DNA of 64,000 nt from Candidatus Omnitrophota bacterium (GTDB taxonomy: Bacteria > Omnitrophota > Koll11 > Duberdicusellales > 4484-171). This document shows, one piece after another, positions 1 through 64,000 of this stretch. The DNA lies in NCBI GenBank assembly GCA_030692055.1, contig JAUYCY010000120.1:1-64000 (forward strand). The letters are read 5' to 3'. The position numbers and the translations under genes are program-made. Below the pieces are notes generated by a model that worked only from the letters and a program-made list of their open reading frames with translations, did no database searches and was not told the DNA's origin. Every line of letters begins with the position of its first letter. Position 1 is the stretch's first letter.

Positions 1-380
1 TACTCGAGTAAATGTCCTACCCTCAGTATTTTTTTATTTTTCTCTGATAATTCCAGAAGCTCTCTGCCTTCTTCCATATTCAATGCCAACGGCTTTTCTA
101 CAAAAACATCTTTATCGGCAAGAAGCGCTTCTTTAGCTAAATTATAGTGGGACTCTGCTGGAGTTGATATTACTACAGCCGAAATTGTTTTATCGTTTAA
201 AATATCGGCATAGGATAAGGTGGTATTTACTTTAGGATAAATTTTCTTTGCCTCAACAAGCTTATTAGGATCTGAATCACAAATTGCATATAATACGCTT
301 AGACGAGAGAAAACACGCACTAAGTTCAGGCCCCAATATCCAACACCTATAACCGCTAATCTTATTTTATTCTTAACCAT
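1..380 (-). CDS. Gfo/Idh/MocA-family NAD(P)-dependent oxidoreductase, N-terminal part only
   Basis: The first 126 codons are visible; the C-terminus lies beyond the window edge. Translation of the minus strand gives an N-terminal Rossmann fold with the nucleotide-binding motif GVGYWG near residues 12-17, an acidic residue ending strand 2 (CDSDP), and the EKPLA motif near residue 103 that is typical of this family, followed by GHLLE. ATG is at 378-380, with GGAGG nine bases upstream at 390-394. Members of this GYWG subfamily often oxidise C3 of UDP-GlcNAc or its uronic acid in 2,3-diamino sugar pathways (WlbA/WbpB-type). That role is an inference, supported by a WbpD/WlbB-like acetyltransferase at 31961-32563. 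Confidence 0.85.
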   Translation of the reverse strand, partial: MVKNKIRLAVIGVGYWGLNLVRVFSRLSVLYAICDSDPNKLVEAKKIYPKVNTTLSYADILNDKTISAVVISTPAESHYNLAKEALLADKDVFVEKPLALNMEEGRELLELSEKNKKILRVGHLLE

Positions 381-527
381 TTCAGCGAACCTCCATAGTC
401 TCGTTTACCAAAGATTCTTGAGATTATTTTAATTAATAATCCTTAATAAAAATAGATTTGATTGTTTTAATCTCACTTTTTTATGGTCTTTAATAGAGCA
501 ATTAATCCAATATAGGCTATTATACAT

Positions 528-554
528 AGATTCCCCTGCCTTTGCGGAGGATCT
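528..554. other. Imperfect hairpin in the longest spacer
   Basis: Positions 528-536 pair with 546-554 (one mismatch, one wobble) around a 9-base loop. It lies in the 191-base gap between the methyltransferase stop and the oxidoreductase start. On the transcribed strand no U-run follows it, so it is not a standard intrinsic terminator; it may be an mRNA-stability or attenuating stem, or chance. I see no convincing promoter in 381-571. Confidence 0.25.
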
Positions 555-571
555 GAATCACTATAATAATT

Positions 572-1255
572 TTAAGAAAAATTCTTTTTAATCGCTTTAA
601 TAAAGATCCCGCGTGATCTTGAGTAAAATAACTTTCTTTTTGCCATAAAAAGCATAATGTCCCACATTAAAGGAATCTTATCTGCAATAAGATTTGGAAA
701 AAAGAACGGAAACATTGGAAAAGGATTAAAACCTATAAAGCTTTCGCAATTAAACCATTTCTTTGTAAGGTCTATTGTTTCTTCAAAATTTAACCAACTT
801 TTATTATTTCTATAGTAATAATGATTTCTATTAAGCGCTGTAAGAAAAAAAATCCCTTTATCTTTCAATAAACCATGAATTCTCTTTATCAGGCCTTCCT
901 TATCTTTAGCTAGATACAAGGTTGTAATTAAAATAATAATGTCAAAACTTTGCTCTTTAAAAGGTAAGGCAGATATGTCGGCAACTATAAATTTACCTTT
1001 TTTATCAACTTCCCTTGCTATATTTATTTTTCTTTCTGATATGTCTATACCAAACTTACTATTGCAATTATCAAGCTCTGAGAGCACTATGCCGGGCCCA
1101 CATCCAATATCAAGAATTCTTTTGTTTTTAATAGATTTGAGTTTCCAGCAAAGATAATACCGCACATCTAGCCTATCGCCCCAATACAAAGAACGATCGA
1201 TGCCATTCCATTTCCGGTTAATTCTTTTAGCCAATTTATTTAAAGAATCTTCCAT
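572..1255 (-). CDS. Class I SAM-dependent methyltransferase
   Basis: A 227-residue protein with a single Rossmann-like methyltransferase domain. Motif I (ILDIGCGPG) lies near residues 48-56, the acidic residue after strand 2 is in FGIDIS, and a DIS-LPF motif lies near residues 93-99, as in the Methyltransf_11 family. The C-terminal third is rich in aromatic and basic residues and may sit at the membrane. The acceptor is unknown; in this context it is probably a sugar or lipid-linked glycan. It starts 12 bases after the FemAB-like gene stop with no strong Shine-Dalgarno, so it is probably translated by coupling. Confidence 0.8.
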   Translation of the reverse strand: MEDSLNKLAKRINRKWNGIDRSLYWGDRLDVRYYLCWKLKSIKNKRILDIGCGPGIVLSELDNCNSKFGIDISERKINIAREVDKKGKFIVADISALPFKEQSFDIIILITTLYLAKDKEGLIKRIHGLLKDKGIFFLTALNRNHYYYRNNKSWLNFEETIDLTKKWFNCESFIGFNPFPMFPFFFPNLIADKIPLMWDIMLFMAKRKLFYSRSRGIFIKAIKKNFS

Positions 1256-1267
1256 AAATAAAATTGC

Positions 1268-2350
1268 TTATATAAATCTTTTAAGCAACTCTTTTCCTGC
1301 TTTTACATACTTCCGATATACCTTTTCATATGCATTATACATTATCAGTTTGTTACCCCATTTTATTTTAAAATGCCTCAAGCCTTCTTCTTTCTTATTT
1401 CTTGGATAAGCGGGAACACCTGTTAAGTCATAAATTCTTTTTTTATTAATTACTCCCCACTTAACAACCTCCCAGGTCATAATATCATTTACATTCATTT
1501 TATTATTATAACTGAGATTAGACTGAAAAGAGCATATTTGAAAAATAATCCCATTGAATTCCAAAATTCCCTTAGCACCCAATATTTTTCCTTCTTTTTT
1601 AACTGTAATAACCTCGAGACATTTTTCGTCTTTCCTTAATGCTGTCCACATAATATCATTTGGGTAATGAGGCGGTAATTCTATTTTGCGCCTTTTTGTG
1701 CTTTCCAACATTAATCTTTCATATTCTGCTAATTCTTCTTGTTGCATAAATTCAATTGCTATATTATTCTTAAGCCCCTTCCTCAAGTCATCCTTTGTTT
1801 TTTGCCTTAACCCCTTCCATATTGAGTCTAAATCTTTTGATAAGTCTAAAAAAACTGTGGCCTTAGGCATTGGTGTAAATTCATGTAAAATATAAATGTC
1901 TTCTGTTATATCCTTATTAAAAAATTTAGCGTCGTATAATATCGGCGACGCTAGATTTCTAATTGCTACTAAATTCCTGCTTATAGCAAACTTATCGATC
2001 TCTAATATAAATTTTTCTAAAATCTTATATTGATTAGATTTATCAAATATCAGGGGGCCGTGCAACCAGTTTCCAACAGCTAAATTTGCTTTTTTTGCAA
2101 AATAATCCAATACCCATAGTGTGTTATAGTATTTTCTGGTTCGAGCACTTAAAATCTCAACCCAAAGTAAAAGAATGCCTTTTATGTTTTGGTTTTCTCT
2201 GACAATAAAATAATATGGTTTACTATAGCCTGATTTCTCTAAGTAGTCTGCCCAGTAAGTAGTCTGAAAAATTGTTCCTTCAGGCAGACTACGAACTAAA
2301 TCGTTCCATAAGATTTTATCTACTTTATCTTTAATTTCTACTTGGAGCAT
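1268..2350 (-). CDS. FemAB/BioF2-like peptidyl- or N-acyltransferase
   Basis: A 360-residue protein resembling the FemAB-related, GNAT-fold acyltransferases found in exopolysaccharide loci and peptidoglycan-bridge enzymes. Features seen are the N-terminal IFQTTYWADYLEKSGY segment, a central R-K-TKDDLRKGL helix near residues 183-192, the LEFNGIIFQICSF strand and a C-terminal IYDLTGVP motif with GLRHFKIKWG, which is common to this family. FemAB proteins transfer amino acids from aminoacyl-tRNA to a muropeptide; polysaccharide-locus members are presumed to acylate glycans. The donor cannot be deduced. AGGA lies about 11 bases upstream of the ATG. Confidence 0.7.
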   Translation of the reverse strand: MLQVEIKDKVDKILWNDLVRSLPEGTIFQTTYWADYLEKSGYSKPYYFIVRENQNIKGILLLWVEILSARTRKYYNTLWVLDYFAKKANLAVGNWLHGPLIFDKSNQYKILEKFILEIDKFAISRNLVAIRNLASPILYDAKFFNKDITEDIYILHEFTPMPKATVFLDLSKDLDSIWKGLRQKTKDDLRKGLKNNIAIEFMQQEELAEYERLMLESTKRRKIELPPHYPNDIMWTALRKDEKCLEVITVKKEGKILGAKGILEFNGIIFQICSFQSNLSYNNKMNVNDIMTWEVVKWGVINKKRIYDLTGVPAYPRNKKEEGLRHFKIKWGNKLIMYNAYEKVYRKYVKAGKELLKRFI

Positions 2351-2377
2351 GTAGACATTTCCTTTATATGCTTCGTT

Positions 2378-3559
2378 TTAAAATTCCCGGCCTATATTAT
2401 TTACTGATTCTAAATATTTATGCTTTTTAAAAAATAAATAAATAATCTGGGCTGCTGCTTTATGGCCTTCTTTATTCCAATGGCCATCAATTTTATAGTA
2501 AAGCTTCTTACCTTGCTGGGCATATTGTCTGAATAAAGGCAGTAAATCAACAAAAGCAATTTGATTATCATAACAAACTTTACTAAAGATTTTATTAGGT
2601 AAATCTAAATCATAATCTTCGCCTTTGAGTCCATATAATTTCTTTACTTTTTGCCATAAGTCTGGATAAACCTGGCTCTGAGACGGAATTCCAATTATAA
2701 TAAGTTTGGCATTATTCTCTAAGCAGGTTTTTTTCAGTTGTTTAAGGATAATCTCTGCGGTTTGATATTCGTTTTTTAAGATGGAGGGGGAAGTTTTCTT
2801 ATAAAATTGTAACTCTATAGGAAAAACATTAATGCTTATGTTGAAACGAATAAGCAGTTCTTGAATTTTAGGGTTATTTTTTAGTCTATTGATAATAAAA
2901 CTATATAGGCGGCTATGTGTTCTTAGAAAAGATTTAAGAATATAAAATTTTGAAGCACTGGGTTCGTTATTTCCGGTTTTCTTTTCTATGATGAAACCAT
3001 TTTTGACGCTATAATCACGTAGATTGTCGTTAGGGTCATTGGTTATATTAAAACCAACTAAAACTATGCCTGACTTATATTGTAGGCCATATTTTCTATA
3101 GAATAATAATTCATGTTTAGTTCCGTATCCAGGAACTCCGGCATTAATAACCCTACACACTACCCTACTTGCCTTGATTATTTCTTCTAATTGATGAAGA
3201 TACGTATCCTCATAATTTACACCTGTTCCGAATGTAAAAGAATCACCCAATCCTAAAACGCTAAGCATATTTTTTTGCTGTTGATTGTATTCTATATCTC
3301 TTAAACCAGCAGAATTAATATTGATATCGAACTGAAATTCACCTAAATTGTTATTTGCCTTAAATAATGGACTCAACCTATAGCCCAAATCGGCATCATA
3401 AATAAATAAATCCTTAGGATAATAATAGACTGGTTGATAGCCGAACAGCTTTAGAGTGAATTCTATAATTATTATGGAAATAAAAATAGTTCCTAATAAG
3501 ATTAAAATTTTATTTAATAAACTAACTATTCTATCTTTATAAGAAATCGAATCTCCCAT
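2378..3559 (-). CDS. Membrane-anchored SGNH/GDSL-family hydrolase or acyltransferase
   Basis: A 393-residue protein with one hydrophobic segment near residues 17-38, so the catalytic domain is probably extracytoplasmic. Block I is GLGDSF, with the predicted nucleophile Ser107; the block III-like segment NITND is near residues 171-175; the C-terminal block is DGHWN, with Asp358 and His360. This arrangement fits SGNH esterases or O-acyl-modifying enzymes of surface glycans. A second protein of the same design is at 32579-33655. AGGGA lies upstream of the ATG; two bases separate it from the preceding gene. Confidence 0.75.
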   Translation of the reverse strand: MGDSISYKDRIVSLLNKILILLGTIFISIIIIEFTLKLFGYQPVYYYPKDLFIYDADLGYRLSPLFKANNNLGEFQFDININSAGLRDIEYNQQQKNMLSVLGLGDSFTFGTGVNYEDTYLHQLEEIIKASRVVCRVINAGVPGYGTKHELLFYRKYGLQYKSGIVLVGFNITNDPNDNLRDYSVKNGFIIEKKTGNNEPSASKFYILKSFLRTHSRLYSFIINRLKNNPKIQELLIRFNISINVFPIELQFYKKTSPSILKNEYQTAEIILKQLKKTCLENNAKLIIIGIPSQSQVYPDLWQKVKKLYGLKGEDYDLDLPNKIFSKVCYDNQIAFVDLLPLFRQYAQQGKKLYYKIDGHWNKEGHKAAAQIIYLFFKKHKYLESVNNIGREF

Positions 3560-3561
3560 AG

Positions 3562-4602
3562 TTATCCCTGAGAAACCAGATGTAATACCTCTCGGACACT
3601 ACTTGCCCCCACTTTTCTTTTCGTACCTCTCATTCTAACCGTACCGCCCCATTTACCTTGTAAGAATTGAAAAAGTGGATTTCTGAATCTTCTTGACGCA
3701 TTTAACGTAATCTCGCTAAAACCATGCTCAAGATACCAATAAAAGACCTCTTCGGCACTATGGTGTTGATTTATAGCCTTTGCAAAAGCATCGTAATTAC
3801 CCTCGGCGCTACTGCCTATATCTATGAAAGGCTTCAAAGGGATACGGAAAATACTATAACGGCATATTTTACTTAAAAAAATACATAAATTATAAAGTTT
3901 TTCCTTATCCTTCTTTAAGGTTAATTTTCTTACCTGATCGGTAAACCATAATTTAAACGCATTATATTTCTCATAAAGCATCACAAAGAGTATGCCATTG
4001 TTTTTTAATAATGGAACAAGTTTATCAAAGGCCTCCTTTGTATTCCCGGTGTGATGAAGCACTCCCCAAGAAAGAATAAAATCGAATGAATTTTCAGGAA
4101 ATGGTAAATTAAAAATATCTGCTTGAATAACCTTGACCTGGGAATTATCTTTAAAATATTCGTATGCAATTTTTACTGCTATGTCGTTATAATCTATAGC
4201 TGTTACATAAGCACCTAATTGAGTTAAGGCGTAAGTAAATCGCCCGATGCCACAACCAGCATCTAAAACTTTCTTTCCTTTAAAATAGTCAGATTCTAAC
4301 ATCGCATCATCTAACAAGTAAGTTATTAATTTGTTTTTGTATTCCGGATTAAACTGGTTGTATTCTCCTCTTAAGCGAGACATCTCCCACTGAAGGTCAA
4401 AACTTTTTCTTGTCTCTTCAATAAAAGGTTTAAATTCTAAAATAAAACGAGGAATTCCATCTAGTATTGGATACGTTCTTGCACAACCTGTACAGCTAAA
4501 CAGGTTAGGATAACGACTAAGTTTATTATGGCAGGATGGACAGATTAAATAATTTATTATTTCATTAACATTTGGATCGAAATTATGTTGCAAATTGTAC
4601 AT
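3562..4602 (-). CDS. Class I SAM methyltransferase with N-terminal zinc ribbon
   Basis: The 346-residue protein begins with a Trm112-like zinc ribbon (CPSC near residues 21-24, CTGC near 36-39, then LDGIPRF), followed by a Methyltransf_11-type domain with motif I VLDAGCGIGRF, the DYND acidic motif and LSWGVLHHT. Such proteins are common in glycan loci and methylate sugars or lipid-linked intermediates. The C-terminal ~130 residues (basic, aromatic) are of unknown function. AGGA is seven bases before the ATG. Confidence 0.78.
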   Translation of the reverse strand: MYNLQHNFDPNVNEIINYLICPSCHNKLSRYPNLFSCTGCARTYPILDGIPRFILEFKPFIEETRKSFDLQWEMSRLRGEYNQFNPEYKNKLITYLLDDAMLESDYFKGKKVLDAGCGIGRFTYALTQLGAYVTAIDYNDIAVKIAYEYFKDNSQVKVIQADIFNLPFPENSFDFILSWGVLHHTGNTKEAFDKLVPLLKNNGILFVMLYEKYNAFKLWFTDQVRKLTLKKDKEKLYNLCIFLSKICRYSIFRIPLKPFIDIGSSAEGNYDAFAKAINQHHSAEEVFYWYLEHGFSEITLNASRRFRNPLFQFLQGKWGGTVRMRGTKRKVGASSVREVLHLVSQG

Positions 4603-4639
4603 TTTTTTCCTTTTATCCTTTTATCTTTATGCGTTAATT

Positions 4640-6526
4640 TTAATTTTTCATAAAAACATTCTCATACCATACAGAAAAACAAACCAAAGACCATAAGATA
4701 TTAAGATTATCTTGTTTTTGCCCCATATGATTATCAAAAAGTTTCTTAACATAATTCATTTCGAAAATTCTGCTTTCTTTTAGACCTCCTTCAAAAAGAA
4801 ACTGTTCTATTGATTTCTTCCACTGATTTCTAAACCATGTATTAAACGGAATACCTTCTCCGTACCCAACCTTTTTTCGCAATAAAATTCTCTTTGGTAA
4901 TACTTCTTTCATTGCCTGCCTTAAGATATGTTTCATCTTAGCGTATCCTTTTATTTTATAAGCTATGGGTAGAGAAAAAACGAATTCAATTAATTTATGA
5001 TCTAAAAACGGGGCGCGTATCTCTAACCCGTTAGACATACCAGAAATATCTGAAATTAAACTTACTCCGTGGGCGTTATATAAAACAAGATCCATAAATA
5101 AAATTCCATCCAGAAGATAGCGGGGGTTATTTGCCATATAAAATTCCTCAAGTATTCTTCCGCTATTAATCATCTGGATTTCCTTCTGAGTTTCAGGTGT
5201 ATATAGATTATTATAGAGCCAGCGGCTAAATATATTTTTACGCAAAGAACGCTTTTCTTTCTGACAAGCAAAAATTGTTCCCAGAGTTTCGATCAAAAAG
5301 CTTTTTTTATGAACTAACGCTGGATTATCATAGCTAAATTTATACCTAAAAGGAATGAATCGGTTAAAGAAACCGATTACCTTCCATCTGGCATATCCGG
5401 GATATCCGCCAAATATTTCATCTCCACCGTCTCCCGAAAGCACAACAGTAACCTTCTTTTTTATAATCTTACATAACAGAAAATTAGGCAATGCTACGGG
5501 GTTAGCATAAGGTTCGTCATAATACCATAAAACCTCGGGAAGAATATTTATTATGTTATGGTTTACGGAAATCTGGTGATGATTAGTATTAAATTCTGAA
5601 GAGACTATTCTCGAAAAAGAAAATTCGGGGTCTTTTTTTTTAATAGTCTGATAACCGATTGAAAAAGTCTCAATCGGATGATTCAATAAACGACTTGCCA
5701 TAGCAACTATACTACTTGAATCAATTCCCCCTGAAAGCAATGCTCCGATTGGAACATCGCTTATTAATTGCAAATTAATAGATTCCTGTAGTAGAAAAAA
5801 CAATTTATCAGCGGCCTCTTCAATAGATATGTTTAATTTGGTATTTAGATTCGGCTTCCAATAGTTATCTATTTTGATTGCATTATCTCCAAGTTTAAAT
5901 TTTAAAATACAAGCGGGTGGTAATTGTTTTATATTTTTATACATAGTATATGGCCAAGGGGCATTCATATAGGAAAAAAAATGGTGCATGCCCGTCATAT
6001 CTATTTGTTTGACTACTTTCCGCGTAGCAAATATTGCCTTTGACTCAGAGGCAAAAATAAAAGAATCACCACTATCTACATAAACTAAAGGTTTCTGACC
6101 TATTCTATCCCTTGCCAAGATTAATTCTTTTCTCTTAGAATCCCAAATAGCAAAGGCAAACATACCGCGTAATGATTTAACACAATCAATTCCAACCTCT
6201 TCGTATAAATGTATTATCGTTTCCGTATCGGAATGGCTCTTGAATCTATGGCCTTTGCTCTCAAGGCCCTCCTTGAGTTCTTTAAAATTATAAATCATGC
6301 CGTTAAAAACAATCCAGATCGTTCCGTCTTCATTAGACATGGGCTGTTTGGCATTTTCCGATAAATCAATTATTGCTAGGCGTCGATGCCCCAACCCCGC
6401 ATTTTTATCTATAAAAACACCTTCTCCATCTGGACCTCTATGAGCCAAAATGCGCGTCATTCTAACCAACATATCCCTATCTACATTAGGATTCTTTTTA
6501 TTAATGATTCCGCAAATGCCACACAT
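4640..6526 (-). CDS. asnB: Asparagine synthase (glutamine-hydrolysing) paralogue 1
   Basis: A 628-residue, full-length AsnB-type amidotransferase. Cys2 (MCGICG) is the N-terminal glutaminase nucleophile; HRGPDGEG and the GHRRLAIIDLS segment follow. The synthetase domain has the PP-loop LLSGGIDSS near residue 265 and SGDGGDEIFGGY. AsnB homologues in polysaccharide loci are thought to amidate uronic-acid carboxylates rather than make free asparagine; that is plausible here because a nucleotide-sugar dehydrogenase is encoded at 21585-22796. It shares a nearly identical 47-base block with the copy at 8351-10234. No clear Shine-Dalgarno is seen. Confidence 0.9.
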   Translation of the reverse strand: MCGICGIINKKNPNVDRDMLVRMTRILAHRGPDGEGVFIDKNAGLGHRRLAIIDLSENAKQPMSNEDGTIWIVFNGMIYNFKELKEGLESKGHRFKSHSDTETIIHLYEEVGIDCVKSLRGMFAFAIWDSKRKELILARDRIGQKPLVYVDSGDSFIFASESKAIFATRKVVKQIDMTGMHHFFSYMNAPWPYTMYKNIKQLPPACILKFKLGDNAIKIDNYWKPNLNTKLNISIEEAADKLFFLLQESINLQLISDVPIGALLSGGIDSSSIVAMASRLLNHPIETFSIGYQTIKKKDPEFSFSRIVSSEFNTNHHQISVNHNIINILPEVLWYYDEPYANPVALPNFLLCKIIKKKVTVVLSGDGGDEIFGGYPGYARWKVIGFFNRFIPFRYKFSYDNPALVHKKSFLIETLGTIFACQKEKRSLRKNIFSRWLYNNLYTPETQKEIQMINSGRILEEFYMANNPRYLLDGILFMDLVLYNAHGVSLISDISGMSNGLEIRAPFLDHKLIEFVFSLPIAYKIKGYAKMKHILRQAMKEVLPKRILLRKKVGYGEGIPFNTWFRNQWKKSIEQFLFEGGLKESRIFEMNYVKKLFDNHMGQKQDNLNILWSLVCFSVWYENVFMKN

Positions 6527-6538
6527 TATGAAATATTT

Positions 6539-7654
6539 CTATTTTGCATTAAATATCAAATTTTTATAAATTTCTGCTTCTTGCTTTTCCAGGATTTCGT
6601 AATCAAAAAACCTTGAGCGCTCTCTTGCCTTTTGGCTTAAATTCGATCTTAATTCTGAGTTTTTCAAAAGTGTCTCAATTTTCTCTCTAAAATCAGCCGG
6701 TTCATTTTTGCATAGCAAGCCGCAATCATCAACAATCTCAGCTATTGCAGGAAGGTTGGATGCAACTATTGGTAAACCAGAAGCCATAGCTTCAATTATC
6801 GGAATGCAAAAACCTTCATAGTGACTCGCTAAAACAAATATATCGGCTTTACGATAATATTCATTAATTACGCTATGCGGAACAGCTTCGATAAACTCTA
6901 CCCTATCTTCTATGCCCAGTTTCCTTACTAATTTCTTTAAATAATTGCTTAAATTTCCACTTCCGATCAAGGTAAGCTTTACATTGAGATCCTTTATGGC
7001 CCTAATAATGCACTCGTGATTTTTTTGACTAACTAATCTTCCTACGCTCAATAGATGCGGTAAGCCCACAAACTGCCTTTTTCTTAATAAATCAGAAAAT
7101 TGGTTTAAATTAACTCTATTATATATAACCCTTGTTTTCTTAACCCCTCGCTGTTTAACATATTCTTTTAAATAATTTGAAACGCATATGACCATATCGC
7201 TTCTAGCCAAGGCGTAACGCTCAAATATCTTTCTCAACTGAAGGACAAAGCGCCTATCGTATCTTCTCTGTTCATCAAAATTGACATGTATTGATAGTAC
7301 GCAAGGAATATTTAAAGCCTTAGCGCAGTAACATGCTAATGCGCCACGCACAGAAATATCATATGCTCTTATAATATTAGGCTTGATTTCTTTAAGCAAA
7401 ACTATTATTTTTTTTATGACGAATAATATATTAAACAAATTCAATTTGCCTAAACGATGCAAGAATAAGCGAGCATTACCGACCACAATCTGTATTTTTT
7501 CTGTAGCTATATCTTTGTCGCAGAAAGATATCATATGCACCTCAGTAAATAAATTACCGGGATTGTAATAACGTGGCTTAATCTCTCCTTTCTCATACAA
7601 AGCGCGCATTGGGTCAGTAAGAAATATGCAAAGCTTAAACCTATTTTCTTTCAT
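6539..7654 (-). CDS. GT4-family glycosyltransferase
   Basis: A 371-residue GT-B enzyme. The C-terminal donor domain has LLSVGRLVSQKNHE, VEFIEAVPHSVINEYY and the EX7E motif EGFCIPIIEAMASGLP, which are hallmarks of retaining GT4 enzymes. It should act at the cytoplasmic membrane face, adding a sugar to a lipid-linked glycan; donor and acceptor are unknown. Its ATG overlaps the stop of the transglutaminase-like gene in an ATGA, implying translational coupling. Confidence 0.88.
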   Translation of the reverse strand: MKENRFKLCIFLTDPMRALYEKGEIKPRYYNPGNLFTEVHMISFCDKDIATEKIQIVVGNARLFLHRLGKLNLFNILFVIKKIIVLLKEIKPNIIRAYDISVRGALACYCAKALNIPCVLSIHVNFDEQRRYDRRFVLQLRKIFERYALARSDMVICVSNYLKEYVKQRGVKKTRVIYNRVNLNQFSDLLRKRQFVGLPHLLSVGRLVSQKNHECIIRAIKDLNVKLTLIGSGNLSNYLKKLVRKLGIEDRVEFIEAVPHSVINEYYRKADIFVLASHYEGFCIPIIEAMASGLPIVASNLPAIAEIVDDCGLLCKNEPADFREKIETLLKNSELRSNLSQKARERSRFFDYEILEKQEAEIYKNLIFNAK

Positions 7655-8349
7655 CTTTTATGCTTTTTTATTTCAAAAAGTAACCGCTTCAATGGAGATT
7701 GAATATTCGTCCGGTTTAAATCGGTTTCTTTTATGGCAGTAAAATTATGAAAATAAAGCGCATAATCTGAATTCATTTCTTCTTTATTGCATTCTGCTGT
7801 CCATGAGCCAGATTTTAAAGCCACAATATCTGCTAGATTACCTGTTTTATCCTTAAAATAAACGCCGTAATAGGGGTCGAAGACGCGCCACTTCTTTCCT
7901 ATCTTCACAAAACAAAGTGGAATACTTTTTGCACGGTCATAAGTATAAACTAACGAATAAAAGGCCTCTAGCCCAGCATAATTACATAACGTGGCAAAGA
8001 CATCGCAAAACTGGTCGCTTGCGCCATAGCCCCTCACAATGATATACCAAACATGGTCATCTACAACAGGGAGTCCTTCGGGAACTTTTTTTAAATTCTT
8101 ATATGTCCATTCAAATATTTTCATTACCCGTTCCTGATCAGTTTTCGCGTCTCTTATGATTATTTTTACCAATTGTTTATAATTATAGTGCCGATCGAAA
8201 AAATCTAATATCTTAAGATATAAGGGCAATTTAATCGTATGCCACTGAAAATTGACTCCCTTTCGGGTAGTAACATTGACATTCAAAACCAAAACTATAA
8301 TTGTTATTACAACGATGATTGATAAAAAAGGATTAAAAAATTTTTTCAT
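7651..8349 (-). CDS. Transglutaminase-like protein, membrane-anchored, catalytic His not conserved
   Basis: A 232-residue protein. Residues 8-24 form one hydrophobic anchor. Residues 107-160 resemble the Transglut_core fold: a Cys115-containing helix (SDQFCDVFATLCNYAGL) and WRVFDPYYG with Asp158. In the family a His sits two residues before the aromatic residue of the HxW strand; the aligned position here is Leu145 (PLCFVKI). The Cys-His-Asp triad therefore looks incomplete, so the protein may be non-enzymatic or use another His. It lies between two asparagine synthase genes, one base from the upstream one. The family call is moderately secure; function is unknown. Confidence 0.6.
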   Translation of the reverse strand: MKKFFNPFLSIIVVITIIVLVLNVNVTTRKGVNFQWHTIKLPLYLKILDFFDRHYNYKQLVKIIIRDAKTDQERVMKIFEWTYKNLKKVPEGLPVVDDHVWYIIVRGYGASDQFCDVFATLCNYAGLEAFYSLVYTYDRAKSIPLCFVKIGKKWRVFDPYYGVYFKDKTGNLADIVALKSGSWTAECNKEEMNSDYALYFHNFTAIKETDLNRTNIQSPLKRLLFEIKKHKR

Positions 8350-8350
8350 T

Positions 8351-10234
8351 TTAATCTATAAACCTTTGATGCCAAAGCTCAAGCATTAAAAGTGCCCAAA
8401 GTTGAAAGGTATAATCTGCCTTTTTTTGTATATGCTTGCTAACCATTTCTTTAATGGACTCTTTTTTAAAATACCCTCTTTTTAAAGACCGTTCAGAAAG
8501 GATAGTTTCGCTTAAAAATCCTTTTAGCTCATTTCTAAACCATTCGCCTACGGGTAGGGCGAAACCCATCTTTTTCCTATGGATATTCTGCGGTGGAACT
8601 AAATCTTTTATTGCCTTCTTTAATAAATATTTTTTGGTAAGCTTCTTCATTTTATATTCGGCGGGCAACTTAGCAACATACTCCATTAACTTATGGTCTA
8701 AAAATGGTGAGCGCGCTTCAAGGGAATTAGCCATGCTTGTAATATCGACTTTAACGAGCAAATCATATGGCAGGTAGGTCATCACATCTGTATAAAGAAG
8801 CGAATCTATCATTGACATCCCGCTAGAATTATCCAGATAGGGACTAATAAAATTCAAGGGATCGGATTTATTTACAATCTTTGCGAACCCGTCTAGATAC
8901 ATGTCTTTTTTTAATACATCGTCAAATATACCTACCCATTTAATATATCTGTACTGCGAAGATAAGGCTATCGCTTTAAGGAATCTTTTAATCCGCCTTA
9001 AGTTATTTTTTGAACTGGCAGAATCTGGCAGTATGCTTGAAAACCTAGAGGCGATTTTCTTTATTGTTCTAGGAATCATTTCAGCTACTAACATTGCCTG
9101 GTATCTTTCGTATCCAGCAAATGATTCATCGCCGCCATCGCCATTTAATGCAACAGTAACATATTTTCGAGTTTCCCGAGCAACATAATAAGTAGGAATG
9201 CACGATGAATCTGCATAAGGCTCTCCATATCGCTCTACTAGTAACGGTAGTATTTCTAAAGCATTAGGCTTAACAATAAATTCATGGTGTTCAGTATTAA
9301 ACCTATCTGCAATATTTCTTGCATATTTTAATTCACTATAATCTTTTTCTTCAAAACCAATAGAAAAGGTCTTAATTCTATTACTCGATAATTGGTTCAT
9401 TAAAGCCACTACTGTACTAGAATCAATGCCGCCGCTTAAGAATACTCCCAGGGGAACATCGCTATATAACCTAATCTTTACTGCTTCCTTTAATAATCTT
9501 ATCGTTTCATCTGCCGCTTCCTCTTCGGTAATTTTAATTTTATTTCTATAGTCTAGTTCCCAATATTTCTTAATCGTAACTTTATTATTCTTAAGGATTA
9601 ACGTGTGGGCGGGGGGCAATTTATAAACTTCTTTATAAATTGTTAACGGTGCAGGAATATAGCCAAAAGTAAGATAATAATTAATTGCTTCAAAACTAAT
9701 ATCTTTATTAATTAGCCCGCTTCCTAAAAGCGCACAAAATTCTGAAGCAAAACAAAAATTACCGGATTTATGGTAGTAAATAAGCGGTTTTTTTCCGATT
9801 CTATCCCTGGCTAATAAAAGGATTTTATTTTGTTTATCCCAAATAGCAAAGGCAAACATACCGCGTAACGATTTAACACAATCTTCTTGGTATTCCTCAT
9901 ATAGATGAACTATTGTTTCGGTATCCGTATTAGATTTAAATTTGTGCCCCTTGTTCTCTAAATCAGTCCTAAGTTCTTTATAGTTATAAATCTCGCCGTT
10001 TAATACTAACCAAACTGTACCGTTTTCATTAGACATCGGCTGATGGCCGGCTGGCGAAAGATCTATGATACTCAACCTTCTATGCCCCAGCCCTACGGAA
10101 GGCTCTTCTTTATCGATAAATACTCCTTCGTCATCAGGACCGCGGTGATTTAATTCCAGACACATACTACGTAATACGCTTTCTTCGATATAGCTATTTT
10201 TATTATAATCTAAAATCCCGCATATCCCACACAT
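8351..10234 (-). CDS. asnB: Asparagine synthase (glutamine-hydrolysing) paralogue 2
   Basis: A 627-residue AsnB homologue with the glutaminase nucleophile Cys2 (MCGICG), HRGPDDEG, GHRRLSIIDLS, the PP-loop FLSGGIDSS near residue 260 and GDGGDESFAGY. Full length and apparently intact. The probable role is ATP- and glutamine-dependent amidation of a glycan or precursor carboxylate (family inference). The start codon shares one base with the stop of the upstream GT4 gene (TAATG). Local nucleotide identity to the 4640-6526 copy suggests duplication or gene conversion. Confidence 0.9.
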   Translation of the reverse strand: MCGICGILDYNKNSYIEESVLRSMCLELNHRGPDDEGVFIDKEEPSVGLGHRRLSIIDLSPAGHQPMSNENGTVWLVLNGEIYNYKELRTDLENKGHKFKSNTDTETIVHLYEEYQEDCVKSLRGMFAFAIWDKQNKILLLARDRIGKKPLIYYHKSGNFCFASEFCALLGSGLINKDISFEAINYYLTFGYIPAPLTIYKEVYKLPPAHTLILKNNKVTIKKYWELDYRNKIKITEEEAADETIRLLKEAVKIRLYSDVPLGVFLSGGIDSSTVVALMNQLSSNRIKTFSIGFEEKDYSELKYARNIADRFNTEHHEFIVKPNALEILPLLVERYGEPYADSSCIPTYYVARETRKYVTVALNGDGGDESFAGYERYQAMLVAEMIPRTIKKIASRFSSILPDSASSKNNLRRIKRFLKAIALSSQYRYIKWVGIFDDVLKKDMYLDGFAKIVNKSDPLNFISPYLDNSSGMSMIDSLLYTDVMTYLPYDLLVKVDITSMANSLEARSPFLDHKLMEYVAKLPAEYKMKKLTKKYLLKKAIKDLVPPQNIHRKKMGFALPVGEWFRNELKGFLSETILSERSLKRGYFKKESIKEMVSKHIQKKADYTFQLWALLMLELWHQRFID

Positions 10235-11328
10235 TAGAATTTACCTTTGTTATTCTCGTTATAGACTTCTTGAATAATCTTTAATATTCGCGGAGCAGTT
10301 AGTTTAAGCGAATACTTCTCTTCTATTGTCTGTCTTGCCGCTAAACCGACTCTCTTTCTTAATGCCGAATCTTCTATCAAATTCGCTAATTTCTGCACCC
10401 ATTCATCCTGTGTCTGAACAAGGAAGCCATTTACTCCGTCCTTAACAATAATCCTGTTAGCCCCGATATCGGAAACTACAGCGGGTATGCCAACACTCAT
10501 ATACTGAATTGTTTTGAAGCCGGTCTTGCCTAAAACCCACTCATCCTTTGGTAGGGGATATATGCCGATATCAAAAGACTGCAATTGTTCTACTTCGTCT
10601 TTTAAGAACCAGTCTAAATTTGTAACATTTATATTGGGAAGCTCTATGATACCTCTTCCGGCTCCGATAATTTTCAAGGTAAATTTATATCGCTTGCTAA
10701 GCTCACGAAAAACATTGTTTAACTCTTCGAGATAAATTGCTGTGCTATGGCTACCCATCCAGCCAATTATTAATTCGCTATTACCGGCCTTATCTTTAGG
10801 CGTAAACCTATCAGTATCTAGTGCTGTATGAATTACGGCAACATTTTTATTAAATTTGTTTGCATAGTCAGCCAAGTATTCATTGCAAGTAACTACATAT
10901 TTACTCACTCTAATTATTTCCTTTACCTTCGAAGGCCACTTTAAATAATTTAAAAACATATTAGAGAAACTTTTCCTTTTCATATAAATGGCATCATCTA
11001 AATCATAAATTATTTTTTTCTTAAAAACCGTTAAAAACGACTCGAAAATAGGCGGTCCAAAAGGATATGCCTCAAGATGGATAAAAATAATATCATTTCT
11101 TATGGCAATAATTAAATCAAAGAATCTTTTCAGTGTGCCAACAATAAAATAAAATCCTTTTTTAAAATAAAATCCTTTTTTATAAAGAACCTTATAACAC
11201 GCTGAAGAAATAAATGGACGAACGCAACATTTAATTCCCCTGCTTTCTAAATACGGTATATATTGTTCAATCCTATAGCGACTACTGGGGCCTTCTGTTG
11301 GATAGGGCGTTAAAAATAATATTCTCAT
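10234..11328 (-). CDS. GT4-like glycosyltransferase
   Basis: A 364-residue GT-B glycosyltransferase. The N-terminus LFLTPYPTEGPSSRYR is typical of the subfamily that contacts the acceptor through a GPSSR loop. The donor domain has IIGWMGSHST, the LKIIGAG strand and GFKTIQYMSVGIPAVVS, in place of a canonical EX7E. A short lysine/phenylalanine repeat near residues 54-64 (KGFYFKKGFYF) arises from a small tandem duplication. ATGA overlap with the upstream RmlD-like gene. Confidence 0.85.
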   Translation of the reverse strand: MRILFLTPYPTEGPSSRYRIEQYIPYLESRGIKCCVRPFISSACYKVLYKKGFYFKKGFYFIVGTLKRFFDLIIAIRNDIIFIHLEAYPFGPPIFESFLTVFKKKIIYDLDDAIYMKRKSFSNMFLNYLKWPSKVKEIIRVSKYVVTCNEYLADYANKFNKNVAVIHTALDTDRFTPKDKAGNSELIIGWMGSHSTAIYLEELNNVFRELSKRYKFTLKIIGAGRGIIELPNINVTNLDWFLKDEVEQLQSFDIGIYPLPKDEWVLGKTGFKTIQYMSVGIPAVVSDIGANRIIVKDGVNGFLVQTQDEWVQKLANLIEDSALRKRVGLAARQTIEEKYSLKLTAPRILKIIQEVYNENNKGKF

Positions 11329-12209
11329 ATCCTGCCTTTTGCTTCCTCTAAGTATTCTTTTAAAGCATCTTCCCAGTGCCTCATATTGTTAATTCCCATA
11401 GAAGATAGCCTGCGATTAAGTAACGCCTCAGATTTGCCTCTTGGTGCTGGTAATGGAAAAACCTCTGAAGTAACGGGCTTTAAAATAACGTCATCCCTGT
11501 GTAGATATTCCTTAATCTTTTTAGCGATATCAAAGCGCGTGCATATGCCTTTATTAACACAATGATAAACTCCAAATTGTTGGGCAGATAAGATGTCTAA
11601 TATCCCACGAGCAAAATCATCGGTAAAAGTAGGGCTTCCCTTTTTATCGATAACTACAGGAATCTCTTTTTTAGTTTTCATCAGTTGTATTATTTTCCAG
11701 ACGAATTTTTTATCTTTATTATAGCCTCCGATCATCCACCCTGCCCTGACAATATAATATTTTTTAAGTAAAGAGTGTACTATCTCTTCTCCTTTTAGCT
11801 TGCTTTTACCATAGACACTTATTGGATTTGGCCTATCTTCTTCTGTATACCCCCCATCTTTATTCCCGTCAAAAACCGCGCCTGTGCTTATGTAGACCAT
11901 GGGAATATCGTATTCTTTACAGGCTAAAGCTATATTTTCCGTTCCTTTTGCATTGGTAATAAATGCGTATTCAACTTCAGTTTCGCATTTATCTACGTTC
12001 GTTTCAGCGGCTAAATGGAAAATCATTCCGGGCGCAACTTTCTTGACACAAGATTTAACCTGTGTGGAATCCCTCACATCTAAGTATTCTAGATCTGTTC
12101 CAGATACATTTATGTCAGTTGGAAATACCTCATATCTCCTATTAAATAAGAGAGGGAGTAAAGCACTCCCCAGCATTCCGTTAGATCCAGTGACTAATAC
12201 CTTCGTCAT
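11325..12209 (-). CDS. RmlD-like NAD(P)-dependent sugar-nucleotide reductase (extended SDR)
   Basis: A 294-residue protein with the N-terminal nucleotide motif GSNGMLGS, AAETNVDKCE, STGAVFDG and the active-site YGKSK motif near residues 132-136, all as in dTDP-4-dehydrorhamnose reductases (RmlD/StrL). It probably reduces a 4-keto nucleotide sugar in the cytoplasm. No complete RmlABC set is present, so the substrate may not be a rhamnose precursor. A G6 run encodes the GGY segment. Two bases separate it from the upstream GT4 gene. Confidence 0.8.
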   Translation of the reverse strand: MTKVLVTGSNGMLGSALLPLLFNRRYEVFPTDINVSGTDLEYLDVRDSTQVKSCVKKVAPGMIFHLAAETNVDKCETEVEYAFITNAKGTENIALACKEYDIPMVYISTGAVFDGNKDGGYTEEDRPNPISVYGKSKLKGEEIVHSLLKKYYIVRAGWMIGGYNKDKKFVWKIIQLMKTKKEIPVVIDKKGSPTFTDDFARGILDILSAQQFGVYHCVNKGICTRFDIAKKIKEYLHRDDVILKPVTSEVFPLPAPRGKSEALLNRRLSSMGINNMRHWEDALKEYLEEAKGRI

Positions 12210-12211
12210 CC

Positions 12212-13438
12212 TTATTCTTCCAGTCGCTTATAAATCTGGCGGTATAGCTCTACGCCTTTCTCTAAAGATAAGCGTGTTTCAGCTGCCCTTCTACATCTAA
12301 GCCCCAAATCTATCCTGTTTTGTAAAAGCCCCCGTAATTCAAAAATAGCTTTTTTATATGCTTCTTGAGAGAACCTTTCTACTATAACCCCTACTTTATT
12401 TTCTTTAACAATCTCATCGCAATCACCAATCCCAGAATTAATAATCACCGGAAGGCCGCAGGCTAAAGATTCGCCAAGCTTAGTAGGACAGGAACTAATC
12501 TTAGAAAAAAAGGGGTTGATGAAAAAGATTGATAAATCTGCCTCGGATAGCCAATATGAGATTTCGTTATAAGAAACACTTTTAATCGAATAACATAAAG
12601 GGGATACAGATTTTATTTTCATTGCCCCTTCGATTAGTTCTGGTTTTGTCGGCGTTAAAAATGAAAAATGTGAATTTACAAATACCTTACGTAGCTCAAT
12701 AAAAAAATCTATCATCTCATTGAGCATATACCATGTTCCTAAAGAGCCAACGTATATCATGGTTAATTTATTATTTGGTTGTATCACTTTCCCTATGACA
12801 TTAGGCTTAAAACGCTCTAAGTCTACACAAGTCGGAATAACCTGAATTTTAAGCCTATTGCTGATATATGAAAAATTATCAATCGTCTCCCTAGCCCTTT
12901 TTGTTAATACCGTAACCTCGTCTGCATTTAATAAAAGCATTTTTTCAATATATTTCGAGAGCTTAAATAATAGACTATCTTTAAGCCAGAGCCCTCCGTC
13001 AACGCGTTCATCTGCCCAGAGGCCGCGGTAATCAAGGAGAAATTTTACTTTAAACAACCGCTTTAGAACCATCGCTATAAAAGCGCCGACGAAACTTCTG
13101 CCATGAATAATCGTTATCTTATTTTTCTTTAATAATATTGCGCATGCTATTATGCCTAATGAGATATCGTATAATTTAGCTAAGACCTTTGGCTCTTTAT
13201 GGTAATTTAGACTTACCCATCTAATTCCTGAATTAGAAAGTTCATCTCGTAATGCCTTAAAAATATTTTTACTACGATATTCTATCTTATCATAAGTAAC
13301 AAGTATAAATTCAATATCATCTCTTGTAAGTTTTTTAAGATAGGGCAGTATTTGAGATTGCCCAAGGGGATCAGTCGCGCCATCGTAAGAAATGTAAAGT
13401 ATCTTAGTCTTATCTGAAGAGTTCTTATTCGGCAACAT
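12212..13438 (-). CDS. GT4-family glycosyltransferase
   Basis: A 408-residue GT-B enzyme. It opens with ILYISYDGATDPLGQSQ, a signature of a GT4 subfamily in surface-glycan loci, contains MIYVGSLGTWYML at the start of the donor domain, and has CPTKLGESLACGLPVI, corresponding to the EX7E region. Predicted to add a residue to the lipid-linked oligosaccharide. The gene sits six bases after the upstream membrane-protein gene. Confidence 0.87.
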   Translation of the reverse strand: MLPNKNSSDKTKILYISYDGATDPLGQSQILPYLKKLTRDDIEFILVTYDKIEYRSKNIFKALRDELSNSGIRWVSLNYHKEPKVLAKLYDISLGIIACAILLKKNKITIIHGRSFVGAFIAMVLKRLFKVKFLLDYRGLWADERVDGGLWLKDSLLFKLSKYIEKMLLLNADEVTVLTKRARETIDNFSYISNRLKIQVIPTCVDLERFKPNVIGKVIQPNNKLTMIYVGSLGTWYMLNEMIDFFIELRKVFVNSHFSFLTPTKPELIEGAMKIKSVSPLCYSIKSVSYNEISYWLSEADLSIFFINPFFSKISSCPTKLGESLACGLPVIINSGIGDCDEIVKENKVGVIVERFSQEAYKKAIFELRGLLQNRIDLGLRCRRAAETRLSLEKGVELYRQIYKRLEE

Positions 13439-13443
13439 TTAAT

Positions 13444-14757
13444 TTATAATTTCTCTATATTATTAACTCGCCTATCAAATATCTTTATACGGATGTAAAA
13501 TGCCGCAAAAATAAAAACAACGAAGGTTATTATATCTCTATGCCTAAGCATCGTCCCGGCATTCCCACTTGCGCCAGCGATTAAGCTACCCATAAAAAAT
13601 AAGTAGACCATCAATAATACCGATTTTATATTTTGGGTTTTAATTGAAATTACCATGCCGAATAAAGCTAATATAAATAGAACTATAAATATTATTTGAT
13701 AAGGATAATATAAACCATAGCGTATCGAACTGTATCTTGTCGGCTCAACGATAAGATGTATCCAGCTAAAAAACATATAAGCCAACTTTTGAACAAATGT
13801 ATATTTAGTAAAATTATGGCCAAATTTAAATAATTCATAATTTTGCCCACCTGAAGTCGAATATGTTTTATGAACCGTAGCCAAATTACAAAAAATCAGG
13901 TTAAAAAATTCCAACAGCTTCTGGTGAAATAAAAATAGGGATATGAATAACGCGAAGAATAAGGTTTTAATCTTTTTAAAATGCGAGACAGTAAGTATTG
14001 CTAAGTAGACTAAAATAGAAAAAAGTAAAGGAAGAAACAACATATACTTCAATAAGTTTAAGAGAAATAAAGCCATCGTTAACATAAGTAATTTAAAAAC
14101 GCAATAGTATCTTTTATTTATAGACAAACACAGATAAATAATTAAACAAATTAAAAGGATATATGAAGATTCCGCAACTTTAGTAGTTGTATAATAAAAC
14201 AGTGTGGGGTTAAATAAAAATAGGACAGTTGCAATGTATCCTGTTTTTTGATCAAATAAAATTTTACTTATCTTAAAAATTAATATTCCTGATAATAAAT
14301 GGAGGGTAATATTCCATAGATTAATAATCAGCGGATAGTAACCAAAAATAGAATATAATATTCCATAAAAATAGGTGATATAACCAACTTGATATCCATG
14401 GACAGGGGGCATCATGCCGCGTTGGCTAAAATCAGATACCCAATAATTAGCGGCCCTTAGACTGGTAATGTAACTAAGGGGCTTATTTGTCAAAATAGAT
14501 GATATTATATGTGCGTGCATTGAATAATATTCGCCATCATCAAAAAAGAATGAATGCCATGGCTCAGGATGCGTATTTAAAACAAGTTGTATAATACCTA
14601 ATAAAATTAGATGCAGTAAAAAACAAATAATTAATATAGTATAAAGCCTATAATTCCATTGCTTTAAAAAGGAAAACAAGGTAATGTAAATAATTAAATA
14701 GAAAAATGCCAATATTAATAAATTACCGATACTGAACATCAGCATATCTTTAATCAT
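13444..14757 (-). CDS. GT-C-fold polytopic membrane glycosyltransferase (ArnT/PMT-like)
   Basis: A 437-residue, very hydrophobic protein with roughly ten membrane segments. The first extracytoplasmic loop has an acidic FFDDGEYY motif near residues 71-78, matching the catalytic Asp position of GT-C enzymes that use polyprenyl-phosphate sugars. The conserved YILLICLIIYL and RHRDII segments near the C-terminus resemble GT39-like proteins of unknown specificity. A Wzy-type polymerase is the alternative. ATGA overlap with the next upstream membrane protein suggests the two act together. Confidence 0.65.
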   Translation of the reverse strand: MIKDMLMFSIGNLLILAFFYLIIYITLFSFLKQWNYRLYTILIICFLLHLILLGIIQLVLNTHPEPWHSFFFDDGEYYSMHAHIISSILTNKPLSYITSLRAANYWVSDFSQRGMMPPVHGYQVGYITYFYGILYSIFGYYPLIINLWNITLHLLSGILIFKISKILFDQKTGYIATVLFLFNPTLFYYTTTKVAESSYILLICLIIYLCLSINKRYYCVFKLLMLTMALFLLNLLKYMLFLPLLFSILVYLAILTVSHFKKIKTLFFALFISLFLFHQKLLEFFNLIFCNLATVHKTYSTSGGQNYELFKFGHNFTKYTFVQKLAYMFFSWIHLIVEPTRYSSIRYGLYYPYQIIFIVLFILALFGMVISIKTQNIKSVLLMVYLFFMGSLIAGASGNAGTMLRHRDIITFVVFIFAAFYIRIKIFDRRVNNIEKL

Positions 14758-16835
14758 AAAAATTTAACTTTGATAATCCTGTATAATTCCCATGTTAAAA
14801 ATATTGCTACCATTATCGTCAATGCCCAAGCAAGGTAGACGTATCTAAAAAATACAGCGCCTAAAAAGAGGTTTGTGGCATGGAGACTTAAACAGACCAA
14901 GGCAATAAATCTTAAATTCTTTATAAATAGCGCAAAAACTACTGGAATTATGGCTAAATAACGATACCATACAGCCATCATTTGTTGGATATGAAAAATT
15001 GCGCGCCGGTAATTTTCGCCATTAAAATTGAAAACAATTAATTCTCTGAATGCCCCCAGATACTGAGAAGGTTTCATGTATACAGCCAGATCCTGCGCAC
15101 TTGTAAAAAATAATATTTTTTGACCAAACCAGTAATTATGTAACAAGGGGAGTAGTGAAGGTAAGAAACCTAAAGTAGTTAAAATCATTTCTTTGAAGCG
15201 GCGCTCTCTAACTAGATTGATCGCAAAATATAAAACAATAATTAAGCAGGTAATCGAAAAATTTGGCCGCATAAATACTGTTATAGAAAAGAGAAAATTA
15301 GCTAAAAAGCCATGCCACAGATAAGATGCGCCTCGATAAGGATAATATTTAAGTACAAGCCAAAGCGCAGCCAGAAAAGTAGTATAACCTAGAGTATCTG
15401 GCCAGCCTCCCCGTCCCACCATAAGGTAGAGAAAATAAGAGAAGCCGAAAGATGGCGCAAATACATTTTTAGGGAAAAATTTAAATAGGAATACCACCGT
15501 TACCCAAAAAGCCCATCTCGCGGGAATAAAAAGCGACATGAACCCGAACCAGATATAAGGCAGTAATAATATCACGATAAGATAACCAAAATTTGTATCC
15601 CCAAAAACAAATTTCTCTAATGCCCGGAAATAACGAAACCCCGGAGTATTATAGAAAACATCCTCTCCTCCCATTAAAACCATTTTCCAATTACCCTGCA
15701 TGGCGTGCTGTAAAATATTCCTGCCTAAAGTAGCATGAGTCAATCCATCCTCGCCACCCTCATGGATGAAATACTCGCCAAAAAAATGTGGGCAATAAAG
15801 CATCGTTATTAAGCTCGCTATGATAATGAACAATGCTGGTAAAGCAAGCGGCTTCCAGTATATCTTTACCGTCAAGGTTACTATAGCAATTAAAGCCAGA
15901 ATTATTATTATAAGCTTCAGAATGTAAGAAACTTCGAGGCCAACGGATAATTTCAGCTTCATAGCTAATTGCTCAGGATTATTGGAAACAGTAGGCAGTT
16001 TTCCCGAGCGGATAAATTGCCGCCAATTATTCTTCCAGATTTTAAGAGTATCCCAAAACCCTATTTGCGGGTCATTATTAACTGAGATGCCGAAAATTCT
16101 TTTACCTGCATCTTGAGCGGTTATTTTACGGCAAGCTAAAGTCTCCTGATACAATGGCTGAAAATGGCCAGGGGAAGTTTCCCAAAGAACATGCCCCCGC
16201 CAGCATAAGGAACTACCAACAGATGCCTTAGATAGTTCATACATAACAAAAAATGGCATACTCTCTCTCTTTAATTGAGAAGTACCATACCAGTTATAAG
16301 CTGTGTCATTAGCAAAACCTCCGCGAAATTGCCCTAAATTAGCGAAATTTATATTATCAACAATCCGCGTATATTTAGGCTTGCTTAAAACCGAATCAGC
16401 GGAAAAAGTAAAAACTTTTTTCGGAACAACCAAGCTTTCCCCTTGTGGATAGATTTTTAAAAAAAGAGCCTTCATATAGGCAAAAGCTTCCGACGGTAAG
16501 CTACGTTCTAATACCTCCCCATTGTTTTTTATCACAAAAACATTGTGCCCTTCCTCAATGGCTGGCCGCGGCAGAACGTGCTTAATTAAGCTTAGGCCTA
16601 ATACTATAAACATAATAATCATGCCTCTTCTAATAGTAAGCCTGGCTTCACCAGTAATAATCAAAAACGAGGCAATAAAAAGAAGCCAAAAAAATAAAAT
16701 ACTAGTCACGGGAATACCAATACAAAATAAAACAGCAAATAAGGAAAAAACCTTAGCAATCACTCCGGAAAAACGAAATTCTCTCTTTTTTCCCTGTGCG
16801 AATAAAATCTTATTTATTTTACTTATAAACAACAT
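14754..16835 (-). CDS. Large polytopic membrane protein with N-terminal soluble domain, GT-C-like C-terminal half
   Basis: A 693-residue protein. Hydrophobic segments at about 27-61 and 71-87 precede a soluble, probably extracytoplasmic region at about 90-295 with several Cys and Trp residues, then about ten further membrane segments. After the TM near 299-360 comes an acidic loop (EGGEDGLTH) resembling the catalytic loop of GT-C enzymes. I do not recognise the soluble domain. It may be a glycosyltransferase acting on polyprenyl-linked sugars or a polymerase. It overlaps the downstream GT-C gene by four bases. Confidence 0.5.
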   Translation of the reverse strand: MLFISKINKILFAQGKKREFRFSGVIAKVFSLFAVLFCIGIPVTSILFFWLLFIASFLIITGEARLTIRRGMIIMFIVLGLSLIKHVLPRPAIEEGHNVFVIKNNGEVLERSLPSEAFAYMKALFLKIYPQGESLVVPKKVFTFSADSVLSKPKYTRIVDNINFANLGQFRGGFANDTAYNWYGTSQLKRESMPFFVMYELSKASVGSSLCWRGHVLWETSPGHFQPLYQETLACRKITAQDAGKRIFGISVNNDPQIGFWDTLKIWKNNWRQFIRSGKLPTVSNNPEQLAMKLKLSVGLEVSYILKLIIIILALIAIVTLTVKIYWKPLALPALFIIIASLITMLYCPHFFGEYFIHEGGEDGLTHATLGRNILQHAMQGNWKMVLMGGEDVFYNTPGFRYFRALEKFVFGDTNFGYLIVILLLPYIWFGFMSLFIPARWAFWVTVVFLFKFFPKNVFAPSFGFSYFLYLMVGRGGWPDTLGYTTFLAALWLVLKYYPYRGASYLWHGFLANFLFSITVFMRPNFSITCLIIVLYFAINLVRERRFKEMILTTLGFLPSLLPLLHNYWFGQKILFFTSAQDLAVYMKPSQYLGAFRELIVFNFNGENYRRAIFHIQQMMAVWYRYLAIIPVVFALFIKNLRFIALVCLSLHATNLFLGAVFFRYVYLAWALTIMVAIFLTWELYRIIKVKFL

Positions 16836-16839
16836 CTTT

Positions 16840-18075
16840 TTATCCTTTTACTACCCTTGGCACCGGCAAAGGAATAATATATTCTCCCTTAAAACCTTTT
16901 TCAGTCAATTTAGGCATTAGTTCTTCGGCAATATGCCAGGATAAAAGTAAGGCAAATTCTGGCTGATCTTTAAACAGCCTGGACTCTTCGATAATCGGAA
17001 TAAACGTGCCGGGAACATATTTACCTATCTTATGGGAACCTTTAACTTCCAAAACAAAATCCAAAAACCCTTCATCAATACCGACATAATTAATCAGGGT
17101 GCTCGCCCGCGAAGGCGCGCTGATACCGTAGATACGCTTCTCTTGGCTTTTTATTTCGGTCAAGAGAGTTAATAAATCCAGTTTGGACTTAATCACCCTA
17201 TCTCTAAAATTATAGAGATTTTCCTTATTCAGAACCAGCGGCTCTTCCTCTACTAATAGTTTATTGACTGTATCTCTTATGTGATACTTGCCTCTACGAG
17301 CAGCGTATACCCTGACAGAGCCTCCATGAGTGGGAATGCGTTTTACATGAATTACCTCTAAGCCGTGTTTTTCTAATAGATACTTGAGACTATGCAAAGA
17401 ATAATATCTGAGATGTTCGTGGTAAATCGTATCGTATTGCAGTGTCTGGATTAGAGATAAAAGATAATGAGACTCGGAAATAAACATGCCGTCTTCAGAT
17501 AATAATCCAAGAATACATTCAACTATATCATTGATATTTTCTATATGCGCAAAGACGTTTGTCGCCGTAATCACTCTTGCCTTGCCGTTTTCAGATAGAA
17601 TTTTCTTAACGGTATCTTGATTAAAATAATTTATGATTGTGGGGATCCCGCGTTCAATGGCGATTTTGCCGATTTCTTCCGGAGTCACCCCTAGCACCCT
17701 GCAATTGCCTTTAAAGTTGCTCAAGAGGTTACCGTCATTGGAGCCGATATCTACAACCAAATCATTCTTTTTTAGGTCTATCAAAGTAATGCACTCCTGA
17801 TATAATTCGGCAAAATTTTCACGTAGTATCTTGGTGGTGCTACTGGTATAAGGATATTCCGGAGGAAATAAAATCCTAGCATCCACTATCAAACCAAGCT
17901 GGACTAAATGGCAGCGCGAACAATATAACAACTGTGCAGGATAAGCTGTTTCTTCGTGCGGCTCTTGTCCGATACTAAGCATCTTGTTCACCGCAGGTAA
18001 ATATCCTAAAAAAAGTATCGGGTCAAGATGAGGATTATCGCAAACCTGACAACGCTTCACTACTACGCTATTCAT
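16840..18075 (-). CDS. Sugar C-methyltransferase-type SAM enzyme (TylC3/NovU-like)
   Basis: The order is zinc-binding N-domain (CQVC near residues 9-12, CSRC near 47-50), SAM domain (VVDIGSNDGNLL, then NVFAHI), the HEHLRYYS motif that carries the catalytic His/Tyr region in C-3 methyltransferases of 4-keto sugars, and a C-terminal Rossmann-like domain (YGISAPSRAS). I chose the ATG at 18075 because GAGGAG lies six bases upstream. A longer frame to 18129 would overlap the preceding epimerase by 62 bases and lacks a ribosome site. The product is 411 residues and should methylate a nucleotide-linked keto sugar. Confidence 0.82.
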   Translation of the reverse strand: MNSVVVKRCQVCDNPHLDPILFLGYLPAVNKMLSIGQEPHEETAYPAQLLYCSRCHLVQLGLIVDARILFPPEYPYTSSTTKILRENFAELYQECITLIDLKKNDLVVDIGSNDGNLLSNFKGNCRVLGVTPEEIGKIAIERGIPTIINYFNQDTVKKILSENGKARVITATNVFAHIENINDIVECILGLLSEDGMFISESHYLLSLIQTLQYDTIYHEHLRYYSLHSLKYLLEKHGLEVIHVKRIPTHGGSVRVYAARRGKYHIRDTVNKLLVEEEPLVLNKENLYNFRDRVIKSKLDLLTLLTEIKSQEKRIYGISAPSRASTLINYVGIDEGFLDFVLEVKGSHKIGKYVPGTFIPIIEESRLFKDQPEFALLLSWHIAEELMPKLTEKGFKGEYIIPLPVPRVVKG

Positions 18076-19072
18076 AATTCTCCTCTGCCACAAATATCTT
18101 TTTGGCAATTTTTTGGAAATTTTTATCATACCACTCCGCAGTAATTCCTACCCCCTCCTTCAAGGAAATACGAGGTGTAAAGCCTAATCTTCTTAACTTT
18201 GAGATATCGGGACACCTGCGCAAAACTCCTCCTGGTGCAGGTTTTCCCGGGACGATGACAACGTCTTTGGCAAAATAATTTCCTACCATATGCGCAACCT
18301 CAGCAATGCTAACCTCTTCCATCGTACCGATATTATATATTTCTAAATGCATCCCTTTTTCGATAACCGTCATTAGTCCATTGATAAAATCCTCGATAAA
18401 AATAAAGGAGCGCGTTTGAGTCCCGTCTCCCTGAATAGGAAACTGCATCCGCCTTTCTTTATTGTCCTTACACATCTCTTTCATTCTCACGATAAACTGC
18501 GGTATAACATGCTCCTCTCCCATATCCGGACCATATACATTGTGGGGACGAAAAATTATAACCCGCTTAAGGTGCTTACGTCCGTAATTTATTGCCATAA
18601 GCTCGCTGATAATCTTACCTGCACCATATGAATAGCGCGGATTAAGCGGATCCGGAATAGAGAAAGCTACATTTTCGTTCGTGGGGATAACCCTTGGCGT
18701 CTGGTATACCTCGGAACTTGAAGCAACTATCAATTCCTCTACTCCTTCTTTAATGCAGCTGTCAATAACATTTATAATGCCCTTCACTCCTATTTCAAGC
18801 ACCAACTCAGGCTGGGTATAAAAAAATTCTGTCCCGTTCAAATAAGCAAGGTGACAGACGCTATCCATACCTCGGCAGGCCTCCTGCACAGCTTTGAGAT
18901 CTCTGATATCGGAGTTAATTATCTCTATTCTTCCGGAAATATCGCTTAAACGGCTGGCTGCTCCGCGTAAATCATTATCCAAAACCCGGATAAAACTTCC
19001 ACTTTTATAAAGACTGCGGACAAGTGCGCTGCCGATAAAACCTGTCCCTCCGGTAACAAGATACTTTTTCAA
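18068..19072 (-). CDS. NAD-dependent epimerase/dehydratase (extended SDR)
   Basis: A 334-residue extended SDR with GGTGFIGS at residues 8-15, SSSEVYQ with the catalytic Ser, YSYGAGK as the Tyr-Lys pair, and RPHNVYGPDMG for substrate contact. Similar proteins act as UDP-sugar 4-epimerases or 4,6-dehydratase relatives; specificity cannot be read from the sequence. The end overlaps the downstream methyltransferase start by eight bases, and the two may work on the same keto sugar. Confidence 0.82.
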   Translation of the reverse strand: MKKYLVTGGTGFIGSALVRSLYKSGSFIRVLDNDLRGAASRLSDISGRIEIINSDIRDLKAVQEACRGMDSVCHLAYLNGTEFFYTQPELVLEIGVKGIINVIDSCIKEGVEELIVASSSEVYQTPRVIPTNENVAFSIPDPLNPRYSYGAGKIISELMAINYGRKHLKRVIIFRPHNVYGPDMGEEHVIPQFIVRMKEMCKDNKERRMQFPIQGDGTQTRSFIFIEDFINGLMTVIEKGMHLEIYNIGTMEEVSIAEVAHMVGNYFAKDVVIVPGKPAPGGVLRRCPDISKLRRLGFTPRISLKEGVGITAEWYDKNFQKIAKKIFVAEENYE

Positions 19073-19081
19073 TTTCTCTCC

Positions 19082-19843
19082 TTAATATGCAGTTGTTTTA
19101 GGAATGCGCACTTGCGCCTTCTCTTTTTTGGAGCGCGGCATATGCTTCATTCCCCAGATAAACCAACGCATATATTCTTTAACCCAGGGACCTAATCTAA
19201 AAGATGATTCCCCCCCATATAAACGGTCAATCGAAATAATCGGCACCTCACCCAACTTCATTCCTGCCTGTTGGGATTTTATAGCAAGTTCAAAAATAAA
19301 AGCCCAGCCTATTGGCCTGGATTCCAAAACAATCTGCTCAAATACGTTTCTCTTAAACATCTTTATACCTGTAGTGGCGTCAGATAGCGCGCAACAGGCA
19401 ACAATTGAAAAAAGTTTATTTGCCAGCTGCGAAAGGAATCCTCCGAGCGCTGAACCACCTAATCTCCTTCCTCCGTAAGCATATCTTGTGCAACTTACCA
19501 GGTCGCAACCTTCGTCAAGAAGAGAAACCATGTCTTCTATTGCTAGAACAGGGCCAACCTCATCCGCGGCAAAAATCAGGATATATTCCCCTTGCGATAC
19601 CTTTACTCCCGAACGAACGGCATTAATCACGCCTTTTCCGAGGCTATTAAAGACAAGTTTAACATTGGCAAGACTATCCCGCAGATTCTTTACTACCGGA
19701 ACAGTATTATCTTCCGGGGAATCATAAATCACTAGAATTTCATGCGGGAAATCGAGCACTGCGCGCAAAATTTTTAGCATTATCCCGATATTTATGCCTT
19801 CGTTGCGCACCGGTATTAAAATGGATAATTTTATCTGAGACAT
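19082..19843 (-). CDS. GT2-family glycosyltransferase (polyprenyl-phosphate sugar synthase-like)
   Basis: A 253-residue GT-A enzyme. It opens with LSILIPVRNEG, has VIYDSPEDNT, and a FAADEVG motif in place of the usual DXD, as in a dolichol-phosphate-mannose-synthase-like subgroup; there is no C-terminal membrane tail. It may make a polyprenyl-phosphate sugar used by the GT-C proteins of this locus (inference). A run of seven C at 19210-19216 (G7 in the gene) keeps the frame open and encodes GlyGly. AGGGATG precedes the ATG. Confidence 0.82.
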   Translation of the reverse strand: MSQIKLSILIPVRNEGINIGIMLKILRAVLDFPHEILVIYDSPEDNTVPVVKNLRDSLANVKLVFNSLGKGVINAVRSGVKVSQGEYILIFAADEVGPVLAIEDMVSLLDEGCDLVSCTRYAYGGRRLGGSALGGFLSQLANKLFSIVACCALSDATTGIKMFKRNVFEQIVLESRPIGWAFIFELAIKSQQAGMKLGEVPIISIDRLYGGESSFRLGPWVKEYMRWFIWGMKHMPRSKKEKAQVRIPKTTAY

Positions 19844-19844
19844 T

Positions 19845-20951
19845 TCATCCCTTGGGTAAATTATCGCGGATCACCCCAGATATGTACCCCACTTGTCCTC
19901 TGGTAATATTAAAGCAAGACGGTAACCATAATCCGCTTTTAGAAATATTTATCGCATTAATGTATTTATTGTCTTTATCTAAATAAGGTTTCTGCCTATG
20001 TAAAGGATACCAAAAACAGCGATAACCGATATTATGTGATTTGAGGACGCACTCCAGTTTTTCTCTATTCTCTACTAAAATATCAGTCCACTGGGTTATT
20101 TCACCGTTATTATTCTTCAAAATACCGGGAAACTTAACGGATGGGCAATCTTGCAAAAATTCGCGGTACCAATTGTCTCTTTGCCTGGATTTCTTAAGGC
20201 GCCGAGAAAGTTTTTTCAGCTGGCCAAGCCCAACCGCTGCCTGTAGATTGGTAAATTTAAAGTTAAATCCTAAAACCGGATGTAAATCATTTCCACCGCT
20301 GCCTTGAATACGGCGGCCATGGTCTTTTAGCTCTAAAAGGCGGTAATATAATTTGGTATTATTTGTGGCGATCATACCGCCTTGTCCGGTAGTAATAGTC
20401 TTGTTCGGAGAAAATGAAAAACAACCCGCGTCGCCAAATGTACCCAGATAACGGCCGCGCCATTGAGAACCCAGGCCCTCAGTAGAGTCACTGACCAAAA
20501 ATAACCCTTTTTCTTTCGCTATAGCTTCCAGATATTTATAATCCGCGCCTCTGCCATTAACATCCACCGGAACAATGGCCCGCGTGCGATGGCTAATCAG
20601 AGATACAAGTTTTTCGAGATTAATGGTAAAACGCTGCGGCTCTATATCTACTAGCTTAACTGTTGCTCCGGTTAATCTGACTGCGTTAGCCGTAGCAATA
20701 AAAGTCAGGTCCGGAACAATCACCTCGTCTTGCGGGCCTATCCCCAGCCCCATTAATGCCAGCGTTAAAGCAGCTGTGCCGCTGGTTACAGCAACGCAAT
20801 GCGTTACTCCCAGTAGTTTAGCTATCTTAGTTTCAAAAAGTCGGCTGATATCGCCATCATTAATGTAATTACTCCGCAGGACCCTTAAAACTAATTCTAC
20901 TTCTTCTCTATCTGTTTCCGGAGCAAACCATGGTATCGATTTCCTACGCAT
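19845..20951 (-). CDS. DegT/DnrJ/EryC1/StrS-family PLP aminotransferase
   Basis: A 368-residue sugar aminotransferase. TSGTAAL binds PLP phosphate, Asp155 in SDSTEGLGS contacts the pyridine nitrogen, and Lys184 (FSPNKT) is the expected Schiff-base lysine, followed by TTGQGG. It should transfer an amino group from glutamate to a 3- or 4-keto nucleotide sugar. The neighbouring PglD-like acetyltransferase, one base upstream, suggests that the amine is then N-acylated, as in bacillosamine-type pathways. Confidence 0.88.
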   Translation of the reverse strand: MRRKSIPWFAPETDREEVELVLRVLRSNYINDGDISRLFETKIAKLLGVTHCVAVTSGTAALTLALMGLGIGPQDEVIVPDLTFIATANAVRLTGATVKLVDIEPQRFTINLEKLVSLISHRTRAIVPVDVNGRGADYKYLEAIAKEKGLFLVSDSTEGLGSQWRGRYLGTFGDAGCFSFSPNKTITTGQGGMIATNNTKLYYRLLELKDHGRRIQGSGGNDLHPVLGFNFKFTNLQAAVGLGQLKKLSRRLKKSRQRDNWYREFLQDCPSVKFPGILKNNNGEITQWTDILVENREKLECVLKSHNIGYRCFWYPLHRQKPYLDKDNKYINAINISKSGLWLPSCFNITRGQVGYISGVIRDNLPKG

Positions 20952-20952
20952 T

Positions 20953-21588
20953 TTATTTTACAAGTTTTTTTGCAGGTACCCCTGCCACTACGGAATTTAC
21001 CCCTACATCTTTCACCACAACCGCACCCGCACCGATAATCGAGTTACGACCTACGTGTACTTTGGGTAAGACTATAGCGCCTGCACCCACAAAAACATTA
21101 TCTTCAATCTTAACCGCTCCCAACAACATACTTCCTGGCGCAAGAGTACAAAAATTACCGACTACTGTATCGTGATGTACAACCGCATTAACATTTACCT
21201 TACAGGCAATTCCTATTTTTACCGAAGACATAATTTTTACCCCCTGCTGTACTAAACAACCCTCCCTTAAAATAGCAGAAGGAGAAACATGAGCATCTTT
21301 CGAAATTAAAGAGGCTAAAGATTTAATGCCATAATAAAAAGCTAACTTCCTTTTTTTCTCCGGAGGATCAATGGCGAGAATAATCTTTAAACCTTTGTAT
21401 TGCGTTACAATCTGCGGCCAATCGAAGTCTTCGCCCAAAAGAGGATACCCTAAAGTATCAACGTCTTTACGCGTATCGATAATACCGATAATATCAAACG
21501 CGGGGCTCTCTTCTATTAATTCGATAATTTCTTTATCTGCGCTTACCACGGCTACGGGTATCTTCTTACGGATTTCTTTTCTCTTCAT
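20953..21588 (-). CDS. PglD/NeuD-like sugar N- or O-acyltransferase
   Basis: An N-terminal Rossmann-like half (PVAVVSADKE, then IIGIIDTRKD) is followed by a left-handed beta-helix of hexapeptide repeats from about residue 90 to the end, with the catalytic-type His in VVHHDT. This matches PglD/NeuD enzymes that use acetyl-CoA. The ATG at 21588 overlaps the upstream stop as ATGA and has GAGG seven bases upstream; a longer GTG start at 21615 would overlap the dehydrogenase by 31 bases. The product is 211 residues. It probably acylates the amino sugar made by the DegT enzyme next door. Confidence 0.82.
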   Translation of the reverse strand: MKRKEIRKKIPVAVVSADKEIIELIEESPAFDIIGIIDTRKDVDTLGYPLLGEDFDWPQIVTQYKGLKIILAIDPPEKKRKLAFYYGIKSLASLISKDAHVSPSAILREGCLVQQGVKIMSSVKIGIACKVNVNAVVHHDTVVGNFCTLAPGSMLLGAVKIEDNVFVGAGAIVLPKVHVGRNSIIGAGAVVVKDVGVNSVVAGVPAKKLVK

Positions 21589-22796
21589 GTTTGTCCTCTT
21601 TGCGTTACTCCCCACAGGTCTACTACATCAACCGAACGCGGAATCTTTAAGCCTTTATAAGCAGAGTGTGGTACCCCTACAATAACTACTTGGCAAATCT
21701 TGATGAGTTTATCTTTAGAAATAAAGGTGGGGTCCTTCGCATACTCATCAGAGTACATCACAGTAGCTCCGTAAAACCTTAAAATCTTACCTAGCTTATA
21801 AGAAAGTGAATCTCTAATGTCATCAATATCTGCTTTAAAAGCCATTCCCAATATACCTACTTTTGTCTTACTTAGATCATATTTTTTTCTTAGTTTATCA
21901 ACGATAAAATTTGGAAGGCCCTCATTAACCATCATCGCAGCCTGACCAAGCAAGAAATTATTGCTATTGAAGGCAGTTAACTGCATAGTATCTTTCAGGA
22001 GGCACGGGCCAGCGGCGAATCCGGCTGTAGGAAGAGCTGCTACCCTACCATACTCCTCTATCATCACCTGGCGTAAACGGTTATAATCTACACCGAAATT
22101 TTCAGCAATCATATAGAATTGGTTAGTGACGGCAAATTGTATATATCTCCAAGAATTTGTAAAAAGTTTTACTAGCTCAGCTTCTCCCATAGAAGTTCTT
22201 ATAACCTTGGGACAAATAACCCTAAATAAACTAGCGACATCCTCTACAGCTTCGCTTGACAAACCAGCGACAATCTGCGGCAATACCGGTAACTCCTTAA
22301 CTGCGTAACCCTGTATAATCCTCTCCGGGCAATAAGCAATACGCCAATTTTTATCCTCCCCTAACAACTTCAACATCTGTTGGCAGGTGTGGGGATAAAC
22401 AGTACTGCGCACAATTATGGTCTGCTCACAGGATAAATATCCCTTAAGTTTCGAGATAAATTCTAGAAAAATGCGCGTCTTTGGATTAAAATACTCATCC
22501 ATTGGTGTCCCTACTGCAATAATAACATACCTAGCCTTCGCCGCTTCTCTTATATCATCTGTTATTTTAAGTCTTGCCTTCTGTAACACTTCTTTCAAAA
22601 TCGGCTCTGCACCATATTCGATAAATGGCATTACTCCTTTTTTGACTAGGTTGGCTTTCGCAATATCAACATCAAAAAGACATACTCGTTTTCCCGTATG
22701 TGCAAACACCAAACCCAAAGGCAAACCAACATGTCCTAATCCGCCAATAATGACTATGTCGTATGAAAAAACGTCTTTACTATTTCTTGTTCGCAT
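21585..22796 (-). CDS. UDP-glucose/GDP-mannose dehydrogenase-family nucleotide-sugar dehydrogenase
   Basis: A 403-residue NAD-dependent four-electron oxidase that converts a nucleotide hexose to its uronic acid. It has the Rossmann motif GGLGHVGLPLG, VGTPMDE, YCPERI and the catalytic cysteine Cys265 in GPCLLKDT. UDP-GlcNAc/ManNAc or UDP-Glc could be the substrate. The ATG at 22796 with GAGGGG nine bases upstream is preferred; the longer frame to 22847 would overlap the preceding membrane protein by 50 bases. The uronic acid product could be a target of the AsnB-type amidases here. Confidence 0.88.
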   Translation of the reverse strand: MRTRNSKDVFSYDIVIIGGLGHVGLPLGLVFAHTGKRVCLFDVDIAKANLVKKGVMPFIEYGAEPILKEVLQKARLKITDDIREAAKARYVIIAVGTPMDEYFNPKTRIFLEFISKLKGYLSCEQTIIVRSTVYPHTCQQMLKLLGEDKNWRIAYCPERIIQGYAVKELPVLPQIVAGLSSEAVEDVASLFRVICPKVIRTSMGEAELVKLFTNSWRYIQFAVTNQFYMIAENFGVDYNRLRQVMIEEYGRVAALPTAGFAAGPCLLKDTMQLTAFNSNNFLLGQAAMMVNEGLPNFIVDKLRKKYDLSKTKVGILGMAFKADIDDIRDSLSYKLGKILRFYGATVMYSDEYAKDPTFISKDKLIKICQVVIVGVPHSAYKGLKIPRSVDVVDLWGVTQRGQT

Positions 22797-22797
22797 T

Positions 22798-24153
22798 TCA
22801 AAATACCCCTCTTTCTTTAAAGATACGACTGGCCTTATGGATACCATTCGCTGCCATTAAGATTATTATGGGTAAAATCGGTATAGAATACCGCGTCATC
22901 GTTTCAAAAAAAATAAAGAATAAGTTCCAATATAAAAATAAGATGATAACTGGTAAAAAATAAGAAGTTCTCGTTATGCTGGTAAATATGCCTATAAGCG
23001 AAAGGATAATAATCAATATCGAAACAAATAAAATAAAGGATTTTAGAAATAGTTTTATCTTTGCATTTTTTATACTTTCTTTACTGTGCAATAACTCGCC
23101 GAATGTTTCTTTTACGCCATATAAATAACAATAACTTCCGATATAAAGCCTGCCAAATTTATAAGGTAAAATTCTGATTAGGCCTATGGGGTCACTAATG
23201 ATATTCTTTATCGCTTCTTTCCTCATTTCTCTTATTAGAAGGTAACTAAAAATATCAAATTTTGCAGATTTTTCTTCTATGGTTTTTCCGTACTTTTTTC
23301 TTATTTTTACCGATAAACGGCCGCTTAAATCGTCTCCCGCTTTTATCGTCAAAGAATTATCGCCGTAACCACTACCAGGTATATAAGTACCACCCCAAAG
23401 GCTACTCATCATCTGAACAGGAATAAAATATCCGGTATATCTGTAATTACGATATATCCATATCCCTACAATTAAAATAAAGGGTATTAAGAAAAATAAA
23501 GCCGCTCTTAAAATCTTTCTCCAATTATAGAAAAAGAAGAGCATAATAATAGAAAAAAATGGCAGAAGTAATACTACCGGCCTCGTCAATGCAGCAATAC
23601 CTAAAAGTATACCCAACAAGATAAAATATCGTACTTTATGGACCTGAAGGGAAACAATAGCCAAGTAAACAGATAGCGTGATTAAAAAGGCTGTTAGCGT
23701 CTCGGTCAGCAAAGGAAAGGACTGACAGATGAAGACGGGATGAATCGCCGTAATAAGAGCCGCCAAAATTCCCACATTTTTATCAAATAAAATACGGCCT
23801 ATTTTATATACCAATAGACAAATGAACGCAGTAAGAAGCACCTGCGCCAGTTGTACTGCTATAATCTTTTCTCCGAACAACAAATAGACAAGAAAAATAA
23901 AAAAGGGGTAACCCGGCGCTCTCTGCACGTTAACCATCTTGCCGTCTAAGCTAAAAATTCCCTTATGGAGCAAATTTTTAGCCAGTAGATTGTAATGGAT
24001 TGCATCCGATTCAACGGGGCCGGCGTTATAATTAATTATAAAAAATATTTGCAATAAAACTGAAAGTAGCATTATTAAAATTATAGTAGTATTATTTCTA
24101 AAAAAACTATTCATAATCACTCTATCATTTTCCTTGTTGTCAAGATTTTTCAT
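22798..24153 (-). CDS. GT39/ArnT-like GT-C membrane glycosyltransferase
   Basis: A 451-residue protein with about ten hydrophobic segments. The first loop contains ESDAIHY near residues 40-46 (catalytic Asp position), then QRAPGYPFF, and LLTETLTAF follows, all common to ArnT/PMT-type enzymes that transfer sugars from polyprenyl phosphate on the extracytoplasmic side. A soluble loop of about 100 residues lies in the second half (WGGTYIPGSGYG). ATGA overlap with the downstream radical SAM gene. Confidence 0.78.
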   Translation of the reverse strand: MKNLDNKENDRVIMNSFFRNNTTIILIMLLSVLLQIFFIINYNAGPVESDAIHYNLLAKNLLHKGIFSLDGKMVNVQRAPGYPFFIFLVYLLFGEKIIAVQLAQVLLTAFICLLVYKIGRILFDKNVGILAALITAIHPVFICQSFPLLTETLTAFLITLSVYLAIVSLQVHKVRYFILLGILLGIAALTRPVVLLLPFFSIIMLFFFYNWRKILRAALFFLIPFILIVGIWIYRNYRYTGYFIPVQMMSSLWGGTYIPGSGYGDNSLTIKAGDDLSGRLSVKIRKKYGKTIEEKSAKFDIFSYLLIREMRKEAIKNIISDPIGLIRILPYKFGRLYIGSYCYLYGVKETFGELLHSKESIKNAKIKLFLKSFILFVSILIIILSLIGIFTSITRTSYFLPVIILFLYWNLFFIFFETMTRYSIPILPIIILMAANGIHKASRIFKERGVF

Positions 24154-25553
24154 ACAACGCTTTTAGATAATTCAAAGATAGCGTCCCAAATCCATCTAAG
24201 TTCATAAAAGGAGTTAATCCCAGATAAAATTTGAAGAATTTTTTTAGGACGGAAATAGAATTCTTTATAACTTTTTTTGTAATATTTAATTATCTCTTTT
24301 GTATCCATACCATTGAGCCTATAGTATACCTTACCGCCATAAAAACCTTTTGCTATCCCACTCTCCAAGTCCTCAAAGAACTCTCCTTTATTTTTAATAA
24401 GCTCGTATAGTTCTGTACCGGGCAAGGGTATTGTAATCATGAAATTAGCGATATCAGGATTCATCCTGATAGCGAAATCTATTGTCTTTTGCATGGATTG
24501 AACCGTATCATTTGGTAATCCAAACATAAAATTTCCATAAACTTTAATTCCATATTTTTTAAATAATTTTGTTGCTTCCAATACTTTATTCAAATTTAGA
24601 TTTTTTTTGATTCTCTTCTGAATAAGATCATCTCCGGATTCAACGCCTATCGAAACCTTAAAAACTCCAGATTCTTTCATTTTACTTATCAATTCTTCAC
24701 TTAATAAATCTGCCCTAACGCCATTTTGTAGGTTGATATACAGATTAAATCTCCTATTCAAAATCTCATCAAAGAGCTGATGTGCATACCTAATATCTAA
24801 AGTTAAATTGTCATCTAAAATATCGATTTGTTTAATCCCAAAGCGATATACTTGTTGCTCAATTTCATTAATGACGTTTTCTACCGACCTAAATCTATAA
24901 ACTGCTTGAAAAATATTCTTGTTGCAATATATACACTGATAAGGACAACCCCTGCTAGCTAAAATAACCCCTACAGGCCTGCCTCGCGCGCGTGATTTAT
25001 ATAACGAAAGGTCCGGAAGTAATTCAAGTGCTGGGAAAGGAAGAACGTCTAAATTTTTTATCAATTGCCTAGGAGGATTTTTAAAAGTTCTATTTTCTAG
25101 CTTGTAATATACCCCCTTTACATCTTGAAAGGGATTTCCCATTTTATTTTCTACATTCTGAACAATTTCTAAAAAAGTTTCCTCCCCTTCTCCTATGCAA
25201 ACGCCATCAAATGGAAAATCATTAATGCAAATTTCTGGAACAGAAGAGGGATGTGGACCACCAGCGATATAAATCGCATCTGGAAGGTTTAATTTTAGAA
25301 ATTTCACTAAGCTGAATGCGGCAATCGCAGAAACAACATTAAAAGATATACCTATTATTTTTGTTTCCTTATCTATCCTATCCAGAATTTTCTGTTCGCT
25401 TAATTGCTCAATATTGGCGTCAATTAACAAACACTCTAAGCCATTTTTTTTAAGAAATGCGGCTAAGTAAGCGATACCCAAAGGCGGTTCTATGGTAGCC
25501 TTATTTATGCCACTTGCTCCAGAAACATTGGGATTTATAATAACCGTTTTCAT
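24150..25553 (-). CDS. Cobalamin-binding-domain radical SAM protein
   Basis: A 467-residue protein with an N-terminal B12-binding-like fold (PPLGIAYLAAFL, GGPHPSSVPE, GEGEE) and a radical SAM TIM barrel bearing Cys203, Cys207 and Cys210 in CPYQCIYC. The canonical DxHxxG cobalamin motif is not visible, as in many members of this class. Such enzymes carry out C-methylation or other difficult C-H chemistry; the substrate here is unknown. Four such proteins occur in this window, so radical chemistry on a glycan or lipid carrier is likely. Confidence 0.85.
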   Translation of the reverse strand: MKTVIINPNVSGASGINKATIEPPLGIAYLAAFLKKNGLECLLIDANIEQLSEQKILDRIDKETKIIGISFNVVSAIAAFSLVKFLKLNLPDAIYIAGGPHPSSVPEICINDFPFDGVCIGEGEETFLEIVQNVENKMGNPFQDVKGVYYKLENRTFKNPPRQLIKNLDVLPFPALELLPDLSLYKSRARGRPVGVILASRGCPYQCIYCNKNIFQAVYRFRSVENVINEIEQQVYRFGIKQIDILDDNLTLDIRYAHQLFDEILNRRFNLYINLQNGVRADLLSEELISKMKESGVFKVSIGVESGDDLIQKRIKKNLNLNKVLEATKLFKKYGIKVYGNFMFGLPNDTVQSMQKTIDFAIRMNPDIANFMITIPLPGTELYELIKNKGEFFEDLESGIAKGFYGGKVYYRLNGMDTKEIIKYYKKSYKEFYFRPKKILQILSGINSFYELRWIWDAIFELSKSVV

Positions 25554-25569
25554 TTATCGACCAGTTTCA

Positions 25570-26988
25570 TTATATAATTTTACGCGCGATAACGACTATA
25601 TTTAAACCAAACCTAAACGGATTAACTGAATCTATCAAATTAACTAGCGGAATTACTTCATTGTAATACTTTAGATTTCTAAGAGGTATTACTTTTTTTC
25701 TAAGAATATTGCCATACCAGAACCAAGATAATACACCTAAAGTATTAAACATAAACACCTTGTCTACAGTAAAACCGAGATTGCTAAAAATATGCGTTAT
25801 CTCTTTTTGAGAATATCTTCGGTAGTGATTGGCATGCTTATCGAGAGAATTGTATAAAAATTTATGATGCGGACCGACAAATATAAAAATACCATCCTTC
25901 CGTAATACGCTGTACATAAATTTTATTGCCTCTATTTCATTCTGAATATGCTCAAGAACATTAATAGATAAAATCGTATTCACCTCATATTGTTTTATAA
26001 TTTTTTGATGAGAATTATCAAGTAAATCAATCTTAAGTACTTTTAGATGCTTGTAATCACTGAAATCTTTCCTTAACTTTTCCAAGTATTCATCAACGAT
26101 ATCCGATAATATCAACTGATTCTTATTTAATAAAAATTTCGAAAATGTCCCCAGGCCAGAACCTACCTCCCATATCTTATCTCCCAGATAGTTTTCTATA
26201 TGGCTAAAAAACCATCTGTTGTACCGATCTAAAACATACATATTATCCAGCCAAATCCTCTCAACGTGCTTATGGGGAACTTTTTGTTTCGCGACTTTCT
26301 TCCAGTTATCACGCAACCATTCTTTTATTATTCTATTCAAGAATTTTACGCCATGTTTTATTACCTTTGATTTCGAGAATCCAGACTTCCTGACCCTTTC
26401 GTGACTAGGGATTTCTACTATTTTCATTCCGGCCCTTAAGGTATTTACCAATAATTCTATCTCTATCTCAAAATCTCTGGAGGTATATTCAAATTTTTTA
26501 AAAATCTCGCTTTGAAAGGCCTTGTACCCATTTAAGGCATCCGAAAGATATCTATTATATAAAAGCCCAAAAACCAAAGTTAATACTATATTACCAAAAG
26601 CTCTAACTCGAGTATATTCATCGCTGCTACCATATATTCTTGAACCGATAACAAGACCAGCGCCTTTCTCGAGTGTATCAATGAATAAAGGTATATCCTC
26701 CGGACGATGGGAACAATCAGCATCCATCATAACTAGATATTCTCCAGTGGCTACCTCAAAACCAGAAATTAACGCGTAACCTTTACCTGGTTTTCTTAAA
26801 TTATTTACGACCTTTACATTCTTAGACCTCGCAATAACTGCAGTTTTATCTTTAGAATGGTCATCTACTACAATAACTTCAAACTGATAATTCTTCATCG
26901 TGGTGGTTATTTTCGAAATCTCGTCAAGCAAATACCCAATGTTATTCTCTTCATTCATTGCCGGAATAATAACTGAAACTTTCTTCAT
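25570..26988 (-). CDS. GT2 glycosyltransferase-SAM methyltransferase fusion
   Basis: A 472-residue two-domain protein. Residues 1-215 form a GT2 domain (VSVIIPAMNEE, VVDDHSKDKT, DXD as Asp89-Ala-Asp91, VIGSR), like polyprenyl-phosphate mannose synthases. Residues 245-472 form a class I methyltransferase (IWEVGSGLGTF at 272-282, SINVLEHI, then HYRRYS). A basic linker joins them. The fusion suggests that one enzyme transfers a sugar and methylates it, or methylates the lipid acceptor. The frame runs cleanly through the junction. Confidence 0.85.
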   Translation of the reverse strand: MKKVSVIIPAMNEENNIGYLLDEISKITTTMKNYQFEVIVVDDHSKDKTAVIARSKNVKVVNNLRKPGKGYALISGFEVATGEYLVMMDADCSHRPEDIPLFIDTLEKGAGLVIGSRIYGSSDEYTRVRAFGNIVLTLVFGLLYNRYLSDALNGYKAFQSEIFKKFEYTSRDFEIEIELLVNTLRAGMKIVEIPSHERVRKSGFSKSKVIKHGVKFLNRIIKEWLRDNWKKVAKQKVPHKHVERIWLDNMYVLDRYNRWFFSHIENYLGDKIWEVGSGLGTFSKFLLNKNQLILSDIVDEYLEKLRKDFSDYKHLKVLKIDLLDNSHQKIIKQYEVNTILSINVLEHIQNEIEAIKFMYSVLRKDGIFIFVGPHHKFLYNSLDKHANHYRRYSQKEITHIFSNLGFTVDKVFMFNTLGVLSWFWYGNILRKKVIPLRNLKYYNEVIPLVNLIDSVNPFRFGLNIVVIARKII

Positions 26989-26990
26989 CT

Positions 26991-28955
26991 TTATCTTTTT
27001 CCCCTAATAATGTTTGTTAATAACTTCGCAAAAGAATAAATACTCACTCCCACAAAAATAAGTACAAAAGGATTAGCGGGAAGCGTATGCCTTGCGTTAA
27101 CCATATACCATGAATGCGTAAGTGGAAAATAAATAATCGGCACTAGAATAAATATTATTTCTTTAAGCCTGTTTCTTAAAATGAATACTCCTGCTACGCA
27201 AAGCAAAAATATGCTTAAACTAAAGAACTTTGCCAAGGTAAATAAATAATACCTGCCTCCGGGTGGCGGATAGCTAACCCCAACGTCCTTACTACCAACT
27301 GTTATCCACATACGAAACATCTTTTTTAAAACCGCAATAGAATAATCTTTTATATGATCTTTAACATAAAATATAAATAACTTGCGCCACAAAGATTGTC
27401 TATTAAGACCAGATAAATTGCCCCTATCTATCCCTAAGTCAATAATTTTATATTTAACGCCTTCCTGCCACTTTGAATTAACATTGCGTAATTTGCTATT
27501 TATAAAATATTTATTGTTAAAAATATCAAAGGCTAAGCCTTTATTTACTATGATATATAATTTGCTTCCCTTGATATCATCTGGTATATACATATTGGAA
27601 TTATCTAAGAATGAAACCTTAATACCGGAGTTCTCTCTTTTTATCTCAATATCGCCAAATGAATCGCTAATTTTCTCGGATTTATCTTGTAATAAGAATT
27701 TACTCAAAATTAAAAGATCGGTTTTATCAATCTTTTTATCATTATTATAATCATAATCATCTAAAACACTAATATTTCTAGATGAATAAGGCAATACCTG
27801 CCGAGTGATTGCGACAAAATCAAATACATCGATTATGGCGGGATTGCCGTCATCCTTATCAAAGTCATCGCTGTCTGATCTGCGATTGTAGAACAAATGG
27901 TTAACCTCTGGTGCTCCCAGTGGAAACCTGTCTGCATGTTGTCCATCGGAAACCTCAATATAGTATTTAAGTATTTTACTTTTACTAAGGCGGGGCACTT
28001 TATATTCAAATTTATTATCAGAAACATATGTCATTTCTTGTGCTCTATAAAATCTATCGTTATCAAAAGCATAGAATAATTTAAGTGTAGGTATTTTATT
28101 TTCTGGTAGAAAACCAGTAATAGCGGTAAAGGTTAAATAATCTTTTGCTAAGCTGCGGTAAGTATTTAAATCTTGATAATCGTGGTAAGGATTATAGGTT
28201 CGAGATTCAAAAAACTTACCTGACTCCATTGCTCCATAAAATAGCTGCGACCAACCTTGAGTAGTTAGCACGATAATATGCCTTGTTAAGATATAATTTC
28301 TGATTATCCACGGGAAAAGCAATAGGCTAATCCCTAATATAGAGAAAAATAAATATTTAACAGCCTTTTTGTATTGCCTAAGAATAAATAATAATGAAAA
28401 GAAATAAAAAAATGGCAATATAACCATAGATGGCCGCATCAGGATAGCTAATGACAACAGAATACCGTGAATAAAATAGAATAAATGAAGATTCTTTCTA
28501 TAACCGATGTATAAACATAAGACAGAAATAACAATAAGGAAAGTCGTCATCATATCTGTGGATAAGGTGCTGACATAGATATTAGAAGTTCCTATAAATG
28601 CGACTAAAAAAGAAATAAAAATAGCTAACTTTTGCGTAAAGATATCTTTTATGAGGTAAAAAATTGAAATGCAAATAAAGGCATTCAAAAAAGCCTGGAA
28701 TATTAATACGGGTAAATATCTATATCCGAAAGTTTTGAAAAAGATAGCAAGTAGTACCGGATAGCCCGGCATCCTGAAAGTACCCACGAATCCTTCACCC
28801 TTTGCGAGATTATTACCGAGTATATTATAGCCGTCAAAGCCCCATGGGCCTTGAGGATGCGGATTAAAAATTATAAACAGGCTCCCCATACCAAGGGCTA
28901 TAATATAATTAATTAATAGCGCTATTTTGATATTAATTTTATTTTTTTTATGCAT
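26991..28955 (-). CDS. GT-C membrane glycosyltransferase with inserted beta-rich and dockerin-like region
   Basis: A 654-residue protein. Residues 10-220 are GT39-like membrane segments with the first-loop WGFDGYN (Asp41), RMPGYPVL and LSTDMMTTF. Residues ~290-360 look like a beta-sandwich (YYIEVSDGQ, PLGAPE). Residues 361-389 and 399-423 are two EF-hand-like repeats; the second, Asp402-x-Asn404-x-Asp406-x3-Asp410-x2-Asp413 followed by LLILSKFLL, fits the type I dockerin consensus. Further hydrophobic segments close the protein. The insert should face outward and bind Ca2+. Overlaps the upstream GT4 end by eight bases. Confidence 0.72.
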   Translation of the reverse strand: MHKKNKINIKIALLINYIIALGMGSLFIIFNPHPQGPWGFDGYNILGNNLAKGEGFVGTFRMPGYPVLLAIFFKTFGYRYLPVLIFQAFLNAFICISIFYLIKDIFTQKLAIFISFLVAFIGTSNIYVSTLSTDMMTTFLIVISVLCLYIGYRKNLHLFYFIHGILLSLAILMRPSMVILPFFYFFSLLFILRQYKKAVKYLFFSILGISLLLFPWIIRNYILTRHIIVLTTQGWSQLFYGAMESGKFFESRTYNPYHDYQDLNTYRSLAKDYLTFTAITGFLPENKIPTLKLFYAFDNDRFYRAQEMTYVSDNKFEYKVPRLSKSKILKYYIEVSDGQHADRFPLGAPEVNHLFYNRRSDSDDFDKDDGNPAIIDVFDFVAITRQVLPYSSRNISVLDDYDYNNDKKIDKTDLLILSKFLLQDKSEKISDSFGDIEIKRENSGIKVSFLDNSNMYIPDDIKGSKLYIIVNKGLAFDIFNNKYFINSKLRNVNSKWQEGVKYKIIDLGIDRGNLSGLNRQSLWRKLFIFYVKDHIKDYSIAVLKKMFRMWITVGSKDVGVSYPPPGGRYYLFTLAKFFSLSIFLLCVAGVFILRNRLKEIIFILVPIIYFPLTHSWYMVNARHTLPANPFVLIFVGVSIYSFAKLLTNIIRGKR

Positions 28956-30099
28956 TTTTAAATCTTCCTGCTCGGCTCAGTATCTGATTATAATATTCGA
29001 CATACTGCTCAATTACTCTTTCCCAGTGAAAATACTTCGTTATCCAATCGCGGGAGCGAATACCGATATCAATACGCAAGGTTTTGTCTTCGCAAAGCTT
29101 GGAAATCATGCTAAAAATTTCTTCTTCCGTAGATACATTTATTACAGGGGGCAACTCATCAATGTAATCTTTCCAGATTTCTTTCATATATACAAAAGTA
29201 GGCAGTCCTATAGATAAAGCCTCCCAGGTGATTAAACCGGGGCTGCCTATATTAAACTGGTCAAAGACAATATCGGATATACTATATAAATTTATCAGGC
29301 CCTCTTTATTCTGCTCATTTAACCAAATGACATTATTACCAATGCCTAAACTCATAATTAATTTCTTACTATCCGCTATATCTCTTCCTTTCTCAAAAAC
29401 TATCATTTTGGCATTATTTCCATTTTTAACGAAATGCGCAAAGGCCATAAATAATTTATCATTGCCTTTATTGTCTGGAATATCTCTCATCCATTCTTGA
29501 CGCGAAGGATGCAAAAATAACCAATCGCAATTATAGAATTCTCTTAGTTTAGATAAAGCCGGTGAATTTCTCTTAGAATATTTCTGGGTATCTACAGGCA
29601 CCATAGGAAGAAAGAACTTGCTTCTGCTTAATTTCAGCCTGCTGGCAAACCTTGCCTGATGAGGCATAGGATATAAAACTAAACCCGCTTTCCTTAAGGT
29701 CCGGCACTGCAGAGACGAAAGCAAAAAATTCTTTATGCCTCCTCTTTTAAATGGAAGAATATCTAAATCAAATCCGTAACTCCAATAAAGATATGGCGTA
29801 CCGGTAAAAGACGCCCAAATTGCCGATTCTCCTATGGTATGGATAATGTCGCATTTTGAAAGTTCATTTAAAAATCTACGCTCGGCAGAACCTCTAAATA
29901 TAATGCGTCTTAGATCAACATTGACAAACTTCACCCAGGAAGGAAATTTTTCATTATTACCCTCTTCCCAATAAGGCAAATTACATTCAAATATTGGATT
30001 TTCGTCAACAAAGACATTTGCGTCTTGCCCTTTGCGCCGTAAAAACTTAGCTATCAAATATGCCATATTGGCATTACTGCCGTATAAGTTTATTTTCAT
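28948..30099 (-). CDS. GT4-like glycosyltransferase
   Basis: A 383-residue GT-B protein. The N-domain starts MKINLYGSNANMAYL; the donor domain has VIWLNEQNKEGLINLY and DQFNIGSPGLITWEALSIGLPTF, which corresponds to the EX7E region, with one Glu clear. Predicted cytoplasmic or membrane-associated transferase of unknown specificity. ATGA overlap with the upstream SDR gene. Confidence 0.8.
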   Translation of the reverse strand: MKINLYGSNANMAYLIAKFLRRKGQDANVFVDENPIFECNLPYWEEGNNEKFPSWVKFVNVDLRRIIFRGSAERRFLNELSKCDIIHTIGESAIWASFTGTPYLYWSYGFDLDILPFKRGGIKNFLLSSLQCRTLRKAGLVLYPMPHQARFASRLKLSRSKFFLPMVPVDTQKYSKRNSPALSKLREFYNCDWLFLHPSRQEWMRDIPDNKGNDKLFMAFAHFVKNGNNAKMIVFEKGRDIADSKKLIMSLGIGNNVIWLNEQNKEGLINLYSISDIVFDQFNIGSPGLITWEALSIGLPTFVYMKEIWKDYIDELPPVINVSTEEEIFSMISKLCEDKTLRIDIGIRSRDWITKYFHWERVIEQYVEYYNQILSRAGRFKNA

Positions 30100-31010
30100 A
30101 CCCTATCAATAGATTCTTGAAAATACTTGACTGTTTGCCTTAATCCTTCATTAATACTATATTTGAATTTAAAACCGCTCATTTTTAGTTTATTACTATT
30201 AGCAAAAACCTCTTCCCGGTGTTTATCTGAAATAACTATACTGGGTTCTTTATAATTCTTATAAAGTAAAAAGGATATTTTTCTATAAACTTCAAGGAGC
30301 GAAACCGGCCGGCCGCAACCTATATTGATAATTCCTTTTAATTTAACCGCACAAAAATTTACTGCTTCGGTTATATCATCAATATAGGTAAAATCAAATT
30401 TACGGTAAGGATTATACAAAGTTACTGCATGACCTTCTAATAATTCATTTATGATAGTTGCAATTACCCCTCTTTTTTTATTTGGGGGGCCGTAAGGATT
30501 GAATAGGCGCAAAATCAAATAGGGAACTTTATGATGATCACACAAAACCTGAGTATAATAATCAGCGGATAATTGCGTTATAGCATAGGGGCTAGCCGGA
30601 CCGATAGGGCTCTTTTCGCTTAAAGGGTTACATGTAAAATCATAGACATTAGCGGTTGAAATATTAATGAATTTTTCTGTCCGGCAATCTTCGATAAGCT
30701 TTATCGTAGTAATCGGCTTATTCATCTCGTATTTTAATGGTTTAATAAACGACTCCCCGATATCAATGTAACCGGATAAATTGAAAAGAAAGCTGAATCT
30801 ACCCATTTTTTTCAAATTATTCTCGACCTCGTTAGATGAGTATATTTTTAACCTTCGGTCTTTAATGCCCCCCAAATATTGTAAACCATATTCTCCAATA
30901 ATCGCTGTAACATAATGACCTTTTTTAAGCAACTTTCTTGTTAAATTGCTGCCGATAAAGCCACTGGCGCCAATGATGATGGTATTAGACTTTCTATTTC
31001 TTTCAGTCAT
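30096..31010 (-). CDS. NAD-dependent epimerase/dehydratase-like SDR with YxxxQ in place of YxxxK
   Basis: A 304-residue extended SDR with GASGFIGS, a short ISTANVYD block and LRLFNPYGPP. The active-site motif reads SPYAITQ: the usual Lys is Gln, encoded by CAA, one base from AAA. The enzyme could be catalytically altered or could use another residue. Extended SDRs in such loci epimerise or reduce nucleotide sugars. The eight-base overlap with the upstream SDR and ATGA overlap with the downstream GT4 place it in a coupled group. Confidence 0.72.
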   Translation of the reverse strand: MTERNRKSNTIIIGASGFIGSNLTRKLLKKGHYVTAIIGEYGLQYLGGIKDRRLKIYSSNEVENNLKKMGRFSFLFNLSGYIDIGESFIKPLKYEMNKPITTIKLIEDCRTEKFINISTANVYDFTCNPLSEKSPIGPASPYAITQLSADYYTQVLCDHHKVPYLILRLFNPYGPPNKKRGVIATIINELLEGHAVTLYNPYRKFDFTYIDDITEAVNFCAVKLKGIINIGCGRPVSLLEVYRKISFLLYKNYKEPSIVISDKHREEVFANSNKLKMSGFKFKYSINEGLRQTVKYFQESIDRV

Positions 31011-31971
31011 CCTGATTTATTCTCCATTCGATTAACTCCTTAAGACCGCTTCTTAAGTTAACTTCTGCGCTAAAGCCTAAGAGTTTCTTTGCCTTATCAA
31101 CCGAAGCTTTTCGCTCAGTAACGAATTCGGGTTTCTGACCTTCGTATTGGGGCTTGAGGTTAGACTTAGTAAGCTCTAGAATCAATTCAACTATCTCATT
31201 TATACTGGTTTTTATCCCGCTGGCTATATTTATTGCCTCATCGGTTGCCGGGCTTTTTAAAGCTAAGATATTCGCCCTGGCTACGTCTCTGACGTAGATG
31301 AAATCATATGCTTGGCTTCCGTCTCCATGAATTATAGGAGGATTGCCCTCCTTAATCCTATCTAAAGCTTTCATAATCACGCTGACATATGCGCCGTGAT
31401 AATCCTGCCGCGGGCCATAAATATTAAAATAGCGTAACGCAAGATAATCCAAGCCGTAGCGTGAATAATAAAAACGGAAAAATTGCTCTCCGGAAATCTT
31501 TGTGGCGCCGTACATAGTTCTATTATTAAAGGGGTGCTCTTCGGTCATCGGTATCACCACCGGATCACCGTAAACAGATGCGGATGAAGAAAAAATTACT
31601 TTTTTTATTTTATTATTTTTCGCGGCTTCTAAGACATTAATTGTTCCTTTTACATTAGTTTCAAATCCTTCCGTGGGTTTTTCCTGACAATGAAGCAGCC
31701 AGAGCGCGGCTAAATGAAAGATAAAATCTATATTCTTACTTGCCTCATTTAAACTTTTTTCGTCAAGGATGTCTGCTTTGATTATCTTCACGCGTTTGTC
31801 GGATGAAACTTTAGATAAATTAGATAAGCTGCCTCTGACAAAATTATCAAAAATGATTATTTCCTTTATATCTTCTTTGAGTAACTCCTCAGCTAAATGC
31901 GAACCAACTAAACCTGCTCCCCCAATCAGAAGTACACGTGAATTAGCGAGATCAAACTTATTATTTTTCAT
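31003..31971 (-). CDS. NAD-dependent epimerase (UDP-glucose 4-epimerase-like extended SDR)
   Basis: A 322-residue SDR with GGAGLVGSH, SSSASVYG, the intact MYGATK active site, RYFNIYGPRQD and GDGSQAYDFIYV, as in UDP-sugar 4-epimerases and relatives. I chose the ATG at 31971, with GGAGG eight bases upstream; the longer frame to 32037 would overlap the acetyltransferase by 77 bases and begins with an unlikely basic stretch. It overlaps that gene by 11 bases. Confidence 0.83.
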   Translation of the reverse strand: MKNNKFDLANSRVLLIGGAGLVGSHLAEELLKEDIKEIIIFDNFVRGSLSNLSKVSSDKRVKIIKADILDEKSLNEASKNIDFIFHLAALWLLHCQEKPTEGFETNVKGTINVLEAAKNNKIKKVIFSSSASVYGDPVVIPMTEEHPFNNRTMYGATKISGEQFFRFYYSRYGLDYLALRYFNIYGPRQDYHGAYVSVIMKALDRIKEGNPPIIHGDGSQAYDFIYVRDVARANILALKSPATDEAINIASGIKTSINEIVELILELTKSNLKPQYEGQKPEFVTERKASVDKAKKLLGFSAEVNLRSGLKELIEWRINQDD

Positions 31972-32563
31972 TATCTTTCGCCTCCGATAAATTATAGTTC
32001 GCAAGAGGAATACGTACCGACCCCTGACAAGATTCACATTCTAATAAAACCATATCAGCCTGCTTCTGTTTTAGATGTGCTTTATGCCCGCATTTGCAGA
32101 CAAAACCTTTGAGCCGCGCAGGATTACCTACTACTAACCCATAGGCAGGCACATTCTTAGTTACGACAGAACCGGCTCCTACCATAGCATATTCGCCGAT
32201 TATCACTCCGCAAACTATCGTAGCATTTGCACCTATAGACGCTCCTCTCTTAATTAAAGTCGGCAGAATCTTCCAATCAGCAGGAAAAACTCTTGGGTAT
32301 AGATCATTGCTGAACGTTGCATTCGGGCCTAAAAAAACTTCGTCCTCAACTGTAACGCCTTTATAGACAGAAACCCCGTTTTGTATCTTAACGTTGTTTC
32401 CGATAAAAACGCCCACATCTATATACACATCTTTACTAATGCTGCAGTTCTCTCCTATAGAAGCATCTTCTCTTACGTGCACAAAATGCCAAATCCGGGT
32501 TTTTGCCCCTATCTTGGCTCTCTCGGAAACTTCTGCTGTGGGATGAACAAAATAATCCTTCAA
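31961..32563 (-). CDS. WbpD/WlbB-like N-acetyltransferase with C-terminal zinc ribbon
   Basis: A 200-residue left-handed beta-helix acyltransferase. HPTAEVSERAKIG, VYIDVGVFIGNNVKIQNGVSV and NDLYPR are typical of the enzymes that acetylate the 3-amino group of UDP-GlcNAc3NA in 2,3-diacetamido uronic acid pathways. The C-terminal CKCG and CESC pairs form a small zinc ribbon. Translation starts at TTG 32563 with GGAG eight bases upstream; no in-frame ATG fits. The dehydrogenase (21585), a DegT aminotransferase and the MocA-type oxidoreductase (1-380) could supply its substrate. Confidence 0.82.
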   Translation of the reverse strand: MKDYFVHPTAEVSERAKIGAKTRIWHFVHVREDASIGENCSISKDVYIDVGVFIGNNVKIQNGVSVYKGVTVEDEVFLGPNATFSNDLYPRVFPADWKILPTLIKRGASIGANATIVCGVIIGEYAMVGAGSVVTKNVPAYGLVVGNPARLKGFVCKCGHKAHLKQKQADMVLLECESCQGSVRIPLANYNLSEAKDNEK

Positions 32564-32578
32564 GATTCTTCTCCTTTT

Positions 32579-33655
32579 TTACAATATGTGGCTATCTTTC
32601 AGGTATTTAAACACCAAATCAGCAATGTAACTATTACCGAGATCTGACCAGTGACCGTCACGAAGTACATACGAATCTCTTATTTTATTCAAATCATCCA
32701 TATCTATAATCCAATTTGTCCTTTTGGCAAGATATTTCAAAAACCTATCCTTTACAGGCTTATTATAGAAACCCTCAAGAATAAAAAGTGTTTTAAGATG
32801 ATTTTTATCAACCAAATCAAAAAATCTATTTAGAACCTGTATTGAGCGAGTTAATCCTTTCATTTCTATATCATTTTTTCTTGTTGATTCAAACTCGTTA
32901 CTTTTAAATTTATTCCGATAACGTAATGTGCCCAGAAAAGTATACATTACTGAGTTTCTTCTTAAAAATTCTTTTATATTTTCTATAATAAAGATGTTCT
33001 TCTTATAGAGATTTTTCGGGCCGTTAACAAATCTATGATATTGGTCAATATGCCTAGAGTTCTCTTTTACAGAAACTATATCTTGATTTTTATCTAAAAT
33101 CCACTCGTGATCCAAAATATCCAAAAAATCATTTACCCCAAGTATAATAAAAATTACAAAATCGGGCTTAAACTCAAGGTACCTCTTTAACCTTACATAA
33201 GAATTATCAAATGTGTATCCTGTAACACCTAGATTTAATACTTCATAATGATTGCCTTCCTGCAATTGCCTATTTAGTTTTTCTTCTAATACCGAAGCTA
33301 AAGTTTCATTATCATTTACCCCTACGCCAAAAATAAGAGAATCTCCTAAAATAAAAATTCTTTTCGTATCTTTGGGTTTATCTTTTAGGTATTCACGTCT
33401 TGACCTTATACCTTGGGAGTTAGTCGTATAATCGACAATGTAATCTCCATATAAACTATAGTGTTTTGCTTTTTGGTTAGGCAATAGGCTATAACCTTCC
33501 TCTGATTCAACAAAAATCGCCGGAGAGCTCCATGTCGCTGGATAATAGACTCCAGTAACATTACTAAACAACCTAAAAATTCCTTCCGCTATAAGTAAAG
33601 ATATAAAAAATGAAAAAATCAGCACAAATAACCTCAAAAATAATTTTCTAATCAT
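32579..33655 (-). CDS. Membrane-anchored SGNH/GDSL-family hydrolase or acyltransferase
   Basis: A 358-residue protein with an N-terminal hydrophobic segment (residues 4-28). ILGDSL carries the predicted nucleophile Ser106, ILGVND is block III, and the C-terminal DGHWSDLG holds Asp333 and His335. Same design as 2378-3559 though only distantly similar. The ATG at 33655 is favoured over an upstream in-frame TTG at 33688. It overlaps the nucleotidyltransferase end by eight bases. Possible function: adding or removing acyl groups on the exported glycan. Confidence 0.75.
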   Translation of the reverse strand: MIRKLFLRLFVLIFSFFISLLIAEGIFRLFSNVTGVYYPATWSSPAIFVESEEGYSLLPNQKAKHYSLYGDYIVDYTTNSQGIRSRREYLKDKPKDTKRIFILGDSLIFGVGVNDNETLASVLEEKLNRQLQEGNHYEVLNLGVTGYTFDNSYVRLKRYLEFKPDFVIFIILGVNDFLDILDHEWILDKNQDIVSVKENSRHIDQYHRFVNGPKNLYKKNIFIIENIKEFLRRNSVMYTFLGTLRYRNKFKSNEFESTRKNDIEMKGLTRSIQVLNRFFDLVDKNHLKTLFILEGFYNKPVKDRFLKYLAKRTNWIIDMDDLNKIRDSYVLRDGHWSDLGNSYIADLVFKYLKDSHIL

Positions 33656-34373
33656 TGCTTTTAAATAACCTGCGGCGGATATTGACAAATTCTTCGCTGA
33701 CTTTTCTATACTCTTCGTGATTACCTATATCGCGCCAATAACCGCCAAATAAATAGCTACCTATCTTTTGATTTTCTTTAATCAGAAGTTTTACCAAATC
33801 CGGAAAATCGTATTTTTGGTTTTTGGGTATAAATGACAAAATCTTTTTATTAAATGCGTATATACCCATACTTACAGGATATTGCATAGTGGGTTTTTCT
33901 ATATAGTCGATTACTTTTTTATGGGTATCAAATTTAATAATGCCTAAATCTATTTTTAAATTCTTTTTATATATTCCGATAGTGGCTAAATTTTTCTCTT
34001 TAATATGAGAATTGAATAAATTACTGAAATCAATGTTGGTGATTAAATCGCCGTTTAAAATAAGAAAATTTTCATCCAGTTTATCAATAAGCAAAAGCGG
34101 ACCCACCGTACCCATGGGCTTTTCTTCAAAAGAATATTCGATTTTTACACCAAACTTGCTGCCATCGCCAAAATATGCCTGGATTAAACCTGCCAGATGC
34201 CCGACAGCTATTTTGATACGCCTGAAACCATAGTAGCGTAACTGATTTATTACTATTTCTAAAATAGGCTGCTCGCCTACCGGCATCAGCGGTTTTGGCA
34301 TACAAGCTGTATAAGGCTCAAGGCGCCTGCCTTTGCCTCCGGCAAGAATTACTGCTTGTTTATATTTACTCAT
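33648..34373 (-). CDS. Sugar-1-phosphate nucleotidyltransferase
   Basis: A 241-residue single-domain protein with the pyrophosphorylase signature LAGGKGRRLEPYT and KPLMPVGEQPI, then EEKPMGTVGPL, NGDLIT and EKPTM. It makes an NDP-sugar from NTP and a hexose or hexosamine 1-phosphate; the base cannot be told. It overlaps the LegB-like gene by four bases, which recalls the PtmE-LegB pair that starts GDP-linked legionaminic acid synthesis in Campylobacter, but the CBS domains of PtmE are absent. Confidence 0.83.
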   Translation of the reverse strand: MSKYKQAVILAGGKGRRLEPYTACMPKPLMPVGEQPILEIVINQLRYYGFRRIKIAVGHLAGLIQAYFGDGSKFGVKIEYSFEEKPMGTVGPLLLIDKLDENFLILNGDLITNIDFSNLFNSHIKEKNLATIGIYKKNLKIDLGIIKFDTHKKVIDYIEKPTMQYPVSMGIYAFNKKILSFIPKNQKYDFPDLVKLLIKENQKIGSYLFGGYWRDIGNHEEYRKVSEEFVNIRRRLFKSND

Positions 34374-35353
34374 TTCACATATTCCTTTTCTAGATAATAT
34401 TCCTTATTTTCATTTATAAATTGAATTACCTTATTTAAACCGGCTTCCAAATTAACCTTGGGTTGCCAGCCTAAAAGCTCTTTTGCCTTTTTGTTATTGC
34501 ATACTAAACGCTCTACCTCGCTTTTTTGGGGTCTAATACGTTCTTTGACCGAGGTTATTTTTATTTTTCTATCCCGCAAAACATTACAAATTATACCACT
34601 AAGCTCCTTAATCGAAATACCCTTGCCAAAACCTACATTTATCGCTTGCCCTATGCTTTTTTTATTTCCGATGATAGAAATAAAAGCACGGATGGTGTCA
34701 TCAACATAGGTAAAATCGCGAATAGGAAAATCTGAACCGATGAAGACCCTCGGCACCTTATGAATTATTTGCATAATAATAGTAGGTATTATGGCGCGGG
34801 CAGATTGTCTTGGGCCATATGTATTAAACGGTCTAATTATTGATACGGGTAGGCCGAAAGAACGCCAGTAACTTTCGGCTAACTTATCAGCAGCAATCTT
34901 AGTGGCAGAATACGGGCTTTGCGCCTTTTGAGGATGCTTCTCATCAATGGGTATATACTCTGCACTGCCATAAACTTCACTGGTTGAAGTATGTATAACC
35001 TGTCCAACATTATTCTCTAAAGCCGCCTGTAATATATTCTCTGCGCCTATTATATTGGTATTAATATAACTTGACACTGCTTCATAGGAATAAGGGATCC
35101 CGATTAAGGCAGCCAGATGCATGATTACATCTGTTCCTTTAGATATCTTTTTCATAAAATTAAAATCTTCGACATTCCCAAAGACTATTTCCATCTCCTT
35201 CAAGATGTTCTTATTAACAAAATTTAAATTTCCGATATTCCTAAAAGAATTATAGTGAACCAGCGCCCTTACTTTATAATTTTTTCTCACCAGTGCTTCA
35301 GCTAAATGCGAACCAATGAAACCAGAACTTCCAGTAACTAAAATTTTTTTCAT
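34370..35353 (-). CDS. LegB-like NAD-dependent 4,6-dehydratase (extended SDR)
   Basis: A 327-residue SDR with GSSGFIGSH, VRALVHYNSF (similar to the LegB YNSFNSWG region), HLAALIGIPYSYEA, TSTSEVYGSA, the SPYSATK active site and RPFNTYGPRQSARA. These match the LegB group of NDP-sugar 4,6-dehydratases, which give a 4-keto-6-deoxy hexose. The adjacent nucleotidyltransferase and a DegT enzyme at 37480-38586 could form the first steps of a diamino sugar or legionaminate-like route. Confidence 0.83.
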   Translation of the reverse strand: MKKILVTGSSGFIGSHLAEALVRKNYKVRALVHYNSFRNIGNLNFVNKNILKEMEIVFGNVEDFNFMKKISKGTDVIMHLAALIGIPYSYEAVSSYINTNIIGAENILQAALENNVGQVIHTSTSEVYGSAEYIPIDEKHPQKAQSPYSATKIAADKLAESYWRSFGLPVSIIRPFNTYGPRQSARAIIPTIIMQIIHKVPRVFIGSDFPIRDFTYVDDTIRAFISIIGNKKSIGQAINVGFGKGISIKELSGIICNVLRDRKIKITSVKERIRPQKSEVERLVCNNKKAKELLGWQPKVNLEAGLNKVIQFINENKEYYLEKEYVK

Positions 35354-35362
35354 AGTTTTTCC

Positions 35363-36523
35363 TTAATTTTTATTCTGCATAAATGTATCTAAAAATAAAT
35401 TCTCGTATTCTTTAATCTTTACTGAAATATCAAATTCATTTACTTTCTTGACTCCCTCCGCCTTAACTTGTTCCCTAAGTTCTCTATTTAGTGCCAGATT
35501 ATACATAGCTTTATATAAAGAATTAGCATCGCCAGGATTAACCAAGATACCATTTTTACCATCACTAATAATCTCTTCTATCCCTCCAACGCATCTGGTA
35601 GCTATCACAGGGACTTTGCAGACATAAGACTCTAAAATAACATTGGGAAAACCTTCAGAGAGAGATGGCAAAACGAACATATCTGTATTTTTAAGGTACT
35701 TAAAAGGATTATCCTTATACCCCATAAAATCAACATCTTTATCTATATTTAATGTCTTTGCCATAGCCTCTAAGTTATACCTAGAATCCCCTTCTCCAAT
35801 AATAATCAGTTTGGATTGAACTCTTTGCCTTAATTTTGCAAAGGCCTGAAGAAGATAATTAATACCTTTTTCAGGAGATAACCTTGAAAGCAGAGAAATA
35901 TAAAGAAAATTTCTCTGGAATACATAATCCGAAATTGGTTCTTGAGAACGCCTCTTAACATCAGCGATATTAATCGGCGTAGAAATAACTTTAATTTTAT
36001 TTCTATCTATATTAAATAATTTCTCCATATGGCCTCGTATTGACTGAGAAACAACAACTATCTGTGTTGCCTGCCGATATGTAAAAAATATCAGTGTCTT
36101 ATATATAATTCTAAAGAAAACATGTCTCAGATTATGTTTAATGGGCTTAACAAAAAAATTCTCGCTATACTCTCCTATTATTACTTTCTCTTTTAGTTTT
36201 TTAATAGGCTTAAATAATAAGTAACAGGAAGTATTATAGCTTAAAGAAAATACTATGTTAGGTTCCCGAGAGATAATTGTCTTCCTGAAATTACGAATGT
36301 GCCTGGCCATATTAAAAACCTTGCCTAAAATTGTATTTTTTGGCCCAATATTCAAATCAATGACACATACATCGTTAGGTATTGGATAATAATTTTCTTG
36401 TATCTTCTCTGCCAAGAAAATTATCTTAAATTTATTCCGGTCCAATGAGTCTAAGAGATTTTTAGCAATAGAAGAAACGCCGCCGATTTCATAAGACGAT
36501 ATAACCAGCAATAATTTAATCAT
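35363..36523 (-). CDS. GT4-family glycosyltransferase
   Basis: A 386-residue GT-B enzyme: SSYEIGGVSSIAKNLL binds the acceptor side, LSRLSPEKGINYLL starts the donor domain, and EGFPNVILESYVCKVPVI is the EX7E motif. Predicted retaining transferase working on the lipid-linked glycan. ATGA overlap with the upstream GT2 gene suggests consecutive steps. Confidence 0.88.
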   Translation of the reverse strand: MIKLLLVISSYEIGGVSSIAKNLLDSLDRNKFKIIFLAEKIQENYYPIPNDVCVIDLNIGPKNTILGKVFNMARHIRNFRKTIISREPNIVFSLSYNTSCYLLFKPIKKLKEKVIIGEYSENFFVKPIKHNLRHVFFRIIYKTLIFFTYRQATQIVVVSQSIRGHMEKLFNIDRNKIKVISTPINIADVKRRSQEPISDYVFQRNFLYISLLSRLSPEKGINYLLQAFAKLRQRVQSKLIIIGEGDSRYNLEAMAKTLNIDKDVDFMGYKDNPFKYLKNTDMFVLPSLSEGFPNVILESYVCKVPVIATRCVGGIEEIISDGKNGILVNPGDANSLYKAMYNLALNRELREQVKAEGVKKVNEFDISVKIKEYENLFLDTFMQNKN

Positions 36524-37473
36524 TGCTTTATAAGCCGTATTTTTGAATTTATCAATTTAATAACATGACCTGAAATAAACAGTAAGAAATATTTTATTAA
36601 TTTTAAATAAAACTCAAAACTTAAAGGATAAATACGTATGCAATTAACTATTTCATTAACCCCTTGTTTAAATTTTTGATTATGTTTATAAAAATACGCC
36701 CTTTGCAGATTTAAATCGGACTTTGCTTTTAGAAATTTATTACGATAATAACTACGCAATTTTTCCTCTTTTTTGTACCAATAATCCATTATCTCTAAGC
36801 GCTCATTAACTTCCAATAAGACATCTTTGCTGGCTCTACTGCTATGAAGATGGTAAATCCCCAACGGTTTATCTAAATAATCAAAATCATAATCTCGCGA
36901 GATTCTCAAAAATAACTCCCATTCTTCTGCTATCTTCAAGCTAAGCCTAAAAGGTAAATAATCCTTCAGGAGATCAGTCCTCATTGCTACGCTGGATAAA
37001 GGTATAAAATTCCCTCCTAGTAAAAATTCGTAAAAAACTTTACCCCTCTGTGGCTGCCTCTTAGAAAAATAGCGAAAACTACACTCTGCTTTATCTTCAT
37101 ATACACTTAACATATCTGTAAAAACTAAGGCGATACCGGGCTTACCTCTAAACAACTCTAACTGTAACTCTAATTTCTCGGGAAACCATTCATCATCATG
37201 GTCTAAAAAGGCAATGTATGCGCCTTGAGAAAGTTCGCATAAACGATTACGGGATGAGGCAAGCCCCTGGTTTTTCTGATAATAGTAACGGACCCTGTTA
37301 TCTTTTTTTTGAAGCCTCCCTACAATGTCTCCCGTATTATCGTTTGAGCCATCGTCAAGGACAATCACTTCAATATTCTTATATGTCTGATTTATTGCAC
37401 TCAAGATGGTGCGTTCTATAAAATTTTGCGCATTATATGCCGGAATTGTTACCGACACTAAAGGATTATACAT
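36520..37473 (-). CDS. GT2-family glycosyltransferase
   Basis: A 317-residue GT-A enzyme with VSVTIPAYNAQNFIERTI, VLDDGSNDNT, GLASSRN, the DXD variant FLDHDDEW, and a terminal hydrophobic segment (FLLFISGHVIKLI). Inverting transferase of the O-antigen and capsule type; specificity unknown. Directly upstream of, and coupled to, a GT4 gene. Confidence 0.88.
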   Translation of the reverse strand: MYNPLVSVTIPAYNAQNFIERTILSAINQTYKNIEVIVLDDGSNDNTGDIVGRLQKKDNRVRYYYQKNQGLASSRNRLCELSQGAYIAFLDHDDEWFPEKLELQLELFRGKPGIALVFTDMLSVYEDKAECSFRYFSKRQPQRGKVFYEFLLGGNFIPLSSVAMRTDLLKDYLPFRLSLKIAEEWELFLRISRDYDFDYLDKPLGIYHLHSSRASKDVLLEVNERLEIMDYWYKKEEKLRSYYRNKFLKAKSDLNLQRAYFYKHNQKFKQGVNEIVNCIRIYPLSFEFYLKLIKYFLLFISGHVIKLINSKIRLIKQ

Positions 37474-37479
37474 AATAAA

Positions 37480-38586
37480 CTATTTAAAAAATTCTTTAAT
37501 TGAATCTATAACTAACCCCACGTCATCATCAGATAGGTCATAATAAAGGGGTAATGTTAATATCTCTTGCCATATTCGTTCTGTAACCGGTAATTTAGTT
37601 GCATATTTCTTAAAAAATGATTGTAGGTGATTAGGAATATAGTGGATGCCTGTCTCTATACCTCTTTCTTTCAAAAAAATCATCAACCTATCTCTATCTT
37701 TCTTTACTCGAAGTATATAACAATAAGGTGATATTTTCTCTATGTCTTTTTTTAAGATACTCAATTCTGGTGTCCCCTCAAATGCACTATCATACATCTT
37801 TACTAACTCTTGTCTTCTTTTAATGAATTGGCCTATCTTCTTCATCTGAATTAAGCCAATTGCGGCATTGATATTACTCATATGGTAACGGTACCCTTGA
37901 GTTGTTACGTCGTAATACCAACTACGTTCATTCTTATAACGCGTCCAAGTATCTCTATCAATACCCAAGAGTCTTTTTTTTTGTAATAAATCTGCCCAAG
38001 TACCATTATTGGTCGTAATGCAACCGCCTTCGCCGCAGGTAATTACTTTAACCGGATCAAAACTAAAACAGGTCATACTGCCGAAAGAACCAATTTTTTT
38101 GTCTTTGTAAATTGAGCCAAAACTATGACAGGCATCTTCAATTACGGTCAATTTATGTGCTTGGGCCAAAGAAAGAAACGCATCCATATCTACGGGATTA
38201 CCGCAATAATGGACAGGTAAAATGGCTTTCGTTCTCTTAGAAAGTTTATCTTCTATGCTTGCAACATCTATATTCAGCGTTTCTTCTTCAACATCGCAAA
38301 AAACAGGCTTACCGCCACAAGCAACAATTGCCTGTATTGCTGCTGCGTAAGTTAAAGAAGGAGTGATTATTTCATCGTGAGGTTCTATGCCCAGCACATC
38401 GATTGCTAAATGGATAGCGGAAGTACCGGTATTTACCGCTACAACATGCTTTACTCCTAAGTAATCCCTTATAGCATCTTCGAATTCTTTTACCACAGAA
38501 CCCATCCCTAACCAACTCGTAGAAAAAACTTCTTCAATTTTTTTTAATTCTTCTTTGCCAATGGAAGGTTTAGAAACTGGCAACAT
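37480..38586 (-). CDS. DegT/DnrJ/EryC1/StrS-family PLP aminotransferase
   Basis: A 368-residue enzyme with NTGTSAIHLA, EDACHSFGS (Asp151) and the Schiff-base lysine Lys180 in SFDPVK, then TCGEGG. Sequence type resembles perosamine-synthase-like 4-aminotransferases. A likely substrate is the 4-keto-6-deoxy sugar of the LegB-like dehydratase at 34370-35353, with two transferase genes between; this link is an inference. Confidence 0.87.
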   Translation of the reverse strand: MLPVSKPSIGKEELKKIEEVFSTSWLGMGSVVKEFEDAIRDYLGVKHVVAVNTGTSAIHLAIDVLGIEPHDEIITPSLTYAAAIQAIVACGGKPVFCDVEEETLNIDVASIEDKLSKRTKAILPVHYCGNPVDMDAFLSLAQAHKLTVIEDACHSFGSIYKDKKIGSFGSMTCFSFDPVKVITCGEGGCITTNNGTWADLLQKKRLLGIDRDTWTRYKNERSWYYDVTTQGYRYHMSNINAAIGLIQMKKIGQFIKRRQELVKMYDSAFEGTPELSILKKDIEKISPYCYILRVKKDRDRLMIFLKERGIETGIHYIPNHLQSFFKKYATKLPVTERIWQEILTLPLYYDLSDDDVGLVIDSIKEFFK

Positions 38587-38592
38587 ATTTTT

Positions 38593-40071
38593 TTATCCTA
38601 TCCTGATTGATGAAAAAATTTCTTTTACTAATCTTATGGGGTTACTAAATAATTTCTGAATTATTTTACCAAAAAGTAAAAATGGATGTGACCTATAATA
38701 TTCCCTTCTTAAAAAAAAGTAACTTTGCTGACAGATTTTTTTAATATCTTCCCCCGTCCAGTTTTCTGTGGAGATACTGAAGCTTTTAATATGTAAGTTG
38801 TCGAGAGAATAATCTTTGGATATATACCCTTTTTCGAGACACAAATTGTATAATTCTGACCCGGGATAAGGCGTAGCAATAGACACAAAAGGATTATAAA
38901 TACCCACCTCTTTTACAAAACGGAAACTATCCCACATCTGACTCAACGTCTCCCCCGGAACTCCTAATATTAAAAAAATACCAACATCCAAACCTATGCT
39001 CTTTGCATATTTAATTAATGGCTTAACTTTCTTTAAATTTAGTGGTTTCTTTATCAAGTTATTTAAAACCTCCTGATTTCCTGACTCTATAGCAAAATTC
39101 AATTTATAACAGCCGGCCTGTTTCATTTTATCAATTAGTCTCTCGTTTAAAGCAAAAGCTGCCACGCCATTAGGGGTATCCCATTTAAAATTAAATTTTT
39201 CCTCTGTCATAAGGTCGAATATTCTCTCTGCCCTAGAGACATCTAAGGTTACATTATCATCTTCGAACAGTAGCTCCTCGATTCCATGCCGGTCTCTAAG
39301 TTGTTGCATTTCTTGAATAACATTTTCTGGTGACCGACTACGATACCCTCTACCCCAAACTTTATGAGCAGAACAAAAAATGCATTTCGCCGGACATCCT
39401 CTTGAGGTAATAATAGGAGAAAATCTTCTATATCTTCGTTTGCCATGAGAAAATTCTAAACCAAAATACTTCTCCATATTTAATAAATGTCTGGCAGGAA
39501 AAGGAATGCTGTCTAGATCTTGAATAAAATCTATCCTGGGTATAATCTTTACGTTACCGTTATCCCTGAAAGCAATACCGTTTAGGGTATTTATATCCTT
39601 TTCCATCTCTAGACATGATATTAAATCAGTAATAATTGATTCGCCTTCGCCCAGCACAACAAAATCAACATTTTTATCTTCCATCGCCAGCTCAGGCATT
39701 GCTGTCGGATGTGCCCCTCCGGCAACAGTAACAATAGCTCTGTTTATCTGTTTGGCTATTTCGTATATCTGGTGGGCATTTTTTCTCTGCTTAGTAAACA
39801 GATTATTAACCCCAACTATATCCGGCTGGAACTCAGCAATAACTCTCTCTATTTCATTAACTGGGCTACCTATTCTAATCGTCTCATTGTCAATATCTTC
39901 TCGTTTATCCCAGCCCTCAATGAGGCAATCATATATCTTTACATCTATATCACGACTTTCCAAGACAGCGGCTATATAACCTAACCCTAAAGGAGGAAGC
40001 GGGTTGATATCGATTCCATTTTTTGCTGTAAAAGCAGGTGGTATAAATAAAAGGGCTTTTTTTATCTTCAT
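38593..40071 (-). CDS. Cobalamin-binding-domain radical SAM protein
   Basis: A 492-residue protein. The N-terminal B12-binding-like domain has PPLGLGYIAAVL, AGGAHPTAMPEL and GEGES; the radical SAM core has Cys226, Cys230 and Cys233 in CPAKCIFC, then EDDNVTLD. Closely similar in architecture to the protein at 24150-25553. Substrate unknown. It follows the large GT-B-like gene by six bases and precedes the DegT gene by six. Confidence 0.85.
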   Translation of the reverse strand: MKIKKALLFIPPAFTAKNGIDINPLPPLGLGYIAAVLESRDIDVKIYDCLIEGWDKREDIDNETIRIGSPVNEIERVIAEFQPDIVGVNNLFTKQRKNAHQIYEIAKQINRAIVTVAGGAHPTAMPELAMEDKNVDFVVLGEGESIITDLISCLEMEKDINTLNGIAFRDNGNVKIIPRIDFIQDLDSIPFPARHLLNMEKYFGLEFSHGKRRYRRFSPIITSRGCPAKCIFCSAHKVWGRGYRSRSPENVIQEMQQLRDRHGIEELLFEDDNVTLDVSRAERIFDLMTEEKFNFKWDTPNGVAAFALNERLIDKMKQAGCYKLNFAIESGNQEVLNNLIKKPLNLKKVKPLIKYAKSIGLDVGIFLILGVPGETLSQMWDSFRFVKEVGIYNPFVSIATPYPGSELYNLCLEKGYISKDYSLDNLHIKSFSISTENWTGEDIKKICQQSYFFLRREYYRSHPFLLFGKIIQKLFSNPIRLVKEIFSSIRIG

Positions 40072-40077
40072 TTGGGG

Positions 40078-42048
40078 TTAGTTCAATGCCTCTATTTTTT
40101 CCAGGAATTCGCTATCGCTATTAAAGAAAGTAAAATAATCATTGATAAAATTGTAACAGGCATCATAATCCAAGAGCTGAAAATGCTTCAAATGAACGGT
40201 TGCTACTTCTCTTAGCTTTATCGGTGTTTTAATAAACTCAACCAACTCACACAGACCTCTTAACGGATTCATATTTAAATAAGTAGATAATAACACAGAT
40301 AATACTGGAAGGCGGTAGGCTATTGCCTCAATCGCCGCAGAAGAAACATTCGTTATAACTACCTTTGAATCTTTCATTAATTCAGAAAGGGGTGTATTTA
40401 CAAAATCAAATAATTTCTCGTCAAACTTAACATCTAAACCTTTTAATATTGTCTCTATCGGCGTATCGGGATGCCCCTTAATCACAATTTTATAACCGCT
40501 CTCTCCTTTAAAAGCTTGATAAAGGTAATATAATAATTCGCGGGATTCCCCAGGCAAGATTGACAAGGCAACTAAAATTTTATCTTTCCTCTTTTGGTCA
40601 CAATTATTTACGGCGTTTTTAAGATGTTGATATCTCAATGCTCCGGAAAAAAATAATCTCTCTCTGGGCCAACCGCATTCGCTAAAAAGCCTATTTGTAA
40701 CTCTCCCAGAGCATCCTAAAAAATCTGGCTTCGGCATACAACTAATAATGTTCTTATTATCTAACTCGGAAGGGCTATTGAAATAATGCAGCAATAATAA
40801 TGGCACCGTGGCATGCTGGAGTGCGATTATTTTAAGGCCCTTAACTTTATTTCCAGCGCAGACAAGAACCTTTTCCCAGGCATGCATCTCTGATAGATAA
40901 AGCACCTTGGTATTATGTCCCAAAGCAAGAAAGACATTTGTAAATACCCGAGAATAATATAGCGCTTCCATTAATGTCTTTCCGCAAAAAGAACTTAACC
41001 AGTCGCTCGCAAACAGCGGCCATATTATTAATTTATCTCTATACCTAAATCCTTTCTTGATTTGTGGACGAATTAAAAGAAATCTGAAAGAAAAATATAG
41101 GTGGTCTACGAGAATGCGAAGCAAATCAGAAAAACCTACCCATTCCTCACAAACAAATAAATTGTCTCCCCATTCATTTATTTTATTTGCTAAATTTAGC
41201 GACTTACTGAAATCAAACCCTTCTTCGTCTACAACCATAGCTAACCAACTGTGGCTATTTTCTTCATTTTTCCTTAAGGCTACCTGAAGCGGCCCATAAT
41301 ATCTATTGATAAATTTATTAAAATCCAGCGCCTTCTTGTCTACTAGTGGAAAATATGTCACCGCTAAATATTTACTATTTTTTAATTTAGCGATTCTATC
41401 TTTCTGTCTTTTCATATTACATCTGGCAAGGACAAACCTTTTTAATAAAGAAAACAAGAAAAAAAGAAGATTAGTAGTAATAGCGATGGAAATAGAAAAT
41501 GGTTGTCTTCTTGCGCGGGCATTAAAATTATGTATTTTTAAAGGATAAGTTCTAGTATTAACGCGAATCGATTCATATAATGCAAGATTACCGATATCCA
41601 TCCAAACTTCCTTACATCTTTCATTATCAATAATATCCATGATCGCAATAAATTTTGCGAAATTATGAAAACTGATTGTCTTCAAGGTATTTTTCTCGGC
41701 AATTAAGGAAAACCACCATATTGAGAAATCTTTAAAAGGGTACTTGAAATAGTACTTTAGGGTTCTATTGTTGATCTTAAATTCTGAAAAGTCTGAAATA
41801 AAATTAACAAAATCGCTGCGCAGGGAATAACCTACCTGATTAAAAATATCTGGGAAATCAATTAACTTAATTTCTGCTTGCGATATACTAGCCAATTTTT
41901 CCCTTACAACAGAAATCGTTCCGTCATTAGTGGTTAAGGGACAGAGGATAAACTTTGCGGCTTCCAATTTTTCTGCTTCTCTAAATACCTTTGGCAGAGA
42001 AAGGCTGTCATCAAATACTAACAGAACCGTTTTTACTTGTCTAGTCAT
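40078..42048 (-). CDS. Large GT-B-like surface-carbohydrate protein with HP and SS motifs (candidate CMP-sugar transferase)
   Basis: About 656 residues. The N-terminal half is not recognisable to me; a hydrophobic or basic stretch lies near residue 200. The C-terminal half contains KGHP (His526-Pro527) and NVSSAAIEA (Ser569-Ser570), spaced as the HP and SS motifs of bacterial polysialyl-, sialyl- and Kdo-transferases and of capsule-synthesis relatives. The start is uncertain: ATG 42048 overlaps the cytidylyltransferase stop as ATGA and has GGGGA upstream, while ATG 42063 lacks any site. Coupling to a CMP-transferase gene supports a CMP-donor transferase role. Confidence 0.55.
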   Translation of the reverse strand: MTRQVKTVLLVFDDSLSLPKVFREAEKLEAAKFILCPLTTNDGTISVVREKLASISQAEIKLIDFPDIFNQVGYSLRSDFVNFISDFSEFKINNRTLKYYFKYPFKDFSIWWFSLIAEKNTLKTISFHNFAKFIAIMDIIDNERCKEVWMDIGNLALYESIRVNTRTYPLKIHNFNARARRQPFSISIAITTNLLFFLFSLLKRFVLARCNMKRQKDRIAKLKNSKYLAVTYFPLVDKKALDFNKFINRYYGPLQVALRKNEENSHSWLAMVVDEEGFDFSKSLNLANKINEWGDNLFVCEEWVGFSDLLRILVDHLYFSFRFLLIRPQIKKGFRYRDKLIIWPLFASDWLSSFCGKTLMEALYYSRVFTNVFLALGHNTKVLYLSEMHAWEKVLVCAGNKVKGLKIIALQHATVPLLLLHYFNSPSELDNKNIISCMPKPDFLGCSGRVTNRLFSECGWPRERLFFSGALRYQHLKNAVNNCDQKRKDKILVALSILPGESRELLYYLYQAFKGESGYKIVIKGHPDTPIETILKGLDVKFDEKLFDFVNTPLSELMKDSKVVITNVSSAAIEAIAYRLPVLSVLLSTYLNMNPLRGLCELVEFIKTPIKLREVATVHLKHFQLLDYDACYNFINDYFTFFNSDSEFLEKIEALN

Positions 42049-42794
42049 CCTCGTTTTCCCCATGGGATATCATTTTCCGTAAAACCGCGGGAGCGTAACC
42101 AGTACTCGGCTGCAGGGATCTGCCATTCATAATCTATATCGAACCCGTAGTCGTTCATCAAGGCATATGATTTCCTCCCCATCCATCTGTAGGGAAGTTG
42201 GCCTTCATCCATATGAGTAAAACATCTGGCTCTCATAATCTGTACCTGGAGGTCACAGAAATAGCAATCTCCCTGGCTGTCTCTTATAGAAGTAATATTC
42301 CCTAGTAACTTCGGTTCCACAAACGGTTGGATAATATTTTCGGCATCAACCTTATGTGCCCTGGCCGGTGAAAACATATTGAATTTGCATACAGAAAAGG
42401 CAGTATCAAAATCTTTATGTTCTCTTAGTGCCTCGATTCCTTTATCAACTAACTGCGGATCGACCATAGGAGAATTGGCAAAGAATAACGCAACAATTTC
42501 TATTGTGTCGCCTACAGTCTCAACCATCTGCTTATAGGCAAAAATAAGCGAATCCTCAAGTAGGGTATCCGGCTGGGCCAACTCTTTTGGCCGAGGCAGG
42601 TATACCCCTGCATATTTTTGCCCCATTTCGGCTATAAACGGCGAATCAGTGGAAACAAATAGTTTTTCGATCATCCGGCTGTGTTTTGCTGCCAATAACG
42701 GATACTCAACCACGGGTCTGCCAAGAAGCAATTTTGTGTGCTTGCCGGGACAACCGATACTCTTATCCTTACCCACCAAAAGCGCTGCAATCAT
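42045..42794 (-). CDS. NeuA-type cytidylyltransferase
   Basis: A 249-residue member of the CMP-acylneuraminate synthetase superfamily. The nucleotide loop reads LLVGKDKSIGCPGKHTK, where classical NeuA has ARGGSKGIPGKN; then VVEYPLLAA, FVSTDS and FANSPMVDP. The divergent loop marks it as a different subtype from the NeuA at 56233-56934. It should join CMP (or CDP, if the acceptor is a phosphate) to an acidic product of the preceding genes. GGAGG lies upstream of the ATG, which also overlaps the HAD stop as ATGA. Confidence 0.8.
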   Translation of the reverse strand: MIAALLVGKDKSIGCPGKHTKLLLGRPVVEYPLLAAKHSRMIEKLFVSTDSPFIAEMGQKYAGVYLPRPKELAQPDTLLEDSLIFAYKQMVETVGDTIEIVALFFANSPMVDPQLVDKGIEALREHKDFDTAFSVCKFNMFSPARAHKVDAENIIQPFVEPKLLGNITSIRDSQGDCYFCDLQVQIMRARCFTHMDEGQLPYRWMGRKSYALMNDYGFDIDYEWQIPAAEYWLRSRGFTENDIPWGKRG

Positions 42795-43570
42795 GATTCT
42801 TTCCTCCCTTTTAAATACTGCACAAACGCATTAAAACCTGCGAAATTCTTGTATTTCTTCTTTCTGGCCATAGCTACCGAATCCTTTGAAATATATCCCC
42901 ATTTCGCAAGGCAACAATTTATATTTAACTTGAGCAGTTCGTCAAGATATGTAATGTTATCGTCTATGAACCAGACATCTTCTGGCCTGCGCCCGTTCTT
43001 AACACAGATAATCTTTACGGTTTCTGATTTTGATAAACCTCTTTCTTTAGTATAAATAAACCTATCTGCGATTTTTATGCGGTTCTGCAAGAATAGCGCC
43101 TTTACCGATCCCCTGTCTTTTGTTGTAGAAACGTAAATCTTAAAAGTCTTGCTCAATGAGCGGATACCTTCAGCTATGCCCGGATATATCTTATGGAGAC
43201 GCAACCACTTCTTGGGGTATTTTCTTCTGAAACGCTCTCTTGTTTTATAAAATTCCTTCCCAAAAGCAAGAGATTCATTCTTATATTTATTGGCCAGGTA
43301 CTTAAATTTCTTTTCGGATATCTGGTTGTTGCCTGAATCGTCAAAAGCCTTAAAAAGGATAAAATACTCTTTTGCAGGCCTCACCAGATGCCTATTCAAG
43401 AAAAAGTGCCTTTTTAATGATAGCGGCCCATCAAAGTTAAATCTCCATTTCTGCGCCATGACTCCATCTTTTAAACTTGAATATGCGTTATAAGCCACCA
43501 AGAAACACTCGTTTATGCTGTCACAGATCACTCCGTCAAAATCGATAATAAGAATGCCTTTCTTCGCCAT
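42791..43570 (-). CDS. HAD-superfamily phosphatase-like protein
   Basis: A 259-residue protein. Motif I is IIDFDGVICDS (nucleophile Asp10, acid/base Asp12), motif II VSTTKDRGS, and motif IV WFIDDNITYLDE. A helical cap of about 110 residues lies between motifs I and II. It probably removes a phosphate from a pathway intermediate. The ATG at 43570 follows the reductoisomerase-like stop by seven bases; a longer frame to 43618 would overlap it by 41 bases. Confidence 0.8.
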   Translation of the reverse strand: MAKKGILIIDFDGVICDSINECFLVAYNAYSSLKDGVMAQKWRFNFDGPLSLKRHFFLNRHLVRPAKEYFILFKAFDDSGNNQISEKKFKYLANKYKNESLAFGKEFYKTRERFRRKYPKKWLRLHKIYPGIAEGIRSLSKTFKIYVSTTKDRGSVKALFLQNRIKIADRFIYTKERGLSKSETVKIICVKNGRRPEDVWFIDDNITYLDELLKLNINCCLAKWGYISKDSVAMARKKKYKNFAGFNAFVQYLKGRKES

Positions 43571-43577
43571 CTTTATT

Positions 43578-44573
43578 CTAATCCTGGTAGAACTTAAATG
43601 TGTTACGCAACCTCTCATGAGTCTGCATAAGGTCGGATGAATTGTTTTCGCTCACCGTCTTCTTTAAATGCCTGTATCCCGATCTTCCTTCCTCTTTGAG
43701 TATTCTGGCAAAAGTACCGTTTTTGATTTTGCGCAAAATTTTCCTTATCATCTTTTTTTGAGAATCGGGGAATACTCTCTTCGCGTAATAAGCCATGCCG
43801 AACTGTGCTGTAGGTGAAGTATTATTCTGAAACACTTTGTACAAACCTACTTTTGTAGCCCCTAAAAGCAATTCTCCTATCTCACCCGACGCATACGTCT
43901 CAAGAAGGGCCACTTCTTTGCTATACCCTGCTTCTACCAAAGCGTCGTAGGATACCCTGATTGCCCTTACGATTACCGGAAGAAGAAAGTGCTCAATAAA
44001 GTGATCTACCTCAGTTTCTTCTTTAAAACTAACCTCTAAGGCACCCATTCTGGTTGCGCCGATTGCCTTTGCCATTGCCAAGACGCGTTTTTTTGCCCGA
44101 TGGGTATAATCCTGTTCTATCCCCACGAATACGGGCGCCCCCCTACCCTTTAAAAAGTATTCGCGGATCTGTTTTCCCGGCATCCGCGGAGCCATCAGCA
44201 TAACGTCGATATTTTTCGGAGTGATGATTCTCTTATACCGTATAGAAAATCCATGGGCAAATACTAGCGCCTTTCCTTTAGCGAGATTATCTCGAATATA
44301 ATTATTATACATATATTCCTGGGCGTCATCGGGTATCAACATATATATGATGGTTCCTAAACGCGCTGCCTCTGCAGGCGAAAGGAGCTTAAATCCGTCT
44401 TTGGCAACCTGCGGGGAATATCTATCTTTTATATTTCCGATTAAGACATTGATACCCGAATCTCGCATATTCAATGCCTGATTACGGCCCTGGATACCGT
44501 ATCCGATTATGGCTACTTTTTCGTTTTTAAGGTCAGACAGCCTTGCGTCTTTATCGTAATAAACCTTAGCCAT
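43578..44573 (-). CDS. Ketol-acid reductoisomerase-like protein with altered active site
   Basis: A 331-residue paralogue of class I IlvC. The N-domain begins VYYDKDARLSDLKNEKVAIIGYGIQG and has AHGF with His107. In the C-domain FKEETEVDHFIEH keeps the metal ligands Asp190 and Glu194, and Glu225 is kept. However, the APKGPG lysine is Arg130 (APRMPG), the position of the second helix Glu is Ser229, and the substrate loop SDTAEYG reads SPTAQFG. It therefore probably acts on a different substrate or only reduces. GGAG is seven bases before the ATG. Neighbours are not valine or isoleucine genes. Confidence 0.82.
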   Translation of the reverse strand: MAKVYYDKDARLSDLKNEKVAIIGYGIQGRNQALNMRDSGINVLIGNIKDRYSPQVAKDGFKLLSPAEAARLGTIIYMLIPDDAQEYMYNNYIRDNLAKGKALVFAHGFSIRYKRIITPKNIDVMLMAPRMPGKQIREYFLKGRGAPVFVGIEQDYTHRAKKRVLAMAKAIGATRMGALEVSFKEETEVDHFIEHFLLPVIVRAIRVSYDALVEAGYSKEVALLETYASGEIGELLLGATKVGLYKVFQNNTSPTAQFGMAYYAKRVFPDSQKKMIRKILRKIKNGTFARILKEEGRSGYRHLKKTVSENNSSDLMQTHERLRNTFKFYQD

Positions 44574-44575
44574 AT

Positions 44576-45610
44576 TTATTCTCCTTTTAAGAATTCTTTA
44601 TTTACTATATTTCTTGGCTGTTTTCCTAAAACGGCATCCCGCGCAGCAATAACAGCTTTACAACAAAGATCAAAACCCGCTTCTTCAGAATAAAAAGCCG
44701 CATGTGGCGATATGATTAACCTGCCCTTAATCCATTCTTCATTAGAACGCCAGCTCTTAATTAAAGAGTGGTTTTCATCAGGAGGTTCTTGAGGCAAGAC
44801 ATCTGTGGCCACTGCTTGGATAATATTATTTTTGAGCGCCCACTCGATGATATCCAGGCTCTCAAATATTGGACCCCTTGCCGTATTGACTAAAATTGCT
44901 CCCTTCTTCATCAAAGATAAAAAATCTTTATTAATCATGCCTTTTGTCTCGGATGTCAAAGGAGTATGTATTGTTACTATATCTGATTCCTTTAGGAGAT
45001 TCTTTAGTCCATTGACCCTCTTTATGCCCAGCGCCTTATCATAGCCGTCTTCTTTATGGGGATCGCAAAAAAGCACATCGAAGCCAAAAACCTTAGACCT
45101 TAAAGCTACGGCAGTGCCGATTCTGCCCAGACCGACTATCCCTAAGGCCCTCGACCTTAAGCGGTGAATCGGTATACCTAACCTCCAATTCCATTTAGAA
45201 TGGGCCTCTTTTAAGTTATCGTTATAGTAATTAATCTTCCGGGATAAACTCAGGATAAAGGCCATGGCAACATCAGCTACTTCCTCCGTGCCATAATCAG
45301 GCACATTGGCCACAGCGATTCCGTTTTCTCCTGCTAGTTTTATGTCGATGTTGTCATATCCCACAGCAAGGCTTACCACGCATTTACATTTCTTAAGCTT
45401 CTTGATGGATTTTTCCGAGACCGTCATCCCTGGACTAACTATTAAGGCGTCAACATCTTCGATATGTTTTAACATACCGATCTCGTCAGGCACGTCAAGA
45501 CAGAGACATTCGAATTCATCGGTTAGCAACTCTTTCTTTATGTCTTCGAAGCGGTTAATGTACATCGACTGCCTGTTGCCTTCTGCAATAATAATCTTGT
45601 ACTTAGACAT
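44576..45610 (-). CDS. D-isomer-specific 2-hydroxyacid dehydrogenase
   Basis: About 344 residues. The NAD-binding domain has GIVGLGRIGTAVA; the catalytic triad is Arg in NTARGP, Glu in LPQEPPDE and His in ISPHAAFYS. It belongs with SerA/PdxB/CtBP-like enzymes that interconvert 2-hydroxy and 2-oxo acids. ATG 45610 with AGGGG upstream is favoured over an in-frame TTG three codons earlier. Five bases separate it from the GAPDH-like gene and two from the reductoisomerase-like gene, implying sequential steps. Confidence 0.85.
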   Translation of the reverse strand: MSKYKIIIAEGNRQSMYINRFEDIKKELLTDEFECLCLDVPDEIGMLKHIEDVDALIVSPGMTVSEKSIKKLKKCKCVVSLAVGYDNIDIKLAGENGIAVANVPDYGTEEVADVAMAFILSLSRKINYYNDNLKEAHSKWNWRLGIPIHRLRSRALGIVGLGRIGTAVALRSKVFGFDVLFCDPHKEDGYDKALGIKRVNGLKNLLKESDIVTIHTPLTSETKGMINKDFLSLMKKGAILVNTARGPIFESLDIIEWALKNNIIQAVATDVLPQEPPDENHSLIKSWRSNEEWIKGRLIISPHAAFYSEEAGFDLCCKAVIAARDAVLGKQPRNIVNKEFLKGE

Positions 45611-45615
45611 AGATA

Positions 45616-46650
45616 TCAATTCCCCTTAAGAATAAATCTGACTATATCCAGAACTCGTGATGAATATCCCCATTCGTTGTCATACCAAATCACTAACTTT
45701 ATAATATTCTTCGCCAAGACCCTGGTCCAGCGCGCATCCACAAAAGTTGATTTCTCCGAGCTAAGATAATCCAAGGAAACAAGGTGATCATTAACAAACC
45801 CGAATGTCTTCGGCTGGGAAAGGGATAGCTGATTAAATAAGCTATTTACTTTCTGTATCGTAGTTTTCTTTTTTACGATAGCCGTAATATCCGAAGAGGC
45901 AACAATATGTGTCGGGATCCTAAAAGAAATTGCCTCTATCTTATTTTTAAGACGGGGCAAAACCTTAATGGTTGCATAAGCAGCAGTCGTATCTTTGGGT
46001 ATAAGGTTTCCCACGCCGCTCCTGCCTAAACCATAATCTCTCCAGTAATGTCCAGGGCTGGATACGGATTCAAGCGAACCGTCAAGCACATTCTGGTAGG
46101 AAAGCCAGGGGTGTAAGGTAGTAAAAAAGCAATTTTTTATTTTAAATTTTTTATCCAAGACTTTCAAAACAGGCGCAACGGCAGTGGCATCGCAGATACT
46201 GCTACTTATGATATGGTGTTTAGAGGAATTATATTTCTCTTCGTTAGCACCTAAGATAATCGTCAAATCCACTTCCTCAGGCGAATGGGTAATCACTACT
46301 TTCTTTATACCTCTGACAAGGAGCCTGCGGGACCTAAGCACATTCTTATGGATACCGGTTGCATCTATCACCACATCCACATCGTGTCTATGCCAAGGCA
46401 CTACAGAGATATCTTCCTGCGAATAAAACTTCACTTCCTTGCCGTCAATTAATAGATTACTACTACTCTTTACTTCCACTTTTCTCTTAAATCTGCCGTA
46501 AATAGAGTAATAACTAAATAAATACGCATGGTTGTCTATTAAGGGATCAATTTCGTTTATCGCCGCTAATTTTATATCCGGCGAATCGCTGATTATTCTG
46601 GTTAATGCTCTGCCTATTCTGCCGAATCCGTTAATTCCAACTCTTATCAT
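45616..46650 (-). CDS. GAPDH/erythrose-4-phosphate dehydrogenase-like enzyme
   Basis: A 344-residue protein with VGINGFGRIGR, the catalytic Cys153 in SSICDATAVAP (usual SCTTNCLAP), the catalytic His180 in TTLHPWLSYQ (usual TVHAYTATQ), and the NEWGYSSR C-terminal motif. Nucleophile and base are kept but the neighbouring residues differ, so the aldehyde substrate is probably not glyceraldehyde 3-phosphate. An Epd-like aldehyde-to-acid oxidation is a reasonable guess. TAGGAG precedes the ATG; the start overlaps the radical SAM end by 20 bases. Confidence 0.83.
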   Translation of the reverse strand: MIRVGINGFGRIGRALTRIISDSPDIKLAAINEIDPLIDNHAYLFSYYSIYGRFKRKVEVKSSSNLLIDGKEVKFYSQEDISVVPWHRHDVDVVIDATGIHKNVLRSRRLLVRGIKKVVITHSPEEVDLTIILGANEEKYNSSKHHIISSSICDATAVAPVLKVLDKKFKIKNCFFTTLHPWLSYQNVLDGSLESVSSPGHYWRDYGLGRSGVGNLIPKDTTAAYATIKVLPRLKNKIEAISFRIPTHIVASSDITAIVKKKTTIQKVNSLFNQLSLSQPKTFGFVNDHLVSLDYLSSEKSTFVDARWTRVLAKNIIKLVIWYDNEWGYSSRVLDIVRFILKGN

Positions 46651-48187
46651 ACCAATCTCCTATAAGTTTTATCTTTAATAAATTTGGTTTTATCCTCATC
46701 CAAAATACAAACAGATACCGTTCGACCGGAAAAATCAGAATATTGTATTTAAGTCGCAAAAAACATACCCTATTTAACAACTTATGCAACAAGCTACATT
46801 TCCTGTCGGGATAGTTTTTAATCATTCCAAAATAAAAATATAGTAGCTTTATCTTTTTCTGATAAGGCGTGGATATCCAGGATAAATTTTCCTCATTTAA
46901 GAAGCCCTCTTTGGTAAAGACATTTTTCCATTCATCGAGCTCATTAGGATAGTTTAAATTTCCAGACTTCGCCAACTCCTCTGACAGCGGGGAACCCGGA
47001 TAAGGCCTGAAATATGCAATGGTTATTTCGGTGCGCGGATTCAGCAATTTTATTTTGGCTGCTAAGGCAAATGTCTTGGTCATTTGATTAAGGCTTTCGT
47101 TCGGTAGTCCAATTATAAAAGTATATCTTGCCCAGTGCAGCGGGCCAGCCTGGCTTAAAAATCTTGCGGAAGATATGGTCTGCTGTGGCGTTATACCTTT
47201 ATCAATAAGCCCTAATGTCTTTGTGCTTCCGCTTTCTGCACCCATGGAAGACCAAAGCCAGCCCAATTTTGCCAGCCACTTCACCATGTCTAAATCCAGA
47301 TAATCTTTCTTAAAATGGTCTATCCTTACCCAGCTCCTCCAATAAAATCTTAAATTTTCCTTTTCTATCATTTGGAACAACTCAATCGCCCGTTTTTTGT
47401 TGATAAAAAAATCTTCGTCCATAAACCAGATAGCATTTGCGCCGTAATCAGACTGCAGCTTTTTTATTTCCTTTACAATCTGGGTTGCTTTCTTATATCT
47501 GTATTTGCGCCTTAAGATAAAATTAATGCAGAACTTACAGGAATAACAACACCCTAGCCCCGTAAGCACCGGATAAGCGACCACCTTCTCTCTTTCTAAA
47601 GGCGGAGAAAATAATGGGCTGCGCATATAACGCTGGGAATCATAAAAAGTATGGTCAAACTCTCCAATCTGTTCAATATCATCAAGGTCGGTATTGCGCA
47701 TAAAACTTATGCGCCCATTTTGCTTAAAGGCAATACCGTTTATCCCTTCTACGCTCTCACGCCTCAATAAGCGCAGGGCCAAATCCGGGATAATTTTCGT
47801 AGCTTCATCTACAACCGCTATGTCAACCAAGGGATGAGACGCTGTCTGTTCGTAAAAAAGAGTGGGATGCGGCCCTCCCCAGACAACAGGTATATCGGGA
47901 TTAACGCTTTTTACAATCTTGCTTATCTCCAAAGCCGCCGGGACCTGAGTAGTCATTACAGAACAACCTACAAAGGACACTCCTTCCTCCAAAGAATCAA
48001 TTAATAACTCTCTATAATTCTCATCGTAAGCCATATCTATAACTTCCACATCAAGTCCTTGTCTCTTTAATATAGTACCAACAACAAGCAAGCCAATATT
48101 TAAGCTAAATTTCCCCTTATCCTTATAATAATCCTGGATATTAATTAAACTGCCTGCGGGGTTTACTAAAATAACTTTATTTTTCAC
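46631..48187 (-). CDS. Cobalamin-binding-domain radical SAM protein
   Basis: A 518-residue protein with an N-terminal B12-binding-like domain (GGPHPTLFYE) and a radical SAM core with Cys213, Cys217 and Cys220 (CCYSCKFC). The C-terminal 100 residues are basic and hydrophobic (FFYF-like), hinting at membrane contact. It starts at GTG with AGGGA upstream. It is the first gene of the coupled block that continues into the GAPDH-like gene and could C-methylate or rearrange a product of that module or a polyprenyl-linked glycan. Confidence 0.83.
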   Translation of the reverse strand: MKNKVILVNPAGSLINIQDYYKDKGKFSLNIGLLVVGTILKRQGLDVEVIDMAYDENYRELLIDSLEEGVSFVGCSVMTTQVPAALEISKIVKSVNPDIPVVWGGPHPTLFYEQTASHPLVDIAVVDEATKIIPDLALRLLRRESVEGINGIAFKQNGRISFMRNTDLDDIEQIGEFDHTFYDSQRYMRSPLFSPPLEREKVVAYPVLTGLGCCYSCKFCINFILRRKYRYKKATQIVKEIKKLQSDYGANAIWFMDEDFFINKKRAIELFQMIEKENLRFYWRSWVRIDHFKKDYLDLDMVKWLAKLGWLWSSMGAESGSTKTLGLIDKGITPQQTISSARFLSQAGPLHWARYTFIIGLPNESLNQMTKTFALAAKIKLLNPRTEITIAYFRPYPGSPLSEELAKSGNLNYPNELDEWKNVFTKEGFLNEENLSWISTPYQKKIKLLYFYFGMIKNYPDRKCSLLHKLLNRVCFLRLKYNILIFPVERYLFVFWMRIKPNLLKIKLIGDWYDKSWN

Positions 48188-48195
48188 TTTATCCC

Positions 48196-50112
48196 TTAGA
48201 ACAAATCTTCTACTTTGTGAGTAGGTATACTATTTAATTTATGAGCTATAAACACCTGATGCCACGTACAGTAAGTCATTATCATATATATATATAAACT
48301 GCTGGTCCAATCAGTATCTTTTCTCCTAAAGGCATATTTTAAGAAATTTTTATTAAACGGTTTTAAGGAATAATGGTCAGAATCTAATATTTTTTCAAAT
48401 GCCGAAGCAAAAGAGCCGTTAAGCCAGCTTTGTATCGGGCCGCTAAATCCGCGTTTTGGCGCGTTCAATATCTCTTCTGGAAGGATATCTCCGAATTTCT
48501 GCCTAAGTAGAAACTTTTTTAATGTGTAGTCCGCGGATTTGGTCCAGCTGGGTATAGAACAAGCCAATTCTACTAACCGATAATCAGTAAAAGGAACGCG
48601 GCCCTCTATAGAATGTGCCATAGTTGCCCTATCCTGAATCAATAGCAACCAATCGCTCAAAGACCCCTGAAGGTCCATATTCATCATCGTATTTATGGCA
48701 TCACCGTTAAAAAGGTCTTTCCATCTTTTTGTATAGAAATTTTCTCCCGCAGTATAATCCAGGCGTTTATTAAAAAGGCTGTAGAGAATATTCGGCGTTA
48801 TGTAACTTAAGCCCATACTATAATACCAACTCATCCCTATATCGGTCTTTAAAGATGAACGTATAAGATCATAATAACCCGATAGAGCCCGATGCTTAGC
48901 CATCGATAACATGCCGTGCGATAGAAAAATAATCTTGCGAATTGCTTTTGGCAATCTATAGAAAATTTTTTGTCTATCGTCCATAAAATACTTGTGGTAT
49001 CCGGCGAATAATTCGTCTCCGCCGATACCCGCTAGCACTACTTTTACATATTTGGCAGCAAAGCCAGATAAAATATAAACATTAACGTAAGAAGGGTCTA
49101 AGATAAGTTGGTCAGAATTCCAGACTAGCTTCGGCAGGAGTGAAAAATAATCTTCTTTTTTTAAAAACATTTCATGATGATTTGAACCTATTCTTTTAGC
49201 AAATATGCTGGCTAATGGAGTCTCGTCAAAACGGTTGCCTTCCAGCTTTACCGAAAAAGTATCTATGCCCGGATGGAATTTTGCTGCGTAATATGCAATA
49301 AGACTAGAATCAATTCCCGAACTTAAATATACGCCTACTGGTACATCAGCTATTAAACGTAACTTCACAGAATCACTTAATAAATCATGAATACTAGGTA
49401 GAAGTTCCTGCAGTTTATAATCTTTCGGCGATGATTTCGTTTTAACATCGTAATACTTTTTGATTTCAATATTGCTACCACAGGCAGTCAAATAATGACC
49501 AGGCATGAGCTGTTGTATTCCTTGAAAAATTGTTCTTGGAGCCGGAACATAACAAAATTGAAAACATAACCAACGCGATAATTCATCTACCCTTGCTTCT
49601 ACCCCGGCAGCGATTATTGATTTAATCTCTGAAGCAAAAATCAGCTTTGCCGGTTCTTGATACAAATAGACCGGCTTAATGCCAAAGCGGTCGCGGACTA
49701 ACAATAATTTTTTTTTCTTAACATCCCAAATCACAAATACAAACATGCCATTTAAACAGCCAAACATCTGCTCTTGATATTCTTCATAAAGATGCGGTAA
49801 AACTTCTGTATCGCTAGAAGTATAAAATCTATGGCCTTTATCTATCAAATCCTTTTTGAGTTCCCTGTAATTATAGATCTCTCCATTCAAGAAACAAACA
49901 ATACTCTTGTCTTCATTAAATATTGGCTGGTCACCTGTATTAAGATCAATTATAGAAAGCCTTCTAAAACCCAATGCAATATCATCTCCATAAAAATACC
50001 CATCTCCGTCGGGGCCGCGATGTCTCATAATATCTGTCATGGCTCTAATGAGGTATTCGGGCTTTTCTTTTCGTCCTAAATTTTGCTGATAAATCCCAGC
50101 TATTCCGCACAT
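48196..50112 (-). CDS. asnB: Asparagine synthase (glutamine-hydrolysing) paralogue 3
   Basis: A 638-residue AsnB homologue: Cys2 nucleophile (MCGIAG), RHRGPDGDG, the PP-loop YLSSGIDSS near residue 267 and AGIGGDELFAGY, where paralogues 1 and 2 have GDGGDE. It is clearly a separate lineage from the other two copies. Probable role is amidation of a carboxylate in a sugar precursor or glycan. It overlaps the flippase end by 13 bases; GAGAGG lies upstream of the ATG. Confidence 0.88.
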   Translation of the reverse strand: MCGIAGIYQQNLGRKEKPEYLIRAMTDIMRHRGPDGDGYFYGDDIALGFRRLSIIDLNTGDQPIFNEDKSIVCFLNGEIYNYRELKKDLIDKGHRFYTSSDTEVLPHLYEEYQEQMFGCLNGMFVFVIWDVKKKKLLLVRDRFGIKPVYLYQEPAKLIFASEIKSIIAAGVEARVDELSRWLCFQFCYVPAPRTIFQGIQQLMPGHYLTACGSNIEIKKYYDVKTKSSPKDYKLQELLPSIHDLLSDSVKLRLIADVPVGVYLSSGIDSSLIAYYAAKFHPGIDTFSVKLEGNRFDETPLASIFAKRIGSNHHEMFLKKEDYFSLLPKLVWNSDQLILDPSYVNVYILSGFAAKYVKVVLAGIGGDELFAGYHKYFMDDRQKIFYRLPKAIRKIIFLSHGMLSMAKHRALSGYYDLIRSSLKTDIGMSWYYSMGLSYITPNILYSLFNKRLDYTAGENFYTKRWKDLFNGDAINTMMNMDLQGSLSDWLLLIQDRATMAHSIEGRVPFTDYRLVELACSIPSWTKSADYTLKKFLLRQKFGDILPEEILNAPKRGFSGPIQSWLNGSFASAFEKILDSDHYSLKPFNKNFLKYAFRRKDTDWTSSLYIYMIMTYCTWHQVFIAHKLNSIPTHKVEDLF

Positions 50113-51602
50113 AAAAACCTCTCTTTAACCAGCTTCATAAATATTTTATCTTTAGTAAAAGCCCTGTACATTATAAAAACAATTGCCCCCCAGCAGATAA
50201 CAGCAAAAGAGATTCTTGCTATGAAAGGTGTTAGAATATGTCCGTTGTAATATTTAAAGAAATTAACGACTGAGAAAATATAGTAATTTACGATACTAAT
50301 AAACAATACCGCAAGCAAACCCGAACAAAACAAAAATGATTCTTTACTATTTTTGAATAAATATTTCTTAGAAATAATAAACATTAATATAGATATTAAA
50401 AATTGCGCAAAAACAAAAACATATACAATGCCCATAATTCCTAATCCAATTTTAACCATAGGGTATGATAGTAAGATAATCACTGTTAGGGCTACGGTAT
50501 AAACAATATTACAAATTTTCTGTTTGTTAACTAAAGTCGAAAGCAAAATAGTGGATGGAACGATAAAAAAAACGGTAAATATAATATTAAAAGCTAAAAT
50601 TTCAAAAATCTTAATACTGGGAATGAATTTAGGGACAAACCAAAAAACCATCGCCCCAAAGCCGGCCTGAACTAAATTGGTAATAATGCAACCTATCGTG
50701 GTCATTACAACTATCATTTGAATAAATTCTTTTTGGATAAGAAGAGAGTCTCCTAATCTACCTAATTCGCTTAATATAACCGGCTGCAAAACATTTCCAA
50801 AATCAGATATTAGCTTATAAATATTATGCACATAGGCTATTGCAAAGGAATATATACCTAGCTGATTGACTGGGAAATATACCGCAATAATAGTCCTATC
50901 AATTCCCCTGAAAGCCCAGAACAAAAAGGTAAGGGCCTGTAAGGCAATTCCGGTTTTTAAAAAAGATAAGAAATTTTCTGAGCTGAAAGTAACGGTAAAT
51001 TTTAGTTTTGGCGCAAAAAAGAAAAAATAAATGATAGAAAACAATGAAACAGCCACCGGCACAGCAAGCAAACCATAAACATGGAATAGGAATACCAACG
51101 ATAACGTTAATAAGGGCGTGATTATCGTTTTAAATAAGTTAATCTTGGTAATTATATTAAATCTTTGGTAGGACCATTGGGCATTCATATATGACGAATC
51201 TATTAAATCCAGAAGCAAGCTTACGGCAACTAAAACTAAACCTACCCTTATTAAGTTGATTTTATAGAATGAGCTGGCAATAATAATTATAGCAGCTGCA
51301 ATTATATAATAAACGGATTCATAAGTTATGCAAATATTCTGGATACGAATAGCTAACTCCGGTTTTTCTTTGCCGATATAATACGGCATCTCTCTGGAGG
51401 CATAGGCAAAAAAACCCGGCCTTATCAATCGGCCGTAAAAAGCCCAAAGCATGACATAGGCAACTAACCCATAATTTTCAGGTCCGAGTTTCGAGGCAAC
51501 ATATAAAGATACGGGAACCTGAAGAACATAACCAATAATATTAGCTAAAGATAACTTGTATGAATGACGAAAAATTGATAAAGGATGCAATTTGTTTCTC
51601 AT
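50100..51602 (-). CDS. wzx: Oligosaccharide flippase, Wzx-type (MOP superfamily)
   Basis: A 500-residue, highly hydrophobic protein with about 12-14 membrane segments. The N-terminus (NIIGYVLQVPVSLYVASKLGPENYG) is characteristic of Wzx/RfbX flippases. It should move lipid-linked oligosaccharide across the inner membrane. It is the only exporter recognised in the window, which points to a Wzx-dependent rather than an ABC-dependent route, although no Wzy or Wzz is seen. ATGA overlap with the upstream gene. Confidence 0.85.
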   Translation of the reverse strand: MRNKLHPLSIFRHSYKLSLANIIGYVLQVPVSLYVASKLGPENYGLVAYVMLWAFYGRLIRPGFFAYASREMPYYIGKEKPELAIRIQNICITYESVYYIIAAAIIIIASSFYKINLIRVGLVLVAVSLLLDLIDSSYMNAQWSYQRFNIITKINLFKTIITPLLTLSLVFLFHVYGLLAVPVAVSLFSIIYFFFFAPKLKFTVTFSSENFLSFLKTGIALQALTFLFWAFRGIDRTIIAVYFPVNQLGIYSFAIAYVHNIYKLISDFGNVLQPVILSELGRLGDSLLIQKEFIQMIVVMTTIGCIITNLVQAGFGAMVFWFVPKFIPSIKIFEILAFNIIFTVFFIVPSTILLSTLVNKQKICNIVYTVALTVIILLSYPMVKIGLGIMGIVYVFVFAQFLISILMFIISKKYLFKNSKESFLFCSGLLAVLFISIVNYYIFSVVNFFKYYNGHILTPFIARISFAVICWGAIVFIMYRAFTKDKIFMKLVKERFLCAE

Positions 51603-53512
51603 GCCTTAGAATTCCGTTCTTTAACTATGGATAAAATTGTTTGCGTTGCCCTGATACAGCTTTTACCGTCGTTTAAGTGCGTCCCGCATTTACGCAAAAA
51701 TTCATCATTATCCGGAGCATTCCATAACTTAACATCTTTTAAGTATTTATCTAAGACGGAAATAAATTCTTCTATATCCTCCGAATATTCGGCACATTTC
51801 TTAACAAGTTTCTTTATCGGTTCATCAAGGACATATCCTAAGCCACTAAACAATAATACCGGCTTTCCTGCTTTTATAGCCTGAAGTAAACTTGTCTGTG
51901 GCATATCTAAAATTACAAGGTCCGAATCTAGTATAAGCTCGCGAGCGTAATAGGCATTCTTAATAATCTTTATTTTTCTTTTTTTAAAAACGGCCATAAG
52001 AGATTCTATCATTGGTGGATTTTTATAATCAAAATTAGGATGCAGCTTTAATGTAATATCATACTGAGGATATTCTAATAATTTGTTTATTATTCGGCTT
52101 TGATAATAATAATAAGTATTCTCTGGATAATATACGCCACTCCAGAAAGTAAAATTGTTACCATTATATTTATTAAAAATGTAAATAATTTTATTCTTTA
52201 CCTTTCTCGGTTTAGTAACCGGGACTTTATCTATACTTAAAGAACCTATCGAAATATATTTGGCATTTGGATTATGTTGACGGGCTAATTCAGATATGGC
52301 CTCTCCGAACATAAAATTTATTTCTGAGGATTTCCACCAACAATAGTTATTATAGTCGGTTCTATGCGTATAGCACGGTCCATGATAAAAATGAATCATT
52401 GGTATATTGCGCTCATTATGATAAAAAACAGCCTGCCTTAAATGTAAATAACAATCGTTTGAAATAACGGCCTTTATATTAAACTTTTTGCATATCAGCG
52501 GGAAGGTATAATTTACAAAGAAGATCTCTGCCAAATTATGCGTAAAAATAAACTGTAGTTTATTCTGAATTTCATGGAAATAATTAAATTTTCCTATTGT
52601 AAATATATCGCGGAAAGAATCTTTATTAATTATTTGCTCCCAAATAAGGGAAGTATCAAGATAAAACCTCCTTATGGTCTCCTCTGCATTTTCAAAATTG
52701 TAGACATTTTTCTTACATCGTAAATTATAGACTGTCCCTAATTTTCTTTTATCCAGATCCCATAGATAAAGGCCTACAGAGTATTTTCTTAATCCTAATA
52801 AATCGCATATAAGGTATTCTAATTCGTAGCCTACTGTAAGAAACAACAAATTTAAATTATAGTATTTTTTATAAAAAAAATACTCTTTGACCTTCAATAG
52901 TTTTCTTTCTATTTTTTCTAAATAATTACCGGTTATCCTTCTTTTTATGTTAGCGGACAAAAAAGCTAATTTTGGATCATGAAATTCTATACCAAATTCT
53001 TCTAAAGATTCAATTTTGCTACTATTCAGATTGACTTCTCGTATTATATTCGATAATGCCAAAACCCATGTAGACTCTTTAATAAACTGATCTCCACCTT
53101 CATCTTTGATATTTGATTTAAAATAAATTATTTTATCGGGCTTTTCGGCACTTATAATCTTATCTAATACCCTTATTTTTGATGGTATAATATTCAAAAG
53201 AGTACAAAGATTAATATAATGGTATCTTGCGGGTTTAATGTGATTCATTTGGGGATAGGTGTCTAAGAGAAATCTATCGATTTGCTCTATCTTTTTAAGC
53301 ACATAATCATGCGACTCGGTTTTCATCTGTTCGATTTCATTATTGTCAAAATAAGATTCTGGTGTTTTATGCTCGATTCCCTTTAAACTTAAAAAATGGG
53401 TTGAAGTAGGGTCTAGGGAAATAAAAACCGAGTTTGAATTTGAATATTTTTTCTTAAGTTCTATTGCGATGTCGATATGAGATTTCTCTTCCAAAAAATA
53501 TAAAACTTTCAT
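51599..53512 (-). CDS. Large GT-B-like protein with HP motif, candidate glycosyltransferase
   Basis: A 637-residue soluble protein. The first 300 residues are unrecognised. The C-terminal half has HFYHGP, IYIFNKYNG, KLHPNF (His491-Pro492) and LDMPQTSLLQA (Thr540-Ser541), an order like the HP and S/T motifs of CMP-sialic acid or CMP-Kdo transferases and capsule-synthesis proteins. The downstream flippase (ATGA overlap) and the upstream ulosonic acid cassette fit a transferase using a CMP-activated sugar. The function is inferred from motifs only. Confidence 0.5.
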   Translation of the reverse strand: MKVLYFLEEKSHIDIAIELKKKYSNSNSVFISLDPTSTHFLSLKGIEHKTPESYFDNNEIEQMKTESHDYVLKKIEQIDRFLLDTYPQMNHIKPARYHYINLCTLLNIIPSKIRVLDKIISAEKPDKIIYFKSNIKDEGGDQFIKESTWVLALSNIIREVNLNSSKIESLEEFGIEFHDPKLAFLSANIKRRITGNYLEKIERKLLKVKEYFFYKKYYNLNLLFLTVGYELEYLICDLLGLRKYSVGLYLWDLDKRKLGTVYNLRCKKNVYNFENAEETIRRFYLDTSLIWEQIINKDSFRDIFTIGKFNYFHEIQNKLQFIFTHNLAEIFFVNYTFPLICKKFNIKAVISNDCYLHLRQAVFYHNERNIPMIHFYHGPCYTHRTDYNNYCWWKSSEINFMFGEAISELARQHNPNAKYISIGSLSIDKVPVTKPRKVKNKIIYIFNKYNGNNFTFWSGVYYPENTYYYYQSRIINKLLEYPQYDITLKLHPNFDYKNPPMIESLMAVFKKRKIKIIKNAYYARELILDSDLVILDMPQTSLLQAIKAGKPVLLFSGLGYVLDEPIKKLVKKCAEYSEDIEEFISVLDKYLKDVKLWNAPDNDEFLRKCGTHLNDGKSCIRATQTILSIVKERNSKA

Positions 53513-53531
53513 CTTTTAAATTTTCACCGTG

Positions 53532-54002
53532 TTAAAAATATTTATTATCGTTCAGGTATTCTAATACCTCTTGTATTACCCCCTCACCGCCTTTTGATTT
53601 CAAAATAATCTGAGCAGATTCTCTGGCCTTTCTACTAGCATTAGACGGTACAATACCTAAACCGCAATACTTTAAGGCAATAGCATCTCTATCTGAATCT
53701 CCGACGTAACAAATATCACTTAAAGATATTTGAAGTGATTTTGATAACCGTCTCAGTGCTTTTTCTTTATTTTTCGCTCCTTTTATTATATTTGTAACCT
53801 TGAGACGATTAGCTATATTATCTACAAAAAGAGAGTCTTCCCCAGTCAACAATGCTATATTTAACCCTTTATTTTTTAACCAAGTTATAGCGTCCGAGTC
53901 TCTGTAATTCAAGGACTTATATTCATTATTAAAAGCATCTATTATATACCGGCCGTCCGTGAGAATACCGTCAATATCTAATATTAGTAATTTAATTTTC
54001 AT
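53532..54002 (-). CDS. KdsC-like HAD phosphatase (type C0)
   Basis: A 156-residue capless HAD protein: DIDGILTDG (nucleophile and acid/base Asp), LLTGEDS, and GDSDRDAIAL. Length and motifs match KdsC, which hydrolyses Kdo-8-phosphate, and the related KDN-9-phosphate phosphatase. Close to NeuB, NeuA and a DegT aminotransferase, it suggests that the ulosonic acid is first made as a phosphate ester. AAGGAGGTG lies upstream of the ATG. Confidence 0.82.
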   Translation of the reverse strand: MKIKLLILDIDGILTDGRYIIDAFNNEYKSLNYRDSDAITWLKNKGLNIALLTGEDSLFVDNIANRLKVTNIIKGAKNKEKALRRLSKSLQISLSDICYVGDSDRDAIALKYCGLGIVPSNASRKARESAQIILKSKGGEGVIQEVLEYLNDNKYF

Positions 54003-54079
54003 TGAACTAATCCACCTCCTTGAGAGAACCTATTAAAACATTCTATTTTTTTATAAAAAAAATTCGCTCTAACAGTACT

Positions 54080-54914
54080 TCACCAACAAGTTCTTCCACC
54101 ATCGATTACTAAATTTGCCCCTGTCATATAAGAAGAAGCGTCTGAACAGAGAAACTGAATCGCTCCTTTATATTCATCCCGACGAGCCATTCTCCTCAAG
54201 GGAATAAGGTTAGTAAGCTTTTCTACAAAATCTTCTGGTTGGTTATTGAAAACACCCCCTATGCAAAGTGCATTTACTCGAACCCCTTTCTGGCACCAAT
54301 AAGTAGCGAGATACTTTGTTAGACCGATGATTCCGTGCTTGATTACTGAATATGTTATTGGTTTAACGGGTTGTTGTTCCTCGGATAAACCTTTTTTAAT
54401 ATAAATTCGCTGATCTGGAGCGATAATAGCTAAATCGGAAGCAATATTTAAAATTACCCCCCCCTTTCTTTTTAGCCATCTCACTGCCAAATACCCGCGC
54501 ACATAAATAAGCCCCGGTCAGCCCAACTTTAATCTGGTAGTCCCATTCCTCAAGAGAAAATTTTTCGAGACGAAATAAGTCAGCAGCCGTTTCTTTTTTT
54601 ACTTTCGGATCAAACGCAGCATTATTGATAAGGATATCAACGCCACCTTGTGATTTTAAATCATTGAATACCTCAAGGATTTGTTTTAAATCAGTAACGT
54701 CCATTTTTCGAACAAGTATTTGTTTTTTATCATAACCTTTAGCCAAGTTTTCTGCAACTGAATTAGCTACCTTTATATCTAAATCGGTAATAACTGTACG
54801 TGCACCATTTTCTAGTAAGGCTGCAGCATATTCTCTCCCTAATAACCCAGCCCCACCAGTAATGAGCGCGGTCTTTCCTGTTAGATCATAAACATGTGGA
54901 AGATTAGGGCTCAT
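54080..54914 (-). pseudogene. Classical SDR oxidoreductase (PtmA-like), frameshifted at a G8 tract
   Basis: Two overlapping frames (54914 to 54396 and 54502 to 54080) together give one complete SDR of about 278 residues. The first has TGGAGLLG and NNAAFDP; the second has GVILNIASDLA, the YSVIK active site, NALCIGGVFN and the terminal MTGANLVIDGG. They join at a run of eight C at 54457-54464. With seven (or ten) bases the frame reads AKKKGGVILNIAS without a break. It is thus a phase-off allele, a pseudogene, a product of slippage or an assembly error. Similar SDRs occur beside NeuB/NeuA genes (PtmA). GGAGGAG precedes the ATG. Confidence 0.85.
54457..54464 (-). repeat. G8 homopolymer within the SDR gene
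   Basis: Eight consecutive C on the plus strand (G on the coding strand). The gene is open across this point only with a tract length of 7 or 10. Poly-G tracts are classic slipped-strand phase-variation sites in surface-glycan genes. Confidence 0.9.
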
Positions 54915-54977
54915 ATTTTATTCTCCTCCTAGAGTACAAATGCATTGATTTTATATTGAGATATTTTAGTAAATTTA

Positions 54978-56138
54978 TCAGAAATCTTTCAGGGTTTTCC
55001 TTAATATATCTATGTATTTTTTGGCATCCGCTATATTGCTATAGTTAGTTTTAAACAACATAGCGGTAGGCTGTACCTTTTCCGCAATGGGACAGGTCCC
55101 TTTATATTTTTTATAATAGCCTAATTTTACCATTATAGGTTCTTTATAGGCGATTGCCATCATTGCATAGAAATCATCTCCGCCATTCTGTAAATGGATA
55201 TTATAAAATTTTTTCCAAGCTTTAATATTTCTAAATGGGGACTTAACTGCATAGGTAAAATAAGAACTAACATAACCATTAGGAACGGTTTGAGGTAAAA
55301 ATTCAGTATCTTTAAATACCTCATCATATAATTTCGCTATATCTCTACGAATTTTAACCAATTCATCGACTCTTTCGAACTGGGCTAAAACAACAGCAGC
55401 ACAAAATTCATTAAATCTATAATTAAGACCCAGCGCATCATGTCTCTTATAATCTGGATTTTGAAAATCTCTTGGGGTTATAGCTACCATTTTACTTTTA
55501 TCGGCTGTTAATTTTCTAAAACCCATTCCTGCGAATTTTCTAGCCCTTACTGCAAGCTTCTTATCATTAGTTATTAGCATCCCACCTTCACCTGAAGATA
55601 CATGTTTTGTTCTTTCGAACGAAAACATAGTAATATCTGCGTCTTTACCAACATATCTTCCTTTGTATTCAGCCAACATAGCTTGGGCATTATCTTCTAT
55701 TACTATTAACCCATTTTTATCCGCTAATTTTCTTACTGCATCTATATCGTATGGAAGTCCATGATAGGATACGGGAATTATAGCTTTACTTTTTTTTGTT
55801 ATTAGATTTTTGATTGAGTTAGGGTCTATGTTGTGTGTACCGTAATCGATATCTGCGAATACGGGCTTAGCTCCCATAATAATGGGTAGCGAGCTATCTA
55901 CAAGAACAGTAAAAGGAGTTGTTATAACTTCGTCTCCGGGACGAATTCCAGCCGCCACCAAAGCAGCATGTAATCCTGATGTTCCGGAATTAAGCGCTAT
56001 AGCATAGTCCACGTCATACTTTTTGCAGAAAGTTTTTTCTAATCTATCTGTAAAAGGATTTCTTTTAACCTCACTAGAATTACTTAATACTTCTTTTAGA
56101 TATTTCAACTCGTTTCCGGACGTCCATTTTTTATCCAT
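54978..56138 (-). CDS. DegT/DnrJ/EryC1/StrS-family PLP aminotransferase
   Basis: A 386-residue enzyme with NSGTSGLHAAL, EDNAQAM (Asp149) and the Schiff-base lysine Lys178 in FERTKH, then SSGEGG. It lies between the NeuA-type gene and the SDR gene. An SDR plus DegT pair oxidises a hydroxyl to a ketone and aminates it, so the cassette may make an amino-ulosonic acid or its amino-sugar precursor (inference). Its ribosome site is a G7AGG run that abuts the ATG. Confidence 0.87.
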   Translation of the reverse strand: MDKKWTSGNELKYLKEVLSNSSEVKRNPFTDRLEKTFCKKYDVDYAIALNSGTSGLHAALVAAGIRPGDEVITTPFTVLVDSSLPIIMGAKPVFADIDYGTHNIDPNSIKNLITKKSKAIIPVSYHGLPYDIDAVRKLADKNGLIVIEDNAQAMLAEYKGRYVGKDADITMFSFERTKHVSSGEGGMLITNDKKLAVRARKFAGMGFRKLTADKSKMVAITPRDFQNPDYKRHDALGLNYRFNEFCAAVVLAQFERVDELVKIRRDIAKLYDEVFKDTEFLPQTVPNGYVSSYFTYAVKSPFRNIKAWKKFYNIHLQNGGDDFYAMMAIAYKEPIMVKLGYYKKYKGTCPIAEKVQPTAMLFKTNYSNIADAKKYIDILRKTLKDF

Positions 56139-56148
56139 CCTCCCCCCC
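56139..56148 (-). promoter_or_regulatory. G7AGG ribosome-binding region abutting the aminotransferase start
   Basis: On the coding strand seven G (56142-56148) are followed by AGG immediately before ATG. A change in G count would alter Shine-Dalgarno strength and spacing without touching the protein. The rest of the 94-base spacer is AT-rich with no clear promoter or terminator. Confidence 0.45.
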
Positions 56149-56232
56149 GTTTTAAATATAATGTATATTTTTTATTCAATAATTTTATCGATTAGCTTAT
56201 TGACAAAAACTTAAAAAAACTGATTAATTCTA

Positions 56233-56934
56233 TTAGCCCGCTTGTTTGTTATCTTTTTTCCCTTGAATAAATAAGGTCTCGGCGATATGAAAATCGATTA
56301 ATTTATCAATCTCAAGAGAACGTTCTGGCGGAATTTCATACAGTACTATTTTACCGAAAAAACGGTATTTGGCCTTGAGGAATCCTTTGGTTCGCATCGC
56401 GTAAATTGCACCTGTTTCCAAATACTGCTTTTCTCGATCCTGTCTACGCAACCGGATGCGCTCATCGTGGTTAATTCCTACGGCCTCTCTCTGTTCATTT
56501 ATCTTCCAGAGAAAACAGTGAATAGGCGTAACTGATAAAGCTGAATCTGCATCCGTCTTAAGCAATAATTGAACTGTATTATCTATATCTTCAGGAGTTA
56601 TCAGAGGAGAGGTACATTGAAGGAATACAGTTATCTGAGGTTGATATCCTTCCTTTTCTCTAAGATATTCAATGGCATGTAGTAATGCTAATTCGGACGG
56701 GGAGACGTCACCACTGATTTCTGTCGGGCGCAAAATAACTTCTGCGCCATACTCTCTAGAAATATTCGCAATTTCATTATTGTCAGTAGAAACAACAATG
56801 CGGCTTATAACGCTTGCTTCAAGAGCATGTTCAATAGTATGAGCAATCAATGGTTTGCCAACTAAAAGTTTCACATTCTTGCCTGGGATACCTTTTGAAC
56901 CACCTCTTGCAGGAATTATAGCTATCACTTCCAT
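56233..56934 (-). CDS. neuA: NeuA-type CMP-acylneuraminate (ulosonate) cytidylyltransferase
   Basis: A 233-residue protein with the classical loop IPARGGSKGIPGKN, LIAHTIEHAL, VVSTDN and LQCTSPL. It activates a sialic-acid-like or other 2-ulosonic acid with CTP. It follows the NeuB gene by 43 bases. Together they define an ulosonic acid cassette; whether the product is Neu5Ac, legionaminic acid, KDN or another acid is not decided by the sequence. Confidence 0.87.
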   Translation of the reverse strand: MEVIAIIPARGGSKGIPGKNVKLLVGKPLIAHTIEHALEASVISRIVVSTDNNEIANISREYGAEVILRPTEISGDVSPSELALLHAIEYLREKEGYQPQITVFLQCTSPLITPEDIDNTVQLLLKTDADSALSVTPIHCFLWKINEQREAVGINHDERIRLRRQDREKQYLETGAIYAMRTKGFLKAKYRFFGKIVLYEIPPERSLEIDKLIDFHIAETLFIQGKKDNKQAG

Positions 56935-56977
56935 GTTAATCTGCCATGATTGCTTTGTAATTAAAAGCTTACTCCAT

Positions 56978-57859
56978 TTATAGGGTGTTTACCTTTCTCA
57001 ATTTTTCTTTAATAATTAGCTCTCGAGGCGTAACTCTTTTAACTCCATCACCCATTGCCTTCTCGATATTTCTTATATACTTTACTAATTTATAAAACCC
57101 CATTATTTCTACAGATGCTGCCTGATCAGAACCATACATAGCTCGGTCAAGCGTAATATGTCTTTCTACAGATGTAGCTCCCAATGCTACCGCAGCACAA
57201 GTAGTTATTAATCCAACCTCATGACCGCTATATCCTACTTTACAATTAAATATTTTTCGCAATTCAGGTATAAGTTTCAAATTGGCCTCCTCATCCGGCA
57301 TAGGATAACGGCTATTACAGTGCATTAATTCAAAGGGACAGTTGTTTTTTTGAAATATTGCTTTCACTTTTGCGATCTCATCAATAGTACTCATTCCGGT
57401 CGATATAAAAGTATATTTTTTTTCTTGGGCAACTTCCTCAAGAAACTCTCTATTAGTAAGCATAGCAGAAGCGATTTTATTAAATTTTAACATATATTTT
57501 CGCAAAAAATATTGGCTATCAATATCCCAAGCAGAGGCAAACCAATTAATACCTTTTTCTTTGCAATATCTATTTATTTCATCATATTCTTCTTCCTCAA
57601 ATTCAAGACCATATTTTTGTTCTCGCGTAGTTGTTCCCCAGGGACTTTCTCTTGGCTTATCTAATTCTTCTTTTAAGTAAACCTTCTCTACTGTTCTTTT
57701 TTGAAATTTTACTGCATCTGCACCAGCAAAAACTGCTCCATCAATAAGTTTCTTAGCAATTCCTATATCGCCATTATGATTGATACCAATCTCTGCAATT
57801 ATAAACACTAGATGCCCGTCTCCCGCATATAGATTTCCAATTTTAACTGTATGTGACAT
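56978..57859 (-). CDS. neuB: NeuB-family ulosonic acid synthase lacking the SAF domain
   Basis: A 293-residue protein consisting only of the TIM-barrel condensing domain. IAEIGINHNG holds the conserved Glu, KFQKR the Lys, ISTGMS follows, and the metal-binding histidines are His212 (YSGHE) and His234 (VERHIT). Standard NeuB (about 340-350 residues) carries a C-terminal SAF domain that completes the partner's active site; here the protein ends about 35 residues after the barrel. It condenses phosphoenolpyruvate with an aldose. A KdsC-like phosphatase downstream suggests a phosphorylated substrate. Confidence 0.87.
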   Translation of the reverse strand: MSHTVKIGNLYAGDGHLVFIIAEIGINHNGDIGIAKKLIDGAVFAGADAVKFQKRTVEKVYLKEELDKPRESPWGTTTREQKYGLEFEEEEYDEINRYCKEKGINWFASAWDIDSQYFLRKYMLKFNKIASAMLTNREFLEEVAQEKKYTFISTGMSTIDEIAKVKAIFQKNNCPFELMHCNSRYPMPDEEANLKLIPELRKIFNCKVGYSGHEVGLITTCAAVALGATSVERHITLDRAMYGSDQAASVEIMGFYKLVKYIRNIEKAMGDGVKRVTPRELIIKEKLRKVNTL

Positions 57860-57982
57860 ATCCCCCCATTTTTTATATTTGCGTTATAAGCCTAGCGATT
57901 TCTTAAATAACCCCCATACCGTCGATAATCCGCGCCGCAGCCCACACTTGCCTAAAGGCATTGCTTCCCACAATACCACAAC
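57860..57982. other. Spacer with a GC-richer segment
   Basis: A 123-base gap between the methyltransferase stop and the NeuB start. About 57898-57982 is richer in GC than its surroundings, and two minus-strand frames stay open through it. A G6 run (57862-57867) lies just before the NeuB ATG. No promoter or hairpin terminator is obvious. Confidence 0.4.
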
Positions 57983-59047
57983 CTAGTGTCTGCACAACAT
58001 TCCATAGATCCACGATTTAAGTTTTACAAATTTATTCGGCATAACTCGTTTGATTATCTTTTTGATTATCTTTATTGAACCATTCGACTGGAAAAATTGA
58101 TCTAAAAATTCTCTTATGCAGTACCTTTTAATAATCTTTATCATTTCTTCTCGATGCCCGCTTAAAAATTCAACACTTAGTTCCAGGGGTTCGTTTAGAA
58201 AAACTGCAGCTAAATGTATAATTTGTGAAGGCTCGCTATGCACAAGCCTTAATCCACACTTAGCCATATAATAGTGCAATGTCCGTAAAGTAAAATAATA
58301 CGTGTGGGCATTTTGAAGTTGATACCTATTAAAAATTCTAATATCGGGGACGGCTATATAAAAAATACCTTTAGGATTAAGATGTTGCTTTAATTCTTTT
58401 ATATCGCCAATTAGATTAGTGAGGTGCTCAATAACATGGCTTAATATTATAATATCATATTTGCCAACTATAGAACCAATGGTGCCCTGAATAAGATTTA
58501 AACCCCGCTCTCTTCCTAATGCTACAAAATTTGGGCTGTAATCATAGCCTGTAACGCTAATTCCTTCTTCTTTGAACGGGATCAAATTCCAACCCCCAGC
58601 TACACCAAATTCCAATACATTTTTTATTTCATTAAGTCCTTTAATTTTTAATACAGTATCAAGTATATGTTGTCCGGTTGCCCTAGCATATTTTCTTGCA
58701 AGTCCATCGCTATTTAAATAATTTGACGGAACATAACAATCAAAATATGTATCTCTTCTATAAAAATTTTCATACTCTTCTTTTGTCATTCTGGGATTAC
58801 TTAAAATTAATCCACATCTTCTACACATTACAGTTTGTTGCAGCATTGAATATCGATCATATCTCGCAATTAAATCGAACTCATCATTGCCGCACAAACA
58901 GGGCACCTCTTCAAATTTTATCGTTTTCGTTAAAACGCCCTTATTGAATAAATTAACATTTTCTATTTGCTGTATACTTAAGGGTACGCAAGGCTTACTT
59001 GGCCTATGAAATTCCTTGAGTGGTAAAATATTATTAACTATTTCCAT
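57983..59047 (-). CDS. Class I SAM methyltransferase with N-terminal zinc-binding motif
   Basis: A 354-residue protein. CLCGNDEF and CRRCGLILSNPR form a zinc ribbon at about residues 50-87; the SAM domain has VLEFGVAGGWNL and LSHVIEHL. This arrangement is typical of sugar methyltransferases in glycan loci. The C-terminus is basic and may touch the membrane. It ends in TAG; the frame stays open for 32 further codons, see findings. Acceptor unknown. Confidence 0.8.
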   Translation of the reverse strand: MEIVNNILPLKEFHRPSKPCVPLSIQQIENVNLFNKGVLTKTIKFEEVPCLCGNDEFDLIARYDRYSMLQQTVMCRRCGLILSNPRMTKEEYENFYRRDTYFDCYVPSNYLNSDGLARKYARATGQHILDTVLKIKGLNEIKNVLEFGVAGGWNLIPFKEEGISVTGYDYSPNFVALGRERGLNLIQGTIGSIVGKYDIIILSHVIEHLTNLIGDIKELKQHLNPKGIFYIAVPDIRIFNRYQLQNAHTYYFTLRTLHYYMAKCGLRLVHSEPSQIIHLAAVFLNEPLELSVEFLSGHREEMIKIIKRYCIREFLDQFFQSNGSIKIIKKIIKRVMPNKFVKLKSWIYGMLCRH

Positions 59048-59105
59048 TTTTATTCTAAAATATTATACTTATGTAATAAAAATAATTAACCTTTTTAAAT
59101 ATGCA

Positions 59106-60803
59106 CTATTTTAAATTTAAAATTTTTCTTAAGGACTTGTCTTCGGTTATTCTAAATAAAGCCCTATCATTCTCCTTCATTAATCCAAGGGCAATAAGAA
59201 AACTTTTTTTAAAACCATACATACGCAGGCGATACCTAATAAGTAACGTCTTCCAGAAACTATCCCCCATAATATCAATTACTCTTAAAAGTAGCATACC
59301 CGGCAATAGAATTGACACTAATCGCGAAAATAAAGATATTTTAACGCTCGATTTTCTGAAAAATTTCCGGTCTGAATTTTCCGGAAACTTCCAACCGTGA
59401 TGTTTAAGCCAATGAATATCGTTTCCAAAAGCTATTCTTGGTTTCCATAATTTTACCTTAGATAATGGCTCTTCGGAAACATTCACATATTGGTCAAATT
59501 CAGTGGCATCTTTATTCGAAATCTTGATGAGGTAACGTTCTTCGTCTTCAATGCTATTGCCGAGCAAGCCACGAAGACGCAAGAAATCAAAAGAAGGAGT
59601 ACCGGGTAAAGCCTGTAGGTAATTCACGCTTAATGTTGAATTAGGGCAGTCTACCGTTACATTTTTGACAAATTCTATTGTTTCATTAATAGTTTGGTCG
59701 TTTTCGCCCGGCATGCCGATTACCAATTGTATCACGGAATAAATTCCAGCCTTAACACACATTTTCATCGCTTCTAAATTCTCACTACGATTTGCGTTTT
59801 TTTCCATTATTTTGAGGATCTTTTCACTGCCGCTTTCGATACCAAAATAAATAGCGGTTAACCCAGCGTCCTTAAGCCGACGTATAACCGTGGGATCTTT
59901 TTTCACTAACGAAACTCTCGCTCCTGATACCACAAAAAGTACATCTAACGGCTTTACTGCTTTCATAAAATCTTCAAGCCATTCTTTGTTTTCTCCAAAA
60001 CATTCATCTTCAATAAAGAAAAAACCAACATTGTACCTTTCCATTAACTTTTTAATGGCAGTGGTTACTTTCTCTACCGGAAGAAGATGGTATCCTTTTA
60101 ACCAGCGGTGACAAAACGTGCATCTATTTATACAGCCTTTAGAGGTAAATATTGTCGCTGCCTTCTTACCGCACCTATGAAGTATATGGGCACGATGGTC
60201 ATATGCAAAGTCGTACCTACTCAAGGGGTCAACAATGTAATTATCAATCTCGGAAAATTTCTCTAACACTTCATAGTCTGGCTGCTCTTCACATCCTTCA
60301 TCAAGAGAATCCTGACATCCTGTGTAAATACATTTTCCGTCGCGGTCTAAAAAAGCGATTCCTTCGATATTAAATAATTGTTTGTGAGGATAAAAATTAC
60401 CATTTAGCTCGTAGTGTTTTATAAGTTTTAATAAAGTCTTCTCGCCTCTGCCGATTACGCATACATCTACCGCGCATTTGCGTAAAACTACTTCGTAAGC
60501 CGCAGCTAAATTTCCCCCGAGAATCACCTGGGTTTCTGGACTAGCCTTTTTAATGGTTTCAGATAAAAACTTAGTATAACTATATCCGGTGGAAACAACC
60601 GCGCTAATTCCGACAATATCGAACCTTTCTTCCTTAAAAAACCTGTTCAATTCTTCCGCGGATGGCCTCTTTACGTCTATATCGTAAAAGGTAGAATTAT
60701 TATAGCCCGCCCTTTTAAGAACATTGTATAAAACCGTGCAGGCCACAGGCGGAAATTCGCTCGCCTTATCGCGAATAGGTAAATTACAAAGTAGAATTTT
60801 CAT
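59106..60803 (-). CDS. Cobalamin-binding-domain radical SAM protein
   Basis: About 565 residues from the ATG at 60803 (GGAG ten bases upstream); a frame open to 60878 adds an unlikely 25 residues and would overlap the GT2 gene. The N-domain has KILLCNLPIRD and ILGGNLAAAYE; the radical SAM core carries Cys224, Cys228 and Cys231 (CINRCTFC), then EDECFG. More divergent than the other three proteins of this type here and longer at the C-terminus, which is rich in hydrophobic and basic residues. Confidence 0.84.
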   Translation of the reverse strand: MKILLCNLPIRDKASEFPPVACTVLYNVLKRAGYNNSTFYDIDVKRPSAEELNRFFKEERFDIVGISAVVSTGYSYTKFLSETIKKASPETQVILGGNLAAAYEVVLRKCAVDVCVIGRGEKTLLKLIKHYELNGNFYPHKQLFNIEGIAFLDRDGKCIYTGCQDSLDEGCEEQPDYEVLEKFSEIDNYIVDPLSRYDFAYDHRAHILHRCGKKAATIFTSKGCINRCTFCHRWLKGYHLLPVEKVTTAIKKLMERYNVGFFFIEDECFGENKEWLEDFMKAVKPLDVLFVVSGARVSLVKKDPTVIRRLKDAGLTAIYFGIESGSEKILKIMEKNANRSENLEAMKMCVKAGIYSVIQLVIGMPGENDQTINETIEFVKNVTVDCPNSTLSVNYLQALPGTPSFDFLRLRGLLGNSIEDEERYLIKISNKDATEFDQYVNVSEEPLSKVKLWKPRIAFGNDIHWLKHHGWKFPENSDRKFFRKSSVKISLFSRLVSILLPGMLLLRVIDIMGDSFWKTLLIRYRLRMYGFKKSFLIALGLMKENDRALFRITEDKSLRKILNLK

Positions 60804-60870
60804 GGCCATATACTCCAGACACCACTGCGCGGTTCTCTTTAATCCTTCCGGGAAACCTAGTTTCGGTCTT

Positions 60871-61566
60871 CTAACCAAAAAACCTTACCTTTAAAATTGC
60901 CAACAACGCAGGGAGCATATCGAAAGCCCGGATAGTTTTGCCTTCTTTATGCGTCCGTGGCTTGTACCAAACAGGAACTTCTCCGATTTTATATCTAAAT
61001 TTAGAAAGCTTACTCACTAATTCAAAGGTAAAAGCCTGGCCACTGGATTTACAATTCAGGTTTCTTAAGATATTTGTTTTGACTAAATTAGTGCCTATTA
61101 TATCCGTAAAATTCCTGCGAAATAAGATATTTATTAAAAATGTTGTAATAATGGTGCCAAGCCAATAGGGCCTTTCTTTAATTAGCTCAAACTTTAAAAC
61201 ATTTTTTCTCTCTAAAAGCCTTGAACCAATAACAGCATCCAGCTTCTCGCTTTCCATCTTATCTATCATTTTATAAACGTCATCCATTCTATATTCTAAA
61301 TCGGCTCCCGGGCCATAGAAATAATCGCCTTTAGCAAGACGTATACCTTCACATCCTGAATATCCTGCCCCCATATTCTTAGAATGGAGAATTATTTTCA
61401 GCGCTAAATCACTCTTTAAGCCTTCCAATATTTCTCTTGTGCCATCTGTTGAACAATTATCAATAACTATTATTTCTTTATCTATATTTATCCCTTTGGC
61501 CTGTTCAATGGCTTCAAGGATAGTTCGTTTTTCATTAAAACAACCTATCATAATAGTTAATTTCAT
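60871..61566 (-). CDS. GT2-family glycosyltransferase (polyprenyl-phosphate sugar synthase-like)
   Basis: A 231-residue GT-A enzyme with LTIMIGCFNEKRTI, VIDNCSTDGT, GPGADLEYR in the DXD position, and IGSRLLERK. Short DPM1-like form without a long C-terminal membrane region. It may make the polyprenyl-phosphate sugar donor for a GT-C enzyme. ATGA overlap with the RfbH-like gene. Confidence 0.84.
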   Translation of the reverse strand: MKLTIMIGCFNEKRTILEAIEQAKGINIDKEIIVIDNCSTDGTREILEGLKSDLALKIILHSKNMGAGYSGCEGIRLAKGDYFYGPGADLEYRMDDVYKMIDKMESEKLDAVIGSRLLERKNVLKFELIKERPYWLGTIITTFLINILFRRNFTDIIGTNLVKTNILRNLNCKSSGQAFTFELVSKLSKFRYKIGEVPVWYKPRTHKEGKTIRAFDMLPALLAILKVRFFG

Positions 61567-62882
61567 ATTTTCCTTTCCTTAAAAAAGTTATCCACAGTAT
61601 CTTGCATATAGCCCAACATAGAATGACTAAGGCCCGGATAAACTCCTATCCAGAAAAGATTATTCATCACTAAATCTGTATTTTTTAAATCTCCGATTTT
61701 TCTATATTTTATATTTTTATAGGCAGGTTGCCGCAACAGATTTCCACCGAATAGCATTCTGGTAGCTATTTTGTGTTTTTCTAAATAATCAACTATCTCT
61801 GCTCGGCTGAAAGGAGCGCTTTCTTTTACTAATATTGGGAAGCCGAACCAGCAAGGGTTTGCATTTTTAAGCCACCTGGGTAAAATAAGAAACTGCTCAT
61901 AATCTTTTAGGTAATTGTAAAGGAATACAAAATTCTTCCTTCTGGCTTCAATGAATTTCGGCAGTTTATCTAACTGGACGACTCCAATTGCTGCCTGTAA
62001 ATCAGTAACCTTTAAATTATAGCCTATGTGGGAATATATATATTTGTGGTCATAGCCGAAAGGCATAGACCCGAATTTTTGGCTAAATCTTCTGCCGCAG
62101 GTATTATCATGTCCAGTGTTGCACCAGCAATCCCTACCCCAGTCACGAAAGGAAACGATTAACTTCTTCAACGATGGATTGCTGGTTAAAACCGCACCCC
62201 CTTCCCCCATAGTGATGTGGTGCGGCGCATAAAAACTACAGGTGGAAATATCACCGAAGGTGCCAGTGTATTTGCCATGATATTTTGAACCCAAACTATC
62301 AGAATTATCTTCAATAAACCAGAGCTTGTATTTTTTAACTATGCGCTTTATTGCGCCTAAATCAGATGGATTGCCCAATGTATGCGCAATAAAGATAGCT
62401 TTTGTTTTTTTAGAAATGGCCTTCTCAATAAGTTGCGCATTGATATTGTAGGTACCTAACTCTATATCAATAAATACGGGAGTTAAGTTATTCTGGATTA
62501 TCGGATTGAGGGTCGTGGGGAAGCCACAGGCAGTAGTAATTACTTCATCGCCTGCCATTAAGCGCCTTTCTTTTAACAACGGCGAAGTCAGGGCAGTAAC
62601 TGCCAAAAGGTTTGCCGATGAACCAGAATTAACTAATAGGCAATATTTAAGTCCTAAAAAATCAGCTAATTTTTTCTCGAATTCCCGGGCGAATCTGCCT
62701 GCAGTTAGCCAAAAATCAAGCGATGCATCAACTAGATTTATTAATTCCTTTGAGTCATAAACTCTCCCGGCATAATTAATCATACTTTTACCGGGTATAA
62801 ATTTTTTATTTGCACTCTTCGCTTTATATAACTTTTCGATTAATTTAAATATCTTTTTTCTGATTTTATTTTCTAATTCCAT
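61563..62882 (-). CDS. rfbH: RfbH/DdhC-like CDP-4-keto-6-deoxyglucose 3-dehydrase
   Basis: A 439-residue PMP-dependent, aminotransferase-fold enzyme. The PLP lysine is replaced by His221 (SFYAPHHITMGEGG), as in E1 of the 3,6-dideoxyhexose pathway, and CWCNTGHDNTCG supplies Cys252, Cys254 and Cys262 of the iron-sulfur motif C-x57-C-x-C-x7-C. The first ligand position is Ser194 (EDNSDSLGS) instead of Cys. The enzyme removes the C3 hydroxyl of a CDP-sugar on the way to abequose, paratose, tyvelose or ascarylose. Partner genes (RfbF, RfbG, reductase) would lie beyond 64000. Confidence 0.87.
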   Translation of the reverse strand: MELENKIRKKIFKLIEKLYKAKSANKKFIPGKSMINYAGRVYDSKELINLVDASLDFWLTAGRFAREFEKKLADFLGLKYCLLVNSGSSANLLAVTALTSPLLKERRLMAGDEVITTACGFPTTLNPIIQNNLTPVFIDIELGTYNINAQLIEKAISKKTKAIFIAHTLGNPSDLGAIKRIVKKYKLWFIEDNSDSLGSKYHGKYTGTFGDISTCSFYAPHHITMGEGGAVLTSNPSLKKLIVSFRDWGRDCWCNTGHDNTCGRRFSQKFGSMPFGYDHKYIYSHIGYNLKVTDLQAAIGVVQLDKLPKFIEARRKNFVFLYNYLKDYEQFLILPRWLKNANPCWFGFPILVKESAPFSRAEIVDYLEKHKIATRMLFGGNLLRQPAYKNIKYRKIGDLKNTDLVMNNLFWIGVYPGLSHSMLGYMQDTVDNFFKERKI

Positions 62883-62952
62883 ATTATCTCTATTGACAGG
62901 GACATCAAAATTTCCTTCCCAATGATTGGCCGAGAACCGTATCTAAACTTAC

Positions 62953-64000
62953 TTATATCTCGCCTATTTCCAAAACTATTTTTATGTCTTCTCTTTTTCT
63001 ATCCAGTCCTTCTTTAAAATCTTGGAAGGCATATCTTCTTGTTATCATTTTCTCTAGTAACCCTGGCCATAGATGCTGAAATGTTTGGAAATGCGTTACT
63101 CCCATTTCAAAATACTTTCTATTGGCATTCACGGTTCCAAAGATAATTTTATTGCCTAATACCATATCAAGATTTATTTTATCAGCCAAGATTTCCAATC
63201 TACTTTCGCCGCCAGTTATACTTGTCAAACATAATACTCCGTTTGGTGCTAAAATCTGCATTGCATCAAACGCAACCTTCGAAGATCCAGTGGCTTCTAT
63301 AATGATGTCGATATTATCTATTTTTTGTTTAAGCTCAAGAAGAGAAGTTTCGTTTATATCTATATAGACAGAACCACAGCTTTGCGCTATATCGCTTTTG
63401 AAACAGCCTTTTGGGCTCCTTGCGATAGTATATGTAGTTAATCCCTTTTCTCTTAACAGCATCGTTGCTAAGAGTCCTATCGAGCCCGCACCCAGTACGA
63501 GGGCATTTTTTGGATTCCATTTCATTCTATCCTGAATCTTAAAAACTTGACATATTGCCTTCTCCACAATACTTAATGGCTCAAGAAAAACGCCTATTTC
63601 CTTAAATTCGGCTGGGACCTTGATTAAAAAATCAGGAATTTCCTTGTAATATTCAGCCATAAATCCATGCAGCCCCATAATGCCCCGTTCCTTAAATCTT
63701 CCGGTCAGGCACATATCACTTTCACCGTTGGCACAATTAATACAAATGCCGCATGGTCTTCTTACTGTAGCTACAACATAATCACCTTTTTTAAAATCTC
63801 CACTACCTTTACCAATCTCTTCAACGACACCAAAAGATTCATGGCCAATGATTAGGAAACTTTCTTTTTCTGGAGCCTCTCCGTACAGACCTTCGTTAAT
63901 CTCGGAATCCGTTCCATCAATTCCTACCCTGATCACCTTAACCAGCACTTCGGTATCAGTAATCTTTGGGTCCTCGATGTTCACTAAACGTGCGCTGGTC
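62953..64000 (-). CDS. Zinc-dependent MDR dehydrogenase, glucose 1-dehydrogenase-like (5'-truncated)
   Basis: The open frame continues through the window edge, so the visible 349 codons lack roughly the first 10-20 residues; a GTG at 63984 reads as a start but is probably internal. GIDGTDSEINEG, GHESFGVVEE, the structural-zinc cysteines in RPCGICINCANGESDMC, EPLSIVEKA and GAGSIGLLA match glucose/galactose dehydrogenases of the medium-chain family. In this locus it may oxidise a sugar or polyol precursor. A 70-base spacer without clear signals separates it from the RfbH-like gene. Confidence 0.83.
   Translation of the reverse strand, partial: TSARLVNIEDPKITDTEVLVKVIRVGIDGTDSEINEGLYGEAPEKESFLIIGHESFGVVEEIGKGSGDFKKGDYVVATVRRPCGICINCANGESDMCLTGRFKERGIMGLHGFMAEYYKEIPDFLIKVPAEFKEIGVFLEPLSIVEKAICQVFKIQDRMKWNPKNALVLGAGSIGLLATMLLREKGLTTYTIARSPKGCFKSDIAQSCGSVYIDINETSLLELKQKIDNIDIIIEATGSSKVAFDAMQILAPNGVLCLTSITGGESRLEILADKINLDMVLGNKIIFGTVNANRKYFEMGVTHFQTFQHLWPGLLEKMITRRYAFQDFKEGLDRKREDIKIVLEIGEI

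What the first reader, a model, noticed from the sequence alone, without database searches (positions are those of the whole stretch)
42045..48187. Coupled module of central-metabolism paralogues ending in a cytidylyltransferase: candidate pathway to a new CMP- or CDP-activated glycan unit
Seen: radical SAM, GAPDH-like, 2-hydroxyacid dehydrogenase, ketol-acid-reductoisomerase-like, HAD phosphatase and NeuA-type genes, with gaps of 2-7 bases or overlaps throughout, then a GT-B-like transferase coupled by ATGA. Known: Epd and PdxB turn erythrose 4-phosphate into 3-hydroxy-2-oxo-4-phosphobutanoate, and IlvC shifts an alkyl group and reduces 2-oxo-3-hydroxy acids. The logic of isomeroreductase plus cytidylyltransferase also parallels DXR and IspD. 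Inference: the module oxidises an aldose phosphate, converts it to a 2-oxo acid, reduces or rearranges it, and activates the (possibly branched) acid with CTP for transfer.
Basis: partly seen in the sequence, partly recalled or inferred. Interest (0 to 1): 0.85.

Follow-up and report, generated by a model that had tools for sequence, protein, structure and literature searches.

The report
Possible new bacterial sugar-acid pathway module
A tightly packed set of bacterial genes, built from altered copies of everyday metabolic enzymes, looks like a dedicated pathway that makes and CTP-activates an unusual sugar acid for the cell-surface coat; related versions in other genomes keep the same core but swap one enzyme, and the product is still unknown.

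Summary
The genes are there as described: B12-radical SAM, GAPDH-like, 2-hydroxyacid dehydrogenase, KARI-like, HAD, cytidylyltransferase, then a TIGR04326 transferase joined by ATGA. The KARI-like protein lacks the canonical IlvC lysine and ExxxE motif and carries the NAD-site and catalytic-base residues of BurG, a KARI relative with covert redox chemistry. The GAPDH-like protein keeps Cys and His but fails the GAPDH and Epd cut-offs. The cytidylyltransferase folds closest to CMP-Pse/Neu5Ac/Kdn synthetases. The module recurs: 5 of 5 GAPDH-like loci read hold the cytidylyltransferase and the dehydrogenase, while a further slot is swapped: KARI-like (window), FAH family (two related loci), HpcH/HpaI (two loci). 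Best reading: an aldose(-phosphate) is oxidised to an aldonate, then to a 2-keto acid, edited at C3, dephosphorylated and activated as a CMP-ulosonate, perhaps without PEP condensation. Recurrence and families are shown; substrates, order and product are inferred. My searches of open-licence papers found no such pathway.

The parts
46631..48187 (-). B12-binding radical SAM protein (518 aa), first gene of the packed run; probably accessory
   Evidence: Pfam B12-binding and Radical_SAM; below the cut-off of each NCBIfam model listed; no B12-radical SAM directly beside the GAPDH-like gene in L120, L132, L218; a degraded or frameshifted one (weak B12-binding and Radical_SAM matches) stands upstream of it in L222
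45616..46650 (-). GAPDH-like dehydrogenase (344 aa): catalytic Cys153 and His180 kept, the Thr after the Cys is Asp154, insertion with S-P-G-H-x-W
   Evidence: residues invariant in 23 of 23 rows of A3
44576..45619 (-). D-2-hydroxyacid dehydrogenase (347 aa; likely start ATG 45610)
   Evidence: Pfam 2-Hacid_dh, 2-Hacid_dh_C; PGDH 202.5 of 454 bits, PdxB 94.4 of 434; relatives (45-46%) beside CTP and GAPDH-like in L120, L222, L132, L218
43578..44573 (-). BurG-type KARI-like protein (331 aa): N47/D50, R130, S229, E231
42791..43618 (-). HAD-superfamily hydrolase, probable phosphatase (likely start 43570)
   Evidence: Pfam HAD_2 33.7 bits, cut-off 23.8
42045..42794 (-). CMP-ulosonate-synthetase-like cytidylyltransferase (249 aa)
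   Evidence: Pfam CTP_transf_3; model pLDDT 91.5; nearest solved folds CMP-Pse, CMP-Neu5Ac, CMP-Kdn synthetases
40078..42063 (-). TIGR04326 surface-carbohydrate protein, probable transferase with HP and S motifs, donor perhaps CMP-linked (likely start 42048)
   Evidence: 258.1 bits, cut-off 250; H531 and S574 invariant in 11 of 11 rows, HP in 9 of 11

Best explanation
The run is a dedicated pathway for an acidic, CTP-activated glycan unit, most likely a 2-keto sugar acid (ulosonic acid). Inferred steps: the GAPDH-like enzyme oxidises the C1 aldehyde of an aldose or aldose phosphate to an aldonate; the 2-hydroxyacid dehydrogenase oxidises C2 to the ketone, which makes an ulosonate directly; a swappable Mg2+-dependent enzyme working on the 2-keto acid through its C3 enolate (BurG-type KARI here, FAH or HpcH/HpaI proteins elsewhere) sets or edits C3, for example by epimerisation, isomerisation or deoxygenation; the HAD enzyme removes the phosphate, as KdsC does for Kdo; the cytidylyltransferase makes CMP-ulosonate; the TIGR04326 transferase may add it to the glycan. 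Shown: gene content, tight coupling, recurrence of the GAPDH-like/2-hydroxyacid dehydrogenase/CTP core with a swapped further enzyme, BurG-type residues in the KARI, CMP-ulosonate-synthetase fold of the CTP protein (as a model). Inferred: substrates, carbon number, order and direction of the redox steps, product. A ring-closing 2-keto acid needs at least five carbons, so a pentose or hexose phosphate fits better than erythrose 4-phosphate.
Against: No substrate, product or activity is known. HpcH/HpaI proteins are pyruvate aldolases (recalled), so in two loci the swapped gene could form the carbon chain by condensation. A NeuB gene (PEP-condensing family) starts about 0.3 kb after the dehydrogenase in L218, and the window has one at 56978-57859, so 'condensation-free' is not shown. 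L218 shows no HAD in the run, and the L132 HAD-like protein had no Pfam match. The GAPDH-like family has lost residues that bind phosphate in GAPDH (recalled numbering), so a phosphorylated substrate is unsure. The CTP protein scores below the PseF cut-off (67.7 of 205.7). The module is rare: GAPDH-like in 1 of 285, 0 of 299 and 1 of 210 genomes; BurG-type KARI at E 1e-95 in 0 of 285. Only 2 of the 25 CTP-family stretches (L120, L212) hold a GAPDH-like gene, so the CTP family alone does not define the pathway. The TIGR04326 model failed (pLDDT 38.6), its PDB match to KpsC is not significant (E about 1), and its gene lies outside the G+C block.
Confidence: 0.42

Rival explanations
1. The module makes a hydroxypyruvate- or pyruvate-type building block (GAPDH-like, 2-hydroxyacid dehydrogenase, HAD), and the swapped enzyme does carbon-carbon chemistry on it (aldol by HpcH, rearrangement by KARI-like, lyase or reverse reaction by FAH), giving a longer or branched ulosonic acid that is then CMP-activated. 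This is closest to the first reader's branched-acid idea.
For: HpcH/HpaI proteins in 2 of 5 loci; BurG reduces hydroxypyruvate; a phosphoglycerate dehydrogenase model scores best among the NCBIfam models listed for the dehydrogenase, though below its cut-off.
Against: I recognised no gene for an acceptor aldehyde in the runs (by eye only); FAH proteins are not known to me as aldol synthases (recalled); the canonical KARI lysine and ExxxE motif are gone.
Confidence: 0.25
2. CDP-linked product: the acid keeps its phosphate and the cytidylyltransferase makes a CDP-acid (as IspD or TarI make CDP-polyols), moved as a phosphodiester.
Confidence: 0.15
3. Phosphonate or phosphinate tailoring: cytidylyl activation before B12-radical SAM methylation, as in fosfomycin-type pathways (recalled).
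For: B12-radical SAM proteins flank the run; 38593-40071 scores 293 of 575 bits to a P-methyltransferase model; nucleotidyl activation is said to predominate in bacterial phosphonate pathways (title and abstract start of PMC6697681 in the listing).
Against: No PEP mutase family in Pfam scans of the 55 - strand ORFs of 110 aa or more of the window (at E 0.001), though one could lie elsewhere in the genome; B12-radical SAM not part of the recurring core.
Confidence: 0.06
4. Housekeeping valine, serine and glycolysis genes that happen to lie in a glycan locus.
For: KARI passes the TIGR00465 ilvC cut-off (267.2, cut-off 226.15); the host genome is not held.
Against: Non-IlvC active-site residues; GAPDH, Epd, PGDH and PdxB models below cut-off; conserved linkage to the CTP gene.
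Confidence: 0.03

Closest known systems
BurG, KARI-family cyclopropanol synthase of malleicyprol biosynthesis (PDB 7PCC and others; PMC9359912)
   Same: Full-length ungapped relative (232.5 bits); shares the APRM arginine, the SGE glutamate and the N/D pair that excludes NADP
   Different: No sulfonium-substrate genes seen here; a subfamily linked to a cytidylyltransferase; reaction unknown
CMP-nonulosonate synthetases (CMP-Pse5Ac7Ac synthetase 9FTC, CMP-Neu5Ac synthetase 6IFD/1EYR, CMP-Kdn synthetase 9T4Z)
   Different: 18-23% identity; own family (A2); below curated cut-offs
Kdo and sialic acid activation (KdsC/KdsB, NeuB/NeuA; recalled)
   Same: HAD phosphatase plus cytidylyltransferase, then an HP-motif transferase
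   Different: No PEP-condensing NeuB/KdsA inside the run; two dehydrogenases plus a swappable enzyme instead
Epd/PdxB start of pyridoxal phosphate synthesis (recalled)
   Same: GAPDH-fold enzyme followed by a 2-hydroxyacid dehydrogenase
   Different: Neither protein reaches its equivalog cut-off

Membership tests
Canonical ketol-acid reductoisomerase (IlvC) | Active-site Lys in APK | tested here: not met
   Arg130 here and in 121 of 121 family rows; Lys in 74 of 76 genome rows
Canonical ketol-acid reductoisomerase (IlvC) | ExxxE motif | tested here: not met
   ExxxSxE in 121 of 121 family rows (4 also match ExxxE[LMI]); ExxxE[LMI] in 69 of 73 canonical rows
Canonical ketol-acid reductoisomerase (IlvC) | Curated ilvC models | tested here: inconclusive
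   TIGR00465 267.2, cut-off 226.15: passed; PRK05479 297.2, cut-off 336: failed
BurG-type KARI | NAD-type N/D pair and catalytic-base Glu (BurG N48, D51, E232) | tested here: met
   N47, D50, E231 by the ungapped alignment
BurG-type KARI | Cyclopropanol formation from a sulfonium diol | not testable with these tools
   No assay
CMP-ulosonate synthetase | Nucleotidyltransferase fold closest to CMP-ulosonate synthetases | tested here: met
   (predicted model)
CMP-ulosonate synthetase | Curated model PseF or KdsB | tested here: not met
   67.7 of 205.7 and 24.2 of 234 bits
CMP-ulosonate synthetase | Activity on a 2-keto acid with CTP | not testable with these tools
   No assay
GAPDH or erythrose-4-phosphate dehydrogenase (Epd) | Equivalog cut-offs | tested here: not met
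   GAPDH-I 274.5 of 367.2; Epd 229.5 of 539
GAPDH or erythrose-4-phosphate dehydrogenase (Epd) | Catalytic Cys and His | tested here: met
   C153 and H180 invariant in 23 of 23 rows
4-phosphoerythronate dehydrogenase PdxB | Equivalog cut-off | tested here: not met
   94.4 of 434 bits
TIGR04326 | Family cut-off | tested here: met
   258.1, cut-off 250 bits
HP-motif CMP-donor transferase | HP motif | tested here: met
   H531 invariant, HP in 9 of 11 rows, window included
HP-motif CMP-donor transferase | GT-B-type fold like KpsC or sialyltransferases | tested here: inconclusive
   Model failed; KpsC match at E about 1
IspD-type CDP synthase | Closest fold to IspD | tested here: inconclusive

The most novel reading that the evidence does not exclude
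A second, condensation-free route to CMP-activated ulosonic acids: an aldose phosphate is oxidised twice (C1, then C2) to a 2-keto acid, and a plug-in slot filled by three unrelated Mg2+/enolate enzymes (BurG-type KARI, FAH, HpcH) sets C3, so that swapping one gene gives different acidic residues on the same CMP-donor scaffold.
Probability: 0.31. Interest if true: 0.82.

Novelty: new variant of a known kind. Interest (0 to 1): 0.62.

Why it matters
The CMP-ulosonic acids known to me (Kdo, sialic, legionaminic, pseudaminic acids; recalled) are built by condensing PEP with a sugar. A route by two oxidations would be a new logic for activated sugar acids, would point to undescribed acidic residues in glycans of little-studied bacteria, and would give the BurG-type KARI family, which automatic annotation calls IlvC, a second biological setting. 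The swap of three unrelated enzymes in one slot is a testable case of pathway modularity.

Tried and rejected
Rejected: housekeeping KARI (residues); Epd and PdxB membership; the B12-radical SAM as a core member (not directly beside the GAPDH-like gene in L120, L132, L218; a SPASM-type radical SAM does lie about 2 kb past the dehydrogenase in L132/L212); phosphonate pathway (no PEP mutase in Pfam scans of the 55 - strand window ORFs).

One search reached only the genome already known. Paper searches (15, 56, 57, 59, 103, 104 for the gene set or family; 58 for pentulosonic acid; 14 and 102 for BurG; 75 for KpsC and the HP motif) gave no description of this module in their listings; the library lacks most subscription journals. 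From PMC9359912 I read the outline, sections 8 and 9 and passages; from PMC2169525 and PMC10148158 passages; PMC6697681 in a search listing only. Fold families missing are not excluded.
Full report
What is there. Seven genes on the - strand, read from 48187 down to 40078, are packed: overlaps of 20, 4 and 4 bases and gaps of about 5, 2 and 7 bases with the likely starts: B12-radical SAM, GAPDH-like, 2-hydroxyacid dehydrogenase (2HADH), KARI-like, HAD, cytidylyltransferase (CTP), TIGR04326 protein. Families are from Pfam and NCBIfam. G+C is 0.405-0.417 from 42 to 48 kb and 0.346 and 0.360 in the blocks on either side, so the first six genes look like one cassette. No genome is held for the window, so whether separate IlvC, GAPDH and SerA copies exist could not be tested.

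The KARI-like protein is not IlvC by its residues. Automatic annotation would call it IlvC (TIGR00465, 267.2 bits, cut-off 226.15). Among solved structures canonical KARIs and BurG score about equally (5E4R 235.6 bits over two stretches, 205.7 for the better one; BurG entries 231-232.5 in one stretch; 5YEQ 229.3), but BurG aligns without a gap and shares the changed residues. BurG builds a cyclopropanol by oxidising C-alpha of a 2,3-dihydroxy acid with NAD+, forming an enolate with Glu232, and reducing it again; Asn48 and Asp51 keep NADP out (PMC9359912, sections read). The window protein has N47, D50, R130 and E231. In the window plus the 120 homologues listed (of 5519 found), D50, R130, S229 and E231 are in 121 of 121 and N47 in 116; in 76 genome rows K130 is in 74 and E231 in 3, namely L001, L002, L004. 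ExxxE[LMI] is in 69 of 73 canonical rows; ExxxSxE is in all 121 family rows, 4 of which also match ExxxE[LMI]. This wider family also occurs away from glycan genes: L221 (46% identity, beside an amidase by Pfam; no glycan gene recognised by eye in 16.9 kb) and L001 (near a PLP enzyme).

The closer KARI subfamily travels with the CTP gene. Of the 13 best KARI hits, 8 have a longest contig of 9 kb or more; 6 of these share the exact length of a listed CTP hit's contig (2 also a GAPDH hit's); the misses are P0005 and P0013. P0001 may be the window's own species. Of 37 more distant KARI hits, none does. Shifting the lengths gives a mean of 0.035 coincidences.

The GAPDH-like protein is its own family. 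Cys153 and His180 are invariant in 23 of 23 rows; the residue after the cysteine, Thr in GAPDH, is Asp in all; a loop with S-P-G-H-x-W is inserted. It fails the GAPDH and Epd cut-offs. By recalled GAPDH numbering, residues of both phosphate sites are lost. The family is rare in the genomes sampled: 1 of 285, 0 of 299, 1 of 210, and 2 of 16 in one order, one of them already known; many more members are known only as metagenome proteins whose contigs I could not read.

The core recurs with one swapped slot. I read the five distinct loci with a clear GAPDH-like member: window, L120, L222, L132, L218 (E 1e-110 or better in genomes; 48% identity for the one viral-collection contig). All five have a CTP-family gene (41-56% to the window's) and a 2HADH (45-46%) next to it. 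L120 and L222 (one order of the Omnitrophota-centred phylum): GAPDH-like, FAH family, CTP, 2HADH, HAD. L132 (an 83-kb record in the viral collection): GAPDH-like, small HAD-like protein (no Pfam match, by eye), CTP, HpcH/HpaI, 2HADH. L218 (a genome of the class of Nitrospirillum): GAPDH-like, CTP, HpcH, 2HADH, then a NeuB about 0.3 kb on and a second NeuB; no HAD seen. FAH, HpcH, HAD and NeuB assignments are by Pfam. L120 and L222 are related, so independent cases are four. The swapped enzyme is KARI-like once, FAH twice, HpcH twice; for other KARI carriers the gene order is not known.

The transferase. The window protein matches no Pfam family at E 0.001; five of 11 members weakly match a putative glycosyltransferase family (DUF6716). 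H531 and S574 are invariant in 11 rows, HP in 9, HY in 2; the 10 other rows are TIGR04326-like by clustering, 18-35% identical. The HP motif is involved in CMP-Neu5Ac binding in a polysialyltransferase (PMC2169525, passages) and is shared by beta-Kdo transferases (PMC10148158, passage). The only PDB name for the profile is KpsC at E about 1, not significant; its structure model failed. A CMP donor is plausible, not shown.

How it may work. GAPDH-fold enzymes turn aldehydes into acids; 2HADHs interconvert 2-hydroxy and 2-keto acids. In that order they turn an aldose (phosphate) into a 2-keto aldonate, which is an ulosonate. HAD plus CMP-synthetase is the standard ending of Kdo and some sialic acid pathways (recalled). 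The three swapped families share metal binding of 2-keto acids and enolate chemistry (FAH and HpcH recalled; BurG), so the slot most likely edits C3. All steps are inferred. The main rival is that this slot makes or rearranges carbon-carbon bonds; the HpcH proteins and the neighbouring NeuB genes speak for keeping it open.

Neighbours. The locus also has a conventional nonulosonate set: NeuB 56978-57859, a cytidylyltransferase 56233-56934, a KdsC-like HAD 53532-54002, DegT 54978-56138 and an SDR, beside the weakly LIC12162-like protein 51599-53512 (20.3 of 225 bits).

Verdict. Observation confirmed; interpretation right in kind, partly wrong in chemistry. Not found in print in the searches, which cover open-licence PMC papers only.

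Noticed in passing
window 54080-54914: An SDR gene is split over two reading frames (N-terminal half 54396-54914, C-terminal half 54080-54502), so it is broken or a sequencing error; described only.
   Followed up: no
window 53532-57859: A conventional nonulosonate set (NeuB, cytidylyltransferase, KdsC-like HAD, DegT, SDR) lies upstream of the module in the same locus.
   Followed up: partly
L111-L130: Recurrent loci with CTP family, radical SAM/SPASM, SDR, 2-hydroxyacid dehydrogenase, HAD and TIGR04326-like proteins, all but one (L120) without a GAPDH-like gene: a possible sister pathway.
   Followed up: partly
L111 7078-8242, L114 8082-10807, L117 4794-6767: A second, divergent cytidylyltransferase (L111, L114) next to a roughly 657-aa protein with HP and SS motifs by eye; in L117 such a large protein stands beside a metallo-beta-lactamase-like protein (by eye) and a 2-hydroxyacid dehydrogenase.
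   Followed up: no
L221 9817-10803; L001 5027-6076: BurG-type KARI genes away from glycan genes, which automatic annotation would probably call IlvC; role unknown.
   Followed up: partly
L132 1-20978: An 83-kb record of the viral collection carries a long glycan locus with the module; whether it is really viral was not tested.
   Followed up: no
window 24150-25553, 38593-40071, 46631-48187, 59106-60878: Four B12-binding radical SAM proteins in one glycan locus; 38593-40071 resembles a P-methyltransferase model (293 of 575 bits).
   Followed up: no
window 16001-22000: A second block of higher G+C (0.39-0.42) with UDP-sugar dehydrogenase, DegT, hexapeptide transferase, epimerase and C-methyltransferase genes.
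   Followed up: no
window 4640-6526, 8351-10234, 48196-50112: Three asparagine-synthase-like proteins in one locus; they may amidate sugar acids (guess).
   Followed up: no
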